In this document: in pieces, positions 1-64,000 of the stretch | Position numbering within the stretch: position 1 is the first letter of the stretch | Layout of the letters: each line of letters starts with the position of its first letter | DNA from: an uncultured Bacteroidales bacterium | GTDB lineage: Bacteria; Bacteroidota; Bacteroidia; Bacteroidales; Paludibacteraceae | Reading direction: 5' to 3' | Length of the DNA stretch: 64,000 bases | Assembly (NCBI GenBank): GCA_902782665.1 | Contig: CACZOA010000081.1 | Coordinates: 1 to 64,000 of the forward strand | The notes under the pieces: generated by a model | Seen by the model: the letters and a program-made list of their open reading frames with translations, nothing else | The model's database searches: none | What the model was told of the DNA's origin: nothing | Translations under genes and position numbers: made by a program

Positions 1-447
1 ATCCTTATGTATGTTTTTTTTCAAATCTAAATTCAAATAGATTTCAGCATTCTGGAAAATCTCTTCTTTCTTTTCTAGCATTTTGGATATCAAAAGAGAA
101 TAATTAAGGCCCTTCGAATCCTCAATACAATGATAAAGGGAAGGAAAGTCCAAACACTTCTTCACATTTTCTTCCCATATTGGATAGATAACAAAAAATG
201 GTTGTATTTCGCCACGTATCTTCATAAGTTCAAAACCTATAGCAAAACAACCTACAATTTTATAGTATTTTGATTGAGTGACTGCCGTTAAATCATACCG
301 GTTTATCCATTCGTTTTTTAGTATTGTTTCTTCTTTCATATTTGGCTTATTATAAATACTTGATACAAACTTGATGTTTCCATCGGCATCAGTGACGTAA
401 GATGTGATTCCACATGATCTTGATGATAAGAAAAACGTCTCTTCCAT
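1..447 (-). CDS. Unrecognised protein, partial (3' end beyond the window)
   Basis: An open frame of 149 codons runs leftward off the window edge, so only the N-terminal part is visible. I do not recognise the family. It starts METEFFL-like (M-E-E-T-F-F-L-S-S-R-S), contains a short stretch YVTDADGNIKF, and later alternates hydrophobic and charged segments; there is no signal peptide or obvious membrane helix. The ATG at 447 was chosen because a TATCTTTG promoter box lies upstream on the same strand (573-580). The frame stays open about 17 codons further upstream through a palindromic repeat, but that stretch has no ATG and ends in a stop. The next gene (675-1073) is on the same strand, and the pair could be a toxin or effector with its partner; this is inference only. 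Confidence 0.6.
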   Translation of the reverse strand, partial: MEETFFLSSRSCGITSYVTDADGNIKFVSSIYNKPNMKEETILKNEWINRYDLTAVTQSKYYKIVGCFAIGFELMKIRGEIQPFFVIYPIWEENVKKCLDFPSLYHCIEDSKGLNYSLLISKMLEKKEEIFQNAEIYLNLDLKKNIHKD

Positions 448-455
448 TTCTTTCC

Positions 456-515
456 GCTCGCCCTTACGGGCTCTCGAAAGTGGTGGGAAGCAAGGGCGTT
501 CCGCCCTTTGAAATC
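456..515 (-). repeat. Bipartite palindromic repeat, copy 1
   Basis: Read on the minus strand this 60-bp element has the order GATT-like end, palindrome AAGGGCGGAACGCCCTT (492-508), a 15-base spacer, and a second palindrome CGAGAGCCCGTAAGGGCGAG (456-475 region). The same arrangement occurs at 12205-12263 and 37965-38023. This copy lies in the presumed 5' untranslated region of the partial gene at 1-447. Confidence 0.75.
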
Positions 516-674
516 CTCATCTCATATTTCCAACTTCAGCATGATTATTTAAAAATCGCATTCTCATTTCCGCAAAGATAATCATCTTTCACTCAACACC
601 AACCGTGGAAACAGCTATCAGAACAAGCTATGATTGGCAAACGTCGAAGGCGATTGGATACCGTGGCCGATGAT
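516..674. other. Intergenic stretch without a supported gene
   Basis: It holds a minus-strand promoter-like box and otherwise no convincing gene. A short plus-strand frame, ending in a TGA near 653, reads like a protein tail (SYDWQTSKAIGYRGR) and may be a remnant of a decayed gene. I could not identify it. Confidence 0.3.
573..580 (-). promoter_or_regulatory. Bacteroidetes -7 promoter box for the gene at 1-447
   Basis: The minus strand reads TATCTTTG, matching TAnnTTTG. It lies about 125 bases before the chosen ATG, so the palindromic repeat would be transcribed in the leader. Confidence 0.4.
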
Positions 675-1073
675 TTAAAAATCCTCAATTAAATTATCAT
701 TACCTCCTTGCTGTAATGGTTCTCCTATAGTTTCAATGGAAAATTCGTAACAGTAGAACCTTAAATACCCTTCTGTACTAAGGTCAAAATTAAACTGAAC
801 TATATACCCTTCTTCTACTTTTTTGTAAGAAAATCCTGTGATTTCAAACCCGTAACATAAGGGCAGTTTGAAATATTCATTTTGCCGAATAGAACACTGA
901 AACTTAGAACAATACCTAACAACAAAACTGATTCTCTCCAATTGTGTATCTCCACTGCCATCTTTCCAATCAATCAGGATCGTAAGAGTAGTTTTTTCTT
1001 CGTCGAAAATGATGCCACTTAAAAAACTCTCAAAAAGATTTATGGCATCTGTCTCCTCGTTTTTATAAATCAT
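675..1073 (-). CDS. Hypothetical small acidic cytoplasmic protein (132 aa), immunity-like size and setting
   Basis: The product has no signal peptide or membrane helix, is rich in aromatic residues and acidic side chains, and appears to consist mostly of beta strands (for example ISFVVRYCSKF and FEITGFSYKK). I do not recognise a family. The gene is supported by a clear promoter box (1204-1211) and by a strong Shine-Dalgarno sequence AAAGGAGG just before the ATG, which is unusual in this phylum and in this window. It lies upstream of, and on the same strand as, the partial gene at 1-447. Size and position would suit an immunity protein of a contact-dependent toxin or a small unknown enzyme partner; neither is shown by the sequence. 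Confidence 0.65.
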   Translation of the reverse strand: MIYKNEETDAINLFESFLSGIIFDEEKTTLTILIDWKDGSGDTQLERISFVVRYCSKFQCSIRQNEYFKLPLCYGFEITGFSYKKVEEGYIVQFNFDLSTEGYLRFYCYEFSIETIGEPLQQGGNDNLIEDF

Positions 1074-1079
1074 TATTTT

Positions 1080-1089
1080 TCCTCCTTTG
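1080..1089 (-). promoter_or_regulatory. Strong Shine-Dalgarno site (unusual for this phylum)
   Basis: The minus strand reads AAAGGAGGAAAA ahead of the ATG at 1073. Most genes in this window have only A-rich leaders, so this site stands out and helps fix the start. Confidence 0.6.
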
Positions 1090-1203
1090 ATAAATAAAAG
1101 TGCTCATATGTCGGTACAAAGGAATCTTTTTCATCAACTAATTCTTGAACACTTTTCTGTAGACATTAATTTATCCTTTTTCGTAGTTTTCTTTTATATT
1201 TTA

Positions 1204-1211
1204 CAAAAGTA
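1204..1211 (-). promoter_or_regulatory. -7 promoter box for the gene at 675-1073
   Basis: The minus strand reads TACTTTTG, a match to TAnnTTTG, about 130 bases upstream of the start codon. Confidence 0.5.
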
Positions 1212-1347
1212 GTATTATTTTTTGATTTGTAAATTTTGTTTCCACACCCAACGAAAAGCTTTCATTCTCAGAAATAGAGATTATTATGTCAATCTATCAA
1301 TTTTGAAAAATACTAGGGTTTTCAACTTATTATTACAATATAGTTTA

Positions 1348-1355
1348 TATATTTG
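1348..1355 (+). promoter_or_regulatory. -7 promoter box for the tandem lipoprotein genes
   Basis: TATATTTG lies 38 bases before the first lipoprotein ATG and matches TAnnTTTG. No other box is seen between the three lipoprotein genes, so they are probably one transcript. Confidence 0.55.
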
Positions 1356-1393
1356 CGTTGTTAACGTATTTGATTAACTAATAGGGTATTTAT

Positions 1394-1966
1394 ATGAAAA
1401 AGATTTTTAATGTGATCGGCATCTGTGCCTTGATGAGTTATCTCTTTATATTTCCTTCTTGTGAAAAAGCTTATGATGAGGAGGAACTTTTGAGTGATAT
1501 TGAGAAAAAGAGGAATGAAAGAGAAACGAAAGAGAGAACATTTGTCTATGCGGGAGATACATTTCAATTGCCTGCAAAAATCAAACAAATTGATTCCATA
1601 TCTGTTTATGGTTATCCAGATGAAGTTTCTTACACTTACTCGTTCAACGCTTCCGACAAAGAAGCCATCAAGCAACAGCTGTTTGAATTGACTTCAAAGC
1701 TTTCTGAGTACGGGAATTTTGAGCTTGACAGACAATATATATATTTGGGAGTCACACCATTAAGTGAAGCTAAAATTGATGCTTCAAATGATGTTACATA
1801 TTGGTATTTCGTAGGTTCTAATGGCAATTTATATTATATTTCGTTCGATTCAGATTCTGAGATTCCCAATTTCTCAATCGGTAAACGTACCTATACCCTA
1901 AATGAAGACAACACATTAGACATTCAACTTGGTGAAATTTCCCATCCAATTGTTGTTTCTGATTGA
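1394..1966 (+). CDS. Tandem lipoprotein paralogue 1 (190 aa)
   Basis: A typical signal peptide with lipobox (LFIFPSC, Cys at residue 23) predicts an acylated lipoprotein. After a short helical, charged segment (EEELLSDIEKKRNE), the mature part contains GDTFQLPAKI, a YTYSF strand and a helix SDKEAIKQQLFELTSKL. I do not recognise the family. It is the first of three adjacent paralogues on one strand; the following gene begins 19 bases after its stop. Paralogue 2 matches along its whole length, whereas paralogue 3 matches closely only in the first 42 residues. The set is probably cotranscribed from the box at 1348. The function is unknown, and surface or periplasmic location is inferred from the lipobox. 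Confidence 0.8.
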   Translation: MKKIFNVIGICALMSYLFIFPSCEKAYDEEELLSDIEKKRNERETKERTFVYAGDTFQLPAKIKQIDSISVYGYPDEVSYTYSFNASDKEAIKQQLFELTSKLSEYGNFELDRQYIYLGVTPLSEAKIDASNDVTYWYFVGSNGNLYYISFDSDSEIPNFSIGKRTYTLNEDNTLDIQLGEISHPIVVSD

Positions 1967-1985
1967 TCAACAAAAAGGAATCTAT

Positions 1986-2549
1986 ATGAAAAAGATTTTT
2001 AATATAATCGGCATCTGTGCCTTGATGTGTTATCTCTTCATATTTCCTTCTTGTGAAAAAACTTATGATGAGGATGAACTTTTAAGTGATATCGAGAAAA
2101 AAAGGAATGAAATTGAATTAAAAGAGAGGACTCTTGTCTTTGCTGGAGACACATTTCAATTGCCTGCAAGAATACATCAAATTGACTCCACATATTTTTA
2201 TGGTTCTCCCGATTTTAATACTTACACTTACTCGTTCAACACTTCCGACAAAGAAGCTATCAAACAACGTCTGTTCGAATTGACGTCAAAGCTGTCTGAA
2301 TACGGGAACTTTGAGCTACAAAGGGAAGATATACGTTTACGTTACGGTGTCACACCTTTAAGTGAAGCTAAAATTGAAGTTTCAAATGATGCTACACATT
2401 GGTATTTTTTGGGTTCTAATAGCAGTTTATACTATATTTCATTCGATTCCGAGAACCCATATTTCTCTATCGGTTTAGGATCGTACTCTATAAATGAAGA
2501 CTACATTATAGACGCTCCTAGTATTCCTATACCTCCTATAATCGTTTAA
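1986..2549 (+). CDS. Tandem lipoprotein paralogue 2 (187 aa)
   Basis: The start at 1986 is chosen because it gives the same signal peptide and lipobox (IFPSC) as its neighbours; an upstream in-frame ATG at 1929 would add 19 residues that overlap paralogue 1 and would bury the signal peptide. The protein aligns end to end with paralogue 1, sharing blocks such as GDTFQLPA, SDKEAIKQ, LFELTSKLSEYGNFEL and GVTPLSEAKI, then diverges in the last 20 residues. It is a predicted lipoprotein of unknown function. Near identity of the first 120 bases with both neighbours suggests recent duplication or gene conversion. Confidence 0.8.
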   Translation: MKKIFNIIGICALMCYLFIFPSCEKTYDEDELLSDIEKKRNEIELKERTLVFAGDTFQLPARIHQIDSTYFYGSPDFNTYTYSFNTSDKEAIKQRLFELTSKLSEYGNFELQREDIRLRYGVTPLSEAKIEVSNDATHWYFLGSNSSLYYISFDSENPYFSIGLGSYSINEDYIIDAPSIPIPPIIV

Positions 2550-2563
2550 CTAATAGTTTATAT

Positions 2564-3181
2564 ATGAAAAAGATTTTCAATGTGATCGGCATCTGTGCCT
2601 TGATGAGTTATCTCTTTATATTTACATCTTGTGAAAGTGCTTATGACGAGGAAGAACTTTTGAGTGATATCGAGAAAAAGAGGAATGAAAACAAAAAAAT
2701 AGAAGAGGCACAAAAAGCTCTTATTGAAGCACAAAAAACATTCATAATCGATTTTGAAGGTGATACATTCACTTTACCGGTGAAAGTTTTGCCTGTATTT
2801 TACAATGTATATACAACCCAAAAAGACACTGGCTACTTTTGTTATAAATTCAACATATCTGACAAGGATACAATTATGAAATGTTTGTTTGAACAAACTG
2901 AAAAAAAATCCATCCATAAAAATTTTCATATTGAGCCCCACTTATTTGATGAAGAACTTGACGTTTTTTTGAAAAATGTGATTGTTGAAGTACCCGAAGG
3001 AAATTATTACTGGCACTATATCAAAAGCCCAAATGATACTGTCAGGACTATCAGTTTTAACGATGATTCTGAAGATCCTTATTTTTTTATAAAAAAAGAC
3101 AGTTATTACATAGACGATAATGACAATGTTGAATACCTCATTTATCCAATTTATATCGTTCCAAACGGCACATCCAATTAA
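2564..3181 (+). CDS. Tandem lipoprotein paralogue 3 with divergent C-terminal part (205 aa)
   Basis: The signal peptide, lipobox (IFTSC) and the first 42 residues are almost the same as in the two preceding genes, ending at IEKKRNE. An insertion of charged helix (IEEAQKALIEAQKTF) then follows, and the rest is only loosely related: GDTFTLPVKV, YKFNISDKDTIMKCLFE and YISF/TISF-like strands keep the same order as in paralogues 1 and 2. The start of this gene is 14 bases after the previous stop. A strong hairpin terminator follows the stop. The pattern of a constant 5' end with a variable body looks like domain diversification of a surface lipoprotein, but the function is unknown. Confidence 0.8.
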   Translation: MKKIFNVIGICALMSYLFIFTSCESAYDEEELLSDIEKKRNENKKIEEAQKALIEAQKTFIIDFEGDTFTLPVKVLPVFYNVYTTQKDTGYFCYKFNISDKDTIMKCLFEQTEKKSIHKNFHIEPHLFDEELDVFLKNVIVEVPEGNYYWHYIKSPNDTVRTISFNDDSEDPYFFIKKDSYYIDDNDNVEYLIYPIYIVPNGTSN

Positions 3182-3188
3182 AAATAAT

Positions 3189-3225
3189 CCCCGAAAGAAT
3201 CTCTATCTTTCGGGGATTTATACAT
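3189..3225. terminator. Bidirectional terminator between the lipoproteins and rimO
   Basis: A perfect 10-bp stem CCCCGAAAGA/TCTTTCGGGG with a 7-base loop is followed by a T-rich tract on the plus strand and preceded by A residues, so it can serve both convergent transcripts. Confidence 0.8.
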
Positions 3226-3237
3226 TTTATAGATCTA

Positions 3238-4542
3238 TCAATCAGCGACTTTTCCGAACAAATCAAAATAGTCGCAGTCTGTTATTTCTACATTGTAGAA
3301 TTCTCCAATGGTCATGTCATTGTCTGATTTCTTAACCAACACCTCCTGATCCACCTCTGGAGAATCAAACTCTGTGCGGCAGATGAAATACTCCGCGTCT
3401 TCACGGTCAACAATCACCTTCATCGTCTGTCCTACTTTCTCGCCATTCTTCTGCAATGCGATCTTCTCCTGCACCTTCATCAATTGGTCGAGTCTTTCCT
3501 GCTTTGTCTCAAACGGGATATCATCCTTATAGTGTCGCGCTGAATAGGTGCCCTCCTCCTCGGAATATGCGAAAGCTCCCATACGATCGAATTTTGTATC
3601 CTTGACAAACTGCAAAAGTTCATTGAAATCCTCTTCTGTCTCGCCGGGATGTCCTACTATGAATGTTGTTCTCAATGTGATGCCTGGCACTTCTCGTCTC
3701 ACTCTTTCTATAAACTCAATGGTCTCCTCTTTTGTGACGTGGCGAAGCATCTTTTTCAGCATTCCTGTGGAGATATGTTGGAATGCGACATCTAGATATT
3801 TGCAGACGTTGCTGCGTTCATTCATCACTCGCAACAAGTCCCATGGAAAATCAGACGGATATGCGTAATGCAGACGTATCCACTCAACTCCTGGAATGTC
3901 CGACAGTTTCTCTACAAGCTCCGGAAGCATCACCTTGCCATACAGATCCTTGCCATACGACGACAAATCCTGCGCAATTACCTGCAACTCCTTCACTCCC
4001 GTCGCAACCAGCCTTTTCGCCTCATCAACCAACTCCTCCATCGGAATGGATGTATGCGGACCGGTTATAATCGGTATCGCACAATATGAGCAACGTCGGT
4101 TACAACCTTCTGAAATCTTCAAATACGCATAATGCTTGGGTGTTGTGACATCACGGCTAGTGGAAAGTGAGTCATCATAAGTGTGGCCAAGATCCGCCAA
4201 CATCTTCTTCCAAGTAAACTTGCCATAAAATTTGTCTACCTCTGGTATCTCCTGCTCCAAATCAGAAAGATAACGTTCAGACAGGCATCCCATCACAAAC
4301 AACTTCTCAATCTTATGCTTCTTCTTAAGTTCACATAGATTCAAAATTGTGTTGATAGACTCCTCTTTAGCATCCCCGATAAATCCACATGTGTTCACGA
4401 CAACCGTGGATCCAATGATTTTATCTGAATCGTGGCGGCAATTATAGCCCTGTTTCTGCAACTGTGCACTCAGATGCTCCGAATCTACAAGATTCTTCGA
4501 ACATCCAAGATTTATAAACTCAATAGTGTTATTTTTCCTCAT
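3238..4542 (-). CDS. rimO: Ribosomal protein S12 methylthiotransferase RimO
   Basis: Radical-SAM methylthiotransferase that adds a methylthio group to the conserved aspartate of ribosomal protein S12 in the cytoplasm. The 434-residue length is normal. The N-terminal UPF0004 domain carries its three cluster cysteines (C14 in NLGCSKN, C52, C86), the radical-SAM motif is C147-x3-C151-x2-C154 (SEGCNRRCSYC), and a TRAM domain closes the protein. SEGCNRRCSYC and NLGCSKN separate RimO from the tRNA enzyme MiaB. The start codon lies inside the end of ftsY, so the two genes overlap by 14 bases and are translated from one transcript, a common Bacteroidetes arrangement. Confidence 0.95.
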   Translation of the reverse strand: MRKNNTIEFINLGCSKNLVDSEHLSAQLQKQGYNCRHDSDKIIGSTVVVNTCGFIGDAKEESINTILNLCELKKKHKIEKLFVMGCLSERYLSDLEQEIPEVDKFYGKFTWKKMLADLGHTYDDSLSTSRDVTTPKHYAYLKISEGCNRRCSYCAIPIITGPHTSIPMEELVDEAKRLVATGVKELQVIAQDLSSYGKDLYGKVMLPELVEKLSDIPGVEWIRLHYAYPSDFPWDLLRVMNERSNVCKYLDVAFQHISTGMLKKMLRHVTKEETIEFIERVRREVPGITLRTTFIVGHPGETEEDFNELLQFVKDTKFDRMGAFAYSEEEGTYSARHYKDDIPFETKQERLDQLMKVQEKIALQKNGEKVGQTMKVIVDREDAEYFICRTEFDSPEVDQEVLVKKSDNDMTIGEFYNVEITDCDYFDLFGKVAD

Positions 4543-5494
4543 TCTTGAAAAGAGAATCTACAAACTCACGGCGATCAAACACCTGCAAATGCTCGATACC
4601 CTCACCTACTCCTATATATCTTACTGGGATCTTAAACTGATCAGAAATACCAATCACCACTCCACCCTTTGCAGTTCCGTCTAGTTTTGTGATAGCAAGG
4701 GAAGTTACATCTGTAGCCTTTGTAAACTGTTTTGCCTGTTCATAAGCGTTCTGACCTGTAGAGCCGTCAAGCACAAGCATCACATCATGTGGAGCATCAG
4801 GGATGATCTTCTTCATCACCTGCTTGATCTTAGTTAGCTCGTTCATAAGGTTGATCTTATTATGAAGACGACCTGCAGTATCTATAATAACGACGTCGGC
4901 ATCCTGAGCTTTTGCGGAAGATATAGTGTCATAAGCCACAGCAGCGGGATCTGATCCCATGTTCTGGCGGACAACAGGACAACCCACACGTTCACCCCAC
5001 ACTGCAAGCTGCTCAATGGCTGCCGCACGGAAAGTGTCGGCCGCACCTAGCACCACCTTCTTTCCAGCCTTCTTATACTGGTATGCAAGTTTTCCGATTG
5101 TGGTAGTCTTTCCAGCACCGTTCACGCCAACAACCATAATCACATATGGATGTTTGCCTTCTGGCACGTCAAAATCTCCCTTCAGATCAGTGTTGTTCTC
5201 TTCTAGCAACGACGCAATCTCATCTCGTAAGATTTCATTTAGCTCATCTGTGGAAACATACTTATCTCTTGCCACACGTGCCTCTATACGCTCGATGATA
5301 CGCAACGTAGTGTCAACACCGACATCAGAAGTGACAAGCACCTCCTCAAGATTGTCGAGGACCTCCTCGTCTACCTTGCTTTTTCCAGCGATAGCACGTG
5401 AGATTTTAGAAAAAACGCTGGTTTTTGTCTTTTCAAGACCTTTGTCCAACGCCTCCTTTTTCTCTTTTCCAAATAAACTGCTAAAGAAACCCAT
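4529..5494 (-). CDS. ftsY: Signal recognition particle receptor FtsY
   Basis: SRP-family GTPase that docks ribosome-SRP complexes at the inner membrane. The NG domain is complete: helical N domain at 20-105, P-loop GVNGAGKT at 123-130, DTFRAAA at 153-159, DTAGR at 205-209, and the guanine motif TKLDGTAKGG at 269-278. The acidic A domain is almost absent, leaving only MGFFSSLFGKEKKE at the N-terminus, which is typical of short FtsY proteins in this phylum (321 aa). It is the first gene of the ftsY-rimO transcript; its promoter faces that of rplU. Confidence 0.96.
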   Translation of the reverse strand: MGFFSSLFGKEKKEALDKGLEKTKTSVFSKISRAIAGKSKVDEEVLDNLEEVLVTSDVGVDTTLRIIERIEARVARDKYVSTDELNEILRDEIASLLEENNTDLKGDFDVPEGKHPYVIMVVGVNGAGKTTTIGKLAYQYKKAGKKVVLGAADTFRAAAIEQLAVWGERVGCPVVRQNMGSDPAAVAYDTISSAKAQDADVVIIDTAGRLHNKINLMNELTKIKQVMKKIIPDAPHDVMLVLDGSTGQNAYEQAKQFTKATDVTSLAITKLDGTAKGGVVIGISDQFKIPVRYIGVGEGIEHLQVFDRREFVDSLFKNEEK

Positions 5495-5518
5495 AATAAT
5501 AAGAGTAAGATTACGTTA

Positions 5519-5526
5519 CAAAATTA
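5519..5526 (-). promoter_or_regulatory. -7 promoter box for ftsY-rimO
   Basis: The minus strand reads TAATTTTG, 25 bases before the ftsY start; a TTTTTTGC run upstream is a possible -33 element. Confidence 0.5.
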
Positions 5527-5579
5527 GTGCAAAAAAGGAAAAAAGCAATACATTCCTTTTGAATATTGCAAAATATTAG

Positions 5580-5587
5580 TATTTTTG
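5580..5587 (+). promoter_or_regulatory. -7 promoter box for rplU-rpmA
   Basis: TATTTTTG followed by CATCC is a close match to the Bacteroidetes housekeeping promoter. It leaves an untranslated leader of about 75 bases before rplU. Confidence 0.6.
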
Positions 5588-5600
5588 CATCCGTTTTCCT

Positions 5601-5642
5601 ACGCGGTTCAGTAAGTCTTCTCATAAAGAGATGCACCGCCGG
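5601..5642 (+). promoter_or_regulatory. Candidate structured leader of rplU (L21)
   Basis: Between the promoter box and the rplU ATG, GCGGT (5603-5607) can pair with ACCGC (5635-5639), and inside it TCTC (5619-5622) can pair with GAGA (5628-5631) around an ATAAA loop. Autoregulatory leaders are common for ribosomal-protein operons. Here the structure is inferred from pairing only. Confidence 0.35.
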
Positions 5643-5667
5643 ATCTAATTTTTTATTTTATAAAAAT

Positions 5668-5982
5668 ATGTACGCAATAGTTGAGATTGCAGGACAGCAA
5701 TTCAAGGTTGAGAAAGACCAGACATTGTTCGTTCACCACTTGGACGCTGAGCAGGGCGCTAAGATTGAGTTTGACAAGGTGTTGTTGATCGACAACAACG
5801 GAAGTGTAACTGTAGGAGCTCCTACAATTTCTGGTGCTAAGGTAGTAGCAGAGGTTGTTTCTCCACTAGTTAAGGGTGAGAAGGTTCTTGTATTCCACAA
5901 GAAGAGACGCAAAGGTTACCGCAAGTTGAACGGTCACCGTCAGCAGTTCACTCAGGTTAAGGTTAACGATGTTGTTGCATAA
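5668..5982 (+). CDS. rplU: 50S ribosomal protein L21
   Basis: L21 binds 23S rRNA domain I in the large subunit. The product is 104 residues, the usual length, beginning [18 protein letters not shown] and containing the family signature region [16 protein letters not shown] near residues 74-89. A longer in-frame start at 5566 is rejected because it would add 34 residues that overlap the promoter box and leader and are not part of the family. It is followed 19 bases later by rpmA in the conserved L21-L27 operon. Confidence 0.96.
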
Positions 5983-6001
5983 TTAAGGAAAGGGTAAAGA
6001 A

Positions 6002-6271
6002 ATGGCACACAAAAAAGGTGTAGGTAGTTCTAAGAACGGACGTGAATCAGCAAGTAAGAGACTTGGTGTAAAGCTTTTCGGTGGTCAGTTTGCAAAGGCA
6101 GGCAACATCATCGTACGTCAGAGAGGTACAGTTCATCACCCAGGTGATAACGTAGGTATGGGTAGCGACCATACATTGTTTGCTTTGGTTGACGGAATCG
6201 TTGTATTCCGCAAGAAGAAAGACAACAGATCTTTCGTTTCTGTTGAGGCTAAAGCAGCAGTAGCTGAATAA
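6002..6271 (+). CDS. rpmA: 50S ribosomal protein L27
   Basis: L27 sits near the peptidyl-transferase centre of the large subunit. The 89-residue product starts directly [16 protein letters not shown], without the cleavable N-terminal extension seen in Firmicutes, and has the signature [16 protein letters not shown]. It is the second gene of the rplU operon and is followed by a strong terminator. Confidence 0.97.
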
Positions 6272-6301
6272 CGAATTGTTTGTTCATAGCTTATAAATTT
6301 T

Positions 6302-6344
6302 GGGGCATCTCACAAATTTGTTTTGTGAGGTGTCTTTTTTTTGT
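6302..6344 (+). terminator. Terminator of rplU-rpmA
   Basis: A long stem CATCTCACAAA / TTTTGTGAGGTG with a short loop is followed by TCTTTTTTTT. Confidence 0.85.
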
Positions 6345-6413
6345 TTAGTTAAAAATTAAGAATTAAGGATTAAGAATTCCACGCTCAAATTAGGACAACG
6401 ACAGTCAAAATTA

Positions 6414-6421
6414 TATTTTTG
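6414..6421 (+). promoter_or_regulatory. -7 promoter box for murB
   Basis: TATTTTTG lies 25 bases before the murB ATG and matches TAnnTTTG. Confidence 0.55.
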
Positions 6422-6446
6422 TATACAATCAAAACATGACAAATAT

Positions 6447-7478
6447 ATGATCAGCATTAAAAAGAATTTTTCTCTTAAGAACTATAATACTTTCGGTCTT
6501 GACCAACGTTGCAGTGAGTTCATAGAATACGACGATGTGGCTGAACTTCAATCATTTATCAAAGACGGCAGCATCTCCGGCAAACGTTTGTTCCAACTTG
6601 GCAGCGGCAGCAACATCCTCCTTTGCGACGATTTTGACGGCACTATGATGCACTCGCAAATCAAAGGGATTGAGATAGTGTATGAGGATGCTGAGTTTGT
6701 CGACGTGAAGGTCGGAGCCGGAGAGATCATGGATGATTTCATCGCATGGTCGGTGGAAAATGGATATTGTGGTGCTGAAAACCTCTCTATTATCCCTGGC
6801 ACTGTCGGAGCATCAGCAGTCCAGAATGTCGGAGCGTACGGTGTGGAGGCGAAAGATATAATCAAAGAGGTGGAAATGATAAAAATTGAAGACGGTAGCA
6901 TCCACGTCGCTCCGAATGAGGAACTCCATTTCGGATACCGTCTCAGCCGATTTAAGGAGGATTGGAAAGATAAGTTTATCGTCACCCACGTCACCTACAG
7001 ATTAAAAAAACAGCCTGATTTCAAATTAAGCTATGGTGGACTTGCCAAGGAATTGGAAGGAAAAGAAATCAATTTGAAATCCATCCGTGAAACGATTATC
7101 AGCATAAGAAACAACAAGTTACCAGAGGTTGGCAAAGTGGGAAGCGCAGGCAGTTTCTTCAAGAATCCAATTGTTTCTCGCTCAATATATGATGAGATAT
7201 GCCGACGCGAGAAAGCCCTTGACGAATCTGTGATCGTCCCTAAATACGACATTTCCGAGACAGAGGTGAAGATTCCTGCCGGATGGATGATCGAGCGTTG
7301 CGGATGGAAAGGTCAAAGCCACAACGGAGCTGGAGTTTGGCACAAACAGGCTCTTATCCTCGTCAACAATGGAAATGCGAAAAGCAGTGACATTATTGAA
7401 TTAGCAAACACAATCCAAGTCGACGTATGGAGCAGATTCGGAATTAAGATTGAACCGGAAGTGATATATATCAAATAG
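6447..7478 (+). CDS. murB: UDP-N-acetylenolpyruvoylglucosamine reductase MurB
   Basis: FAD/NADPH enzyme of cytoplasmic peptidoglycan precursor synthesis, reducing the enolpyruvyl group to give UDP-MurNAc. FAD-binding motifs are GSGSNILL (52-59) and IIPGTVGASAVQNVGAYG (115-132). The catalytic serine is S236 in GSAGSFFKNP, and the C-terminal glutamate is in IEPEV. The FGYRLSRF segment (Y164-R165) with the extra loop marks a type I MurB like that of E. coli. At 343 residues it is full length. The gene stands alone between its own promoter box and terminator. Confidence 0.96.
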   Translation: MISIKKNFSLKNYNTFGLDQRCSEFIEYDDVAELQSFIKDGSISGKRLFQLGSGSNILLCDDFDGTMMHSQIKGIEIVYEDAEFVDVKVGAGEIMDDFIAWSVENGYCGAENLSIIPGTVGASAVQNVGAYGVEAKDIIKEVEMIKIEDGSIHVAPNEELHFGYRLSRFKEDWKDKFIVTHVTYRLKKQPDFKLSYGGLAKELEGKEINLKSIRETIISIRNNKLPEVGKVGSAGSFFKNPIVSRSIYDEICRREKALDESVIVPKYDISETEVKIPAGWMIERCGWKGQSHNGAGVWHKQALILVNNGNAKSSDIIELANTIQVDVWSRFGIKIEPEVIYIK

Positions 7479-7494
7479 AATTGAATTCTAACAT

Positions 7495-7527
7495 AAAAGC
7501 TGGCGAGCACATCACCAGCTTTTTTTA
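7495..7527 (+). terminator. Terminator of murB
   Basis: The stem AAAAGCTGG/CCAGCTTTT around an 11-base loop is followed by a T run. Confidence 0.8.
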
Positions 7528-7564
7528 TCAATATGTAACGCCTACGGCGTAATTTGGGGTATCT

Positions 7565-7611
7565 GTAGAGACGCGACACAAAAAAGAGACGCCGCAATGC
7601 GACGTCTCTAC
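7565..7611. repeat. GTAGAGACG palindromic repeat, copy 1
   Basis: GTAGAGACG at the left end and CGTCTCTAC at the right end are perfect inverted repeats. A second inner pair (GAGACG/CGTCTC) makes a compound element. Related elements occur at 19005, 27551, 46492 and 47221. It lies between the convergent murB and esterase genes. Confidence 0.75.
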
Positions 7612-7636
7612 GGCAAATGTATTTTTCTACAGTGAT

Positions 7637-9436
7637 TTATTTCCTCACCAACAATGTGTAATTCTTGCCTTTTGAATTTCTCAAAATATAGAATCCGCTC
7701 TTCAAGCTGTTTTTATAAGAATTATGCGAGACGGAGATCTTCTTGACAAATCTGCCGGCTATATCATAAACAGAATAGTCTCCGTCAGGAATCAATCCGT
7801 TCTCAGCGGAAATAGACTCAACACCAGTCGGGTTGACACATCTGAATGTGAAGCAGTCGATGTCTACCCAGTCTCCAGTGATCTCCACCTTCAAAATATG
7901 AGTTCCCTTAGTCAACTTGTTCAACTTAGTCTCCACAATCTCAAATGTATCCCAGTCGCCTGTGTTTGGAACATTCACGAATCCTCCAGGAGTACCGTCG
8001 TCGCCAGGGACAATAAAACTATTATCCAAATAGAATGTGAACGCCGCGCCATTTGCTCCGGATGCCACTTTCGACTCAACGATATACTCGTCTTCATACT
8101 GAATATCAACAGTATACTCAAGCCACTCTCCAGTCTGTGTGTATCCGACAGCAGTCGCACTCATATCCACTCCCTCATTACGCGTTGTTCCATTACGATT
8201 CTCCTCATCATTATCGTGGTAAGCATTACCCTCGCCTCCATTATCAAACTCCTCAGCCTCGATTTTTCCAGGGATTTTGAATGGAGTGCCGTTGAATGGA
8301 GTCTGAGGCATAAAGATAGTCACCTCCTTCTTAGAAGTCGTATACTCCTTGTTGTTATTGTCGTAAGCCACAGCCCAAACAGTGTGTGTACCCTCCGACA
8401 CATTGCTCCATACATACTTTGTCTCACCACTCACAAGTTTCTGTCCATCCGCATAGATTTCAATCGACTTTGTGTTTTCAATCTCATTGTTGACGTAGAT
8501 CTCCACCTCTCCTGGTTCTGACTCCTTATTGACAAATGTTTCAATTTTGATGCCAGCCTGAGGTGTTGAGCTACCGTTCTTATCCAAAATCTCAAGCATC
8601 TTCTCTGCGTATCTCTTACCCAACAAAGTATATCCGGCTACAGTGAAATGGTATTCATCACCAGCCGCCTCACAACCTTCTGCAGAGATAACATAAGAGT
8701 TTGGAATCACACTTGGCACTTTTCTGATCACATTGTTATGACCACTACATGGACCTGTGTAACGAACCTCACCAACTAGCAAAGGAACGTCAGCTCCGTT
8801 AAGACCAAGATCTTCCAACATATTCTGATAAACCTCTTTCAAATTATTTGGCCAGTTCTGGTCTCCACTGTTTGTCTCACCCTGATGAACCAAGATTCCC
8901 TTGATGACACCGACCTTCTGAGCCTCCTTTGCAACCTCGATAATACGGCCATAAGGATTGCTTCCGTATGACTTCGCATAATCCTGTAGCCAACTTGCCG
9001 CAGAACTCAAATAACTCTGATATTTAGTCTTACGGAAAGCATCAATACTTGCGCCACCGATAGCGACGTCGATCACTCCCACTCTTATACTTGGATCAAG
9101 TTCTTTCACCAAAGTACGGCCGAAATAGTCAACAGGACCGAAACCACCATTATTCCAGTGGAAACAACGAGCCAATGGAGGAACAGCAGTATACTCACCG
9201 CATTTTTTCTTACCACACTGGGAACAGTTGTCAGCTGTATAGAACATTCTGAATCTCTCGTCAATTCCTTGTTTTTCACTATCAGGCACAGTGGCATTAC
9301 CTTCCATGTTCGACTGTCCCCAACATATGTAAATATGATAATTAGGATCTGGTTCAGCCAAAGCCAAAGAAGAGCCTCCGATCATGCATAGAGAAAGAGC
9401 TATGCGTAAAAGCTTAAGTAAAATTGTGTGTTTCAT
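7637..9436 (-). CDS. Secreted SGNH-type carbohydrate acetylesterase with CBM6 and T9SS tail
   Basis: The start at 9436 gives a signal peptide directly (MKHTILLKLLRIALSLCMIG); a start 30 bases upstream would prefix ten hydrophilic residues. The 599-residue protein opens with a sialate-O-acetylesterase/CE6-type domain (about 30-285): nucleophile Ser42 in WGQSNMEG and an Asp/His pair in DEYHFTVAGY. An Ig-like segment (about 300-385) follows, then a CBM6-like carbohydrate-binding domain (KIEAEEFDNGGEGNAYHD to WVDIDCFTF), and a type-A T9SS sorting domain at the end (VYDIAGRFVKKI to LLVRK). Expected role: removal of acetyl groups from plant or host glycans outside the cell. Xylan is the commonest substrate of such enzymes, but the substrate is not readable here. 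Confidence 0.88.
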   Translation of the reverse strand: MKHTILLKLLRIALSLCMIGGSSLALAEPDPNYHIYICWGQSNMEGNATVPDSEKQGIDERFRMFYTADNCSQCGKKKCGEYTAVPPLARCFHWNNGGFGPVDYFGRTLVKELDPSIRVGVIDVAIGGASIDAFRKTKYQSYLSSAASWLQDYAKSYGSNPYGRIIEVAKEAQKVGVIKGILVHQGETNSGDQNWPNNLKEVYQNMLEDLGLNGADVPLLVGEVRYTGPCSGHNNVIRKVPSVIPNSYVISAEGCEAAGDEYHFTVAGYTLLGKRYAEKMLEILDKNGSSTPQAGIKIETFVNKESEPGEVEIYVNNEIENTKSIEIYADGQKLVSGETKYVWSNVSEGTHTVWAVAYDNNNKEYTTSKKEVTIFMPQTPFNGTPFKIPGKIEAEEFDNGGEGNAYHDNDEENRNGTTRNEGVDMSATAVGYTQTGEWLEYTVDIQYEDEYIVESKVASGANGAAFTFYLDNSFIVPGDDGTPGGFVNVPNTGDWDTFEIVETKLNKLTKGTHILKVEITGDWVDIDCFTFRCVNPTGVESISAENGLIPDGDYSVYDIAGRFVKKISVSHNSYKNSLKSGFYILRNSKGKNYTLLVRK

Positions 9437-9463
9437 GTCGTAAAAGTTTTCAAATTCATACGA

Positions 9464-9471
9464 CAAATATA
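9464..9471 (-). promoter_or_regulatory. -7 promoter box for the esterase gene
   Basis: The minus strand reads TATATTTG, about 28 bases before the chosen start, which supports the shorter start. Confidence 0.5.
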
Positions 9472-9588
9472 AAAAGTTAAATCAGCAATACATTTTAAAG
9501 AGCCAAGAAAATGACAAAAAGGGAAAAATTGGCACCAATAATGGGAATAATAGCATTGATAAAAGACGGTGGAAAGGGAGATTTTTAC

Positions 9589-9630
9589 AAATTTCACTTT
9601 GTCTTACCAGATTAAATTGCCATATTTACA
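9589..9630 (+). promoter_or_regulatory. Promoter region of the 9669 gene, duplicated upstream of purA
   Basis: AAATTTCACTTTGTC (9589-9603) and AAATTGCCATATTTACA (9614-9630) recur, with the same spacing, before purA (10707-10748). The TTTG at 9598-9601 fits a -33 element and TATTTACA at 9623 an atypical -7 element. Confidence 0.5.
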
Positions 9631-9668
9631 ACCGGTTTTACGAAGAAGAAAAAAGCTTCGTCTTCACT

Positions 9669-10394
9669 ATGAAAATTCAAAACTCTATGAAATCCACTAA
9701 TATAATATCATACATAGGTCTGACTTTATTTACCGCCTACGCCATCTTCTATTGGATATCACCGAACATGGCAGATCTAACGCTATTCTTTGTTTGTTTG
9801 TACACATTCGGTGTTTTTTTTCTGTTCCTATTGGCGAGTTGCGGTTTTATACTCAAATCATGTATAAAAGCCTTTTCGGATAAGGAAAACATACATTATA
9901 GGATCTGTGCAATCTGGACAGCATTACTGATCATATTTTGGATCCTCATTCCAAGTGGAGATTGTGATCCGTATATACAAGAAGAGTATTATGAAAGTCA
10001 CAAAGATGAAATTTTGGAAACAGCTCATCAAATAGATAAAATATGTAAAGACAAGTGTCAAGTACACATAAGTGAAGGCAAATCATATACAGAATTTTCT
10101 AAATATCATCCTGACTGTCTGTCCCTATCCGAATTTGACCAAATCAAAAAATTGATTGACGACGCCGATTTTGAATTCGTCTCATATTCAGACAGCATAT
10201 GTGAATTTGGATTCAGAAGAATGGGGTTAGGATTATACAGTTATACATTAGGGCTTCATGGCAAAAAAATAGAAGACGAGTATTCACGTATAATCTACAA
10301 TGATTCCGTCGCCTTCGTGTATGAAGCAGGAGCAATTGGTAGCAATTTCTATCCTAATAAAGAAGAATACCTACAACAAAGGCAAAAGAAATGA
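9669..10394 (+). CDS. Hypothetical three-helix membrane protein (241 aa)
   Basis: I do not recognise the family. Three hydrophobic helices lie at about residues 12-30, 36-60 and 79-96, followed by a soluble domain of 140 residues with four cysteines (ICKDKCQVH, YHPDCLSLS, SDSICEFGF) that could be exported. Translation may begin at 9669 or at the second ATG at 9687; the second matches the start of the following paralogue. The stop overlaps the next start in ATGA, so the two are translationally coupled. The next gene is a truncated copy of this gene's membrane part. Its promoter region is nearly the same as that of purA. Confidence 0.7.
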   Translation: MKIQNSMKSTNIISYIGLTLFTAYAIFYWISPNMADLTLFFVCLYTFGVFFLFLLASCGFILKSCIKAFSDKENIHYRICAIWTALLIIFWILIPSGDCDPYIQEEYYESHKDEILETAHQIDKICKDKCQVHISEGKSYTEFSKYHPDCLSLSEFDQIKKLIDDADFEFVSYSDSICEFGFRRMGLGLYSYTLGLHGKKIEDEYSRIIYNDSVAFVYEAGAIGSNFYPNKEEYLQQRQKK

Positions 10395-10669
10395 ATTCTA
10401 CTAATATAATATCATACATAAGTTTGACTTTATTTACTGCCTACACCATCTTCTATTGGATATCACCGAACTATGCAGGTCTTACACTATTCATTCTTAT
10501 TTTGTACACATTAGGAATTTGGATTCTTTTCTTATTGACATGTTGCAGTTTTATAATCTTCTCATGTCTAATTGCTTTTTTGGATAAGACTAACATACAT
10601 TACAGAATCTGTGTAATCTGGACTGCACTACTTATCACATTTTGGTTTGTGATTCCGAGTGGAGATTGA
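10391..10669 (+). CDS. Truncated paralogue of the preceding membrane protein (92 aa)
   Basis: The 92 residues match the first 98 of the upstream protein almost helix for helix (STNIISYI.LTLFTAY.IFYWISPN, NIHYRICVIWTALLI.FW, IPSGD) and then stop at a TGA exactly where the upstream protein continues into its soluble domain (IPSGDCDPY). It is therefore either a decaying 3'-truncated duplicate or a small membrane subunit made of the three helices only. The reading frame is free of other damage. It overlaps the upstream gene by four bases. Confidence 0.6.
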   Translation: MNSTNIISYISLTLFTAYTIFYWISPNYAGLTLFILILYTLGIWILFLLTCCSFIIFSCLIAFLDKTNIHYRICVIWTALLITFWFVIPSGD

Positions 10670-10706
10670 GAATAACAACTCTACTGCCCTAAAAATCACT
10701 TAATTT

Positions 10707-10748
10707 AAATTTCATTTTGTCAAGTCGGAAAAAATTGCCATATTTACA
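10707..10748 (+). promoter_or_regulatory. purA promoter region
   Basis: TTTG at 10716-10719 and TATTTACA at 10741-10748, separated by 21 bases, followed by CCCG. The 17 bases AAATTGCCATATTTACA are identical to those before the 9669 gene. Confidence 0.5.
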
Positions 10749-10823
10749 CCCGTTTTCTGCGTAGTAGTGAGTAAATTCCGTCTACGCCACATATAAGAAA
10801 TTGAAATACAATAAAATAACAGA

Positions 10824-12107
10824 ATGAAAGTAGATGTTTTACTCGGTTTGCAATGGGGCGACGAGGGTAAAGGAAAAGTAGTAGACGTATTGACGCCAAA
10901 CTATGATGTCGTAACACGCTTTCAAGGAGGTCCGAATGCAGGACACACACTTGAGTTTGAAGGCCAGAAATACGTGCTTAGATCAGTGCCATCAGGAATT
11001 TTCCAGGGAGGCAAGGTCAATGTCATCGGAAATGGCGTAGTGCTAGACCCAGCATTGTTCAAGCAGGAAATCGAGCAACTTGAGGCATCTGGCCACAATT
11101 TGACAGAGCGCCTATACATATCAAAGAAGGCTCACCTTATCCTTCCTACACACCGTCTTTTGGACAAGGCTTATGAAATGGCCAAAGGAGCAGGAAAGAT
11201 CGGTACTACAGGTAAGGGTATTGGCCCAACATACACAGACAAGATTTCCCGTAATGGTTTGAGAGTAGGTGATTTGCTTAACAACTTCGATGAGAAGTAT
11301 GCAAAGGCTATTGCTCGCCACAAAGAGATCCTTTCTCACTACGATTTCGACTACAAGCAGGAATTGGAGACTATCGAGAAGGATTGGAAGGAAGGAGTCA
11401 AGAAGTTGAGAGAGTTCATCTTCATCGACAGCGAATATTTCTTGAACGACACTTTGGAAGAGGGTAAATCAATCCTTGCTGAGGGTGCACAAGGTACAAT
11501 GCTTGACGTAGACTTCGGTTCATACCCATTCGTTACATCATCAAACACAATCTGTGCTGGTGCTTGTACAGGTCTTGGAATCGCTCCACGTAAGATCGGA
11601 GATGTTTACGGTATCTTCAAAGCATACTGTACACGTGTAGGTTCAGGTCCATTCCCAACAGAGTTGTTTGACGAGACTGGTAAGAAGATCCGTGATCTTG
11701 GTCACGAATATGGTGCTGTCACTGGCCGTGAGAGAAGATGTGGTTGGATCGACCTTGTAGCATTGAAATATGCGGTTATGATCAACGGTGTAACTAAGTT
11801 GATCATGATGAAGAGCGACGTGCTTGACGATTTCGACACAATCAAGGCTTGCGTTGCATACAATATCAATGGTGAGGAGACAGATGAGTTCCCATTCGAT
11901 ATCAAAGAGACTAACTTCACTCCTGTTTACAAAGAGTTCAAGGGTTGGAAGAAGGATATGACTAAGACAAAGAAGACTTCTGAGTTCCCTGAGGAATACA
12001 ACGACTATCTTGACTTCTTGGAGGATTATCTTGAAGTTCCTATCAAGATTGTTTCTGTCGGTCCAGACCGTGAGCAGACAATCGTTCGCTACACAGCAGA
12101 AGACTAA
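10824..12107 (+). CDS. purA: Adenylosuccinate synthetase
   Basis: GTP-dependent enzyme that joins IMP and aspartate, the first committed step to AMP. The protein (427 aa, normal length) begins with the P-loop-like GLQWGDEGKGKVVD (8-21), in which the catalytic Asp lies, and keeps GGPNAGHT, the IMP-binding TTGKGIGPTY and the C-terminal guanine-binding region (MKSDVLD, SVGPDREQT). The second catalytic residue is the His of NAGHT. It is a single gene with its own promoter and terminator. Confidence 0.97.
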   Translation: MKVDVLLGLQWGDEGKGKVVDVLTPNYDVVTRFQGGPNAGHTLEFEGQKYVLRSVPSGIFQGGKVNVIGNGVVLDPALFKQEIEQLEASGHNLTERLYISKKAHLILPTHRLLDKAYEMAKGAGKIGTTGKGIGPTYTDKISRNGLRVGDLLNNFDEKYAKAIARHKEILSHYDFDYKQELETIEKDWKEGVKKLREFIFIDSEYFLNDTLEEGKSILAEGAQGTMLDVDFGSYPFVTSSNTICAGACTGLGIAPRKIGDVYGIFKAYCTRVGSGPFPTELFDETGKKIRDLGHEYGAVTGRERRCGWIDLVALKYAVMINGVTKLIMMKSDVLDDFDTIKACVAYNINGEETDEFPFDIKETNFTPVYKEFKGWKKDMTKTKKTSEFPEEYNDYLDFLEDYLEVPIKIVSVGPDREQTIVRYTAED

Positions 12108-12122
12108 TAATCAAGATATTAT

Positions 12123-12156
12123 TAAAAAAGGTCGGAGAAATCCGACCTTTTTTCGT
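12123..12156 (+). terminator. Terminator of purA
   Basis: AAAAAAGGTCGGA/TCCGACCTTTTTT stem with a short GAAA-type loop and T run. Confidence 0.85.
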
Positions 12157-12204
12157 TTATTGCAAATAAAACTTCATATTAGATGCTGTATTAGTTTTAT
12201 TGAT

Positions 12205-12263
12205 GATTGTTAAGGGCGGAACGCCCTAACCCTCCTATCTTCTGCGAGTTCGTAAGAACGAGC
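12205..12263 (+). repeat. Bipartite palindromic repeat, copy 2
   Basis: This 59-bp element consists of GATTGTT, palindrome AGGGCGGAACGCCCT, a pyrimidine-rich spacer, and a second palindrome around GAGTTCGTAAGAACGAGC. It has the same length and order as the copy at 37965-38023. Confidence 0.8.
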
Positions 12264-12328
12264 AGTTACCAAACAAAAGGTAATGATGATTATTGAAAAT
12301 TGTATAGATATTAAAACAGCGTATAATC

Positions 12329-12910
12329 TCAATCCTTCTTCTCGTCTCTCTCAACCTTAGTCTTTGAAAAATCCTGTAAGAACCATTCCACACTTTTCCA
12401 CTGATCATCATACTCGATTCTATATTCCATCTCACGAGGATAACTGTTCTCCTCTATGATTGACTGTAAATACTGGTGAACAGGTTCAGGCTCATTCAGC
12501 TGCCAAAACACATTTATTTGGCCATCACATGTCTCTCTTGCCACAAAAAGAGCGTTAGGATGATCCGGATCTCCTTTAATGGCAGAATCGAGTTTTTCGA
12601 CGTAGTCAAGCACAATATCCGATTCTTCATGCGTAGGCATGCCATTTTCTTTCAAGTCTTTGTAATAGATGGTGAGCGAGCAAGTCCATCCGAAAACATC
12701 CTTCTCCTTAAAGTCCCGTAAATTGGAATTAAGAACAATTATCGCAGGTTTGTCTTCTTCATAAAGACATTCCACAACATGATATTTTTCTTCCGGGACT
12801 ATAATACTAACTTCTTTCATCCCGTCTAAACATTTTTCCTTTTTCGCTTTTTTGCGATACCATAGGAAAAAACAAAAGCAAATAACAACAATAGTTATAA
12901 CAAATTTCAT
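12329..12910 (-). CDS. Membrane-anchored hypothetical protein, possibly DUF695-like (193 aa)
   Basis: The ATG at 12910 gives an immediate transmembrane anchor (FVITIVVICFCFFLW) followed by the positive stop YRKKAKKEK; an upstream ATG at 12967 would place 19 hydrophilic residues ahead of the helix. The rest is soluble and presumably cytoplasmic or periplasmic depending on topology; the positive-inside rule favours the domain in the cytoplasm. The C-terminal stretch (ARETCDGQINVFWQLNEPE, then YDDQWKSVEWFLQDF) resembles the DUF695 pattern of small Bacteroidetes proteins. I am not certain of that family. No partner gene is evident. Confidence 0.65.
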   Translation of the reverse strand: MKFVITIVVICFCFFLWYRKKAKKEKCLDGMKEVSIIVPEEKYHVVECLYEEDKPAIIVLNSNLRDFKEKDVFGWTCSLTIYYKDLKENGMPTHEESDIVLDYVEKLDSAIKGDPDHPNALFVARETCDGQINVFWQLNEPEPVHQYLQSIIEENSYPREMEYRIEYDDQWKSVEWFLQDFSKTKVERDEKKD

Positions 12911-13010
12911 AATTATGTCTTTTGATTGTTTATAAACACGTAAGATTTGGCAAACACCATCATTCAAATATAATTAATGGGAAAGCATAAACAATCCAAA
13001 TTTACGATAT

Positions 13011-16000
13011 TTATCTAATCAAAGTGAAATGTCCTGTATACACTTTGTCGATATCATTGATATTGATTTCATACCAATAGTCTGTCGCCGGCATTTTAAT
13101 TCCATTATAGACTCCATCCCAATCGGCATCGTCTCCGGCTCTGTACGAAGCAAGTTTTTTACCCCAACGATCAAAGATTATCACCTCTGCATCCGGATAT
13201 CCTTCTGCCAAACCTTTAACCACAAACTTTTCATTTTCACCATCACCATTTGGAGTTATGAAGATTGGAATCTCAATACCAGGCATATTAACAACAAATG
13301 TCATCTCTGTTTGGCATCCATAACTATCTTCAACCATAAGAGTATGGGTAGCATAAGAAAGTCCACTTCGCAGATTATTCTCGACTTCCGGATCATCTGT
13401 TTTTCCATCTATGACATACTTATATGGTCCATTGTAATTTGTTTCATCGAGCTGGATTTCAACCGTCTTATATGTGATAGAATCAACCTGAGCTACAACT
13501 GGCAAATGAATAACCTCAACAGTTTTGGAATCTTCAGCCTCACACAATCCTCTTGTCACGTGAAGTGTGAATTTTGCCAACTCTGGCTCCGGCACAAACG
13601 ATAAAATAGGATCTGTAGATGTAGTTTGATTATTTTCATATATCCACTCATATTCATTCGCTTTATACGAAGATGCGTCGAGAGTAAGAAGATCATTTTC
13701 ACATATTTGTGAAGGTGCGTCAATGCTACCTTCAAGTGGTTTGTGTACCTCAACAGGAATAAAATATGGTTTAGCAGCACAATACTGATTCTTTGCAATA
13801 ACCTTGTATTGTTTAGTGATAGGAGCCTCACCTGATCCGTCGTACACTGGGATGATTATTGCGCCTGCCATATTTCCAAAAACTTCGCCTTCTGGATTAT
13901 CACTCCAATCAAGTTCCTCTACGTATTCATTAGGTGTCACATCTATCTTCACCGACGCTTCACCATCTCCACATACTGGAGTAACAGAAGACAGTGTCAG
14001 ATCAACTCCTGCATAGACAACTAACTCATTTCCATCAGCAATTTGTTGATCAAACCTACATCCTTCAGAGATTAGAGAAAACGAGTAAACGCCTCCATCA
14101 GTTGTTTTCGCTGGATTTAGTTCCAACCTTTTTCCAGTTTGGTTTGGAATCACATTTCCGTCATGTTGCCATTCTATTGTAGTGTTGGAAGGACCTTTTA
14201 GATCAACTATCTGAGCCCACCACTTCTCATTCTCACAAATTGCTAATGCTTCATTATTGGATTTAGCACTAACACTCTTGTCAACAATCTTAAATGAAAA
14301 ACTCGTAGGACACTCATTGATATATGAAACCGTGTAATTTCCAGCGCCAAGTTCCATTTCCGTCGCACCGGAAGTCTCATCAGAGAATGATCCTGTACTT
14401 GTTTCTGTTCCAGTCAAAGTATATGTGCCTCCATTTTTATTGGCGACGTCGGACAAATCAACAGTCACTATTCCTCCACAAGAGTTGAACGACAGATTGT
14501 TTGCTGAGATCACATCAGATAATTGCTGTGCATTGTCAGGTTCAGAAATCTTGATATTTCCGACAAGGCGGCCTTCTCCCACAACAATCTCCTTAACCTT
14601 CTTCACCGCATTAGCTCCGTAACATGCCGAGCTCGACACCTCTACCGTCACTTTCATCAAATCACCTGCATTGTTAAGGCCAGCAGAGCCTGTGTTGTAA
14701 GTTTTGGTCTTTGCCTTAGTATTATTTAAACTGTTTGTCCAAGAGTAAACAAGATCATTCTCAACGAGTCCGCCTCCCAACGTAAGGTCAAGATCCAAAT
14801 CTACAGCAACATTCGGACAAGTTTTATCCGAACCTATGAGTTCTGCTTTCAACTCATGGAACACAACATTAAGTTCTTCCTCTTCGGACGAGCAAGTCTG
14901 CTCATCTGCCTCACCCTTATTGATGACGTATGATCCAGTCACCAAATACTTACCAGCTTCAGTAACGTCGGCAGTTGTAGGAGTACCGTCTTCATAATAA
15001 CGGACTTCACAATCCTCAATGCTTATGTTGTACATTTCTTTCAAATTCTGACTCTCTCCCAAACACTTAGGTGCAGTCTCAATCGCAGCAAGTTTAGGAT
15101 TTGTGTAGACAGTCACAGTCAGAGCAACGGGAGCACTCTCTGCCGCCGGATTGGATTTCAAACGCTGACGTACATAGTAAGTGTATTTCTTTGTCCTCTC
15201 AGTAGGAGATGCTTTCTGAATTGTTGGAGACAACTCAATCTTGCTAAACTCCTGAGAATCATCTATTGTTCCGTCTTCTTTACTATTATACCAAACCAAT
15301 TCAAACTCAGAAGCGGAATTTCCGCCATCCACGCCATTTGTTGTTGCCACAAGTGTATCTTTCAACAATGGAGAATTCTCACACACTGAAAAATCCTTCA
15401 CTGTTGGAGCTGGATATCCCGACACGATTATCGAAACTGGAACGAATTCACTTTCACAGCCAAGAGCATTAACTTGCTTAATTTTGTACTTTTTTGTCAA
15501 ATTTCCAGTCAAGCCAACTACTTCTGCCGGTGTCGGTGTTGCATCTTCCTCATCAATCGGACCTGTTTCATCATCATTATACCAAACAATCTGGCAAGAC
15601 GATTCTCCTACAATAGCGTTCGGAGCTTGCGCAGTTGGCTTTAACACATTTCCATTCTCCACTTCTGTCTTCAAATATGTAATCGGGCTTACCAACGGCT
15701 CACCTACACTCTGCACTTTGACCACATATTCCGTCATATCTCCACGACAACCAGTCTTCTCGTCGTTCAGCGCATACCAGAATGATTTTGGAGATTCATC
15801 TTGTGTCACAGCTCCGACTACCGGTTCTGAAATGGATTTCGCTCTCACAGAATCAGAGCCATCGTACCAATCAAGTTTGAAGCCAGTTATTGTTTTTATT
15901 GGTTCCGACGCAAGTGTTCCCTCGCAGAATTCATCAGGATTGATCAATTTCTCTGTAGGATGATCGGCTGCTACGACGTGGATACTATCCCATCTCCAGC

Positions 16001-18587
16001 AGACTTTTCCATCTTCATTAGGGAATTCCATATCCTTCACTAACAGATAATACCAATCTGCGTCCTTCCACGTCACATTATAAAATGAGACGCGACTGCC
16101 AGCTGCAGAACCAGATCCCGCCACACCAGATGCATTCTTTGATCCCTTATGCCAAGATGCGACATACCTGCGAGGCTCATCATTTGGTCCGACACTGATT
16201 CCCATCACACTTGGATTCGTTGGCATAAATGTCTCTGTCGTAAGATTAGCCATTTTGTCGGGACAAAGGACCACCTCCTTCTCCTGATTGGCGTTTATTG
16301 TAATCAAAGTCGACGGATCTGCTGAAATAATTGATGCCTTCTCTACAGGCTCACACAAGTCGCAATTCAATGCTGCCTCAACTGGAATAGTAGAGAATGA
16401 GACATTTCTACATGGACTCATCTCATCCAAGGATTCCCATAATGCACGCTGATCCTTTAGATAATTAAACTCTCCTATCACCACACGGAATCGTACTTTC
16501 TCTTTTCTCTCCACATTTTCAAAAGCAGGATGGTTGGCAGGATCAGGAATAATATATTCATCCTCTTCCTGAACTTCACCCAAGTCTTTCCAATCAGAAA
16601 TAGGATCAAAAGATGAATCACTTGGATCTTTGGTAGTGTATTGGAAAAGGTAACCTGGAATTGGTTTTTCAAAATAACCTTTAGCTTTAATCTGTGCTTT
16701 CAAGACAAAATCATCGTCCACACACAAATTCAACAAATCATTAGTTTTGCTGGACGCTACAACCTCAACCTTCGGAGGAGTACAGACACGGAAAGCAATA
16801 TCATCCAACGCGATATCTCCACGTTGAGCCGCTTTATAATCATCTTCTTTGCTGATAATCTGAATTTTAACGGACTCTACACCTTCAGGCAACTTAAAAT
16901 CATACGTTTTTCTCGGCTCCACCCATCCTACTGTGTCCAACACATAAGTATCCTCAATAGGAGTACCATCAGCAAGAATCACTTCATTTGTCTTGGAATT
17001 CACAAGACGAACCTGTATTGTAGCATTTGTTGTGAATCCAGAAGTTGGTTTTTTATTGATTGCACCGACGGCTGCAGAAAAAGAGATTGGTCGTTCTGGA
17101 CACAAATCCGTAATCTCTTGTTCATAAACCACCTTATCCAACCAACCGTCGCCCTTCATATCTATCTGCAAGAATGCTCCTCCTTTTTCTCCTGTAGCAT
17201 CAAACATAGTTGCAGGAGAATTATAGGCATTTTCTGTTGCGATAGCGTAAGCACCATTACGGAAATTTGTTCCCGAATATTTCAATTCTTTTGCAAAAGC
17301 AGCTCCTCTATTCAACTGATCATCAATACTATATCCATGATTGCCATTTCCGACCAATATTTCTTTTGCTTTTACTGTTTGCTCATTTCCATTTTTATCT
17401 CTGTAATAATAGGTGCTACCTGAGAATCTTCCAAAATCATCCAAATAGATATCAGTCAAAGCCATAGGATTACCATCTCCGTCATCGCAACACTCTCCTA
17501 CCGACAAATCGCGGGTCGCCGTCGCAATACATCCATCAGGAGTGGACACAGTGCAAGTGATAGTGTAATTATCAGGATTTGGCGGGAAGAAGATCATGGA
17601 TTGATCTTCCGACGTTTCTCCTGTAGACTTTTCATTCCAAAAATAAGTTGTGCCATCAGGGAAGACGGAATTCAATTTCAACACAGCTGGCATTTGTGGA
17701 CACGGATTCCCAACAACTCTGATTACGGGTTCAAACTCACCCTCTATTCTTAAATTATCCAAAGACAATGGCCCGAAGTCCGCATTCGTTCCCGCAAAAT
17801 AAAAAGTCACATTACCAGAATTGTCTGCCTTTGCAGTCAAAATCAACGTTTGAGATTCACCCCAGTCGAGCTTATTTGTCGTTTTTCTATTTGCCGCGCC
17901 ACCAAAACCTCCAGGTTGCGATGTGCTTACACTCAACTGTGGAGCAGGAGCAGTGAATGGATCCAACTCTCCTTTTATATAACTTAGTTTTCTTCCAAGT
18001 TTGATTTCTGTCTCCAAATCATCTGGATCAGCAACGTCTTCATTCATATACTGCAACGCTTTTTCCAGATTGTCAGGGGAAAGGAGATTATACACATCGA
18101 CACTCAGAGTGACAGAAGAACCTGGGATTAATCCGGATACTGAGTATGTCAATACGGAAACATTCTGACCATTTCCATAGATTACAAACTGGTTTGATCC
18201 GCTTCCTTCATTTAGATATGGGCTGATTGTGCGTGGATTAGCAACAATGCCAGCAAAACCCTTAGCGGTATTGTTGATGTTTTTTGTCAGATAATCGCTC
18301 CACTTAGCAGTCAGAGTTGCAGAGGAAGAAACGTTGCCCGACGCCATTCCAAGAAGTGTGGCGGCTTCAACATCTGAAGAATATTCGCATGATGTTCCGC
18401 ACTCTTTTTTAAGGAGTTGGTCAAGGTCTTCACTAAACCATCCTTCTCCATCATTAGACAACGACGGATTAAACAAAGCACTTGATGTCTCAAAATCGGA
18501 GCCACCAACAAGACAATTGGACGCAAATGTCTCGACCGCATTAAACAATCCAACACTAAATATTAGAACGAGTATATTATATCTCAT
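13011..18587 (-). CDS. Giant secreted multidomain protein with gliding-motility-type (CHU_C) T9SS tail (1858 aa)
   Basis: A signal peptide (MRYNILVLIFSVGLFNAVETFA) is followed by a long chain of beta-rich domains. Segments of about 80-150 residues with conserved Trp/Tyr and Cys, for example YTITCTVSTPDGCIATATRDL and the repeated motif ending in VWYN/DWYD, look like Ig-like or PKD-like repeats joined to discoidin/DUF11-type modules. Residues 1773-1858 (IPIFITPNGDGENEKF, VIIFDRWGKKL, WDGVYNG, YTGHFTLIR) form the C-terminal domain of gliding-motility-associated proteins, a type-B T9SS export signal. The protein is therefore predicted to be exported through the outer membrane and held at the surface or released. 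Binding or adhesion is the usual role of such proteins; no catalytic motif is visible. The gene is monocistronic. Confidence 0.88.
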   Translation of the reverse strand: MRYNILVLIFSVGLFNAVETFASNCLVGGSDFETSSALFNPSLSNDGEGWFSEDLDQLLKKECGTSCEYSSDVEAATLLGMASGNVSSSATLTAKWSDYLTKNINNTAKGFAGIVANPRTISPYLNEGSGSNQFVIYGNGQNVSVLTYSVSGLIPGSSVTLSVDVYNLLSPDNLEKALQYMNEDVADPDDLETEIKLGRKLSYIKGELDPFTAPAPQLSVSTSQPGGFGGAANRKTTNKLDWGESQTLILTAKADNSGNVTFYFAGTNADFGPLSLDNLRIEGEFEPVIRVVGNPCPQMPAVLKLNSVFPDGTTYFWNEKSTGETSEDQSMIFFPPNPDNYTITCTVSTPDGCIATATRDLSVGECCDDGDGNPMALTDIYLDDFGRFSGSTYYYRDKNGNEQTVKAKEILVGNGNHGYSIDDQLNRGAAFAKELKYSGTNFRNGAYAIATENAYNSPATMFDATGEKGGAFLQIDMKGDGWLDKVVYEQEITDLCPERPISFSAAVGAINKKPTSGFTTNATIQVRLVNSKTNEVILADGTPIEDTYVLDTVGWVEPRKTYDFKLPEGVESVKIQIISKEDDYKAAQRGDIALDDIAFRVCTPPKVEVVASSKTNDLLNLCVDDDFVLKAQIKAKGYFEKPIPGYLFQYTTKDPSDSSFDPISDWKDLGEVQEEDEYIIPDPANHPAFENVERKEKVRFRVVIGEFNYLKDQRALWESLDEMSPCRNVSFSTIPVEAALNCDLCEPVEKASIISADPSTLITINANQEKEVVLCPDKMANLTTETFMPTNPSVMGISVGPNDEPRRYVASWHKGSKNASGVAGSGSAAGSRVSFYNVTWKDADWYYLLVKDMEFPNEDGKVCWRWDSIHVVAADHPTEKLINPDEFCEGTLASEPIKTITGFKLDWYDGSDSVRAKSISEPVVGAVTQDESPKSFWYALNDEKTGCRGDMTEYVVKVQSVGEPLVSPITYLKTEVENGNVLKPTAQAPNAIVGESSCQIVWYNDDETGPIDEEDATPTPAEVVGLTGNLTKKYKIKQVNALGCESEFVPVSIIVSGYPAPTVKDFSVCENSPLLKDTLVATTNGVDGGNSASEFELVWYNSKEDGTIDDSQEFSKIELSPTIQKASPTERTKKYTYYVRQRLKSNPAAESAPVALTVTVYTNPKLAAIETAPKCLGESQNLKEMYNISIEDCEVRYYEDGTPTTADVTEAGKYLVTGSYVINKGEADEQTCSSEEEELNVVFHELKAELIGSDKTCPNVAVDLDLDLTLGGGLVENDLVYSWTNSLNNTKAKTKTYNTGSAGLNNAGDLMKVTVEVSSSACYGANAVKKVKEIVVGEGRLVGNIKISEPDNAQQLSDVISANNLSFNSCGGIVTVDLSDVANKNGGTYTLTGTETSTGSFSDETSGATEMELGAGNYTVSYINECPTSFSFKIVDKSVSAKSNNEALAICENEKWWAQIVDLKGPSNTTIEWQHDGNVIPNQTGKRLELNPAKTTDGGVYSFSLISEGCRFDQQIADGNELVVYAGVDLTLSSVTPVCGDGEASVKIDVTPNEYVEELDWSDNPEGEVFGNMAGAIIIPVYDGSGEAPITKQYKVIAKNQYCAAKPYFIPVEVHKPLEGSIDAPSQICENDLLTLDASSYKANEYEWIYENNQTTSTDPILSFVPEPELAKFTLHVTRGLCEAEDSKTVEVIHLPVVAQVDSITYKTVEIQLDETNYNGPYKYVIDGKTDDPEVENNLRSGLSYATHTLMVEDSYGCQTEMTFVVNMPGIEIPIFITPNGDGENEKFVVKGLAEGYPDAEVIIFDRWGKKLASYRAGDDADWDGVYNGIKMPATDYWYEININDIDKVYTGHFTLIR

Positions 18588-18990
18588 AATGTTTTTACAT
18601 TCAATATGTTATAATATGTTATAGAGTTCAATAAAGTACTTATATAGAAATTGTCCTTATATGAGGGTTGTTAATGGCATTCCTCCCTTCACTCATCCAC
18701 GCAAACCCGAAGGACGTTCGTAAAAAATACGATCAAATGCTATAAAATACCTTAAATGTATTAATCAAAATAAATATTGAATGCGTATTTTTAGATTGAT
18801 GCGCCTAATGTAGTACTTTTTTTTGTATCATATTCACTTTTATCACTTTTTATTAAATTTTGGTGATTTTGAAAACATAAAAATTCGCTTTTGTTTAGAA
18901 AACGTAAATTTTTCCGCAAATCTGTAAAAGGACAAATTTGGCATAATAGAAATCATGCCCGTTTGGAAATGGATTCTACAATAAAAAATG
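18588..18990. other. Long intergenic region before the PL14 gene
   Basis: About 400 AT-rich bases without a convincing gene. I could not place a clear promoter for the giant gene. A segment at 18665-18720 vaguely resembles the bipartite palindromic repeat, but the palindromes are broken. Confidence 0.35.
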
Positions 18991-18998
18991 TATTTTTG
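18991..18998 (+). promoter_or_regulatory. -7 promoter box for the polysaccharide lyase gene
   Basis: TATTTTTG followed by CACCTCGTA is a strong Bacteroidetes promoter. The palindromic repeat starting at 19005 would lie at the very 5' end of the transcript. Confidence 0.6.
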
Positions 18999-19004
18999 CA
19001 CCTC

Positions 19005-19030
19005 GTAGAGACGCACGGACGTGCGTGTCC
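19005..19030. repeat. GTAGAGACGCAC palindromic repeat, copy 2
   Basis: GTAGAGACGCACG-GA-CGTGCGTGTC; the central ACGCACG/CGTGCGT arms are perfect. It would form a stem-loop at the start of the mRNA of the gene at 19058. Confidence 0.75.
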
Positions 19031-19057
19031 ACAGAACAATAGATTTCCTTCGAATAT

Positions 19058-21238
19058 ATGAGAACAATATTTCTATTCATATCATTAGTGATCTCCGCAT
19101 CATTATCAGCAGAGATGATTTCATCCACTCGCTTCGAATCTGCGGAAGCAGGCAAACCGTTTTTGCTTGAGAACTGGAAAAACGAAGGTTTCTCAACAGG
19201 CACATGGGATAACGGTCTGAAAGACAGAACTATAATCGACACCACATATTCGGTGTCGGGCAGAAAATCATTGCGTGTGGAATATCCGAAAGGTGGTGTC
19301 GGACCACAGGAGACAGGAGCTCAAGTGGAGTTGAAATTTCCATCACGTGATGTGGCTTACATGTCATATTGGATGCGATTCTCCGACAATTTCAGTTTCG
19401 GCACAACAAACGAAGGAGGCAAACTGCCTGGATTATGCGGAGGAAACAACTGTTCAGGAGGAGACAACTGTGACGGCACAAACGGATTCTCCGCACGATT
19501 CATGTGGAGAGCCGGCGGACAGATAGTGCTTTATCTCTACCACATGGACAAGCCAGAGAAATATGGGGAAGACCATCCATTGAAATATGCAGATGGAAGC
19601 AATGTGATATTCGAGAGAGGCACATGGCACCACATCGAAGAACGAGTAAAAATCAATTCTGCAGGAGATGTATACGACGGTGAGGTGCAGGCTTGGGTAG
19701 ACGGCAAAGAGGTGCTGTCGCTAAAGGGTCTCAGATTCACAAATAATGGAGACAAAGTGGACAAACTATACATCTCGACATTCCATGGTGGAGACGACGA
19801 GACATGGGCACCTACTGAAACCTGCCATATTTGGTTTGACGACATCAGAATCGGAACAAGCCGTATAGAATCCCGTCTCTACACATGTGCCGGGCCTTCC
19901 CTTGGTAAAAACAGAGCGTTGTGTGCAGGCTCTCCTATCCTACTCTCCGCATCAGACACCGACTACGATTCATACGTCTGGACGAAAGGCAACACATTGA
20001 TATCCAACAGCAAAAGCATCACCGTCGACAAAAGCGGAACATATACACTAGCTGTAGACAGCGGATGGTGTGCGAAAAAAAGCACCGTCTACATCAGTGA
20101 ACAATTAGAACCGAATTTGGGAAAAGACAGAGCTATCTGCAAAACATCATTCGAGATCCTTGAGTGTGGCATAGAAAGCAAAAACAACCTTTCTTACCAA
20201 TGGTTGAAAGATGGAAGAGATTTGCAAACAACCGAGCCATCCATCAAAGTAAAAGATGCTGGAACATATACAGTCAAAGTGAAAGCAGAAGGATGTGAAG
20301 AGGCCTCAACAAACGTAAGACTTACGTCAAAGCTATTGAATATCCAAGATGTCACAGACGAACCAGGCAAAACAGTGGAGATAAAACCGTCTCCAGCAAA
20401 GGAATATATTTGGAAAGACGAAAATGGCCTTCCATTCAGTATTGGAAGCAGTTGCAAAGTGGAAATTCCAAATGGAGAAAAATACATTTACGTATCTGAT
20501 GCCGACTCATATTCCGGATATGTAGGCAAGAAAAGCATAAGCGTCAACGAATCATTCACAGAAAACAGATTCGACAAGAAAATGAGATTCGAGACATTCA
20601 GAGATGTCACAATCGACTCACTGTCAATATATACCGCTGACGCACAAGACGTCGTGTTGCGAATCATAACAGACGGAGAAGAGAATATAGTATGGGAGCA
20701 GAAATATCCAGGACTTGGTATAGGAGAGCACCGTCTACCTATCAACGCCACACTGACAAAAGGCAAATATATGATGGATGCGGTGGGCAGCACCGGCAGA
20801 CTGCGACACTCCAACCAAAAAGACACAGATATAAAGTTTCCATATACAGTAGACGGAATCATAACCATCACAGGCTCCAACGTCGAATGGATAGACGCGT
20901 CGCCATACTATATGTTCTTCTACAACTGGAAAATATCCGCTGGCAACACATGTGCGAGCACACCTGTAAAAATATCCAACATCAATGATGTCAGCAATCT
21001 CAGCGAAATGCCAAATGATGTTTTCATAGTCTACAAAAGAGGCAGTAAGATCAACATCATAGCGAACGACATAATAAAAGAGGTGAAAGTCACAAAAGCA
21101 AATGGGAAGGAGAAAACCTTCAAAGCCAATGGAGTAACCAACAACAGTTGGGAAATCTCCGTGCATTCAAAAGAACCTATGATAATCACAGTGCAAACCA
21201 TAGACGGAAAAATCATGACTCAGAAATTGGTATATTGA
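19058..21238 (+). CDS. Secreted polysaccharide lyase (PL14-like) with Ig-like domains and T9SS tail (726 aa)
   Basis: A signal peptide (MRTIFLFISLVISASLSA) leads into a jelly-roll domain of about 260 residues with the PL14 pattern: MSYWMRFSDNFSFG, GGKLPGLCGG, FSARFMWRAGG, VLYLYHMD, WHHIEERVKIN, DGEVQAWVDGKEVL and WFDDIRIG. Members of that family cleave alginate or glucuronan by beta-elimination; the substrate here is not known. Two Ig-like repeats (about 275-350 and 350-430; LGKNRALC and LGKDRAICK start each) follow, then a beta domain and a type-A T9SS sorting tail (VFIVYKRGSKINIIANDI to KIMTQKLVY). It stands alone; with the esterase at 7637 it suggests extracellular glycan breakdown. Confidence 0.85.
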   Translation: MRTIFLFISLVISASLSAEMISSTRFESAEAGKPFLLENWKNEGFSTGTWDNGLKDRTIIDTTYSVSGRKSLRVEYPKGGVGPQETGAQVELKFPSRDVAYMSYWMRFSDNFSFGTTNEGGKLPGLCGGNNCSGGDNCDGTNGFSARFMWRAGGQIVLYLYHMDKPEKYGEDHPLKYADGSNVIFERGTWHHIEERVKINSAGDVYDGEVQAWVDGKEVLSLKGLRFTNNGDKVDKLYISTFHGGDDETWAPTETCHIWFDDIRIGTSRIESRLYTCAGPSLGKNRALCAGSPILLSASDTDYDSYVWTKGNTLISNSKSITVDKSGTYTLAVDSGWCAKKSTVYISEQLEPNLGKDRAICKTSFEILECGIESKNNLSYQWLKDGRDLQTTEPSIKVKDAGTYTVKVKAEGCEEASTNVRLTSKLLNIQDVTDEPGKTVEIKPSPAKEYIWKDENGLPFSIGSSCKVEIPNGEKYIYVSDADSYSGYVGKKSISVNESFTENRFDKKMRFETFRDVTIDSLSIYTADAQDVVLRIITDGEENIVWEQKYPGLGIGEHRLPINATLTKGKYMMDAVGSTGRLRHSNQKDTDIKFPYTVDGIITITGSNVEWIDASPYYMFFYNWKISAGNTCASTPVKISNINDVSNLSEMPNDVFIVYKRGSKINIIANDIIKEVKVTKANGKEKTFKANGVTNNSWEISVHSKEPMIITVQTIDGKIMTQKLVY

Positions 21239-21323
21239 TTTAATGCGTAATGCATAATTTAATGTGTACTGGCGATCCCTCGTTACGTCGTCAGACGTTA
21301 AATATCGGTAGACACGCCATCCA

Positions 21324-21349
21324 TTACCCCATTCGGGGTTATATTTTCC
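21324..21349 (+). terminator. Probable terminator of the lyase gene
   Basis: Short stem ACCCC-ATTC-GGGGT followed by TATATTTT, between the lyase stop and the rnpB promoter. Confidence 0.45.
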
Positions 21350-21410
21350 GATGTCACAAATTCCGTTTCCAAAAGATAGAGATTTTATATTTTTATACCC
21401 GAAAAAAGTG

Positions 21411-21418
21411 TAATTTTG
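21411..21418 (+). promoter_or_regulatory. -7 promoter box for rnpB
   Basis: TAATTTTG ends about seven bases before the predicted RNA start, as expected for a stable RNA without a leader. Confidence 0.65.
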
Positions 21419-21423
21419 CAAAC

Positions 21424-21803
21424 TGAAGAGAAGAAGGGTCTGTCGCTGGCGTACATGATGCGTCAGAGGAAAGTCCGGGCAACACAGAGCGACCATGCTT
21501 CCTAACGGGAAGTCTTTCGTGAGAGAGAATGTACGGTAACAGAAATATACCGCTGCTTTCGGGCAGTAAGGGTGAAAAGGCGGGGTAAGAGCCCACCGGT
21601 CGTGTGGCGACATGCGGCGTCAATATCGGTCATGGGTTGCAAGATCATGTATACCGACGTTTGAGGGCTGCTCGTCCGAGTCGGAGGGTAGATTGCTAGA
21701 GGTGTGTGGTGACGCACATCGTAGATAAATGGCAGACGCACGGCTTTTTAGTAATAATTGGCCGTGGCACATAACCCGGCTTATACTTCCTCTCTTCTTT
21801 TTT
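21424..21803 (+). ncRNA. rnpB: RNase P RNA (bacterial class A)
   Basis: Catalytic RNA that removes 5' leaders from tRNA precursors. Universally conserved segments appear in order: GAGGAAAGTCCGGGC (P4 5' strand), ACGGTAACAGAAATATACCG, GGTAAGAGCCCACCGG, GGGTAGATTGCTAGAGG, TAGATAAATGGCAGACGC and ACATAACCCGGCTTAT (P4 3' strand). The ends GAAGAGAAGAAGG and CTTCCTCTCTTC can pair as P1, followed by a T run that ends transcription. The ends are estimates to within a few bases. Confidence 0.95.
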
Positions 21804-21835
21804 TCTAAACCACTAACACTTAATCGACAACAGTT

Positions 21836-23179
21836 TTGGAAGCAAAAGCGAAAGATATAATAGACAAGTTGAAAAAAGGATTCGTCTCATTCTTTAAAGA
21901 TCCACAAGAGTACATCTATGAAGCCATCAACAATCTCCGTAAAGGCGGCGATATAAAAGGTATCGGATGGATATTTGAATTAGTGGCGACGGTGCTGCTA
22001 TGCTTCATAGGCTTCAAACAAAAGTCTATCGGTCAGAAATCGAAGGTGCTGACCTACCACACCGTGTTTTCCATGATACCTGTGTTCGCATTCATAATTG
22101 CGATCGCCAAAGGATTTGGTGGATATGATGAGAAAATCATAGACCTGATCAACGAATACGTAGGAGAGAACTCCGACAAAGTCATGCAGCTGTACAACAC
22201 TGCGCAAAAGCAGCTTGAATACTCACAAGGTGGCGTCATCCTGGGTGTCGGTATAATCTTCCTCACATGGTCAGTCTACAGCATCTTCTCTGAAGTCGAA
22301 TCATTCTTCAACGACATCTGGAGAATAATGAATTCAAGAAGTTTCATAAGACGAGTGTCTAACTATATCGCGTCGCTATTCATCATAACTATTCTTTTGA
22401 TATGCAGCGTAGGTTTCAGAGTCTACACCAACGAAATAGGAGGTGCGATAGGGACAATAGTCAAATGGGGAACACCATGGATAGCAACACTCCTTATGTT
22501 CTTCTTCCTCTACACTGCCATTCCAAACACACGAGTCAAGGCAAGCAAAGCCATCATCTCAGCATTCATCGCAAGTTTGGCCTTCATCGTGCTATATTTT
22601 GTGTTCACCACGATCATGTTCAAAGCGGCCAGCTACAACCAAGTGTACGGTAGTATCGCGATAATCGTGTTGGGATTAATGTTTGTCAACTACTTCTGGG
22701 TAATCACATTGAGTGGAGCTGAACTATGTTTTTCAATGCAGAGCGACGGAAACCTGTCATTCATTTCTACCGGAGACAAAAAGAAATCCGACTACGAAAA
22801 CGACTTCTACAGATTAAGAATAGCATCATCCATATACAGACGTTTCAGTGAAGCGAAAGATGGCAAAATCAGTTTTTCTGAAGTGAAGACACTGAGTGAG
22901 GAGTGCGCGTTATCATCACACCAAGTGATGGATTATCTGGAAAAACTGCGTGTGGCAGGAATCGTAAGCCAAGTACAGATCGACACAAGAGAAGACTGTT
23001 TTCAGCCTGCTATGCCTGTGGAACTGATGACAATGAGATTGTTCTTCAACAAGATCCATACAGCCGACTTCAACAAAGAAGATGAGACACAAACTCAAAG
23101 CGAGATAAGCAAGCATTTCAACAATCACGTCGCCAACATTGAGAATGCCACAAGCGATATGCTGATCAAGGATTTATAA
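21836..23179 (+). CDS. YihY/BrkB-family inner-membrane protein
   Basis: A family of six-helix inner-membrane proteins once mislabelled ribonuclease BN; the transport substrate is not established. Hydrophobic helices run from about residue 45 to 300 (for example WIFELVATVLLCFIGF, VILGVGIIFLTWSVYSIF, IASLFIITILLICSVGF, AIIVLGLMFVNYFWVITLSGAEL). The cytoplasmic C-terminal 130 residues contain a winged-helix-like segment (ISFSEVKTLSEECALSSHQVMDYLEKL). The start is a TTG: an in-frame TAA lies five codons upstream and no ATG appears before the membrane region, so a non-ATG start is required. It begins 32 bases after rnpB. Confidence 0.88.
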   Translation: MEAKAKDIIDKLKKGFVSFFKDPQEYIYEAINNLRKGGDIKGIGWIFELVATVLLCFIGFKQKSIGQKSKVLTYHTVFSMIPVFAFIIAIAKGFGGYDEKIIDLINEYVGENSDKVMQLYNTAQKQLEYSQGGVILGVGIIFLTWSVYSIFSEVESFFNDIWRIMNSRSFIRRVSNYIASLFIITILLICSVGFRVYTNEIGGAIGTIVKWGTPWIATLLMFFFLYTAIPNTRVKASKAIISAFIASLAFIVLYFVFTTIMFKAASYNQVYGSIAIIVLGLMFVNYFWVITLSGAELCFSMQSDGNLSFISTGDKKKSDYENDFYRLRIASSIYRRFSEAKDGKISFSEVKTLSEECALSSHQVMDYLEKLRVAGIVSQVQIDTREDCFQPAMPVELMTMRLFFNKIHTADFNKEDETQTQSEISKHFNNHVANIENATSDMLIKDL

Positions 23180-23338
23180 GCTGGTTGATGATTGATGATT
23201 GATGGTTGATGATTCGTTCCCGAAGGGAACACATTGAAGAATTCAACCGTATCCGATTGTTGTATAACTTGTTATACAACTGTCGGAGAGAGAGTCACAA
23301 AGCGTGTTATACAACTGTCGGACACAACACAACAAAAA
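23180..23338. repeat. Repeat-rich convergent intergenic region
   Basis: Three structures follow each other. TGATGATTGATGATTGATGG is a 7-base tandem repeat (23187-23214). GTTCCC-GAA-GGGAAC is a 15-bp palindrome (23216-23230). A 17-bp sequence, GTTATACAACTGTCGGA, occurs twice directly (23271-23287, 23306-23322) and once inverted with two mismatches (23252-23268). Confidence 0.7.
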
Positions 23339-23367
23339 AGGACGCCACATTGTGACGTCCTATATTT
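23339..23367 (-). terminator. Terminator of the OmpA gene (possibly bidirectional)
   Basis: GGACG...CACATTGTG...CGTCC stem between A and T tracts, just downstream of the OmpA stop on the minus strand. Confidence 0.7.
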
Positions 23368-23385
23368 ATTTTCTGGATTCAACTA

Positions 23386-24597
23386 TTAGTATACCTGAAT
23401 CTCAACTCGTCTGTTCTTCTCTGGGATATCGCTGATTGGCTTTGAAGCACCCATTCCCTGATAAGACAATCTGCTTCCATCAACACCCTGCTTCTTAATA
23501 TGATCAGTCACTGCCTTAGCACGTGCCATTGAAAGAGGAATATTGATCTCATCAGTACCGTCTGTACTTGTATGGCCTACAACCTGTATCTTCTTATCTG
23601 GATTGTCCTTCAAGAACTTCACAATACCATCAAGAGCATTCATTGAACCTTCACTCAACTCAGCACTTCCTGTCTCGAAATTGATATTGTCGAAACTTGA
23701 AGAGACTCCCTTTTCCATATTGTCTTCAATCGCCTTAGCAATATCTTCTACAGTCTCAGCTGTCACGATCACATCCTTAATAGTGTCTCTTGCTGCAGCC
23801 AAACTATCAGCCAACGCTTTTGCACGGAATACAGAATCCTGATACAAACTATCTCTTACAAATGTCTCTCTGTCCTCATATCCGCAAGTGAAATCTTTAT
23901 CATCGTTGCAAGCCTTCATCATAAAGAATCCGAAAAGCAAAAGCATCAAGATGACAGGAATCCACTTACAGTTGCATGACGCATTAGAATCATCATCCGA
24001 AACCTCCTCAACTCCTTTCTTTGAATTAGGCAACGACGCTGCCGCAGCCATAAAAGGATCCGCATCGTCATTGTCGCGTGGACTCTCTATTTTACTTCCG
24101 ATAGCACGTGTCTCTAATGGTTCTTCTGTTTTTTCCTCATGAGCGACTGGAGCATTGCCAGCAGCCAATGCCTTGAAATTTTCCTGAGCAGCCTCAACAT
24201 CATAGTCGTTCAAGCCTTCAAGCCAGAAACTTCCTCTTTCACCTGGACGCTTTGTCTTGCTGAACTCAGCGACCTCAATTCCGAACTGTTTTGCGTGCTC
24301 CACCACCTTGTTGTAGTCAGCATTGTTCCAAGCCTCAATCATTGCAAGCTCAGTGCCATCAGCCAAGAAAATAGTCTCGTCGTCACGCTCAAAGTATCTC
24401 TTCTCGTAATTTTTCACATTACCTTTCTCTCTGACGTCAAGGAACAAAGATTTTCCAGCCGCAGAACTAAGTGTCTCTGGAAATGCCTTATCCAAATCCT
24501 CTTTTGTTGATTCAGGATGAAGTAGCAAGTATGCCTCGACAATACCCAATACAGTACGGCTCTGAGCTCGGCCGTGAACTTTTATTTTGCTATCCAT
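23386..24597 (-). CDS. OmpA-family protein with cytoplasmic N-terminal domain (403 aa)
   Basis: There is no signal peptide. Residues 1-130 form a soluble domain (KVHGRAQSRTVLGIVEAYLLLHPES..., later GSFWLEGL), followed by an acidic linker, a single membrane helix at about 212-228 (WIPVILMLLLFGFFMM) preceded by a cysteine cluster (ASCNCK), and an OmpA peptidoglycan-binding domain at about 300-403 (INFETGSAELSEGS, VVGHTSTDGTDEINIPLSMARAKAV, KNRRVEIQVY). Topology predicts the N-terminal domain in the cytoplasm and the OmpA domain in the periplasm, a MotB-like layout. The partner of the N-terminal domain is unknown. It is transcribed divergently from uvrA. Confidence 0.85.
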   Translation of the reverse strand: MDSKIKVHGRAQSRTVLGIVEAYLLLHPESTKEDLDKAFPETLSSAAGKSLFLDVREKGNVKNYEKRYFERDDETIFLADGTELAMIEAWNNADYNKVVEHAKQFGIEVAEFSKTKRPGERGSFWLEGLNDYDVEAAQENFKALAAGNAPVAHEEKTEEPLETRAIGSKIESPRDNDDADPFMAAAASLPNSKKGVEEVSDDDSNASCNCKWIPVILMLLLFGFFMMKACNDDKDFTCGYEDRETFVRDSLYQDSVFRAKALADSLAAARDTIKDVIVTAETVEDIAKAIEDNMEKGVSSSFDNINFETGSAELSEGSMNALDGIVKFLKDNPDKKIQVVGHTSTDGTDEINIPLSMARAKAVTDHIKKQGVDGSRLSYQGMGASKPISDIPEKNRRVEIQVY

Positions 24598-24631
24598 AAT
24601 TCTTTTGTGATCTTTGATTTATTCGTAATTA

Positions 24632-24639
24632 CAAAAATA
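24632..24639 (-). promoter_or_regulatory. -7 promoter box for the OmpA gene
   Basis: The minus strand reads TATTTTTG 35 bases before the start, back to back with the uvrA promoter. Confidence 0.5.
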
Positions 24640-24652
24640 TAAAAAGAATTGA

Positions 24653-24660
24653 TAACTTTG
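24653..24660 (+). promoter_or_regulatory. -7 promoter box for uvrA
   Basis: TAACTTTG followed by CAG, 27 bases before the uvrA start. No LexA-like operator was recognised nearby. Confidence 0.55.
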
Positions 24661-24687
24661 CAGAAATTTACAAATTTGTAGCAAACT

Positions 24688-27549
24688 ATGGCTGTTAAAG
24701 CAGAAGAGGAAATCGAAACAGAGCAGATTGAAGTTTACGGAGCAAGAGTCCACAATCTTAAAAACATTGACGTGTCTATTCCACGCAACAAACTGACGGT
24801 GATCACCGGACTCAGTGGCAGTGGAAAGTCGTCTCTCGCATTCGACACTATCTTCGCTGAAGGCCAACGCAGATATATCGAGACTTTTTCTGCATACGCC
24901 CGCAACTTCCTTGGCAATGTGGAGCGTCCAGACGTGGATAAAATCACAGGATTGAGCCCCGTCATCTCTATCGAACAGAAAACAACCAATAAGAATCCTC
25001 GCTCCACCGTCGGCACAACAACCGAAATCTACGACTTCCTGCGTCTTCTTTTCGCAAGAGCCGGAGAAGCTTTCTCCTACGAGACAGGAGAAAAAATGGT
25101 GAAATACAGTGAGGAACAGATTCTAAACCTTATCGAATCTGACTATGAAGGAGACGGAATCATCATTTTGGCTCCAGTCGTGAAAGCCAGAAAAGGTCAC
25201 TATAAAGAACTCTTCGAGCAGATCCGCAAAAAAGGATTCCATAATGTCCGTATAGACGGTGAGATCCGCCAGATCGTCCTTGGAATGAAGGTGGACCGTT
25301 ATAAGAACCACAACATCGAGATCGAGGTAGACAAGCTTATGGTTCATGCCAAAGATGCCCACAGAATCAGAGAATCTGTGCGTCTGGCGATGAAATTGGG
25401 AGATGGAGAAGTGATGATCGTGCGACGTGGAGAAGACCAAGCCCGTCATTTCAGCCGACATCTGATGTGCCCGACTTCCGGAATATCTTATGCGGAGCCA
25501 GCACCACACAATTTTTCATTCAACTCACCCCACGGAGCCTGTCCTCATTGTAAAGGATTGGGAATGGTCACGACTGTGGATGTCGACAAGATCATCCCCG
25601 ACAAAAGCATCAGCATCTATTCAGGAGGTATAGTGCCACTTGGAAAATATAAAAAGAATGTCTTCTTCTCTCAGCTTGAGGTGATCGCAGAGAAATATGG
25701 ATTCACACTTAAAGATCCTATCAGCGACATTCCGGAAGAGGCATTGGACATCATCCTCAACGGTACAGACGAATTGATCCAAGTGAAGAATGATGCCACA
25801 GGAGTAGTCAGCCGTCCTCTTGGATTCGAGGGTGTGATGCAATACGTGGAGATGCAGCAGGAGGACGATGCGTCCGCCACAGCACAGAAATGGGCATCTC
25901 AGTTTAGCAAAACCACCGTCTGCCCAGAATGTCAAGGACAGAGACTGAAGAAAGAAGCCTTGCATTTCCGTATCAACGGAATGAACATCGCCCAACTTTC
26001 CGAAATGGACTTGGCTCAATTGATGGAATGGTGCAAGACAGCCGAATCTGGCATGAGCGACAAACAGAAAGCTATCGCAAGCGAGATTTTGAAAGAGATC
26101 AGCACCCGAATACAATTTTTGCTCGACGTCGGTTTGGAATACCTGAGTCTCAACCGTGCAAGCGTAACGCTATCAGGAGGAGAAAGCCAACGTATCCGTC
26201 TGGCCACTCAGATCGGATCACAACTCGTCAACGTGCTTTATATCCTTGACGAGCCAAGCATCGGTCTGCATCAGAGAGACAACATCCGATTAATCAACTC
26301 ATTAAAGAATCTTCGTGATGTCGGCAACACAGTCATCGTTGTCGAACACGACAAAGATATGATGCTCAACGCAGACTATATTGTGGATATCGGGCCTAAA
26401 GCGGGACGTCTTGGTGGAGAGGTCGTATTCTCTGGCACACCGAAAGAGATGCTGAAGAAAGGCACCACCACTGCCCAATATCTGTCTGGTGACAAAAACA
26501 TTCTCCCTAATGAGACACTGCGTGAGGGCAACGGCAAAGCCATCACTCTATATGGAGCAAGAGGCAACAACCTAAAAGGTGCTACAGTGACATTCCCACT
26601 TGGAATGTTGATTGTGGTGTCGGGAGTGTCAGGAAGTGGAAAAAGTACACTTATCAACGACACACTGCAGCCAATTCTCAGCCAGAAATTCTACCGTTCA
26701 TTGCAGGATCCACTTCCATACGATGCGATAGACGGAATTGAGAACATAGACAAGGTCATCAACGTCGACCAGACTCCGATCGGCCGCACACCTCGTTCAA
26801 ATCCAGCCACTTACACAGGAATATTCTCCGACATACGAGCATTGTTTGTAAATGCTCCAGAGTCTAAGATAAGAGGATACAGACCCGGCAGATTCTCATT
26901 CAACGTGAAAGGAGGAAGATGCGAAGCTTGTATGGGCAACGGATTCAAAACAATCGAGATGAATTTCTTGCCAGACGTGTTGACTCCATGTGAAGAATGC
27001 CATGGAAAACGCTACAACCGAGAGACACTTGAAGTCCGCTTCAAAGGAAAGAGCATCGCAGACGTGTTGGACATGACAATCAACATGGCTGTAGAGTTTT
27101 TCGAGAACGTGCCGACTATATATCAGAAAGTCAAGATATTGCAAGAGATCGGTTTGGGCTATATCAAACTCGGCCAGCCATCCACTACCTTATCAGGAGG
27201 AGAGAGCCAACGAATAAAACTGGCGACAGAACTGATCAAAAAAGATACCGGTCACACAATGTATATATTAGACGAGCCGACGACAGGACTTCATTTTGAA
27301 GACATAAAAGTATTGCTTGGTGTATTGCAACGTCTTGTAGACAAAGGCAATACTGTTGTCGTGATCGAACATAATCTGGATGTGATCAAAGTGGCAGATT
27401 ATATCATAGACATGGGTCCAGGCGGAGGACGCAACGGAGGAAAAGTCGTTTGTTGCGGACGTCCAAATGAAGTGGCAGCATGCGAAGAAAGCTATACAGG
27501 CAAATTCTTGAAAGAAGAATTTGAATGGATAAAGAAACATACTAAATAA
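24688..27549 (+). CDS. uvrA: Excinuclease ABC subunit A
   Basis: DNA-damage sensor of nucleotide excision repair; dimeric ABC ATPase that loads UvrB. The 953 residues show two ABC modules, each with a Walker A ([10 protein letters not shown] at 41-50 and [10 protein letters not shown] in the second half), signature [12 protein letters not shown] / [12 protein letters not shown], and Walker B ending [11 protein letters not shown] / [11 protein letters not shown]. The zinc modules are intact (CPHCKGLG...CPECQG and CEACMGNGF...CEECHG). Length and motif set are typical. It is a single gene followed by a palindromic repeat. Confidence 0.97.
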
Positions 27550-27550
27550 A

Positions 27551-27580
27551 CGTAAAGACGCACGTCTGTGCGTCTTTACG
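27551..27580. repeat. GTAAAGACGCAC palindromic repeat, copy 3
   Basis: A perfect 13-bp inverted repeat CGTAAAGACGCAC/GTGCGTCTTTACG with a 4-base loop, directly after uvrA. It may also act as its terminator, since no other is seen. Confidence 0.8.
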
Positions 27581-27663
27581 CGTCTAAATAGAGACATAAT
27601 ATCTTATTTTCAGACGAGGATTTTCTAAACAAATCGAGAGATAACTAATGTTCAGAAAGACAA

Positions 27664-29586
27664 ATGAATAAATGGCATAATATAAAAGAATGTGGGAAAT
27701 TCATACTGAAATCCCATATATGTTTTCTTCTAATGTGTACGGTGATAAGGATCACAGGAATCATCACATGCAGTCACCTGATGTTGGAAGAAAGCAGAAA
27801 TGATTATGCGAAAATCACAGAAGGTGTGCTACGCGGGATGGTGTTCGACAACGCCGTATCCTGCATGTTCCTGCTTTTGCCAGTCTTAACATTAGGTTTG
27901 TTCTGCACATTCGGAATCATAAAGAAAACAGCACTTAATATATTCGCTGTTATAATAGGATTTCTGTATGCTCTGTCAGTTGCCGTTTCAGTTGGCAACA
28001 TACCATACCTCACATACAAAATGGCCAATGTCTGTTTGGCTGACCTATCATATCTGAGCAAGCCAGGGGAAATGATCGGCATGTTGACGGGAGAACCGTT
28101 ATATTTAGCATTTTTCATTACAGGATGGATTCTGATAGCCGCAATCATCTACATCATCTGGAGATTCGCAAAAGCCGCTGACATAAAAGAGGCAAAGCAA
28201 TCATCTTTTTCATGGCAAAATCTGACGGTGACTCTGTTGGCTTTCGTCATCTGCTTTCTGATGGGAAGAGGCAACAATCCACCTGTGAAAAAAAATGGAG
28301 CCATATTCGGCAGTCCTATGACATTCATTTTCGCTATTTATTCCGACGATGCGTTTTTGAATCTGTCCGCACAATCACCGACATTCGGATTATTGAAAGA
28401 GGTGTCCCGTCTAGGGAAAAAAATCAAAACTGGAATAAGCGACGACGAAGCTATCGCCTACGCCAACAACATCCAAAGCAGAACAATAGCCTCATTAACA
28501 GACACTTGTGCAAAAAGGAAAAATATAGTGATGATCATCATGGAGAGTTTGTCTGCACACTACATGAAAACATTCGGTAATCCAGCCGGACTCACCCCAT
28601 GTCTAGACTCGCTGTTCGCAAATTCCCTTGCCTATTATAATGCATGGAGCAACGGAGCAAGAACCAACAATGCGATATTCTCCACACAGACATCTTTGCC
28701 AGGATGCCTTAACATCAACATGTTAGACACACCATTAAGCAAAGATTACACATCATTGGCTCCTGTCTTATCCACTAATGGATACAGCACAGACTTCTTC
28801 ATATCGCATTCAAAGACATTCGACAACATATCCGTCTTCTTCGTAGCTCAACCTTTTGACAAAATACATTCCGAAGAAGAGTATGGATACAAAGAAATGG
28901 AATGGGGATTAAGAGACTCCACCCTATTGGCAGTGGCATTAGACTCCATCAGGCACTTGGCAAAAGACACCACCAAGCCATTCTATTCAGCCATATTGAC
29001 ATGCAGCAACCATCCGACGTTCTCCATTCCGTCGCCATACTGCGACATGTACCCAGACATTGAGCAATGCGCTGTAAGATATTCTGATGCTTCTATAGAC
29101 ACATTTATGAGTAGAGCATCAAAAGAGCCATGGTTCGACAACACCATTTTCGTGTTCACCGGAGACCACGGAAGACTTGTAGGCACACCAGACGGAGTGG
29201 CTGCCACATCGCTAAACCACGTTCCTATCTTTTTCTATGGGAAAGACATAGAGCCAGCCAAAGACTCGTCTCTTACCATGCAGATAGATTTGGAACCTAC
29301 AATATTAGGAATGCTTGGTCTACAATGTCCTAACTTTGCCGGACTTGGAATCAACAGAATGAAAATGAAGAGAGACACCGCCGTCTACACATCCAACAAT
29401 TTCTTTGTCGCCAGAACGTTAGACAAAGCATACTTCCTGAACATGGAGACAAATGTAGGAACGCTTTATAACCTCAAAAAAGATTTCACATTATCAAACC
29501 CGACGACAGGGAACAATCCTGATTTCGACAGACAGATAATGCTACAAATCCAGGCTCTTTACGCAATCCAGAATAGAGAAAAATAA
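27664..29586 (+). CDS. LTA-synthase-like sulfatase-family membrane protein (640 aa)
   Basis: The N-terminal 200 residues contain five membrane helices (about 18-38, 62-84, 90-110, 146-167, 187-201), and residues 285-600 form an alkaline-phosphatase-superfamily domain in the periplasm. Metal and nucleophile positions expected for LtaS-type enzymes are present: E294 in VMIIMESLSA, T334 in SNGARTNNA and an Asp-His pair in VFTGDHGR. Such enzymes transfer phosphoglycerol or phosphoethanolamine head groups. Gram-negative members modify glycans or lipids, so teichoic acid synthesis is not implied. A second member lies at 41623. The gene precedes a TetR gene but has a gap of 160 bases. Confidence 0.85.
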   Translation: MNKWHNIKECGKFILKSHICFLLMCTVIRITGIITCSHLMLEESRNDYAKITEGVLRGMVFDNAVSCMFLLLPVLTLGLFCTFGIIKKTALNIFAVIIGFLYALSVAVSVGNIPYLTYKMANVCLADLSYLSKPGEMIGMLTGEPLYLAFFITGWILIAAIIYIIWRFAKAADIKEAKQSSFSWQNLTVTLLAFVICFLMGRGNNPPVKKNGAIFGSPMTFIFAIYSDDAFLNLSAQSPTFGLLKEVSRLGKKIKTGISDDEAIAYANNIQSRTIASLTDTCAKRKNIVMIIMESLSAHYMKTFGNPAGLTPCLDSLFANSLAYYNAWSNGARTNNAIFSTQTSLPGCLNINMLDTPLSKDYTSLAPVLSTNGYSTDFFISHSKTFDNISVFFVAQPFDKIHSEEEYGYKEMEWGLRDSTLLAVALDSIRHLAKDTTKPFYSAILTCSNHPTFSIPSPYCDMYPDIEQCAVRYSDASIDTFMSRASKEPWFDNTIFVFTGDHGRLVGTPDGVAATSLNHVPIFFYGKDIEPAKDSSLTMQIDLEPTILGMLGLQCPNFAGLGINRMKMKRDTAVYTSNNFFVARTLDKAYFLNMETNVGTLYNLKKDFTLSNPTTGNNPDFDRQIMLQIQALYAIQNREK

Positions 29587-29654
29587 TCAGAATCATAAAA
29601 AAAACTTATTGTACACAATATATAAATAGTACATATCCGTTAACATATTTTAAA

Positions 29655-29672
29655 TATTGAACGTTCATTCAA
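29655..29672. promoter_or_regulatory. Operator-like repeat 1 for the TetR regulator
   Basis: TATTGAACGTTCATTCAA contains the perfect palindrome TGAACGTTCA. It is repeated 30 bases further on. Confidence 0.6.
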
Positions 29673-29684
29673 TTTTTTCCTATG

Positions 29685-29702
29685 TATTGAACGTTCATTC
29701 AA
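29685..29702. promoter_or_regulatory. Operator-like repeat 2 for the TetR regulator
   Basis: An exact 18-base copy of the first site, spaced 30 bases (about three helical turns) and covering the -33 position of the regulator promoter. This fits autorepression. Confidence 0.65.
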
Positions 29703-29712
29703 AAAAAAGTTT

Positions 29713-29720
29713 TACTTTTG
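29713..29720 (+). promoter_or_regulatory. -7 promoter box of the TetR gene
   Basis: TACTTTTG followed by CAT, 28 bases before the first ATG. Confidence 0.6.
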
Positions 29721-29747
29721 CATTGTTTTATATCTATCTTATAGATT

Positions 29748-30350
29748 ATGAGGGATAACATGAAAGATATAATAGTGCAAAAAGCATTCGAGCAGTACCT
29801 GATCGATGGATATGAAAAGGTGACTGTATCGACGTTGCAGAAATCACTTGACATTGGTCGAGCGACGATGTACTATTATTTCAAAAGCAAAGAAGAATTG
29901 TTTGAGGCCGTAATGAGGAAGTATTTCTTAGACTTCATCAACGGAGGATTAGACAAAGTGACAGATTCGACAACAATATTAGATTTGATCGACATCTACG
30001 TCAACTGCTTCAAAGTGATTGCCAGAAGCATGGCGGACTTGAAAAATCCGAACATCACATTTTCAAACTACACGGGAATTCTATTCTACGCATTCTCACA
30101 TGACGAGTATCTAGCCACAGCAATCAGCGATGTGAAGAAAAAGATCCATTCTGTTTGGGTAGCGGCGATACAGAAAAGTATTGAGAACGGAGAAATCAGA
30201 TCCGACATTGATGTTGACACAATCGCATACACATTTGAGAGTGTGAAAGGAAATTTCGGAGAGACGAAAGCAGACGAAACGACAATCAAACACGAGTTGG
30301 AATTGTTCAAAAAGTCACACTTAGAGTTATATAAGTTGCTAAAAAAGTAA
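29748..30350 (+). CDS. TetR/AcrR-family transcriptional regulator
   Basis: The 200-residue protein has the TetR N-terminal helix-turn-helix (about 24-50: VTVSTLQKSLDIGRATMYYYFKSKEELFEAV) and a helical ligand-binding C-terminal part with several hydrophobic helices (ILDLIDIYVNCFKVIA). Translation may start at 29748 or at the second ATG at 29760. Two identical palindromic sites lie over its own promoter, and a related but different palindrome lies over the promoter of the next operon. It is therefore probably an autorepressor that also controls the acyl-chain operon downstream; a lipid or fatty-acid-like ligand would be usual for this setting. The ligand is not known. Confidence 0.9.
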   Translation: MRDNMKDIIVQKAFEQYLIDGYEKVTVSTLQKSLDIGRATMYYYFKSKEELFEAVMRKYFLDFINGGLDKVTDSTTILDLIDIYVNCFKVIARSMADLKNPNITFSNYTGILFYAFSHDEYLATAISDVKKKIHSVWVAAIQKSIENGEIRSDIDVDTIAYTFESVKGNFGETKADETTIKHELELFKKSHLELYKLLKK

Positions 30351-30361
30351 AAAATATAAAT

Positions 30362-30385
30362 TTTTGACGAACGGTTGTTCGCAAA
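30362..30385. promoter_or_regulatory. Operator-like palindrome before the acyl-chain operon
   Basis: CGAAC-GGTT-GTTCG (30368-30381), flanked by TTTGA and CAAA, lies about 20 bases before the -7 box. It shares only GAACG with the sites at 29655 and 29685. Confidence 0.5.
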
Positions 30386-30400
30386 CATAAAAAAAAATGA

Positions 30401-30408
30401 TAGTTTTG
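30401..30408 (+). promoter_or_regulatory. -7 promoter box of the acyl-chain operon
   Basis: TAGTTTTG followed by CG, 73 bases before the KAS start. No further promoter box is obvious up to 37914. Confidence 0.55.
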
Positions 30409-30480
30409 CGTTGTTTTAGGTATTGTATGTGTAACATACGAATATTGGGACAATACAGAAAAAGATAAAGCTTAAAGATT

Positions 30481-31707
30481 ATGGATAGAAGGGTTGTCAT
30501 TACGGGAATGGGAATATACTCATGTTTGGGTAAGACCCTTGATGAGGTTCGTGATTCTCTATACACTGGCAAAAGTGGTATCATTTTTGACCAGGAGAGA
30601 AAAGACATGGGATTTCGTTCAGCTTTGACATCAAAGCTTGAGATTCCTGATTTGAAGAAAGAACTTTCTCGCCAGCAGCGTCAGTTCATGCCAGAGCAGG
30701 CTAAATATGCATACTGTGCGACAGTAGATGCATTGCGTCAGGCAGGTCTTGACCAAGATTTTCTCGACAAGAACGACGTCGGTCTTATCTATGGTAATGA
30801 CAGTTCTGCAGTTCCAGTTGTAGAGTCAGTTGAGAAGATCAAAGCAAAGAAAGACACAACCCTATGTGGTAGTGGTGCGATCTTCCAGTCGATGAACTCT
30901 ACAGTAACTATGAATCTTGGTTGTATTTTCAAACTAAAAGGAATCAACCTTACTATATCAGCTGCATGTGCCAGCTCATCACACTCAATTGGTCTTGGTG
31001 CCCTATTGATCAAGAACGGACTACAGGACATCGTTGTTTGCGGTGGAGCACAGGAGATCAATCCTTACGCAGTAGGAAGCTTCGATGGTATCAGTGCTTT
31101 CTCTACACGTGAGTCTGAGCCAACAAAGGCATCTCGTCCATTCGACAGAGACCGTGACGGTTTGGTGCCAGGCGGTGGTGCAGCGACTGTGATTATCGAA
31201 TCACTTGAGAGTGCTAAGCGTAGAGGTGCTACAATCCTTGGCGAAATCCTTGGTTGGGGATTCTCTTCAAACGGTGACCATATCTCTTCTCCTAATGTTG
31301 AGGGTCCATCAAAATCATTGGAGATGGCAATCAGAGAGAGCAAGGTAGACTTGAAGAAAGTGGCATACTTGAACGCGCACGCAACAAGTACACATATCGG
31401 AGATGCACGTGAAGCAACTGCTATCGCTAACGTTCTTGGCGAATACAAGCCATACGTAGCGTCGACAAAGGGATTCACTGGACACGAGATGTGGATGGCC
31501 GGAGCTTCAGAAATCATCTACTCTATGATAATGATGAAGAACGGCTTTATCGCAGAGAACTTGAATTTCGAGAATCCAGACGAGGACACTTGCAGACTAA
31601 ACATCCCTGCAAGCAGAATCGACACTGGCTTCGACACATTCATCTCTAACTCATTCGGTTTCGGCGGTACAAACTCAACACTTGTCGTAACTGATTACAA
31701 AGAATAA
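30481..31707 (+). CDS. Beta-ketoacyl-ACP synthase (KAS I/II-like), operon gene 1
   Basis: Claisen-condensing enzyme that extends acyl chains on ACP. All catalytic residues are present: C163 in SAACASSSHS, H300 in NAHATSTHIGD, and K330/H335 in STKGFTGHEMW. The usual glycine-rich end, SFGFGGTNSTLV, is also present. The 408-residue length is normal. It differs from the FabF housekeeping type in the GFTGHEMWMAG motif (usually TGHLLGAAG), which suggests a dedicated secondary-metabolism KAS like those of aryl-polyene or flexirubin pathways. It heads an operon with an ACP 36 bases downstream. No chain-length-factor partner is present, so the enzyme may act as a homodimer. Confidence 0.88.
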   Translation: MDRRVVITGMGIYSCLGKTLDEVRDSLYTGKSGIIFDQERKDMGFRSALTSKLEIPDLKKELSRQQRQFMPEQAKYAYCATVDALRQAGLDQDFLDKNDVGLIYGNDSSAVPVVESVEKIKAKKDTTLCGSGAIFQSMNSTVTMNLGCIFKLKGINLTISAACASSSHSIGLGALLIKNGLQDIVVCGGAQEINPYAVGSFDGISAFSTRESEPTKASRPFDRDRDGLVPGGGAATVIIESLESAKRRGATILGEILGWGFSSNGDHISSPNVEGPSKSLEMAIRESKVDLKKVAYLNAHATSTHIGDAREATAIANVLGEYKPYVASTKGFTGHEMWMAGASEIIYSMIMMKNGFIAENLNFENPDEDTCRLNIPASRIDTGFDTFISNSFGFGGTNSTLVVTDYKE

Positions 31708-31743
31708 ACAAAAGGAAAAACTAAACAATTAAACAATAAGAAA

Positions 31744-31986
31744 ATGGCAAATCAAGAACTAATCGAAAAGATTAACACAGTGTTGTCTGAGGAGTTTGAA
31801 GTGGATATCGAAAACATCACTCCAGATGCTAACATCAAATCTACACTTGAGCTTGATTCACTTGCAATTGTAGACCTAGTAGGTTTGGTAGAGAACGAGT
31901 TTGGTGTTAAGATTCCAAGTGCGGAGGTAGGTACAATCCTTACTTTCCAGAGTCTTTATGATTACATCGCTGAGCACCAGGCATAA
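31744..31986 (+). CDS. Acyl carrier protein, operon gene 2
   Basis: An 80-residue acidic helical protein with the phosphopantetheine site DSL at 38-40 (S39 modified) in LELDSLAIVDL. It is not the housekeeping AcpP, whose site reads LGADSLDTVEL. It presumably carries the growing chain for the adjacent KAS and dehydratases. The gene is between the KAS and a dehydratase, with gaps of 36 and 15 bases. Confidence 0.92.
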   Translation: MANQELIEKINTVLSEEFEVDIENITPDANIKSTLELDSLAIVDLVGLVENEFGVKIPSAEVGTILTFQSLYDYIAEHQA

Positions 31987-32001
31987 GCTAAATTACTAAA
32001 G

Positions 32002-32430
32002 ATGAAACAACCTTTGTACGAAGGAGAAAGTATCAAAAAGCTCATACCACAGCGTATGCCGATCATGATGGTCGACACGTTCTATGATGCTACTCCGGAA
32101 GAAGGGCATACAGGTTTGACTGTTGCCGAAGATAACTTTTTCTGTCGCGAAGGACACTTTATTGAGCCGGGTTTGATTGAGCACATCGCTCAATCAGCCT
32201 CGGCTTTTGCTGGTTATAACGCCATCGCAGAAGGAAAAGAGACTCCAATTGGATTCATTGGAGAAGTAAAGAATTTCAAGATGAATTTTCTGCCTAAGGC
32301 TGGAGACAGAATCCTTACAGAAATAAAGATCCAGAGTGTGGTCATGAACATCACCCTGCTTACCGCGGAAGCAAAAGTAGACGGTAATGTCGCAGCAAGC
32401 TGCACAATGAAGATCTTCATCAAAGAGTAA
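32002..32430 (+). CDS. Hot-dog 3-hydroxyacyl-ACP dehydratase, operon gene 3
   Basis: A 142-residue hot-dog protein in the FabZ/FabA-type group. H52 in EGHFIEPGLIEH and E60 in GLIEHIAQSA align with the catalytic His/Glu pair, but the loop between the two is a few residues shorter than in FabZ (GHFPxxPxxPG). This pattern is found in dehydratases of aryl-polyene-like clusters. It would dehydrate 3-hydroxyacyl-ACP to the trans-2-enoyl form. No ketoreductase is encoded next to it, so the 3-keto group would be reduced by an enzyme encoded elsewhere. Confidence 0.82.
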   Translation: MKQPLYEGESIKKLIPQRMPIMMVDTFYDATPEEGHTGLTVAEDNFFCREGHFIEPGLIEHIAQSASAFAGYNAIAEGKETPIGFIGEVKNFKMNFLPKAGDRILTEIKIQSVVMNITLLTAEAKVDGNVAASCTMKIFIKE

Positions 32431-32449
32431 AAAAGTCTAAAAGATTGCC

Positions 32450-32941
32450 ATGGCAACGACGGATTTGAAAGTCAACGAGCTGAAAGACTTCATCAAAATC
32501 AAGGTCCGCTTCTCTGAAGTGGATTCAATACGCGTCGTTTGGCACGGCAGTTATGTGGCATATCTGGAAGACGGAAGAGAAGCGTTCGGCAGACGCTATG
32601 GTCTCGGATATAACGACATGTTCAAAGCTGGACTGACGGCTCCTATAGTCGACGTGAGCATTCAATACAAATCGCCAGCCACAGTGGACGACATATTGGT
32701 GTTGGAGACAAGATATGTGCCATCAAGAGGCGCCAAACTTGTGTTCGACTACTTATTGTATAAACTCGAAAACAGGGATCTTTCGGATGAAGAAGCTTTT
32801 TCTCCGAAAGAAGACACACATAAACTAATTCTTACTGCCCGCACGACACAACTGTGGATGACAGGCAGTGAGTTGGAAATATCAACACCAAAATTTTTCC
32901 AAGACTGGAAAGACAAATATGGTTTTGGTGTAAAAAAATAA
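32450..32941 (+). CDS. Acyl-CoA/ACP thioesterase, 4-hydroxybenzoyl-CoA thioesterase type, operon gene 4
   Basis: A 163-residue hot-dog thioesterase. The family signature is RFSEVDSIRVVWHGSYVAYL, with the catalytic Asp at about residue 25 and the conserved His-x-x-Tyr region, followed by EDGREAFGRRYG. It would release the finished chain, or edit it, from the carrier protein. Small thioesterases of this type (ApeK-like) occur in aryl-polyene clusters. The gene is 19 bases after the dehydratase and 6 bases before the next hot-dog gene. Confidence 0.83.
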   Translation: MATTDLKVNELKDFIKIKVRFSEVDSIRVVWHGSYVAYLEDGREAFGRRYGLGYNDMFKAGLTAPIVDVSIQYKSPATVDDILVLETRYVPSRGAKLVFDYLLYKLENRDLSDEEAFSPKEDTHKLILTARTTQLWMTGSELEISTPKFFQDWKDKYGFGVKK

Positions 32942-32947
32942 ATTGCA

Positions 32948-33316
32948 ATGTTGCTTAACAGTTATTTTGAAATCACAAACAAGGTTGCTACAGACGATGG
33001 GTTCCGCTATTCTGTGAAACTTAATCCAGACCACGAGGTATATAAGGGACATTTCCCTGGAATGCCAGTCTGTCCGGGCGTTTGCAGCACACAAATGATA
33101 CGCGAGTGTATTCAAGAAGCCACAGGTGTGAAGTTACTCATTTCAGAACTCAAACAAGTGAAGTTTTCTTCGTTAATCACTCCAAACGAAAATCCGAATC
33201 TTGACATTGTATTCTCCCTTTCTGACGAAGGCGAATCATTCAAGGCAAAATGCACAATCGAAAGTGGAGACACCACATTCCTAACACTAAAAGGAGACTT
33301 TAAAAAAGTGCAATAA
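32948..33316 (+). CDS. Second FabZ-like hot-dog protein, catalytic Glu replaced, operon gene 5
   Basis: A 122-residue hot-dog protein with the FabZ motif YKGHFPGMPVCPGVCSTQM. The catalytic His is H34, but the position of the FabZ glutamate is Gln (Q48). ApeI-type dehydratases of polyene clusters also depart from FabZ in this region, so it may still be active; it could alternatively be a non-catalytic chain binder. It follows the thioesterase with a gap of six bases and is translated from the same operon. Confidence 0.75.
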   Translation: MLLNSYFEITNKVATDDGFRYSVKLNPDHEVYKGHFPGMPVCPGVCSTQMIRECIQEATGVKLLISELKQVKFSSLITPNENPNLDIVFSLSDEGESFKAKCTIESGDTTFLTLKGDFKKVQ

Positions 33317-33333
33317 GAGAAAGAAAAATAAAA

Positions 33334-36300
33334 ATGGCAAGTATAGCACTAGCGATATATCGTTTTTTAGAGCGAAACAGACTGTTAATGTATGTTTTGC
33401 TCTTTGTTAGTTTTGCGTTCTTCTTTTATGAAGGAACAAAAATGACTTACGAAGAGGACATCACTCGTCTTCTTCCACAACCTAAGAATGAACACGGTGA
33501 AAACGTCGTGTTCTCCAACTTGAAGGTGAAGGATAAAATATATTTGGTGTTCAAACCAAATTCAGATTCAATAGACCATGAGACGTTAGCGGCCCGTTGC
33601 GACGAATACATGGACTCATTGATCGTGCGTGACAGTGCAAACAAGTATATTGCCGACATTCTTTACAAGATAGACAACAACGTGATGATGGGTGCGATGG
33701 AATACCTGTCTAAAAGTTTGCCTATATATCTTGAAGACGAAGATTACAAAGCAATAGACTCACTGCTTACTCCAGAGACTGTAAAAGCATCAATGGAACG
33801 TAACGCGGCATTGGTTTACTCTCCGATGATGGGGCTATCTGATCTTGTTGCCAGAGATCCTCTTGGAATGAAAGATGTTTTGCTTGGCAAAGTAGACAAG
33901 ATGAAGGAAGGTCTTGGAGGCAGCTACTCTATGATCAACCAGCATTTCTTCACTCCAGACTCTGCTCTCTGCATCGCATTTATGTCGCCTGGATTCGCGT
34001 CGACAGATTCCAAGAAATCAGCCAAACTGGTGACTGAGATGGAGGATGTCATCAAGGATTTCGTAGAATTGCACCCCGACGTCGACATCTACTATCACGG
34101 AGCTCCTGTGCAGAGTGTATATAATTCACGTCAGACAAAGAAGGATCTTGCATACACATTGTCGGTGTCTATGATTTTCATCTGCATCGTCATCTGCTTC
34201 TGTTTCAAAAATTGGGACACATTGCCGATGCTTCTTCTTCCCGTAGTCTACGGTGCATTCTTCGCTCTTGCCACACTCCACATGTATCAGGGATCAATGT
34301 CGTTGCTTGCATTGGGAATCGGAGGTGTAGTGCTTGGCGTAGCATTAAGCTACTGTCTGCACGTGCTTGTCCACTACAAGTATGTATCCGATCCGGAGAC
34401 GGTGATAAAAGACCAGACAACACCTGTCATACTTGGCTGTCTGACAACAATCGGAGCCTTCATGAGCCTTATGTTCACAGAGGCATCATTGCTTCGCGAC
34501 TTCGGTAAATTCGCATCATTGGCATTGGTCGGAACAACTTTCTTCTCACTCGTTTTCCTTCCTCACTTCTTCAGTGTGAACAGAAACAAGAAGAATGAGA
34601 AAGCGTTCAAGAAATTAGAGGAGATCAATTCATATCCATTTGAAAAGAAGACGTGGTTGATCATATCTATCTTGGTCGTCAGCATCATCTGTTTGTTCAC
34701 AAAGAGTTTGGTGGAGTTCGACACAGACCTAAAGAACATCGGCTACAACGAGCCAAGAGTTTTGGAGAGTCAGGAACTTCTTGCCGAGCACTCAACAAAA
34801 GAATACCGCACAATCTACTATGCTACGATAGATGAGGATCTTGATTCCGCACTGACATTCAACAAGACTCTATACGCAGAGTTGGAGAATCAAAAGACCA
34901 ACAAGAAAGTGTCAAGCTACGGAAACACAGCATCTTTGTTCATCACTACAAAAGAGCAGGTTCGCAGAATAGAAAAATGGAATGATTTCTGGTACGGAAA
35001 AGATAAACGTGCTGAGAAACTAAATACAATGATGGCGGCAGAGTGTCCTCAATATGGATTCTCTATGGATTTCTTCCAGCCATTCTGGGGAATGTTGAAT
35101 GCCCATTATGAGCCAACTTCCCTATTTGAGTCAAACGCTTTCCCAAGCAGTTTGAAATCAAACATGATAGAGAAGACTGATGGCAAATATATATTGTTCA
35201 CACCTGTACAGTTGAAGCCATCCGACAAAAACGAAGTGACTGACAGAATCGTAGAGACTGAAGTTTCAGGAGCCAGACGATTCATCATCATCGATCCGTT
35301 CTATTATACAAACGCTTTGGTCGAGATCATGAACAACGACTTCAACGTCGCATTGTTCATCTCAAGTATTTTCGTATTCCTAGTGCTTCTGATATCATTC
35401 CGCAGCACAACGCTAGCATTGATCGGCTTCATACCGATGTCGCTAAGCTGGTATATCGTGCTAGGCATCATGGGAATTCTGGGAATCAAGTTCAATCTGG
35501 TCAACATTGTAATCAGCACATTCATCTATGGTATCGGAGTGGACTACTCTATCTTCATCATGGATGGATTGTTATCGAATTTCCGAACTAAAAAGCAATT
35601 GCTTGTCTACCATAAGACAGCGATCCTATTCTCAGCGTTTGTGCTTATAGTCGGAATATCATCACTATTGTTCGCCACACATCCTGCAATGAAGAGCATC
35701 GGATTCTCTACACTGGTAGGAATGTCGGCAACTGTGATCATCGCATACTCGTTGCAGCCATTCTTGTTCTACTGGTTTATCAAGCGACGCACTCGCAAAG
35801 GACTTGCACCTGTCACTTTATACAACCTGATGCATCCAAAATCATTCTTCCGTCCTAACGGAATGAATGACTCTCAGAAGCTAAGAAACAACTATGAATA
35901 CAAAGGCATAGATGTGGAGCAAGGCTTAAAGGATGAACTTACAGCGACTACGCATTACAAACTATTCCTACGCGACGTGTTTGCCGCAGAGAATGTGCTA
36001 AACTACGGTTGTGGAGCCGCATACTTGTCTTATTGGTTTATCCTTAAGAATGACATTGTGAAAGTATTCTCTTTCGACGACGACAAGGATGATCTGCTTA
36101 CAATCGCGTCGTTCTGCTATTTGCGTAATTCAAGAATGACATTCTCTACTGAGATAGACGACTTGGCAACAGTGCCAAGAAACGTGGAAAACGGTTCGTT
36201 TGAGTTTGATAAACCAGACAACAGATTCTCTATTGTAATCATCAACCGCTCTTTGCCAAACACTGACACTGACATGCTTGAGATTGCAAGCAAAGCTAAG

Positions 36301-36411
36301 ATCATATATGTCAGAAAGAGTGCGTTGGATACATTCGCGTCTTCTGTCAGCAATCTTGGATTCATCCAGACCGCTGAGGATGATGTGTTTGTCCGTTACG
36401 AAAAGAATTAA
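33334..36411 (+). CDS. MMPL/RND-family transporter fused to a methyltransferase-like domain (1025 aa), operon gene 6
   Basis: The first 830 residues are an MMPL lipid exporter: an N-terminal helix (LLMYVLLFVSFAFFF), two large periplasmic loops, and two helix bundles of about five helices each (about 275-425 and 670-825). After IKRRTRKG the chain continues cytoplasmically for about 190 residues with a divergent SAM-methyltransferase-like fold: motif I NYGCGAAYLS (890-899), acidic strand end FSFDDDKDD (about 912-919), and motif IV-like RFSIVIINRSLPN. Some related Bacteroidetes proteins are described as MMPL-acyltransferase-methyltransferase fusions; here I see no acyltransferase HX4D motif. Role: probably export of the operon's lipid or polyene, possibly linked to its methylation. 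Activity of the last domain is inferred. Confidence 0.85.
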   Translation: MASIALAIYRFLERNRLLMYVLLFVSFAFFFYEGTKMTYEEDITRLLPQPKNEHGENVVFSNLKVKDKIYLVFKPNSDSIDHETLAARCDEYMDSLIVRDSANKYIADILYKIDNNVMMGAMEYLSKSLPIYLEDEDYKAIDSLLTPETVKASMERNAALVYSPMMGLSDLVARDPLGMKDVLLGKVDKMKEGLGGSYSMINQHFFTPDSALCIAFMSPGFASTDSKKSAKLVTEMEDVIKDFVELHPDVDIYYHGAPVQSVYNSRQTKKDLAYTLSVSMIFICIVICFCFKNWDTLPMLLLPVVYGAFFALATLHMYQGSMSLLALGIGGVVLGVALSYCLHVLVHYKYVSDPETVIKDQTTPVILGCLTTIGAFMSLMFTEASLLRDFGKFASLALVGTTFFSLVFLPHFFSVNRNKKNEKAFKKLEEINSYPFEKKTWLIISILVVSIICLFTKSLVEFDTDLKNIGYNEPRVLESQELLAEHSTKEYRTIYYATIDEDLDSALTFNKTLYAELENQKTNKKVSSYGNTASLFITTKEQVRRIEKWNDFWYGKDKRAEKLNTMMAAECPQYGFSMDFFQPFWGMLNAHYEPTSLFESNAFPSSLKSNMIEKTDGKYILFTPVQLKPSDKNEVTDRIVETEVSGARRFIIIDPFYYTNALVEIMNNDFNVALFISSIFVFLVLLISFRSTTLALIGFIPMSLSWYIVLGIMGILGIKFNLVNIVISTFIYGIGVDYSIFIMDGLLSNFRTKKQLLVYHKTAILFSAFVLIVGISSLLFATHPAMKSIGFSTLVGMSATVIIAYSLQPFLFYWFIKRRTRKGLAPVTLYNLMHPKSFFRPNGMNDSQKLRNNYEYKGIDVEQGLKDELTATTHYKLFLRDVFAAENVLNYGCGAAYLSYWFILKNDIVKVFSFDDDKDDLLTIASFCYLRNSRMTFSTEIDDLATVPRNVENGSFEFDKPDNRFSIVIINRSLPNTDTDMLEIASKAKIIYVRKSALDTFASSVSNLGFIQTAEDDVFVRYEKN

Positions 36412-36432
36412 TCGATTTAACAGAAAGAGGCG

Positions 36433-37914
36433 ATGAAATATGATGTTGTGATAATAGGAGCTGGTTTGGGAGGCCTTGAATGCGGATACATCTGTGCAAA
36501 ACACGGAAAGAGTGTCTGTGTGCTTGAACAAGGCATCACACTTGGCGGATCACTACAGGTGTTCAAGCGCAAAGGTCATACATTCGACACTGGCTATCAC
36601 TACATCGGAGCCTACGACAACGGTCAGTCTCTGCACCGTCTATTCGATTATTTCAACCTTACACATCTTCCTTTCCAGAAGATGGATTCCGACTATTTCG
36701 ACGAGGTTGTCTACAAAGGCAAATCCTATCGTTTTGCAAACGGTTACGATAATTTCGTTGATGCGTTGGCTGAAGAATTTCCTCATCAACGTCAGAATCT
36801 GAAAAAATACGTTGACTTTCTTTCTAAAGTCGGCGACAATATCTTCAACCAATTCTCTCCTAAAGATCTTGATTCGTTCTACACCGCTTCCCTATTCGGA
36901 CAGTCGGCCTACGATTTCTTGAAAGAGACATTCACAGATGAAGATCTGATAAACGTCGTATCTGGCACAAGCTTAAAACTTGAGTTGAAGAAAGAGACGT
37001 TGCCACTATATACATTCGCTCAGATCAACGACAGTTTCATCCGCAGTGCCTACCGATTGAAAGGAGGAGGCGGACAAATAGCGGACTCTCTTGCCGCAGA
37101 CATCGAAAAGATGGGTGGAATTGTGAAGAAAAACGCAAAAGTCGACGAGTTGGTAGAAGTCGACGGAAGGATCGCCTACGCACGTCTTGCCAACGGAGAA
37201 GAGATCCAGGGTGAAACATTTATTTCTAGTGCACACCCTGCCGCCACTTTGGATTTGGTGAAAGAGAGTTCAAAGATCCGCAAGATATACCGCAACAGAA
37301 TCACCCGTCTGCAGAACACAACGGGAATGTTCACCGCAAATATCAAACTGAAAAAAGATACCCTTCCATATTTGAATCGAAACCAGTACTTCTACGACAC
37401 AGATGATGTCTGGAATGTATGCGATGGCGACGATTCTCAGATCAAAGGAGCATTGATGAGTTACCAAGTGCCAGAAAACGGTGATGAATACGCTGAGAAC
37501 GTAGACATCATCATTCCTATGTCATGGGCGGCAGTCGAGCAATGGGATGGCACAAAAGTGATGCAGAGAGGAGAAGAATACAATGCGATGAAAAATAAAA
37601 AAGCGGAAGAATGCGTAGACTTTGTTTCGAAGTATGTGCCGCAATTGAAAAATGCGGTAGACACAATCTACACAAGCACACCGCTTACATATAAAGATTA
37701 CGTTTCAACTGTAGAAGGTTCCGCATACGGAATCCGCAAAGATTACAACAATGTCATGCAGACGTTGCTGACTCCACGCACCCCTATCGAAAATCTGTTG
37801 CTTACAGGACAGAGTCTCAACCTCCATGGTATACTTGGAGTATCAATGACTTCATTGTTCACTACAGCAGAAATCGTAGGTATGGATACCGTAAAAGAGG
37901 ATCTGAAACTATAA
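36433..37914 (+). CDS. FAD/NAD(P)-dependent oxidoreductase, CrtI/RetSat-like, operon gene 7
   Basis: The 493-residue protein has an N-terminal Rossmann dinucleotide site IIGAGLGGLECG (7-18) with the FAD ribose Glu in VCVLEQG, and the C-terminal motif of this group (LLTGQSLNLHGILGVSMTS). It belongs to the phytoene desaturase / all-trans-retinol 13,14-reductase type, acting on conjugated polyenes by desaturation or saturation. Its presence as last gene of an acyl-chain operon suggests reduction or desaturation of the polyene product. Substrate and direction are unknown. Confidence 0.85.
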   Translation: MKYDVVIIGAGLGGLECGYICAKHGKSVCVLEQGITLGGSLQVFKRKGHTFDTGYHYIGAYDNGQSLHRLFDYFNLTHLPFQKMDSDYFDEVVYKGKSYRFANGYDNFVDALAEEFPHQRQNLKKYVDFLSKVGDNIFNQFSPKDLDSFYTASLFGQSAYDFLKETFTDEDLINVVSGTSLKLELKKETLPLYTFAQINDSFIRSAYRLKGGGGQIADSLAADIEKMGGIVKKNAKVDELVEVDGRIAYARLANGEEIQGETFISSAHPAATLDLVKESSKIRKIYRNRITRLQNTTGMFTANIKLKKDTLPYLNRNQYFYDTDDVWNVCDGDDSQIKGALMSYQVPENGDEYAENVDIIIPMSWAAVEQWDGTKVMQRGEEYNAMKNKKAEECVDFVSKYVPQLKNAVDTIYTSTPLTYKDYVSTVEGSAYGIRKDYNNVMQTLLTPRTPIENLLLTGQSLNLHGILGVSMTSLFTTAEIVGMDTVKEDLKL

Positions 37915-37964
37915 AGATTGCAAAAGGCGGAAATCATTGTATCCACCTGTCACACAAAAAAGAG

Positions 37965-38023
37965 GATTGTTAAGGACTGAACGCCCTAACCCCCTAATTC
38001 TTTGCGACTCCGTCAGGACGAGC
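37965..38023 (+). repeat. Bipartite palindromic repeat, copy 3
   Basis: The same 59-bp layout as copy 2 (GATTGTTAAGG...AACGCCCTAAC, then GCGACTCCGTCAGGACGAGC). The first palindrome is partly degraded (AAGGACTGAACGCCCT). It lies downstream of the acyl-chain operon. Confidence 0.7.
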
Positions 38024-38138
38024 ATTTATAAATCATTTGCTCTATAAGATGATTTCAATCGTATAATATTTTAGACTATAAAACTTAAACAAATTAGAGT
38101 TCTCTGAGTTTGATCAAATCATTTTAAAACACTCCATT

Positions 38139-39161
38139 ATGAAAGCACTTTTTATCGGTGGCACAGGCACTATCAGCATGGCGATCACACGTTCGCTTGC
38201 AACAAACCCAGACTGGGAACTGTATCTACTGAACCGAGGCAGCCGTTCGGCCGAGCTTCCTTCAAATGTCAAGGTTATAAATGTAGCCGACGTGAATGAT
38301 GAAGCCACTGTCGCGAAAGCTATTGAAGGTATGACATTCGACACAGTCTGCGATTTCATCTGTTTCCATAAAGAACAAGTTGAACGAGACATCCGTCTAT
38401 TCAAAGGCAAGACACGCCAGTTCATGGTTATCAGTTCAGCCTCAGCATACCAGAAACCATTGTCGTCTCACATTGTTAATGAGGCAACTCCCCTTGCCAA
38501 CCCATATTGGCAGTATTCACGAGAAAAGATAGAGATAGAAGAGAAACTGATGCAGGAATATCGCTCCAACGGTTTTCCGATCACAATAGTTCGTCCAAGC
38601 CACACTTATGACGAACGCAGTATTCCTCTTGGAGTACACGGAAAGAACGGTAGTTATCAGGTCATCAAACGAATGCTTGAAGGCAAACAAGTGATAGTAC
38701 ACGGTGATGGCACATCACTTTGGACAATGACTCATAACTCCGATTTTGCAAAAGGATTCATCGGTCTGATGGGCAATACCCACGCAATCGGAGAATCATT
38801 CCAGATCACATCAGACGAAGTGTTGACATGGAACCAAGTATATCAGAGCATAGCAGACGCATTGGGAGTGGAATTCAAGCCATGCTATGTAGCATCCTCA
38901 TTCCTGGCATCTGTGAGCGATTATGATTTCACCGGTTCACTGATAGGAGACAAAGCCAATTCCGTCGTGTTTGATTGTTCCAAACTAAAAAGAGCTGTAC
39001 CGAGCTATTGCGCTACCACGCGATTCGATCAAGGAGTACGCAAGACCATCGCAAATGTGTTAGCGACCCCAAGTCTGCAACGTCTTGATCCAGAATTTGA
39101 CGCATGGTGTGACAAAGTTGTGGAAGCGATGGAAACGGCAAAAAAATTGATAATTGGATAA
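38139..39161 (+). CDS. NAD(P)-dependent SDR / epimerase-type oxidoreductase
   Basis: The 340-residue protein has the extended-SDR glycine motif GGTGTIS (7-13), a catalytic YxxxK (Y126-S-R-E-K130) and the downstream strand ITIVRPSHTYDE, as in nucleotide-sugar or UDP-glucose epimerase relatives. The second half binds substrate. Substrate is not readable. It is followed 13 bases later by a sugar transporter, so they are probably cotranscribed and concerned with carbohydrate uptake and conversion. Confidence 0.85.
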   Translation: MKALFIGGTGTISMAITRSLATNPDWELYLLNRGSRSAELPSNVKVINVADVNDEATVAKAIEGMTFDTVCDFICFHKEQVERDIRLFKGKTRQFMVISSASAYQKPLSSHIVNEATPLANPYWQYSREKIEIEEKLMQEYRSNGFPITIVRPSHTYDERSIPLGVHGKNGSYQVIKRMLEGKQVIVHGDGTSLWTMTHNSDFAKGFIGLMGNTHAIGESFQITSDEVLTWNQVYQSIADALGVEFKPCYVASSFLASVSDYDFTGSLIGDKANSVVFDCSKLKRAVPSYCATTRFDQGVRKTIANVLATPSLQRLDPEFDAWCDKVVEAMETAKKLIIG

Positions 39162-39174
39162 AGCTTGATAGAAT

Positions 39175-40578
39175 ATGTATAATAAAAAATTTGTATGGTT
39201 TATGGCCTCCATTGCCGCGACGGGAGGTCTACTATTCGGTTTTGACACCGGAGTCATAAGCGGAGCTATCCCATATATGCAAAGTGATTTGAATATCAGC
39301 GACAGCGATATAGAAGACATCACAACATTTGCATTAATCGGTGCTATGATAGGAGCATTAGTCAGTGGATATCTAAGTGACAAATTCGGAAGAAAACGAA
39401 TCATTTTGGTGGCCGCAGTCATCTTCCTTTTGGGAGCGATAGGATGCGGTAGCGCGAGCGGTGTGAGCGGACTGATGGCTGCTCGCATATTCTTAGGTGT
39501 AGGTATAGGTGTCGCATCCTTCTCCACCCCACTCTACCTGGCTGAAATATCTCCGGCCAGTATTCGAGGCACATTAGTGTCAATGTTTCAGCTTCTGATC
39601 ACAGTCGGTTTGCTGGGAGCATTCCTTAGCGACAGTGCCATAGCAGACGACACAAACGCAAGTTGCTGGAGAAACATGTTCTACGTGGGAGTGATTCCTG
39701 CCATCATCCTTCTTGTAGGAATGTTCTTCTTGCCAGAAAGTCCACGCTGGTTGCTAAGCAAAGGACAAGAAAAAGAGGCTCTGCAGATTATGGAAAAGAT
39801 CGAAGACCACTCAGTAATTGAGGAAGAGATCAGCAAAATGAAATCAGACATCGAGCAGACAAAAGAAGAGATGACTATTGCAGAGACATTCAAACAAAAA
39901 TGGATGTTTTATCCTTTGATGTTGGCAGTACTGATCATGTTTTTCCAACAAGCGGTAGGTATCAACACCGTCATCTACTATGGACCAAGCATATTCCAAA
40001 AAGCAGGATTTGAGAGTGGAGAGGCGGCCCTTATGGCACAAGTCAGCGTCGGAGTAGTGAATGTGATATTTACAATTGCCAGTCTGTTCCTTATCGACAA
40101 GATCGGCCGTAGAAAACTATTCTTCTTAGGTATGGCGGGAATGGTTGTGACATTGTTGATGATTTCATACGGATTCATAAGTTTGTCGGACGACGGTTCA
40201 AACGGACGTTACTTGGTAGTCGCAAGCATGTTGCTGTACATTGTGTTCTTTGCTGTCAGTATGGGACCATTAGGATGGTTGATCATCACAGAAGTTTTCC
40301 CAGTCAAGGTACGTGGAGTCGGCAGTTCAATAGGTTCATTGGCAAACTGGGGATTCAACTCACTTATCGTCTGGACATTCTATAAGTCGATAAATAAATT
40401 CACACATTTCTTTGGAGGAGATGCCGCATACGGTACAGCAGGAGTGTTCTGTATGTTTGCAATAATCGCCATCATCGGAATCGTATGGGGATATTTCTTC
40501 CTTCCCGAGACAAAAGGTAAGAAGTTGGAGGATATTGAGAGCCATTGGAAAAAAGGAGGCTCACCAAGAACATTATAA
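39175..40578 (+). CDS. Sugar porter family MFS transporter (XylE/GLUT-like)
   Basis: A 467-residue, 12-helix proton-linked sugar importer of the inner membrane. Sugar-porter signatures are all present: GGLLFGFDTGVISGA near the N-terminus, DKFGRKRIIL, PESPRWLLSKG, QQAVGINTVIYYGP, DKIGRRKLFF and the C-terminal PETKGKKLEDIE. It most resembles D-xylose/arabinose symporters, but the sugar cannot be fixed. It shares a transcript with the SDR upstream and is followed by a strong terminator. Confidence 0.93.
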   Translation: MYNKKFVWFMASIAATGGLLFGFDTGVISGAIPYMQSDLNISDSDIEDITTFALIGAMIGALVSGYLSDKFGRKRIILVAAVIFLLGAIGCGSASGVSGLMAARIFLGVGIGVASFSTPLYLAEISPASIRGTLVSMFQLLITVGLLGAFLSDSAIADDTNASCWRNMFYVGVIPAIILLVGMFFLPESPRWLLSKGQEKEALQIMEKIEDHSVIEEEISKMKSDIEQTKEEMTIAETFKQKWMFYPLMLAVLIMFFQQAVGINTVIYYGPSIFQKAGFESGEAALMAQVSVGVVNVIFTIASLFLIDKIGRRKLFFLGMAGMVVTLLMISYGFISLSDDGSNGRYLVVASMLLYIVFFAVSMGPLGWLIITEVFPVKVRGVGSSIGSLANWGFNSLIVWTFYKSINKFTHFFGGDAAYGTAGVFCMFAIIAIIGIVWGYFFLPETKGKKLEDIESHWKKGGSPRTL

Positions 40579-40596
40579 CAGAAACTTCAACAATAT

Positions 40597-40640
40597 AAAA
40601 AAGCAAAGACGAGGCATGCCCCGTCTTTGCTTTTTTATAT
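40597..40640. terminator. Bidirectional terminator between sugar porter and GT2 genes
   Basis: AAAAAAGCAAAGACG...CGTCTTTGCTTTTTT, an almost perfect stem of about 17 bp between two convergent genes. Confidence 0.85.
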
Positions 40641-40667
40641 TTTCATTTTGTATTCCACATTTAGCAT

Positions 40668-41618
40668 TCACTTCAGGTTTTCTGTCCTCTCTATGACATA
40701 CAATGGTCTTCTCTTAACCTCTTTATAGATTTTTCCTACATACTCTCCCACTACTCCTATCGCCAACAGGATTGAGCCTCCTATCAACCAAAGACTGACT
40801 AGCAACGATGTCCAGCCAGGAATTGTATATCCCACGAAATGAGAGTACAATCCATATCCAATCGCCACAATAGCAATCAAAATGAAGAAGATTCCAAAAG
40901 AGAAGATAAGACGTAGAGGCTTGACACTGAATGACGTGATTCCGTCGACTGCAAAATTCAACATCTTCGTCAACGGATATTTGCTCTCACCTGCAAATCT
41001 CTCACTGCGGTCGTAGAAGACATCCGCTTCCTTAAAACCAAGAGTGCGGACCATTCCACGAAGGAACAGATTTCGCTCTGGCATAGCCACCAAAGCCTTC
41101 AATGCAGCACTTCCCATCAATCGGAAATCAGCATGGTTATACTTGACATCTGTACCCATCACCGACATCATCCTATAGAAAGCCAATGCCGTGTTTCGCT
41201 TGAACCATGTGTCTGTGGTACGCTCACGTCTAACACCATACACAACCTCCACTCCTTCGTTATATTTATCCACCATCTCAAAAATGGCATTCGTGTCGTC
41301 CTGCAAATCGGCATCGATGCTCACCGCCATATCACAACATTCTGATACGAGAGTCAGACCTGCAAACAAAGCGTTCTGATGCCCGGCATTGTGTGCAAGC
41401 TTGATTCCTGCCACATGAGAATCCGACTTCGACAACTCGTCTATTATCTCCCATGTCTTGTCTCGGCTACCGTCGTCAACATAAACGACCCCTCCCGAAA
41501 CAATCTTGCCAGACTGCTCCATCGTCGTAATCACCTCAAGCAATCGTTTGTTTGTCTCTTGCAAAACTTCCTCCTCATTATAGCAAGGAACAACTATTTT
41601 CAAAACTCCCTTTCTCAT
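40668..41618 (-). CDS. Family 2 glycosyltransferase with C-terminal membrane helices (GtrB/ArnC/DPM1-like)
   Basis: The 316-residue protein transfers a sugar from a nucleotide donor to polyprenyl phosphate, in the family of GtrB and ArnC. GT-A signatures are VVPCYNEEEVLQ (8-19), YVDDGSRDKTW, the DxD-like DADLQDD, and VRRERTTDTWFKR. Two membrane helices lie at about 230-253 and 262-288. The start is four bases after the sulfatase stop; the genes NamZ-like, sulfatase and GT2 form an operon on this strand, a probable envelope-glycan modification unit. Confidence 0.9.
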   Translation of the reverse strand: MRKGVLKIVVPCYNEEEVLQETNKRLLEVITTMEQSGKIVSGGVVYVDDGSRDKTWEIIDELSKSDSHVAGIKLAHNAGHQNALFAGLTLVSECCDMAVSIDADLQDDTNAIFEMVDKYNEGVEVVYGVRRERTTDTWFKRNTALAFYRMMSVMGTDVKYNHADFRLMGSAALKALVAMPERNLFLRGMVRTLGFKEADVFYDRSERFAGESKYPLTKMLNFAVDGITSFSVKPLRLIFSFGIFFILIAIVAIGYGLYSHFVGYTIPGWTSLLVSLWLIGGSILLAIGVVGEYVGKIYKEVKRRPLYVIERTENLK

Positions 41619-41622
41619 AAAA

Positions 41623-43581
41623 TTACTTTAATAAAGTCGTTTTCTTTTGTAAAACCAGATATTCGTATGCCGCAAAACGTCGACGTAACAAACTATCCAA
41701 ATATTGGCATGAATCCTTCGACACCTCTATATACTTATCACGAATATCATAAGCTTTGGAGATTCCAGATCGTGGATCCACCAAATATAAATATGAAGAA
41801 TCTCTCGAGCAAAGCATGTCATCTGTAGAATATGATACTGTAGACGGTGCTTTATCCAAGACATTGTTTCCAAAACCAAGATTGTCATACTCCACGCCAA
41901 GCAACGATAATAATATCGCAGGGATATCAGATTGGCAGCATGGCATTGTCAATTTCTTTTTTCCTAGACGTGGAGAATGAATCATCAACGGTATATGATT
42001 GAAACTCTCCGCGACCTCACATTCTGGTCGTCCCACAATCTTTCCATGATCGGCGACGAAAACGAATACGGTATTGTCATAAAGTCCACGTTTCTTCATC
42101 CCCTCAAAAAACTGCTTCAAACAATAATCCGCATACAATACAATCGCGTACTCTGCATCCCAACCATGCGCATCCAGCCAGTCTGGCACTACGTATGGCG
42201 GATGATTAGAGATCGTCAGCAACACACTGAAGAATGGCTGTTGCATCGTCTGCATCTCATTCAACGCATAATTGACCAAAAAGCCATCACTGACACCAAA
42301 ACTATTGACTATCGAATCTCTCGGATAATCCTCCTGAGATCTGATATGTTTGAATCCATTGGTACGCAAAAAAGCGTTCATGTTGTCGTATTGGCTTTCA
42401 TGCGTCATATAGAAAGCCGTATGGTATCCTTGTTCCGCCAAGACGTTGGGCATTCCATAATACGTCGGGATATCCGTGCCTTTCATGGCATTCCTCGACA
42501 ACACCGTAGGGAATCCATACAATGTGGAATAGATACCTTGGTTAGTATGATTACCGACACTGTAGAAATTCTCAAACGACAAACTCTCATTCCACAAACT
42601 GTCCAAAAACGGAGTCATTGTAACATCACAACCGAAACTTTGCATCAGTTTGGCACTCATACTCTCCATCAGCACAATCACAACATTCGGTTTTTCTCCG
42701 TCCACAAAAACAGCGGATGAGTCTCGTTTACAATGACGTTGCAACGAAAGCGTGTCTGCCACAAAAATATCCGAAGAACCCATCTGCATTGCAGAACGGA
42801 GTTCACGCAAAGCAGTAGCTCCATCCATCAGTTCCAAACCTCGGTTTTCACGACGATTGCTGTCGATATAAGTGTTGAGCAGATTGAATGCCGCATTCAC
42901 CCCAAGTCGGTTCAGGAAATAGTCATCGCAATAATATGCCGCCGACACTTTTATCGGATTATATCCCATTCTTCCACGGATTCCAAACAGACATAATCCT
43001 ATAACCACAACAGAAACAGCAAGCATCTTCATTCTGTCGACGGAAGTGACCGATGAATTGTCAGACAACAACCCAGAGAGAGTCTTTTCCGACTGTTTCC
43101 AAATGAAAACAGCAAATAAACCAATGAGAGATAATCCACATATGATCAGCACCCAGTATGACGGTTCCTCAAGAATCATCGTCACCGCTGTACCCGCCTC
43201 CTCCTTCCACTCAAAAATAGAAGCATTGATAACGTTAGAGAAATATTTGAAATACTGAATATTAGCGGCTTGAAGTGCAATCTCAACAGACAAGGTTGCT
43301 ATCACAACCGAAACTACAGTCCGCCAAACATACTTGTTGAAAAAAGGGATTATCGAACTGACAAACAGCAACAACACGTATGGCAGAACCATCACATAGC
43401 AAACCGCCACATTGTCGAGCCAAAGTCCACGCACAAAAGCCGGCCAAACAGGATTGGAAACTGTAGCGTCGACAAAATCATTGAGATATAAATATTGCGC
43501 AAGTCGCAACACAGATAATACCAATAGTGCTGCGAGATGCGTAGTTAAAACAAATTTGAAAGCCTTAAAGAAACTATTCAT
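41623..43581 (-). CDS. Second LTA-synthase-like sulfatase-family membrane protein (652 aa)
   Basis: Same architecture as the gene at 27664: five N-terminal helices (residues about 12-200), then a periplasmic alkaline-phosphatase-superfamily domain with metal Glu in VVIVLMESMSA, nucleophile Thr in VGNHTNQG, and an Asp-His pair in VFVADHGK. Predicted phosphoglycerol/phosphoethanolamine-type transferase. Its start overlaps the end of the NamZ-like gene by eight bases, so the three genes are translated together. Confidence 0.88.
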   Translation of the reverse strand: MNSFFKAFKFVLTTHLAALLVLSVLRLAQYLYLNDFVDATVSNPVWPAFVRGLWLDNVAVCYVMVLPYVLLLFVSSIIPFFNKYVWRTVVSVVIATLSVEIALQAANIQYFKYFSNVINASIFEWKEEAGTAVTMILEEPSYWVLIICGLSLIGLFAVFIWKQSEKTLSGLLSDNSSVTSVDRMKMLAVSVVVIGLCLFGIRGRMGYNPIKVSAAYYCDDYFLNRLGVNAAFNLLNTYIDSNRRENRGLELMDGATALRELRSAMQMGSSDIFVADTLSLQRHCKRDSSAVFVDGEKPNVVIVLMESMSAKLMQSFGCDVTMTPFLDSLWNESLSFENFYSVGNHTNQGIYSTLYGFPTVLSRNAMKGTDIPTYYGMPNVLAEQGYHTAFYMTHESQYDNMNAFLRTNGFKHIRSQEDYPRDSIVNSFGVSDGFLVNYALNEMQTMQQPFFSVLLTISNHPPYVVPDWLDAHGWDAEYAIVLYADYCLKQFFEGMKKRGLYDNTVFVFVADHGKIVGRPECEVAESFNHIPLMIHSPRLGKKKLTMPCCQSDIPAILLSLLGVEYDNLGFGNNVLDKAPSTVSYSTDDMLCSRDSSYLYLVDPRSGISKAYDIRDKYIEVSKDSCQYLDSLLRRRFAAYEYLVLQKKTTLLK

Positions 43582-44797
43582 AGAGATGATACTTTTTTGA
43601 CTTTCGTCGCCACGACGATTCTGAATCTCTCCATATATCCTTCACATCATCAAAACGATATCTTTCCGACATTTTCAAACGAATCTTGTTTGTGCCACAG
43701 ACATTGTCAAAACTCTTTTTTGTCTTTTCTGAGCACATTCCGAATATATCTTTCGAAGGGTAAAGATTATGTAATGCCTCCAAAACTCTAAACTGGACTT
43801 CTGTCAGTCTGGCTTTCTGCAAATCATCCACATAGACCTGCACTCCCTGCACTATCTTTCCTGAAAGAGCCGAGAATTGTGGTTTATATACTATAGGACG
43901 GAAAGAAAGACCTTCCAACTTCATTTTATTCAACTCCATTGCCAGAGAATCGGCATTCACCCAGTCGGCAGCAAAAGCGTCGAATGGGATAGTATACCCC
44001 ACTCCAATCTGAAGAACACCAAGTTCACCAACTATTCCGCTCATCGGATAATAAGCAGCACATTGCCAATAAGGGATCTGCGGAGAAGTCATCACCCAAC
44101 GCAATCCCGTCTGTGAATAATCCATATCTCGCTTCCAGCCCTCCATCGGCACAACTGTAAGATTGCACTTCTTTTTGGTAAGACCTTCTTCGTTAAGTAA
44201 ATTGGCAAGTTCACCAGCCGTCAATCCATAGACGTACGGGATAGGATATTTGCTGATGAAACTGAAATACCCCTCACTCACAAGCGGTCCCTCCACCTTG
44301 TTTCCACCAAGCGGATTAGGGCGGTCGAGCACAACAACCTCCTTACCATTTTCTCCTGCAGCCTCCATCAACAGTCCAAGAGAGCTGATAAAAGTGTAAG
44401 AGCGGCAACCGACATCCTGAATATCATAGACAACCACGTCAACGTCCTTCAACATCTCGACTGTAGGCTTCTTTGTCTTGCCATAAAGGCTATGGACTTT
44501 CAATCCCGTCTTCGTATCTACTGATCCATTCACAGTTCCTCCCGCATAGACATTGCCTCGCACACCATGTTCGGGAGCGAAAAGGCAGACGAGATTGACG
44601 CCGTCCGCTGAATTAAGGACATCAATCGTACTTTGCAAATTGGAATCCACACCTGTGGCATTCGTGAGCAGACCTACCCTCTTGCCCTTCAATATATCAA
44701 AATCACGCTGTTTGAGCACATCGATTCCAAGCGTCACCTGAGCAAACGCCAACAGAACAGAAAAGCACGATATGCAAAGCAACAAGATTCTTTTCAT
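43574..44797 (-). CDS. Secreted DUF1343 protein (NamZ-like exo-N-acetylmuramidase)
   Basis: A signal peptide (MKRILLLCISCFSVLLAFAQ) is followed by the DUF1343 fold: GKRVGLLTNATGVDSN, FAPEHGVRGNVYAG, VHSLYGKTKKP, VVYDIQDVGCRSYTF, VLDRPNPLGG, PIPYVYGLTAGELA and WVMTSPQIPY. Family members such as Tannerella NamZ release terminal MurNAc from peptidoglycan fragments. The Glu in APEHG is the catalytic residue in that family. The 407-residue length is usual. It is the first gene of an operon with a sulfatase and GT2, suggesting envelope recycling or remodelling. Confidence 0.92.
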   Translation of the reverse strand: MKRILLLCISCFSVLLAFAQVTLGIDVLKQRDFDILKGKRVGLLTNATGVDSNLQSTIDVLNSADGVNLVCLFAPEHGVRGNVYAGGTVNGSVDTKTGLKVHSLYGKTKKPTVEMLKDVDVVVYDIQDVGCRSYTFISSLGLLMEAAGENGKEVVVLDRPNPLGGNKVEGPLVSEGYFSFISKYPIPYVYGLTAGELANLLNEEGLTKKKCNLTVVPMEGWKRDMDYSQTGLRWVMTSPQIPYWQCAAYYPMSGIVGELGVLQIGVGYTIPFDAFAADWVNADSLAMELNKMKLEGLSFRPIVYKPQFSALSGKIVQGVQVYVDDLQKARLTEVQFRVLEALHNLYPSKDIFGMCSEKTKKSFDNVCGTNKIRLKMSERYRFDDVKDIWRDSESSWRRKSKKYHLYE

Positions 44798-44822
44798 TAC
44801 CTTTTAATTTTATTATCGAATA

Positions 44823-44830
44823 CAAAAATA
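44823..44830 (-). promoter_or_regulatory. -7 promoter box for the NamZ-sulfatase-GT2 operon
   Basis: The minus strand reads TATTTTTG, about 25 bases before the DUF1343 start. Confidence 0.55.
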
Positions 44831-44958
44831 CTCTTATTTTTTTGAATTTCATATTGACATTTGATTTCATCAGCCTATATAATCCAAAAATCAATGTCTC
44901 CATAAGATTTGCAATAATAAATGAATGATCACAATGCCATTTATTGGTTTGTTATTAG

Positions 44959-44966
44959 TATTTTTG
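44959..44966 (+). promoter_or_regulatory. -7 promoter box for the GHL10 gene
   Basis: TATTTTTG followed by CAAAG, 27 bases before the chosen ATG at 44993. It supports the shorter start. Confidence 0.55.
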
Positions 44967-44992
44967 CAAAGAACTTATATGATTTACGAAAC

Positions 44993-46486
44993 ATGAGAAC
45001 TTATTTGAGCGCTATTGCGTTCCTTCTTTCCATTATTATGATGCCTGTTCAAGCGGCAAAAAAACATGAACTACGAGGAGCGTGGATCGCGACTGTCGCC
45101 AATATCGACTGGCCATCTACAAAAGGTAATTATGAAAAGCAAAAAGACGAGATGATTGCAATGCTTGATTCACTTCACCGCTGTAACATCAATACAATAT
45201 TCCTCCAAGTGCGTCCGTGCGCCGACGCTCTCTACCAATCTGAAATGGAGCCATGGAGTGCTTATCTCTCTGGCAAACAAGGTACAGAAGTGAGCTACGA
45301 CCCGTTGGCTTTCGCAATTGAGGAATGCCACAAAAGATGCATGGAAGTTCATGCGTGGATCAACCCATACCGTGTGACCAATGGTGAAGGAGTGGACAAA
45401 TTGAGTAAGAATCATCTTTATTTCCGTCGCCCTGAACTTTTTCTGACATACGGAGGAAAGGTATATTTCAATCCTGGACTCGAAGAGGTGCGTGACTATC
45501 TGACAAGCATTGTGATGGATATTGTTCTCCGTTATGATGTCGACGGAATTCACATGGACGACTACTTCTATCCATACAAAGTGGCTGGTGAAGAATTCCC
45601 TGATTTTGAGACATTCAAGAATCATCACCGTGATCAATATGACCGTCAGGCATGGCGACGCGATAATGTCAACCTAGTTGTGAAAATGATACATGAAGCA
45701 ATCCAGAGAGCAAAGCCTTGGGTATGGTTTGGAGTCAGTCCGTTCGGAGTATACCGCAATGAGAAAGACGACTGGAGAGCCACAAAAGCAGGTGCGTCAT
45801 GCACCAATTATGATGAGCTATGCGCAGACGTGCTATTGTGGTTGGAAAAGGGTTGGATCGATTACGCCGCGCCACAGCTATATTGGGAACTTGGACGTGA
45901 TGGACTCGACTACGGAGTGTTGAGCAAATGGTGGGGAGACTGGTCGTACGGCAGAAACATGTTCGTCGGACTTTATGCAAGCGGATTAGCGGTGAAGAAA
46001 GACAAGGCATGGAAAGAAGGCAACGAAGTGATCCGTCAGCTTAACACAAGCTACAACAACAACAAAATCAACGGATATATCTTCTACAGTGCAAAGTATC
46101 TACGTGATGACTACCGTGGATTGAGAACAGATTTGCAGAAAGACCTGTTCAGATATCCAGCACTCGTGCCAGTCGATCCAAATACAGAAAGTTCACCGTC
46201 AGCAGCCCCAAAAGGAATAAAGATAGAGGGTGATATGATGCGATGGAAACCAGTAGTCAAGAAAGGAGGATTCGACACAAGATACTACACCATCTACTGT
46301 TTTGGAGAGTTTGAAGAAGTAGATTTGAACAAAGTGGAGAGAATCATCGCATTCACACAAGCATCAGAAGTTGATCTCCAAGAATTCCGTCTGCCAAACG
46401 GCAACTATAAATTCGTGATCACGTCTATCAACAAATTCAGACACGAATCAAAAGCTTCAAAGCCAGTAATATTTGAGAAAAGGTGA
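44993..46486 (+). CDS. Secreted glycoside-hydrolase-like protein (GHL10/DUF187, YngK-like)
   Basis: A start at 44993 is preferred to an in-frame ATG at 44921 because it yields a signal peptide at once (MRTYLSAIAFLLSIIMMPVQA) and lies just after a promoter box that the longer form would include. The 497-residue protein has the GHL10 pattern: ELRGAWIATVANIDWPS, INTIFLQVRPCADALY, VHAWINPYRV, VDGIHMDDYFYPY (likely catalytic Asp residues), and WIDYAAPQLYWELG. Family members have a glycosidase-like TIM barrel; a peptidoglycan or other glycan substrate is inferred. The end of the gene is duplicated 730 bases downstream. Confidence 0.9.
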   Translation: MRTYLSAIAFLLSIIMMPVQAAKKHELRGAWIATVANIDWPSTKGNYEKQKDEMIAMLDSLHRCNINTIFLQVRPCADALYQSEMEPWSAYLSGKQGTEVSYDPLAFAIEECHKRCMEVHAWINPYRVTNGEGVDKLSKNHLYFRRPELFLTYGGKVYFNPGLEEVRDYLTSIVMDIVLRYDVDGIHMDDYFYPYKVAGEEFPDFETFKNHHRDQYDRQAWRRDNVNLVVKMIHEAIQRAKPWVWFGVSPFGVYRNEKDDWRATKAGASCTNYDELCADVLLWLEKGWIDYAAPQLYWELGRDGLDYGVLSKWWGDWSYGRNMFVGLYASGLAVKKDKAWKEGNEVIRQLNTSYNNNKINGYIFYSAKYLRDDYRGLRTDLQKDLFRYPALVPVDPNTESSPSAAPKGIKIEGDMMRWKPVVKKGGFDTRYYTIYCFGEFEEVDLNKVERIIAFTQASEVDLQEFRLPNGNYKFVITSINKFRHESKASKPVIFEKR

Positions 46487-46494
46487 CACTCGTA
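46427..46494 (+). repeat. 68-bp exact direct repeat, copy A (inside the end of the GHL10 gene)
   Basis: It spans the last 60 coding bases, the stop and the first bases after it. The identical 68 bases occur at 47157-47224, and weaker similarity extends about 20 bases upstream of each. Confidence 0.85.
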
Positions 46495-46520
46495 GAGAAC
46501 GCACGAACGTGCGTCTCTAC
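46492..46520. repeat. GTAGAGA..GCAC palindromic repeat, copy 4
   Basis: GTAGAGA...TCTCTAC with inner GCAC/GTGC arms, directly after the GHL10 stop. Confidence 0.75.
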
Positions 46521-46567
46521 TGACATATAAATAATGGACACGTGTCAAGACATACAAACCAACGAAC

Positions 46568-47131
46568 ATGAAAAAATCAATTCTAATTATAGTATGTAGT
46601 TTCATCACGCTATGTGCCTTTGCCACAGAACAGACTAGCGGATACTACAACCGTATAAAAAAAGAGGTCGAACAGATAGCCTCCGAATTCAAATTCCAAT
46701 ACGATTCTATAATTGTATTTTCTAACGACAGTCGTCATCTAATAATTACCAATAAGAATATTTACGACGAAGGAAAATTGTTAGGACTTGAAATGTTCCA
46801 AGGAAGGACCGTAAACGACACATTAACATTTGAAAAATTCGATGAAACCGACAGCAACTTGCCATGCACTTTTTCAAAAGAAGTATTCAAACTGAACACA
46901 TCTATCAAATGCAATTTTGAAGAAGATAAAGACTATTTAGAAAAGGTCAACAAAACATTGAATGTATTATCCATTATTGAAAATGGGAATGTGAAATGCA
47001 AACATATATTAGAACAAAAATGCATAATTGATAATAAATACGACCTAAAAGACGATATAGTCGGCTATGCTATTTTATTGTTTCTCTATGCAGATAGCAA
47101 AGACAGAGAAAGAGTAATAATCAAGCCATAA
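46568..47131 (+). CDS. Hypothetical secreted protein inside a repeat-bounded segment (187 aa)
   Basis: A signal peptide (MKKSILIIVCSFITLCAFA) precedes a soluble body of 168 residues with no recognised domain. The sequence has a KEVEQIASEFKFQ helix, an alternating-strand section and a single cysteine pair near the end. It is AT-richer than the GHL10 gene. The gene lies between two copies of a 68-bp repeat, each adjoining a palindromic element, which suggests that it was inserted or that the surrounding DNA was duplicated. No promoter box was recognised. The function is unknown. Confidence 0.7.
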   Translation: MKKSILIIVCSFITLCAFATEQTSGYYNRIKKEVEQIASEFKFQYDSIIVFSNDSRHLIITNKNIYDEGKLLGLEMFQGRTVNDTLTFEKFDETDSNLPCTFSKEVFKLNTSIKCNFEEDKDYLEKVNKTLNVLSIIENGNVKCKHILEQKCIIDNKYDLKDDIVGYAILLFLYADSKDRERVIIKP

Positions 47132-47156
47132 TTTCAAATAATTCGTGGTCACATCA

Positions 47157-47224
47157 ATCAACAAATTCAGACACGAATCAAAAGCTTCAAAGCCAGTAAT
47201 ATTTGAGAAAAGGTGACACTCGTA
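47157..47224 (+). repeat. 68-bp exact direct repeat, copy B
   Basis: A non-coding copy of the GHL10 gene end (copy A at 46427-46494), starting 25 bases after the stop of the 46568 gene. A palindromic element follows at once, as in copy A. Confidence 0.85.
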
Positions 47225-47249
47225 AAGACGCACGGACGTGCGTGTCAAC
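47221..47249. repeat. GTAAAGACGCAC palindromic repeat, copy 5
   Basis: CGTAAAGACGCACG-GA-CGTGCGTGTC; arms partly degraded at the right end. Confidence 0.7.
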
Positions 47250-47278
47250 TAGCATTCTAATCAACAGACGATATAATA

Positions 47279-47324
47279 AAAAGAAATCCAAATCACAGAT
47301 TATTGCGATTTGGATTTCTTTTGT
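47279..47324. terminator. Terminator of the C10 protease gene (bidirectional)
   Basis: A perfect 14-bp stem AAGAAATCCAAATC/GATTTGGATTTCTT with a 12-base loop, bounded by A and T tracts. Confidence 0.8.
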
Positions 47325-47361
47325 TCCGACGGAAGATAAAACAAATTTACTATCTATTCCA

Positions 47362-49191
47362 TTAACCAAAGAGTTTAAAGAAAATGAACAATAAAAATAC
47401 CAGCAGCAAGCCCAAGGCGATAGCACTGACAGAGAATGTTTCAGGATCTATCGAGACTGGTTCACGAGGTGTTTCATCTTCAGATATAACATCTTGAGCA
47501 ATAGTATCCACCACATTTTCCTTAACCTTATCAGGATCAACCGTAACACTTGCCATAAGCGTATGTTTAGAATCAAACACTTTTACTTCATACTTTGACA
47601 CTAGTGTAGAATCGGAATATTTGTACAATTCTGATATATTGCCATTGGCAGGGACAACCAATTCTTGGCTGGCAATACACTCCTCCAAATCGTTCATTTT
47701 CACATAAAAAGTATCACAGAAATCGTCATATCCAGAGTTTTTAAGATCCAGTTTGACAAACTTACCGTCTTCCTGCTCAATAATTGAGAGATTAGCTTTT
47801 AAAGAATATGGAGTCGGAAGAGAAACCTTGATTCTACCATTTTCAACGATAACATCAAAATACTTGTAATAGGCGTTTTCCATCGGCTCCCAATCCTTGC
47901 CATCACACTTTTCCAACGGTACAATACGGTACGTTGTATTATCTTTAAATTTGCAATTTATGCGAATATTTTGTCCGACTCCATAGCCATACTTACCCGT
48001 GTATCCATAGCCTTCACCTACCAAGACCCACTTCCCATTTTCATTCATATAGCCAGCATTTATCTGCGATGAGATCTCTTTATATGTATTTGAGTGAATA
48101 GTACATAGTATCGTTCCTTTAAGATCACCGGAAGCAGAAAGAGTCTCCGGGAAATCATGTTCTTCGAAACTAGACACCCATAAATTCGTTGTCATTGGTT
48201 TGTCTGGATCTCCTATATTAGGAACGACTCCAAGTGTTGCGGCCAAAGCGTTATAAGCAAATCCAGATTTGTCGTCTTCACATTCTGGAGCAAGTAACGA
48301 CATACTGAAATAGCCATTCATGAGACCACCCCATCCCCAATTCACATGAAACAAACCGTTTTCATAACCATCACAAACAAACGCATGGTTACTATTACCT
48401 AAAAGAACAGGTCTTTTTTTGGAAAGTTCATTGTAAACGAGTTTTTCAAATTGAGTAATGTTATAATGGTTCGACTTAATCACATGGATTTTATCTCTAT
48501 CATATCCAAAATAATCTACCAGTGCTTTATATGCATGGTCTGTACTAGTAGGAGATCCCTTAACATTTAAATCTGTATAACAAGACGTACAAATGATTTT
48601 CATAAGGAAAGCGACAGCAGCTTTCTTTTCCTTGCTTTTGTGGGAATCATAACAAGGTTCAATATTTTGCCAGTCCAATAGTGTTGTTTTAGGAATTGAA
48701 TCCATAGTTAATCCAGCTGTTCTTGTCTTAAATCCTGGAATGTCAGCTGTGGTAAATGGAGGATAATTGTAATATTTCATCACCTGAGCCAATGCGACAG
48801 GAAAACAACCCGTAATACACCTTTTCTCATTATACAATGGCAATGCTTCATTATATGGTTCATTTTGACCAAATTCTATATTTGAAAGCAAAGGAGATAT
48901 AGTATCATATACCGATTTAGGCATCAATAGTTTTTTCTTATGAGGAAAAATAACTGATTCTAACGAGCTTTTTGTAAAACAGCCAGATTTAGAATAAGCA
49001 ACCACACATGAGTCTTTTACAATACAAAAACCACCATTCTTTGCACTATAAACCTTATATCCTACAGTATCCTTATAAAGAGTAAGTGATTTTTTGTTTA
49101 ATTTTCTTTTAGCAATTTCTAATTCATTTGCAAAAGAAAAAGGTACAGTCAGCAACAAAGCCAACAAACAAAGAGATATTTTCTGTATCAT
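47362..49191 (-). CDS. C10-family cysteine protease with C-terminal membrane anchor (609 aa)
   Basis: The ATG at 49191 gives a clean signal peptide (MIQKISLCLLALLLTVPFSFA); the upstream ATG would add 12 residues. Streptopain/interpain-type fold: pro-region about 20-105, catalytic C129 in ITGCFPVALAQVMKYY, H269 in GNSNHAFVCDGY, and the oxyanion/Asn-Trp site HVNWGWGGLMNGYF (282-295). A beta-rich C-terminal half follows. The protein ends in a membrane helix with basic tail (SAIALGLLLVFLLFIFFK), where most Bacteroidales relatives have a T9SS tail, so it is probably membrane-bound. It lies downstream of tsf, beyond a terminator. Confidence 0.9.
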   Translation of the reverse strand: MIQKISLCLLALLLTVPFSFANELEIAKRKLNKKSLTLYKDTVGYKVYSAKNGGFCIVKDSCVVAYSKSGCFTKSSLESVIFPHKKKLLMPKSVYDTISPLLSNIEFGQNEPYNEALPLYNEKRCITGCFPVALAQVMKYYNYPPFTTADIPGFKTRTAGLTMDSIPKTTLLDWQNIEPCYDSHKSKEKKAAVAFLMKIICTSCYTDLNVKGSPTSTDHAYKALVDYFGYDRDKIHVIKSNHYNITQFEKLVYNELSKKRPVLLGNSNHAFVCDGYENGLFHVNWGWGGLMNGYFSMSLLAPECEDDKSGFAYNALAATLGVVPNIGDPDKPMTTNLWVSSFEEHDFPETLSASGDLKGTILCTIHSNTYKEISSQINAGYMNENGKWVLVGEGYGYTGKYGYGVGQNIRINCKFKDNTTYRIVPLEKCDGKDWEPMENAYYKYFDVIVENGRIKVSLPTPYSLKANLSIIEQEDGKFVKLDLKNSGYDDFCDTFYVKMNDLEECIASQELVVPANGNISELYKYSDSTLVSKYEVKVFDSKHTLMASVTVDPDKVKENVVDTIAQDVISEDETPREPVSIDPETFSVSAIALGLLLVFLLFIFFKLFG

Positions 49192-49210
49192 AAATTTAAG
49201 TGTTATGATT

Positions 49211-49246
49211 AAAAAAAATCCGAACACTTACGTGTCCGGATTTTAT
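49211..49246 (-). terminator. Terminator of the rplM-rpsI-rpsB-tsf operon
   Basis: AAAATCCGGACACGTAAGTGT...GGATTTT; stem of about 11 bp with one mismatch, just after the tsf stop on the minus strand. Confidence 0.7.
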
Positions 49247-49264
49247 ATTTAGGGAAGCTATTGA

Positions 49265-50263
49265 TTACTCCTCGTTCAAAGTGAATCTCTTGAATGCAAC
49301 TACAGAGATACCCTTCTTAGCGATGAACTCCTTAACAGAGATCTTACCTGCCTCGTCGCCACCACCTTCGTACTTCTGATCAAGAAGAGTGCACTCCTTG
49401 AAGAACTTAGACATACGACCGTCAACGATCTTCTCAACCTTAACCATGTTGATGTTAGCAGCAGCCTCAGCGCCAACCTTAGCGATGATCTCGCGAGCCT
49501 GAGCAGCCTGCTCCTCAGTCAACCAACCCTTAGTAACGTTAGAGTTGATATGATCCTCACTGTCAACGTGAGCTGGATTGATACCTGCCTTCTTGATAGC
49601 TACCTCAACAGCACGGTCAACCTCTTCCTTCTTAGTCTTCTCGATAGCGATAGCACGCTCGCTGTCCTTAGTAGCCTGAGGAATAGAAGCCTCATCAAGA
49701 GCAGCTGGAGCCATAGCAGCAACGTGCATAGCGACACCACGAGCAGCCTCTACATCAGCGTTAGCCTCATTGAATGCGATAACTGTAGCAAGCTTGTTAC
49801 CTGGGTGAACATAGCTAACAGTAGAAGCACCCTTAACTACCTCGTAAGCACCCATTTCCATCTTCTCACCTGTTACACCTGAACGCTCAGCGATCAAATC
49901 AGCAACTGAACGGCCATCAATTGAAGCAGCTAGAAGAGCGTCCTTATCTGCAACCTTATTAGCAAGAGCGAAATCAAGAATCTTCTTTGTAAGAGCGATG
50001 AAATCAGCATTCTTAGCAACGAAGTCTGTCTCACACTTAATAGCTACGATACATGCGAAATCTCCGTTAACACCTGCAAGTACACAACCCTCTGATGCCT
50101 CACGGTCGCTTCTCTTAGCTGCGATTGCCTGTCCACGCTTACGGATAAGAGCGATTGCCTGCTCCATATCACCATTAGCCTCTGTAAGTGCGTTCTTACA
50201 ATCCATCATACCTGCGTTTGTAAGATCACGAAGCTTCTTAATATCTGACATTGAAACTGCCAT
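49265..50263 (-). CDS. tsf: Translation elongation factor Ts
   Basis: EF-Ts is the guanine-nucleotide exchange factor of EF-Tu. The N-terminal UBA-like domain (IKKLRDLTNAGMMDCKNAL) and the core TDFVAKN (CETDFVAKNADF) motif are present. The 332 residues exceed the E. coli length (283) because of an inserted C-terminal segment, normal in this phylum. It is the last gene of the rplM-rpsI-rpsB-tsf operon. Confidence 0.96.
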   Translation of the reverse strand: MAVSMSDIKKLRDLTNAGMMDCKNALTEANGDMEQAIALIRKRGQAIAAKRSDREASEGCVLAGVNGDFACIVAIKCETDFVAKNADFIALTKKILDFALANKVADKDALLAASIDGRSVADLIAERSGVTGEKMEMGAYEVVKGASTVSYVHPGNKLATVIAFNEANADVEAARGVAMHVAAMAPAALDEASIPQATKDSERAIAIEKTKKEEVDRAVEVAIKKAGINPAHVDSEDHINSNVTKGWLTEEQAAQAREIIAKVGAEAAANINMVKVEKIVDGRMSKFFKECTLLDQKYEGGGDEAGKISVKEFIAKKGISVVAFKRFTLNEE

Positions 50264-50298
50264 AACTTTCTAAACTTTTATAATGTTGTAAAATAAAA

Positions 50299-50342
50299 GA
50301 ACCTCGAATCAGCCTCAAAAATGAAGAGCCGTTTCGAGGTTC
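50299..50342 (-). terminator. Hairpin between rpsB and tsf
   Basis: GAACCTCGAA/TTCGAGGTTC with a 24-base loop region that folds further, followed on the minus strand by CTTTTATTTT. This looks like a partial terminator that could lower tsf expression relative to rpsB. Confidence 0.55.
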
Positions 50343-50367
50343 ATTCTTTATAATCTAAAACTTTGGA

Positions 50368-51159
50368 TTACTCCTCTGTTGCAGCCTCTGGCTTGCTCTT
50401 CTTTGCAGAACGAGTTCTACGCTCCTTCTTTGGCTCTGCAGCCTCAGCCGACTCAGTCTCAGTCTTCTCAGCCTTACGCTCCTCAAGACCCTCACGGATT
50501 GCACCGTTAACAGCGTCAAGGATAACCTCGATAGACTTAGTTGCGTCATCGTTAGCAGGGATTACGAAATCAACTGCGTTAGGGTTAGAGTTTGTATCAA
50601 CGATACCGAAAACTGGAATACCTAGACGCTTAGCCTCCTTGATAGCGATGTGCTCCTTCATAACATCGATAACGAAAAGAGCAGATGGAAGGCGGCTTAG
50701 GTCAGCGATAGAACCTAGGTTCTTCTCCAACTTGTTTCTCTGGCGAGAAATCTGAAGCTTCTCACGCTTTGACAAGTTATCGAATGTACCGTCAGAGATG
50801 TTCTTATCGATCTGAGCCATCTTCTTAACAGCCTTACGGATTGTAGGGAAGTTTGTCAACATACCACCAGCCCAACGCTCAGTGATGTATGGCATACCAA
50901 CCTCTGTTGCCTTGTCTGCTACGATCTGCTTAGCCTGCTTCTTAGTAGCTACGAAAAGGACTTTCTTGCCCGACTTTACTATCTGTTTCAAAGCTGCAGC
51001 GGCCTCATCAACCTTTGCTACAGTTTTGTGAAGATCAATAATATGAATACCGTTACGCTCCATGAAAATGTAAGGAGCCATAGCTGGATTCCATTTTTTC
51101 TTGAGGTGACCAAAGTGGCAACCTGCCTCAAGTAATGCATCAAAATTAGTTCTTGACAT
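50368..51159 (-). CDS. rpsB: 30S ribosomal protein S2
   Basis: S2 sits on the small-subunit back and is needed for S1 binding. The N-terminus MSRTNFDALLEAGCHFGHLKKKWNP and the signature VDTNSNPNAVDFVIPANDDA match the family. The C-terminal 30 residues are a charged extension rich in Lys, Arg and Glu (KSKPEAATEE end). The 263-residue length is usual for the phylum. A 120-base leader separates it from rpsI. Confidence 0.96.
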   Translation of the reverse strand: MSRTNFDALLEAGCHFGHLKKKWNPAMAPYIFMERNGIHIIDLHKTVAKVDEAAAALKQIVKSGKKVLFVATKKQAKQIVADKATEVGMPYITERWAGGMLTNFPTIRKAVKKMAQIDKNISDGTFDNLSKREKLQISRQRNKLEKNLGSIADLSRLPSALFVIDVMKEHIAIKEAKRLGIPVFGIVDTNSNPNAVDFVIPANDDATKSIEVILDAVNGAIREGLEERKAEKTETESAEAAEPKKERRTRSAKKSKPEAATEE

Positions 51160-51282
51160 TTTTTTGATTTTTAATCGTTTACCTTCTTTTAATTAAATCA
51201 ATGAGATAGTAGCTATAAAAGGTCTACCCCATTTAGATACTAAACGTATACTTATGCTGCAATTAAGCTGCAACGCCAAGTA
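51160..51282 (-). other. Leader of rpsB within the operon
   Basis: A 123-base untranslated gap between rpsI and rpsB. It contains direct repeats of GCAGC and a possible stem (GTAG...CTAC) near 51200-51225. It may be an S2-binding leader; pairing alone is weak evidence. Confidence 0.3.
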
Positions 51283-51669
51283 CTAACGTTTGCTGAACTG
51301 GAACTTGCGTCTTGCCTTTGGCTGACCTGGCTTCTTACGCTCAACCTCACGAGCGTCACGAGTCAAGAATCCATTAGACTTAAGAGCTAGCTTGTTCTCA
51401 GCATCAAGCTTAACCAATGCTCTAGCAATTGCCAAACGCAAAGCCTCTGCCTGACCCTTGATACCACCACCGTCAAGGTTAGCCTTGATATCAAACTTAC
51501 CCTGAACTCCTAGCTCGTTCAATGGCTGCAAAACTACATACTGAAGCAAGCCTGATGGGAAGTATGCTGCAAGCTCTTTCTTGTTAATAGTAACTGCACC
51601 TGTACCTGCTGACAAATATACTCTAGCAACAGCTGCTTTTCTTCTACCGATTGCGTTAATAACTTCCAT
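51283..51669 (-). CDS. rpsI: 30S ribosomal protein S9
   Basis: S9 contacts the P-site tRNA through its C-terminal tail. The start MEVINAIGRRKAAVARVYL, the GGGIKGQAEALRLAIARAL segment and the C-terminal basic end RRKFQFSKR are typical, and 128 residues is a normal length. It begins four bases after the rplM stop and is translationally coupled to it. Confidence 0.97.
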   Translation of the reverse strand: MEVINAIGRRKAAVARVYLSAGTGAVTINKKELAAYFPSGLLQYVVLQPLNELGVQGKFDIKANLDGGGIKGQAEALRLAIARALVKLDAENKLALKSNGFLTRDAREVERKKPGQPKARRKFQFSKR

Positions 51670-51673
51670 AATC

Positions 51674-52129
51674 TTACTTAAGTGAGTTTAAATCAATTAC
51701 TTTTGGCTGCTGAGCCTGCTTATCATGATCTGGACCAGCGAAAATGTAAAGATTGTTTAGAAGAGCATCACCTAGACGATTCTTTGGCAACATTCCCTTC
51801 AATACCTTACGATACAACTTCTTTGGATCCTTCTGCAAAAGAACTGCAGGAGTTGTCTCTCTCTGTCCACCTGGATAACCAGTGTAACTCAAATAAACAC
51901 GATCTGTCATCTTTAGACCTGTCAACTTAACCTTGTCAGCATTGACAATGATTACGTTGTCTCCACAATCTACGTGTGGAGTGAAACTTGGCTTGTACTT
52001 ACCTCTAAGCAACTTAGCCACTTTAGATCCCAAACGACCAAGCGCCTGATCTGTAGCGTCAACAACGACCCACTCCTTCTTTACAGTGTTCTTGTTGGCA
52101 GAAATGGTTTTAAAACTTAAAGTATCCAC
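51674..52129 (-). CDS. rplM: 50S ribosomal protein L13
   Basis: L13 is an early assembly protein of the large subunit. Family motifs VVVDATDQALGRLGSKVA, KYKPSFTPHVDCGD, GYPGGQRE, LKGMLPKNRLG and FAGPDHDKQAQQP are present; 151 residues. It is the first gene of the operon L13-S9-S2-EF-Ts. Its promoter box lies at 52219-52226. Confidence 0.97.
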   Translation of the reverse strand: MDTLSFKTISANKNTVKKEWVVVDATDQALGRLGSKVAKLLRGKYKPSFTPHVDCGDNVIIVNADKVKLTGLKMTDRVYLSYTGYPGGQRETTPAVLLQKDPKKLYRKVLKGMLPKNRLGDALLNNLYIFAGPDHDKQAQQPKVIDLNSLK

Positions 52130-52160
52130 TTTAAAAACTTTTTTAATTAATCTTCAATTT

Positions 52161-52189
52161 GGCTCAATGTTCGGGCAAACATCTTCGCC
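52161..52189 (-). promoter_or_regulatory. Candidate structured leader of rplM (L13)
   Basis: In the transcribed leader, GGC and ATGTT pair with AACAT and GCC around TGCCCG to form a hairpin about 30 bases before the rplM start. L13 autoregulatory leaders are known in other groups, so this is a candidate only. Confidence 0.35.
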
Positions 52190-52218
52190 TTTTTAACGTA
52201 TGGATAATAATTCGGGTG

Positions 52219-52226
52219 CAAAAGTA
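52219..52226 (-). promoter_or_regulatory. -7 promoter box of the rplM operon
   Basis: The minus strand reads TACTTTTG followed by CACCC, the strong Bacteroidetes form. It is about 90 bases before the rplM start. Confidence 0.65.
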
Positions 52227-52470
52227 TAAAAAAATCATTAACCAATAAAATATTTTTCGTCTTTTTTACGAATATTTTAATCTCACGTCTCATAATCACC
52301 ATTCGCGTCGTCCTAAATTTCCCAAAAACCAAAGAAAACCTCCATATTTTTACCGATAATCATAACGGGAAACACGACAAAAATGAGATTCAAAACGCAA
52401 TTATTCCACCAAAATCACCCCTTTTTCTCAAAATCTCGCGTCTTATACCATATATATAATAAAAAAGCAT
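52227..52470. other. Intergenic region between divergent rplM and alaS promoters
   Basis: About 240 AT-rich bases with no gene or repeat that I can support. Confidence 0.4.
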
Positions 52471-52478
52471 TATTTTTG
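52471..52478 (+). promoter_or_regulatory. -7 promoter box of alaS
   Basis: TATTTTTG followed by CACCCCGTA, 40 bases before the start codon. Confidence 0.65.
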
Positions 52479-52518
52479 CACCCCGTAAAAATGTAAAATA
52501 TATATTCAAAATAAAAAC

Positions 52519-55134
52519 ATGAAAACAGCTAAAGAGATTCGTAAGTCGTTCACCGACTTCTTCGCTAGCAAGGGTCACACTATCGTGCCTTCGGCTCCGA
52601 TGGTTGTTAAGAACGACCCGACACTTATGTTCACCAATGCAGGTATGAACCAGTTCAAGGACATTTTCCTTGGTAACACTCCAAGAAAATACCCTCGCGT
52701 CGCGGACTCTCAGAAATGTCTTCGTGTTTCAGGTAAGCACAACGATCTTGAGGAGGTAGGACATGACACTTACCACCACACTATGTTCGAGATGCTTGGA
52801 AACTGGTCGTTCGGCGACTACTTCAAGAAAGAGGCTATCGCTTGGGCTTGGGAGTATCTTGTTGACGTGTTGAAGCTTGATCCAAACCGTCTTTACGCCA
52901 CTGTGTTCGAGGGTAGCAAGGAGGATGGTCTTGACCGTGACGACGAGGCTGCTGGCTACTGGGCAAAAGTGCTTCCTACAGACAGAATCATCAACGGTAA
53001 CAAGCATGACAATTTCTGGGAAATGGGTGATACAGGTCCTTGTGGTCCATGCTCGGAAATCCATATCGACCTTCGTTCTGACGATGAGCGTGCCAAGATT
53101 TCTGGCCGCGACCTTGTAAACCACGATCATCCTCAGGTTATTGAGATCTGGAACCTTGTGTTCATGCAGTTCAACCGTAAGGCTGACGGTTCTCTTGAGC
53201 CACTACCAGCAAAGGCTATCGACACAGGTATGGGATTTGAGCGTCTTTGTATGGCACTTCAGGGAAAGCAGTCAAACTATGACACTGATGTGTTCCAACC
53301 ACTTCTTAAAGAGATCGGAAAGATCTGTTCTTGTGAATACGGAAAGAAGAAGGAGACTGATATCGCGATGCGTGTGATCGCAGACCATATCCGTACAATC
53401 GCATTCTCAATCACTGACGGTCAGTTGCCATCTAATGCAAAAGCAGGTTACGTTATCCGCCGTATCTTGCGTCGTGCCGTTCGCTACGGATACACATTCC
53501 TTGGACAGCGTCAGTCATTCATGCACAAGCTAATCCCTGCTCTGATCGACAGCATGGGTGAGGCTTATCCAGAGTTGGTAGCTCAGCAAGAGTTGGTTGT
53601 AAAAGTAATCAAGGAGGAGGAAGACGCATTCTTGAGAACTCTTGAGACTGGTATCCGTCTACTTGACAAGGTGATGGCAGACACTAAGGCAGCTGGAAAG
53701 ACAGAGATCTCAGGTGTGGAAGGATTCACACTTTACGACACATACGGATTCCCTCTTGACCTTACAGAGTTGATCCTTCGTGAGAACGGAATGACAGTCA
53801 ACGAGACTGAGTTCAACGCAGAGATGCAGAAGCAGAAAGAGAGAGCTAGAAACGCTGCAGCTGTTGAGACTGGCGACTGGGTTGAGTTAAAGGCAGGAGA
53901 GAGTGAATTCATCGGTTATGACTTCCTTGATGCAGACGTTGAGATTCTAAAATATAGAAAGATCAAACAGAAAAATAAGGAGATGTTCCAGATTGTATTC
54001 GACCGCACTCCATTCTACGCAGAGATGGGAGGACAGATGGGAGATTCTGGTTACATCGAAAGTGCTGAAGGCAAGTTTGAGATCATCGACACAAAGAAGG
54101 AGAACAACCTAAGTGTTCATTTGGCAACAAAGATGCCTTCAGATCCAACAGCATCATTCCACGCATACGTCAACACAGAGAAGCGTCAGAATACAGCTTG
54201 CAACCATACAGCAACACATATTCTTGACTACGCACTACGCACAGTGCTTGGAAGCCATGTTGAGCAGAAGGGTTCCTTGGTATCAAGTGAGATGTTGAGA
54301 TTCGACTTCTCTCACTTCCAGAAAGTCACTCCAGAGGAACTTCGTCAAGTAGAGAAACTTGCCAACAAGATGGTCCGCGAGAACATCGCACTTGAAGAGG
54401 CAAGAGACATGCCAATCGACGAGGCACGTGCAATGGGAGCTATCGCATTGTTCGGTGAGAAATATGGAGACAAGGTACGTGTCGTTAAATACGGTCCATC
54501 TGTTGAACTTTGTGGAGGAACACACGTAAAGAGCACAGGTATGATCGGAATGATCAAGATCTTGTCTGAGAGTTCAGTTGCAGCAGGAGTACGCCGTATT
54601 GAGGCAGTATCAGGAGAAGCTGCAGAAAACTATATCGACGCAACATTTGATGAAGTAAATTCATTGAAAGAGTTCTTCGCTGGCACACCAAGCCTATTGA
54701 ACTCAGTGAAGAAGTCAATCGAAGAGAATGCAAGCCTAAAGAAAGAGGTTGAGAAATACATGCAGGAGCGCATCCAGGTCATTAAAGACAAGATGATCGA
54801 GCAGGCGACTACACTTGGCGACTACAAGTTGGTGGTGCTTAAGGGTGAGTACAACGCAGAGTTCGCAAAGAGCATCGCATTCCAGGTTCGTAACACAATG
54901 AAAGAAAATCTTGTGTTCATCGGTGCGACAGAGCATTCTGGCAAACCAACACTTACTCTTGCAATCTCAGACGACCTAGTTGCAGCAGGCAAGAACGCGA
55001 CAGCCATCGCACGTGAGGCAGCCAAGGAAATCCAAGGTGGTGGTGGTGGTCAACCATTCTTCGCACAGGCAGGAGGAAAGAAAGTAGACGGACTAAACGC
55101 CGCATTCGACAAGCTTATCGCTGCATTCAAATAA
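52519..55134 (+). CDS. alaS: Alanyl-tRNA synthetase
   Basis: Class II synthetase that charges tRNA-Ala and edits mischarged Ser/Gly. The N-terminal class II core shows [15 protein letters not shown] and [18 protein letters not shown], the editing domain has [13 protein letters not shown] and [12 protein letters not shown] (zinc ligands), and the C-terminal DHHA1/C-Ala domain ends [15 protein letters not shown]. The 871-residue length is normal. It is a single gene with its own terminator. Confidence 0.98.
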
Positions 55135-55156
55135 GAAGCAGACACATATTAAATAT

Positions 55157-55190
55157 AAAGAGCATCGTGAAGACGGTGCTCTTTATTTAT
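55157..55190. terminator. Terminator of alaS
   Basis: AAAGAGCA...TGCTCTTT stem followed by ATTTAT. Confidence 0.7.
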
Positions 55191-55218
55191 CAGTAACGTT
55201 TATCTATTTTCAAATTGA

Positions 55219-56352
55219 TTAATAATACTCATATACATAGACATCCGTATACGATTTACCGCCATCATCATCGATGTAATATTTTCCTGTAATGTTACCG
55301 ACAGAATCATATTCATAGTATAACTCGTCGCAATTTTTACAAGATATCTCAAATACAATTTTGTGGTTCTCGTCGTATTCCCAATATTTAGATCGTTCAT
55401 AATGTTGATTGACAATTTCTATCAAGTCTCCATTATTATTATACTTATACCTTTCGACTTTCGTATCATTAGTTTTACTTTCTACCAATTGATTCTTTTC
55501 GTTGTATGTATTTAAGCAGACACTTTCAGAACCAGAGCCTCGCCATAAAGATTTTACTAAATTTCCACGTTCATCATAATACAAATACACATTTTCAACG
55601 TTGTCTGCTTCTTTCATCGTCACACATTTATTTTTCAGATCATATGTATAAAAATAATGATTACATCTATTCTTTTCTTCTGTCAATCGACCATACTTGT
55701 CATATATAAATGTAGATTTGGACTCTTTGCCATCAACAATTTGACCATTTTCATACCATATACAATTACCACTAATCAATCTTCCATTATCATCAAACTC
55801 ATACACAAACTTTCTATCTATTGTATTATCACTATGCCAAATGATATACTCAGCACTTTTATCAAAGTAAGACCATGTATATCTACCTGCACAACGTCTA
55901 TTTTCATAATCATCATATTCATTAGATATAGCATCTGGATCAATATCTCCACAACCATCCCATGCCAACATTTCTGTTGGTTTTCCTTCTGTATTAAAGC
56001 GGACCATTGTTTTGGGGTCATTTCTCAACTCTGGTTGATTTATACAGTCAACATCGTAATAAGTCGCAGACTTTACATGACCAACTAACATATCAAATCC
56101 CTCTATTGCAGAATAAAGAGATGATTCTTTATGAGAATGAGAAAAATTAAAATGTTGCCAATCAGGATGCTTGATATAGCAAGCTATACTATCCTCCTCC
56201 ATTTCAATATTTTCTACATCAACTGTTTCCGAAATCTGAGCAGAATCAGATATGTCAACACTATCAGAAACAGCGACTATTTTTTCATTCTGCGAACAAG
56301 AACAAAATAGGACACCATTCAATATGGCAAATAGTATAGCCTTAAATTTCAT
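55219..56352 (-). CDS. YD-repeat (RHS-like) lipoprotein (377 aa)
   Basis: A lipoprotein signal peptide (MKFKAILFAILNGVLFCSC, Cys19) and an acidic linker precede about 230 residues of YD-type repeats: YEFDDNGRLISG, FIYDKYGRLTEEK, YTYDLKNKC, LYYDERGNLVKS, NTYNEKNQLVE, YKYNNNGDLIE, WEYDENHKIVF and YEYDSVGNITGKY. Such beta-hairpin repeats form part of the shell of RHS proteins, but this copy is short, lacks a toxin domain and is anchored at the membrane. A structural or surface role is possible. It begins 31 bases after the FISUMP gene on the same strand and is probably cotranscribed. Confidence 0.85.
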   Translation of the reverse strand: MKFKAILFAILNGVLFCSCSQNEKIVAVSDSVDISDSAQISETVDVENIEMEEDSIACYIKHPDWQHFNFSHSHKESSLYSAIEGFDMLVGHVKSATYYDVDCINQPELRNDPKTMVRFNTEGKPTEMLAWDGCGDIDPDAISNEYDDYENRRCAGRYTWSYFDKSAEYIIWHSDNTIDRKFVYEFDDNGRLISGNCIWYENGQIVDGKESKSTFIYDKYGRLTEEKNRCNHYFYTYDLKNKCVTMKEADNVENVYLYYDERGNLVKSLWRGSGSESVCLNTYNEKNQLVESKTNDTKVERYKYNNNGDLIEIVNQHYERSKYWEYDENHKIVFEISCKNCDELYYEYDSVGNITGKYYIDDDGGKSYTDVYVYEYY

Positions 56353-56383
56353 AAAATCCTAAATTTACAATTCATTTTTTGCC

Positions 56384-57118
56384 CTACTTTTTTCGTACCG
56401 GGCGAATAGGCAGTCCAAGAAAGCGGTCTATGTTGTCACTGGTTGCCTTGTTGGAGTCAAAATTCAGATAATGGGCATAACTTTCTAATCCTACACGTAC
56501 TGATGACGACCAATAATAGCCATAACTGTCTGCCCCACTGACTCCAGAACCAATACGGAAACCTGCCGCAGGGAAAAAAATAGATTTGCCGTTAGCACCA
56601 GTTAATCTAGCACCTTTCACACCATTGATCTCTGTCCAAGCGTATTGGCAATAATTTATAAGTTCATCAAACTCTTCACTTGTTGGTGTTCTCCAGTCGT
56701 CGCCCCAGTTAACAGTGGCTGCATCATCCCTAGAATCCAATACCTTATAATCATTATCAGGTGTATATTTTAAAAACGATTGGGACTTGGAATCAATCCA
56801 TGTATAAGTGCTCTTGTCGTAGGACGGCTTTTCTCTTGTCTCGCCCCATGCAAAATAATAGCCGTAATCTTCTGGTTTGACAGCCCCTATATTACTTATC
56901 GACCATATTGTTCCACTTGGCAAACCAAGATCTACAACATCATTGGCAGGTGTAGTGTCAGAAGGATTTTTATATATTGAATCATTATCTATGGGGATTA
57001 CCATACCATGTTTGACTGATTTTATATAATATTCCTTCTTTTTACGAGCAAAAGAAGAAACAGATGCGACAACACCTATCGAAATAAGGCTAAGGATAAA
57101 GAGAGGATGCTTTTTCAT
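56384..57118 (-). CDS. Secreted FISUMP-domain protein (244 aa)
   Basis: A signal-anchor segment (LFILSLISIGVVASVSSFA) is followed by the paralogous domain common in Bacteroidetes and Fibrobacter: VDLGLPSGTIWSISNIGA, PEDYGYYFAWGETREK, WGDDWRTPTSEEFDELI, FFPAAGFR, GYYWSSS and LGLPIRPVRK. The domain resembles the C-type lectin fold of surface proteins, but its ligand is unknown. It is first in a two-gene transcript with the YD-repeat lipoprotein. Confidence 0.9.
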   Translation of the reverse strand: MKKHPLFILSLISIGVVASVSSFARKKKEYYIKSVKHGMVIPIDNDSIYKNPSDTTPANDVVDLGLPSGTIWSISNIGAVKPEDYGYYFAWGETREKPSYDKSTYTWIDSKSQSFLKYTPDNDYKVLDSRDDAATVNWGDDWRTPTSEEFDELINYCQYAWTEINGVKGARLTGANGKSIFFPAAGFRIGSGVSGADSYGYYWSSSVRVGLESYAHYLNFDSNKATSDNIDRFLGLPIRPVRKK

Positions 57119-57154
57119 ACAACGTTATTATTTTCCTACAAGCAATTAACCATG

Positions 57155-57162
57155 CAAATATA
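57155..57162 (-). promoter_or_regulatory. -7 promoter box for the FISUMP gene
   Basis: The minus strand reads TATATTTG, about 37 bases before the start. Confidence 0.5.
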
Positions 57163-57336
57163 AATATCATATACTATCAAACAAAAATATTTATATATTT
57201 TTTAAAGTTGATTCATAATTTTCTATTAAGCTATGCTTATCAGTAATATCAAATTTAAAATGCTAAGAAATCTTAAAAACATGATCAAAAACAATATTTA
57301 GATGCAAAACAGTCGGGAAAATACAATTAATATGTC

Positions 57337-57344
57337 TAATTTTG
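57337..57344 (+). promoter_or_regulatory. -7 promoter box for the adhesin-OmpA-PorP operon
   Basis: TAATTTTG followed by CAAA, 49 bases before the ATG. The same TAATTTTGCAAA occurs before the paralogous gene at 63450. Confidence 0.55.
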
Positions 57345-57392
57345 CAAATTGTTAGTTAGGCTCTTTATTAAGTAAAAAAAAATAATAAATAT

Positions 57393-60300
57393 ATGAAATC
57401 ACTATTGATGAAACTGGGGGTCGTTTGGATAATGCTAACAAGCCTACTCCCTGCCGTATTCTCACAAGGAGTACTGGTAATTGAGATTTCCGACACTTTA
57501 AACACGCCATTGTCGGATTATCCTGTAAGAATTAAAGACTCGAACGGCACAATCAAGAGCTACAGAACAGATTCTGAAGGACGTGTCCGTGATGATAATT
57601 TCCCTGTAGGAGAATACACTTATAGTTTTTCTTACGGAGATTACAACACAGGAAGTTTCAAAGTCATATCAGGAGAACCTACGTGGATTGACATCGACTT
57701 CCGTCGTGTAGCAGTGAATTTCAAAGATGAAAACGGCAAGCCATCAAGTGGCAATTTCGTCTCTCTATATAAAAGAGAGGCCGACGGGACTCGTACACTT
57801 GTAGCACAAAAAACATCAGAAGACAACGGTACTGCGTTATTCGTTGTGCCAGAAGGAAACTATACATACGTCGCAGCTGACGGAGAACACGATATTGTTG
57901 TTGCCGACAAGAACATCAACACAAATGTATCAGTATCTTCAAAATTAGTGACATATAAGACATCATTCAGATTCATCAAGGATGGCAAGACAATAAGTAT
58001 TTTTGCCAGAGACGTGAATGTTCTCCAATTTCAAAATGGATACTATAGAGATTTTGGAATCGTACTTGCACATGGAGACACACAATCTAACGGATATGTT
58101 GAATACAATATTACTGACGGAAAAATCTCATGTCCTGTCGGCGAATACAAATATTCCGTCTACACAAGAGATTATGGCACTCTTGAAGGAACATTCTACG
58201 TGACCAATAAAGATTCAGAATCGAACAACATCGTCGACATAATAATTAAGGAGGAAGTGCTTCCAGAAGACTCAATAATCACACCTAACGAAAAAGATCC
58301 GACTTTCGAGCTAAAACTTTATGTCACAGACTGTGAGACAGGAGAGCCTCTTCCAAATATAGCAAGCAGATATTCAATACCAGGAACAGGAAACAGTAAA
58401 TTTTCAGCCACAAACATACGTGGTATTGCATCATTCAAAGTCAATGCCGGAACATATGATGTCAGCATTCCGTCAGAAACAAAACCTGGAATAGTTGTAA
58501 CAAAAGACACAACTATCGAATTCTGCACGACATTAAATCCACAAGAGCCTGACACGGCATCACAAAAGATCTACTTTGAGTTTTACTACAAAGGAGAAGA
58601 GGTCTTTCCTCAGACAATTAATAAAATAGACGTCAAAAAAGTCGAGAATGGAACATATCTTTCATACGTATCATTAACACCTAAGAAAGATTCTGTGTCT
58701 GAAATAAATAAATTTATAGATCCAGTGGTAACAGTCGCTGGCAGATACTACTTCTCATTCTCCATTGATGAATTCAATATCACTTCTTATTCAGGAAACT
58801 TTGCTTCGACCCCTGACAAACCTATCGACACTGTGAAAATTGTGTTCGAAGAGAAACTCAATGTAGACATCTATGTGCTACATCAGGATTCAACACCTGT
58901 TTCTGGCTCATACAGTGTATCATATATAGACAAATATAAGAATAACCGTCGCACTGATGACACTGGACATATTCAATTAGTTTTACCAGCTGGTGAATAT
59001 ACATTCACAGCGTTAGACCAATCATGTTCATTCAATTTGAAGAATGACACTACACTTTATTTCTTCCTTCCAGATCCAGAACATACGCGAAATGTATATT
59101 TCAAGTTCTTGCACGACGGTGAGATAGTCTATCCAAACGTGACAACACTATCTTTCTACCGAGGTCAATCGACTCAGCAATACGCATATCTATCTTCTAC
59201 ATTATATGATAATTATGAGGATATAGGAAGAGCATATGTGTTTGACAAACCGATAGAGTTGCCAGTAGACACATTAACAGCCAGCTACTACATCGACGAT
59301 TATGAGTTTGACGGACAGATGTATCACAAATTCAACTTGAATGCGTCACCAAACGACACAACAATATATATAGTTGTGCCAGTGAAAAGAACTGTCGAAA
59401 TCCAGATCAAAGATGCAAATGGAGCCAACGTACAAGGTGTGTTTGCCAAAATATACAAATACAACGAAGATGGTGAGTTAGATCCATATTTGGATTATGA
59501 CGGAAACTCACACTCACGACTAATGTCAGACGCTACAGGTATCGTTCGCGACCACTTGGTCCCTGGCCGTTACCAAATCCAGATTTTGGATATCGTAAGA
59601 GACTTTGAGGTGACAGACTACGATCTACGCTTCACTATTCTTTCTAACGTTGAAATGTACAACGTGAAATTTACAGTTCTTTACAGCGATGATCATGCAC
59701 CTGTACCGAACTTGAAGCTAGATGTAAAGAAAGGAAATGAGTTCTACAACAGTGCTATCACTGATGGAGAAGGGATAATCAAGTTCCAAAGTGAGGCAGG
59801 CAACTACTCATACATACTTTACTACGGAAACGGAATCAGCGACAACTATAAGATTACAAAAGACGAAGAGTTTATAATCTACGTTGACCGCCCTGTACTT
59901 GTGGACACTATAGCTCTGATCGGAGGAGAATACTGTCTGAAGGCTGGAGAATCAACAAAATTCACAGCTATAATCACTCCAAGCAACGCGACACAAAAAA
60001 ATGTGGAATGGTCTATCGACAATAACGTCATCGCTAAGATTTCAAGCGACGGTACATTGACAGCCAACACAATCGGATTAACCGGAGTTGTCACACTTAC
60101 AGCAAAAGCCAAGGATGAAAGCGGAGCTTCAGCAAGCGTGACAATCAACATCAGCGCTGAAGAGTGTGTGAAATCATACACATTGGCATTCGGCGACGGA
60201 TCAACAGAGATGTGGCTCGACGACTATGTGTTCGATTTGGTTGTCACACCATCAATCCTCAAGAAAGAGTATTATGGATACCAGACCAGCCAAGATGGAA

Positions 60301-60755
60301 TCCACTGGTCTTCTGCTGCCGACTTCACACAAGATCCAAGAGTGACAGTCAATTCAGACAGATACATGCACAATGGATCACATTTGTTCCGCGCTGTCGC
60401 CGCAGATGACGCATACGAGTTGTTGCAGATTCTTGACGGACATGTAGAGCCAACTCCTGAGAATATGACTAACATCATCATTCTTCACAACTACGAGGAC
60501 AACCGCCCTATCACAGACAAGATTGAGATTCCTACCGTCTTCACTCCTCACGAGGTGAATGGAGCGAATGATGACTTCATGCCAGGCTACACAGTAGTAA
60601 TCTACAACAGATTCGGAGATGTGATCTGCAAGTCTGACAACGGATGGAACGGCAAATACAAAGGAGAAACAGCCGACGCAGGAGTCTACATCTACGTCTT
60701 GACAATGAAAGACGGAACAGAGAGAAAGGGAACAATCCAATTGTATAGAAAATAA
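57393..60755 (+). CDS. Large secreted adhesin-like protein with type-B (CHU_C) T9SS tail (1120 aa)
   Basis: The signal peptide (LGVVWIMLTSLLPAVFS) is followed by several transthyretin/carboxypeptidase-regulatory-like beta domains of about 80-90 residues, each with the pattern G.(L/V)...V.D......Y.V....G, then T..(E/D)G......P.G.Y.(Y/F)......... Near residue 830-925 there is a BIG2 domain (ITPSNATQKNVEWSIDN, ISSDGTLTA, TLTAKAKDESG). Residues 1045-1120 are a gliding-motility-type C-terminal domain (EIPTVFTPHEVNGANDDF, VVIYNRFGDVI, WNGKYKG). The protein should be exported by T9SS. The genes for OmpA and PorP/SprF proteins follow directly; such PorP/SprF genes commonly accompany type-B cargo and are needed for its attachment. 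Confidence 0.9.
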   Translation: MKSLLMKLGVVWIMLTSLLPAVFSQGVLVIEISDTLNTPLSDYPVRIKDSNGTIKSYRTDSEGRVRDDNFPVGEYTYSFSYGDYNTGSFKVISGEPTWIDIDFRRVAVNFKDENGKPSSGNFVSLYKREADGTRTLVAQKTSEDNGTALFVVPEGNYTYVAADGEHDIVVADKNINTNVSVSSKLVTYKTSFRFIKDGKTISIFARDVNVLQFQNGYYRDFGIVLAHGDTQSNGYVEYNITDGKISCPVGEYKYSVYTRDYGTLEGTFYVTNKDSESNNIVDIIIKEEVLPEDSIITPNEKDPTFELKLYVTDCETGEPLPNIASRYSIPGTGNSKFSATNIRGIASFKVNAGTYDVSIPSETKPGIVVTKDTTIEFCTTLNPQEPDTASQKIYFEFYYKGEEVFPQTINKIDVKKVENGTYLSYVSLTPKKDSVSEINKFIDPVVTVAGRYYFSFSIDEFNITSYSGNFASTPDKPIDTVKIVFEEKLNVDIYVLHQDSTPVSGSYSVSYIDKYKNNRRTDDTGHIQLVLPAGEYTFTALDQSCSFNLKNDTTLYFFLPDPEHTRNVYFKFLHDGEIVYPNVTTLSFYRGQSTQQYAYLSSTLYDNYEDIGRAYVFDKPIELPVDTLTASYYIDDYEFDGQMYHKFNLNASPNDTTIYIVVPVKRTVEIQIKDANGANVQGVFAKIYKYNEDGELDPYLDYDGNSHSRLMSDATGIVRDHLVPGRYQIQILDIVRDFEVTDYDLRFTILSNVEMYNVKFTVLYSDDHAPVPNLKLDVKKGNEFYNSAITDGEGIIKFQSEAGNYSYILYYGNGISDNYKITKDEEFIIYVDRPVLVDTIALIGGEYCLKAGESTKFTAIITPSNATQKNVEWSIDNNVIAKISSDGTLTANTIGLTGVVTLTAKAKDESGASASVTINISAEECVKSYTLAFGDGSTEMWLDDYVFDLVVTPSILKKEYYGYQTSQDGIHWSSAADFTQDPRVTVNSDRYMHNGSHLFRAVAADDAYELLQILDGHVEPTPENMTNIIILHNYEDNRPITDKIEIPTVFTPHEVNGANDDFMPGYTVVIYNRFGDVICKSDNGWNGKYKGETADAGVYIYVLTMKDGTERKGTIQLYRK

Positions 60756-60773
60756 GAATAAGGTAAAACAGAA

Positions 60774-62198
60774 ATGAGAAAGACGATAACAGCCATTCTG
60801 CTTTCCGCACCATGTCTCATGGCTAATGCATTGGAGAGTTTGGAATGCAATTTCATAAATAAATTCGTGAATGTGGATGGATTCGAAGCCGTCTCACATT
60901 TAAACGACACGACAATCATCATTAAGCGTTCCGACAGTCTGTTTGTTGCAAAGACAGACAACCTAGGCAAGGTATACGACTATGTATACGACAAGAATCT
61001 GACATCACTTAAAGCGGAAGGTCAGATCGCGTATGACGGAAAGGAGTCGTACTACTACACCAACGGAGGCAAGATGTATGTGGCCAAAATCAAAAAAGGC
61101 AAGATAGAGTCAACATCGCCTGCGGAGATTCCTGGAACAGTTATGGGTCGAGAGAAATACGACCATTCAGCCCTTGTGTATGCAAGTTGGCACTACAAAC
61201 CAGAAGACACTGTCCGTGTAAGCAACCCTACTCTATCACAAAACGGAAAACAGATTTTCTTCTCAGCGAACTTAAAAGGTTCAAAGGGAAGAGACATCTA
61301 CTCTTCCAATATAAACAGCAATGGAACATTCTCACAGCCAAGAAAACTTGGCAAGAGTGTCAATTCTGATGGAGACGAGGATTTCCCATACATCCGTAAA
61401 GATGGACAGATCACATTCTGTTCCAACAGAAAAAACTCGTCAGCGCTAACAGACAAAGACAAATACAATGTGTACATATCAAAGACGAACACTACAGATG
61501 CACCTGAGTTGATGCAAACATTCGTCGAGAGAAACACTCCTGAGATTGTCAAGGTCGAAGTTGATACAACACCAGCACCAGACACTCTGATCGCTGTGGT
61601 TCCAGACACAATCAAACCAACAGTTCCAGACACATTGATGGCAATTGCTGAACCAGTGAAAAAAGTGGAGCCTGCAAAACCAGTTGAAAAGAAAGATGAC
61701 GAATACGTGGATGAGCCAAATGAAAACGGAAGAATCCTTCAGGCTCTATCATACGATTCCGACAGCACAGGATATCCAGTATCAGCAAAAGCACTGTCTG
61801 ATATCTTCCAGGACGACCAAGACGCGATGGTGATGGCATCTAAGCACGTCGTCGCAGGTGTGGACAAACGAATATTCTATTTCGACTACGACACTGACGT
61901 ACTTAACAACAAGGAATATGAGAAAGACATACAGTGTATCGTCGACTTCATCAACTTCTATCCAGGCAACTCATTCCTTATCATCGGACACACAGATGAA
62001 AGAGGAACCCGCGAATATAACAACGCTTTGAGTCTTCGCCGAGCAAAGAAAATAGAAAGTATTCTTGCCCAAAGAGGAATCTCACGATCTAGAATGTTCG
62101 TTATGGGTCTTGGAGAAGACAGACCTGTGATCCGCCATGCCCAGACAGAGGAGCAGCACCAGAAGAATCGTCGTGTGGAGATTTTGAAAATGGAGTAA
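60774..62198 (+). CDS. OmpA-family protein with PD40 repeats (474 aa)
   Basis: The signal peptide is MRKTITAILLSAPCLMANA. PD40/WD40-like beta-propeller blades lie at about 130-235 (LSQNGKQIFFSANLKG, GDEDFPYIRKDGQITFCSNR). A Pro/Thr-rich linker follows, and an OmpA peptidoglycan-binding domain at about 360-474 (FYFDYDTDVLNNKEYEKDI, IIGHTDERGTREYNNALSLRRA, KNRRVEILKME). It anchors to peptidoglycan in the periplasm. It lies 18 bases after the adhesin and 23 before PorP/SprF, in one operon, as in other T9SS surface modules. Confidence 0.92.
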   Translation: MRKTITAILLSAPCLMANALESLECNFINKFVNVDGFEAVSHLNDTTIIIKRSDSLFVAKTDNLGKVYDYVYDKNLTSLKAEGQIAYDGKESYYYTNGGKMYVAKIKKGKIESTSPAEIPGTVMGREKYDHSALVYASWHYKPEDTVRVSNPTLSQNGKQIFFSANLKGSKGRDIYSSNINSNGTFSQPRKLGKSVNSDGDEDFPYIRKDGQITFCSNRKNSSALTDKDKYNVYISKTNTTDAPELMQTFVERNTPEIVKVEVDTTPAPDTLIAVVPDTIKPTVPDTLMAIAEPVKKVEPAKPVEKKDDEYVDEPNENGRILQALSYDSDSTGYPVSAKALSDIFQDDQDAMVMASKHVVAGVDKRIFYFDYDTDVLNNKEYEKDIQCIVDFINFYPGNSFLIIGHTDERGTREYNNALSLRRAKKIESILAQRGISRSRMFVMGLGEDRPVIRHAQTEEQHQKNRRVEILKME

Positions 62199-62221
62199 AA
62201 CCAATGTATAAATAAGAAACA

Positions 62222-63118
62222 ATGAAAAGGAATATATATATAAGATTGTTGACGGTGCTGTTTGCGTTGGCTTATGGAATAAGTTCTTACGCTCAGCAAG
62301 ACCTAATGGTGTCGCAACAGATTTTTTCGCGAATGAACATCAACCCTGCAGGAACAGGTAACATTGAACGTTTTGACGCATTCCTACTAGGCCGACTCCA
62401 ATGGGCAGGTGTAGACAACACTCCAAGGACAGGATTGCTAAACTTCGTATACTACAACGAGCCACTTCGTTCAAGCATTGGTCTTACAGCCAACTACGAC
62501 AACCAAGGTATCGGAAACAGCCAGACTAATGTGCAAGCAGTGTACGCATACCATCTCGACTTGAATGAGAAGTATATCCTTTCAATGGGATTGTCCGCAG
62601 GTGTAAACATCGGAAGTTTTGACCCTTATGCCAACTCATTGAGAGACGAAGAGCCTGATTTTTCATCTTACGTGAAAGACAAGACTACAGAAACGACACC
62701 AGACTTCAATATCGGACTTGAATTAACTTCAAAGAGCTGGATGATAGGAGTTTCAGCAACACACCTTTTGAAATCTGAGCCAACTACATTCAAGAGAGGC
62801 CGACATATCTATGCATACGCACGTTGCCTTGTTCCACTAGGAGAATCACTAGATTTGGCACCAATGGTATCATACATCCATCAGAACCAGGTGAACGAAG
62901 GAGAAATTGGAGCGATGTTGTTTATCAAGAAAATGTTCTGGGGCGGAGCAACATGGAAACCAGACTTTGGCAATTTCGGAGACATGTCGTTACTCGCAAT
63001 CGATTTGGGAGTTGAAGTCAAGAATTTCCGTGTCGGTTATGCATACACATTCAACGTTGGAAAATACAACAACCTTCCTTCCAACACTCACGAATTATTG
63101 CTAAGCGTACATTTCTAA
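62222..63118 (+). CDS. PorP/SprF-family type IX secretion-associated outer-membrane protein
   Basis: A 298-residue predicted outer-membrane barrel with signal peptide (MKRNIYIRLLTVLFALAYGISSYA) and the family opening QQDLMVSQQIFSRMNINPAGTG, then alternating strands (SSIGLTANYDNQGIG, ILSMGLSAGVNIGSF, WMIGVSATHLL) and an aromatic C-terminal end (ELLLSVHF). SprF/PorP proteins are needed for surface display of specific CHU_C-tailed cargo. The likely client is the adhesin at 57393, encoded in the same operon, and perhaps the paralogue starting at 63450. Confidence 0.94.
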   Translation: MKRNIYIRLLTVLFALAYGISSYAQQDLMVSQQIFSRMNINPAGTGNIERFDAFLLGRLQWAGVDNTPRTGLLNFVYYNEPLRSSIGLTANYDNQGIGNSQTNVQAVYAYHLDLNEKYILSMGLSAGVNIGSFDPYANSLRDEEPDFSSYVKDKTTETTPDFNIGLELTSKSWMIGVSATHLLKSEPTTFKRGRHIYAYARCLVPLGESLDLAPMVSYIHQNQVNEGEIGAMLFIKKMFWGGATWKPDFGNFGDMSLLAIDLGVEVKNFRVGYAYTFNVGKYNNLPSNTHELLLSVHF

Positions 63119-63159
63119 TCACAACATAGAATTAGATTGATGCTATTGCGTTTTGAAAT

Positions 63160-63196
63160 AAAAAGGGATATGTCAGTTTTGACATATTCCTTTTTC
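63160..63196 (+). terminator. Terminator of the adhesin-OmpA-PorP operon
   Basis: AAAAAGGGATATGTCA/TGACATATTCCTTTTT stem with a 4-base loop and T run. Confidence 0.8.
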
Positions 63197-63347
63197 ATGC
63201 GTTTTGATGAAGTTGTCCGAGAACAAATGACAGCAAATATTTGTTTATAGCCACAAAATTCACCTGAAAAGTGGGCAAATAGTACCATTTTGCAATGCAT
63301 ATTTAGTTAAAAAAATATAAACGCCATTATCATTAAGCATTTTTGCG

Positions 63348-63355
63348 TAATTTTG
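63348..63355 (+). promoter_or_regulatory. -7 promoter box of the second adhesin gene
   Basis: TAATTTTG followed by CAAAA, about 95 bases before the ATG at 63450. Confidence 0.5.
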
Positions 63356-63449
63356 CAAAACGATGGCATAATACATATTCTATTATACTCAACTAGGTAG
63401 ATTAGTAGAGCAGCCAAAGAAGAAATGGAAAAAAATATACAAAAAATAT

Positions 63450-64000
63450 ATGAATAAAAGATTTACTTTATTGAAAGCCTTATTGGCTTTCATGCTGAGT
63501 TTCGTCGGGCAACTATCATTTGCCGATGGAATTTTGGTATTTCAAGTGACAGACACCAAAAACAAACCGTTGGAAGGTGTGAAAATCAAGTTGAGCGGAG
63601 ACAGTGCTATCGCCGATTTGGAACTTACTACAGATGCATTAGGAAGGTACACAAATCCTAAATTCACATCAGGCACATACAACTATGAAGTAGTGTATGG
63701 AGACTGGGCGAAAGGATCCATTACTGTTCCTGAGGAAGAGTTCGGATGGGCAAACGTCAATTTCCGTGAGTTGATGATCAGTTTCAAGGACAACGATGGA
63801 AACGTGATTGTCGGCAGAACAGCCAAATTGTATGTTGACAACAACGGAGAAAAAGGAGAGTTCATTGGAACCAAGATGAGCGATTCAACAGGTCTCGTTA
63901 AATTTGTCATTCCAGAAGGAAAATATATTTATGAGACACTAAAAGGAACCGCAAAAGTAACAGTTGACGATAAAGTAAAGACACAGGAAGTTGATATTCC
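63450..64000 (+). CDS. Paralogous adhesin-like protein, partial (3' end beyond the window)
   Basis: An open frame from ATG 63450 to the window end (183 codons). The signal peptide (LLKALLAFMLSFVGQLSFA) and the first two beta domains match the adhesin at 57393 in order and motifs: GILVFQVTDTKNKPLEG against GVLVIEISDTLNTPLSD, ISFKDNDGNVI against VNFKDENGKPS, and FVIPEGKYIYE against FVVPEGNYTYV. It is therefore a second large T9SS cargo gene, and the C-terminal tail lies outside the window. A second module next to the first suggests tandem expansion of surface adhesins. Confidence 0.88.
   Translation, partial: MNKRFTLLKALLAFMLSFVGQLSFADGILVFQVTDTKNKPLEGVKIKLSGDSAIADLELTTDALGRYTNPKFTSGTYNYEVVYGDWAKGSITVPEEEFGWANVNFRELMISFKDNDGNVIVGRTAKLYVDNNGEKGEFIGTKMSDSTGLVKFVIPEGKYIYETLKGTAKVTVDDKVKTQEVDI

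Follow-up and report, generated by a model that had tools for sequence, protein, structure and literature searches.

The closest described relatives of the locus studied here are the flexirubin (flx) cluster of Chitinophaga pinensis and the aryl-polyene cluster APE_Ec (ApeA-R). The available part of the C. pinensis description (PMC3992019) includes ketosynthase (KS), dehydratase, thioesterase, exporter and reductase genes, all of which are also found here. For APE_Ec, the accessible part of the source gives comparable roles to the FabB-like KS ApeR, an acyl carrier protein (ACP), the dehydratases ApeI and ApeP, a thioesterase and an RND exporter (PMC8253772). In the same portion, ApeR is reported to be required for initiation and ApeO, with the chain-length factor (CLF) ApeC, for elongation, and an apeR deletion strain still made the main lipid (PMC8253772). 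According to the accessible part of a second study, ApeO-ApeC sufficed for the full polyene, of which more was made when ApeR was present (PMC8358021). An arylpolyene cluster resembling flexirubin has also been reported in Bacteroides xylanisolvens, as described in the part of PMC12940132 that was available.

We analysed a stretch of 64,000 nucleotides (the window), contig C81 in a genome assembly of 3.33 Mb, 114 contigs and 87.7% completeness. CrtI genes 91-100% identical to the one in the window are carried by Bacteroidales/Paludibacteraceae metagenome bins. Eight ORFs on the plus strand (29748-37914) were assigned by Pfam and NCBIfam to a TetR regulator, a beta-ketoacyl-ACP synthase (KAS), an ACP, a first hot-dog protein (DH1), a thioesterase (TE), a second hot-dog protein (DH2), an MMPL transporter and a CrtI-like flavoprotein. 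This established the eight-gene operon proposed in the initial annotation, with gene types mostly as read there. The gaps of 6-36 bases given in that annotation also hold from KAS to CrtI (36, 15, 19, 6, 17 and 21 bases), while the tetR-KAS gap is longer, at 130 bases. The single promoter it had proposed is replaced by two promoter-like TAnnTTTG sites, the motif being that of the Bacteroidetes -7 box. One lies before tetR (29713-29720, plus strand), is a consensus match only and is kept in the six aligned loci; the other lies before KAS (30401-30408, plus strand) and is invariant in the six.

The TetR-family regulator (200 aa, 29748-30350, plus strand; Pfam PF00440, 42.4 bits) is preceded by two plus-strand copies of a candidate operator, TGAACGTTCATTCA, within 29658-29701. 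In the first copy (29658-29671) all 14 bases are invariant in 6/6 aligned close relatives including the window; in the second (29688-29701) 13 of 14 are invariant in the six aligned loci, the last base differing in L011. The tetR-KAS gap holds an inverted repeat, CGAACGGTTGTTCG (30368-30381, plus strand), a possible second operator that is conserved in five of the six loci and changed in L011. The arrangement of repeats and boxes fits an autoregulating TetR that would act at both promoters. Exact TGAACGTTCATTCA occurs only twice in the assembly, both times upstream of tetR, and a single one-mismatch site was found on contig C9. With up to two mismatches, the window contained three matches against 1.1 expected, a count reached by 12 of 100 shuffles, so the weight of the operator assignment falls on the exact tandem pair. 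The 13-base promoter pattern matched nine times in the window against 4.1 expected. A TetR gene was present in 7 of 47 operon-type loci (defined below).

The KAS (KAS1, FlxC-like by position; 30481-31707, plus strand) is FabB-like by NCBIfam and PDB comparison, KAS I/FabB being the nearest type in both, and it scored 281.5 bits with KAS I (1fj4) compared to 226.9 bits with ApeR (7F27). It is followed on the plus strand by the ACP (ACP1, 31744-31986; PF00550). The catalytic residues named in the initial annotation were confirmed as invariant: Cys163, His300 and His335 in 45/45 aligned operon KAS proteins including the window, and Ser39 in 49/49 aligned ACPs, a few of which come from outside operons. 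DH1 (32002-32430, plus strand) is a FabZ-like hot-dog protein with no conserved loop His and scored 51.2 bits with the NCBIfam FabZ model, below the cut-off of 113. Its earlier reading as a His/Glu dehydratase was sustained only in part, since the FabZ-type loop His is variable among relatives and Glu60 and His61 are invariant in 43/43. The YbgC/4HBT-type thioesterase (32450-32941, plus strand; PF13279/PF03061) has an Asp25 that is invariant in 32/32. DH2 (32948-33316, plus strand) is an ApeI/FabZ-like dehydratase (PF07977, 24.1 bits; cut-off 23) with a conserved His, His35, invariant in 28/28; its structure-database matches, PDB 3esi and 6qsr, were both weak.

The MMPL/RND exporter (33334-36411, plus strand; PF03176) carries a methyltransferase-like tail from about residue 830 and, by tail alignment and tree, lacks the PlsC part found in the exporters of long clusters. 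By hhalign (probability 99.4) and blastp (29%, 3.75e-7), this tail and the methyltransferase tail of the long MMPL-PlsC-MT exporters are homologous; in the operon protein, motif residues are altered. The last gene encodes a CrtI/CRTISO-like FAD oxidoreductase (36433-37914, plus strand; Pfam, NCBIfam), whose predicted structure (AF2 pLDDT 92.4) was closest in the PDB to a gamma-carotene desaturase (4rep, TM 0.79). Of the APE_Ec components, the operon lacks a KS/CLF pair like ApeO-ApeC and an acyl-ACP synthetase (ApeH), and it has a CrtI, which Table 1 of the APE_Ec paper does not list in the part available (PMC8253772). The Pfam scan of the eight operon proteins found one ketosynthase and no AMP-binding ligase.

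A further comparison was with Massilibacteroides vaginae (G031, L119/L120), which has one flexirubin-type cluster in which we counted 21 genes, omitting a 158-aa opposite-strand ORF between x212 and DH2. The order is FlxA, FlxB, KAS1, ACP1, LPLAT, FlxJ, DH1, TE, CLF-like, ACP2, KAS2, KS_2, deacetylase, LolA, x212, DH2, GT, MMPL-PlsC-MT, CrtI, AAT and FlxY. The published flx description, in the part available (PMC3992019), fits this order and the roles; the gene-by-gene mapping was made here. All seven operon genes for enzymes and transport have homologues in this cluster, arranged in the same relative order, at 31-65% identity (KAS1 65%, ACP1 53%, DH1 44%, TE 39%, DH2 31%, MMPL 34%, CrtI 40%). 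In contrast to the operon, the M. vaginae genes form one contiguous cluster with a full MMPL-PlsC-methyltransferase fusion, and the 36 kb read there contained no homologue of the window TetR. The operon shares with flx clusters KAS1, ACP1, DH1, TE, DH2, exporter and CrtI in conserved order; FlxA, FlxB, FlxY and the KS/CLF pair are absent from it and have homologues elsewhere in the genome. Gene order, reciprocal best matches and trees all support the proposed kinship with flexirubin/aryl-polyene pathways.

The remaining genes of the set were found dispersed in the same genome. In a reciprocal-best comparison covering 13 stretches of this genome, 20 of the 21 M. vaginae proteins had a match: the window contained six of these and seven other contigs the remaining 14, among them the MMPL on C54, to which the window MMPL came second. 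FlxA lies on C43 (65% to M. vaginae; 848.3 bits, NCBIfam equivalog cut-off 700), FlxB (64%; 398.3 bits, cut-off 340) and LPLAT (44%) on C22, and AAT (39%) and FlxY (60%; 647.8 bits, cut-off 520) on C98. C29 encodes the CLF-like protein (39%), C18 ACP2 (57%), KAS2 (39%) and a KS_2 (44%) truncated where the contig stops, C10 the deacetylase (42%), LolA (30%), x212 (20%) and GT (48%), and C54 the MMPL-PlsC-MT exporter (36%). The FlxJ methyltransferase had no match in the 13 stretches. With regard to the dialkylresorcinol genes (darA/darB) of flx clusters, the sole FabH-like protein scanned, on C50, scored 45.6 bits with the StlD/DarB model, against a cut-off of 450. Thus, FlxA, FlxB and FlxY above the NCBI cut-offs, a lipid-A-type acyltransferase and a PlsC-domain exporter were all recovered by the suggested search for missing genes. 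The lyase, ligase, ketoreductase and acyltransferase types described as lacking are indeed absent from the eight genes and are present elsewhere in the genome. "Stripped-down" accordingly describes the operon alone and not the organism, which holds FlxA/FlxB/FlxY, KS/CLF-like proteins, LolA, a glycosyltransferase, an acyltransferase and a second exporter on other contigs.

Unlike the C. pinensis flx cluster (PMC3992019, part available), the set here is spread over eight contigs, with one block under its own TetR. Three of these contigs (C18, C10 and C22) are short, and since C18 and C10 each terminate in a piece of KS_2, those two may adjoin. In the close relative G002 (CrtI 96%), FlxB and LPLAT lie about 63 kb from MMPL-PlsC-MT on one contig and the operon is on another, so the dispersal is not solely an assembly effect. 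Genome-wide searches found no second FabB-like KAS, the other four KAS matches being at most 35% identical, and no second close CrtI, the only other match being weak and partial (30% over 77 residues). A CrtI-like protein on C91 (568 aa, adjoining L-aspartate oxidase) was set aside at only about 22-23% identity. A FabF-type KAS is encoded elsewhere in the genome, and a further MMPL/RND match lies on C9.

To place the operon among other genomes, one CrtI scan of genome contigs gave 77 loci, 47 of which were classed as operon-type. Those left out were fragments without KAS (L006, L010, L065), loci with CrtI in other or long clusters (L051, L052, L054-L063) and partial or distant loci (L068-L082). 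Among the 47, some on cut contigs, CrtI was present in 47, KAS in 45, ACP in 43, DH1 in 42, MMPL in 40, TE in 30 and DH2 in 26; exactly one KAS occurred in 45 and none in two cut loci. Since this order and content recurs, the arrangement is no chance event. Additional genes included a tandem-GNAT acyltransferase (23 loci), a DUF5686 outer-membrane protein (14), AraC (11), a ketoreductase of FabG-like type (blastp 21, clustering 19) and LolA (clustering 19), and the loci bearing them were mainly from Prevotella, Bacteroides, Phocaeicola and Parabacteroides; a PlsC gene was present in four loci. The ketoreductase of L035 exceeded the NCBI FlxB cut-off (391.1 compared to 340). The GNAT family has a predicted tandem-GNAT fold (pLDDT 81.2; best PDB TM 0.60), and a profile search against PDB sequences gave one chance-level match. 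The PlsC protein of L023, used as a query in a search run without a positive control, had no match in the window's genome. Probes for FlxA, FlxY, AAT, KS_2, FabH and FabD found nothing in the 47 loci, flanks included (blastp E <= 1e-5, half the query covered); the absence of the first four argues against the idea that related operons all hold the complete aryl-polyene set. Word searches of the open literature, mostly without full texts and with subscription papers largely outside their scope, returned no description of the compact operon.

We also searched genomes carrying operon-type loci for long MMPLs (38 genomes) and FlxB (27 genomes). Only the operon-type MMPL was found in 14 of the 38, Phocaeicola plebeius DSM 17135 being one, both kinds in 13, only the longer kind in nine and neither in two. 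An FlxB-type reductase (at least 56% identity) was present in 26 of the 27, being missing in G013, and 24 of the 26 also had a 37-42% match that is probably FabG. At E <= 1e-60, 55 of the 120 genomes sampled from the window's family, its own among them, had a CrtI, a count that takes in long-cluster CrtI. It was present in eight genomes of the window's genus, again including its own, and the genus was absent from the 20 listed of the 65 negative genomes. In three genomes (G011, G022, G037) the operon coexists with a long cluster on another contig, and these clusters hold KS/CLF, their own KAS1, ACP1, DH1, DH2 and KR, and two CrtI genes; no FlxA was seen in the stretches of them that were read. 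The second cluster of G004 has no KAS1, ACP1, KR or CrtI within the 20 kb read, as in the window's genome.

Trees were built on subsets of loci, with the MMPL tree covering approximately the first 830 residues and including one fragment (L130), and with the long-cluster CrtI of G011, G013, G022 and G037 added to the CrtI tree and six earlier long-cluster rows dropped. The operon genes formed one side of a branch for KAS (100/99), MMPL (100/100) and CrtI (100/100), separate from long-cluster genes even in genomes carrying both. Operon KAS and long-cluster KAS1 grouped with E. coli FabB, not FabF. With midpoint rooting the operon MMPL branch sits among long-cluster MMPLs; the CrtI tree by itself gives no direction. 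In comparisons with L008 and L011, dN/dS was at most 0.06 for every gene (several L011 dS values being saturated) and at most 0.084 for the MMPL tail. Because the operon branch stands apart from coexisting long-cluster genes, the operon is, by sequence, a paralogous block split from a flexirubin-type pathway and not a recent remnant. Recent gene loss confined to this copy was rejected, since the compact form is one well-supported branch with members in several families, and selection on it is strong.

Collectively, these results suggest, with a probability of roughly 0.5, that the operon is a TetR-governed block, kin by old duplication to a flexirubin-type cluster, that in this genome shares a single aryl-polyene lipid pathway with the scattered flx genes. 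The reactions, product, ligand and joint action of the loci are our inference. The FabB-like KAS would extend an ACP-bound acyl starter, the FlxB-type ketoreductase encoded on another contig would reduce the extended chain, and the hot-dog dehydratases would leave a conjugated double bond each round, because the set has no enoyl reductase. The CrtI-like flavoprotein may isomerise or redox-modify the polyene, the thioesterase would release the chain, and the MMPL would export the finished lipid towards the outer membrane. The block would thereby supply steps for which no other copy was found (KAS and CrtI having been searched genome-wide), and FlxA, FlxB, FlxY, the KS/CLF-like proteins, LolA, the glycosyltransferase and acyltransferases would be its partners; with the KS/CLF-like genes, a full aryl-polyene could be reached. 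TetR is probably a repressor of both tetR and the operon, to be released by an acyl-type ligand. Against joint action stand the two flexirubin-type exporters of the genome (C54 and window), the restriction of the exact operator to tetR, so that common control of the dispersed flx genes was not seen, and the unmatched FlxJ in the stretches compared.

Part of this evidence suits a distinct and shorter pathway that arose from the flexirubin block and would run independently of the aryl-polyene pathway. It would make an unsaturated acyl chain, short or without an aryl group, link it to a lipid or amine and export the product; we regard this as plausible, at somewhat under even odds. With only the FabB-like type of KAS, the operon alone might make a short chain, and since it lacks the KS/CLF pair, FlxA and FlxY, a product of its own is possible. 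The single operon branch in the three trees, which excludes the long-cluster genes found in the same genomes, points in this direction, as do the 14 of 38 genomes with operon-type MMPL only, the absence of FlxA, FlxY, AAT and KS_2 from all 47 loci, the single KAS in 45 of them, and the ketoreductase (21/47), tandem-GNAT (23) or PlsC (4) acyltransferase that relatives carry. In G011, G022 and G037 the long clusters have their own copies, so the role of the operon there is not to complete that pathway, and the idea that every long cluster needs the operon was rejected. However, the window's genome has its ketoreductase, LolA and acyltransferases outside the operon, and a further KAS1 or close CrtI to serve the aryl-polyene set was not found there. 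In addition, G027, which has the operon-type MMPL only, has an FlxB-type reductase on a contig other than that of the MMPL, although this reductase may belong to a further cluster. The initial annotation's reading is supported in part: the kinship with flexirubin/aryl-polyene pathways holds, and an undescribed product made by the operon itself is possible.

An operon for carotenoids or for ordinary membrane fatty acids, such as unsaturated ones made anaerobically by means of a FabB-like KAS, is improbable. The KAS is indeed closest to KAS I/FabB and the CrtI fold matches carotenoid desaturases, but the set was found to match a flexirubin-type cluster gene for gene, with a dedicated ACP and exporter, on which ground this reading was rejected; moreover, the annotated recurrent neighbour families include no phytoene synthase or cyclase, and a FabF-type KAS is present elsewhere. 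A decaying, functionless remnant of an aryl-polyene cluster, to which the split gene set and the missing motif residues of the MMPL tail could point, is very improbable given the low dN/dS in all genes and the tail, the retained catalytic residues and the distribution of CrtI within the genus.

The flexirubin and aryl-polyene gene sets described so far each form a contiguous cluster; the related set found here is scattered, and mining based on clusters would catch only pieces of it. Its offshoot block is conserved and is shared by Bacteroidales of the rumen and gut. Tentatively, gut Bacteroidales may have a second pathway from the duplicated flexirubin block, undescribed to date, in which one FabB-like KAS would act without KS/CLF or aromatic starter to build an unsaturated chain that is short or non-aryl, the carotenoid-isomerase-like CrtI would modify the chain, and PlsC or tandem-GNAT proteins would join it to a lipid or amine for placement in the outer membrane. 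If the block makes its own product, common gut bacteria would have an outer-membrane lipid that has so far gone unrecognised.

TetR-bearing variants of the operon were observed at loci without ACP or MMPL, with the gene set KAS-TE-CrtI in locus L024 and KAS-DH1-TE-CrtI in locus L029. A three-gene mini-version, comprising a FlxB-type reductase, KAS1 and an MMPL-PlsC-like exporter of 1163 aa, is located at 8804-14268 of locus L126 (G036:C43:86000-105999), and the 443-aa protein next after it was judged by eye to be AMP-dependent ligase-like. In the window's own genome, a distant member of the CrtI family (568 aa) adjoins L-aspartate oxidase (L098, G000:C91, 7638-9344).

The operon region is flanked on each side by an LTA-synthase-like membrane protein with a sulfatase domain (27664-29586, forward strand, and 41623-43581, reverse strand), the first of which was covered by the domain scan (Pfam, NCBIfam). 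In related loci, a copy resembling the second of these proteins gives a match to the first. The window also contains a bacterial RNase P class A RNA (21427-21799, forward strand; 233.2 bits).

LPG-synthase-TM-like and CDP-alcohol phosphatidyltransferase genes were observed close to the operon in three of the 47 operon-type loci (L035, at 13254-15268, L041 and L064), hinting at a phospholipid head group.
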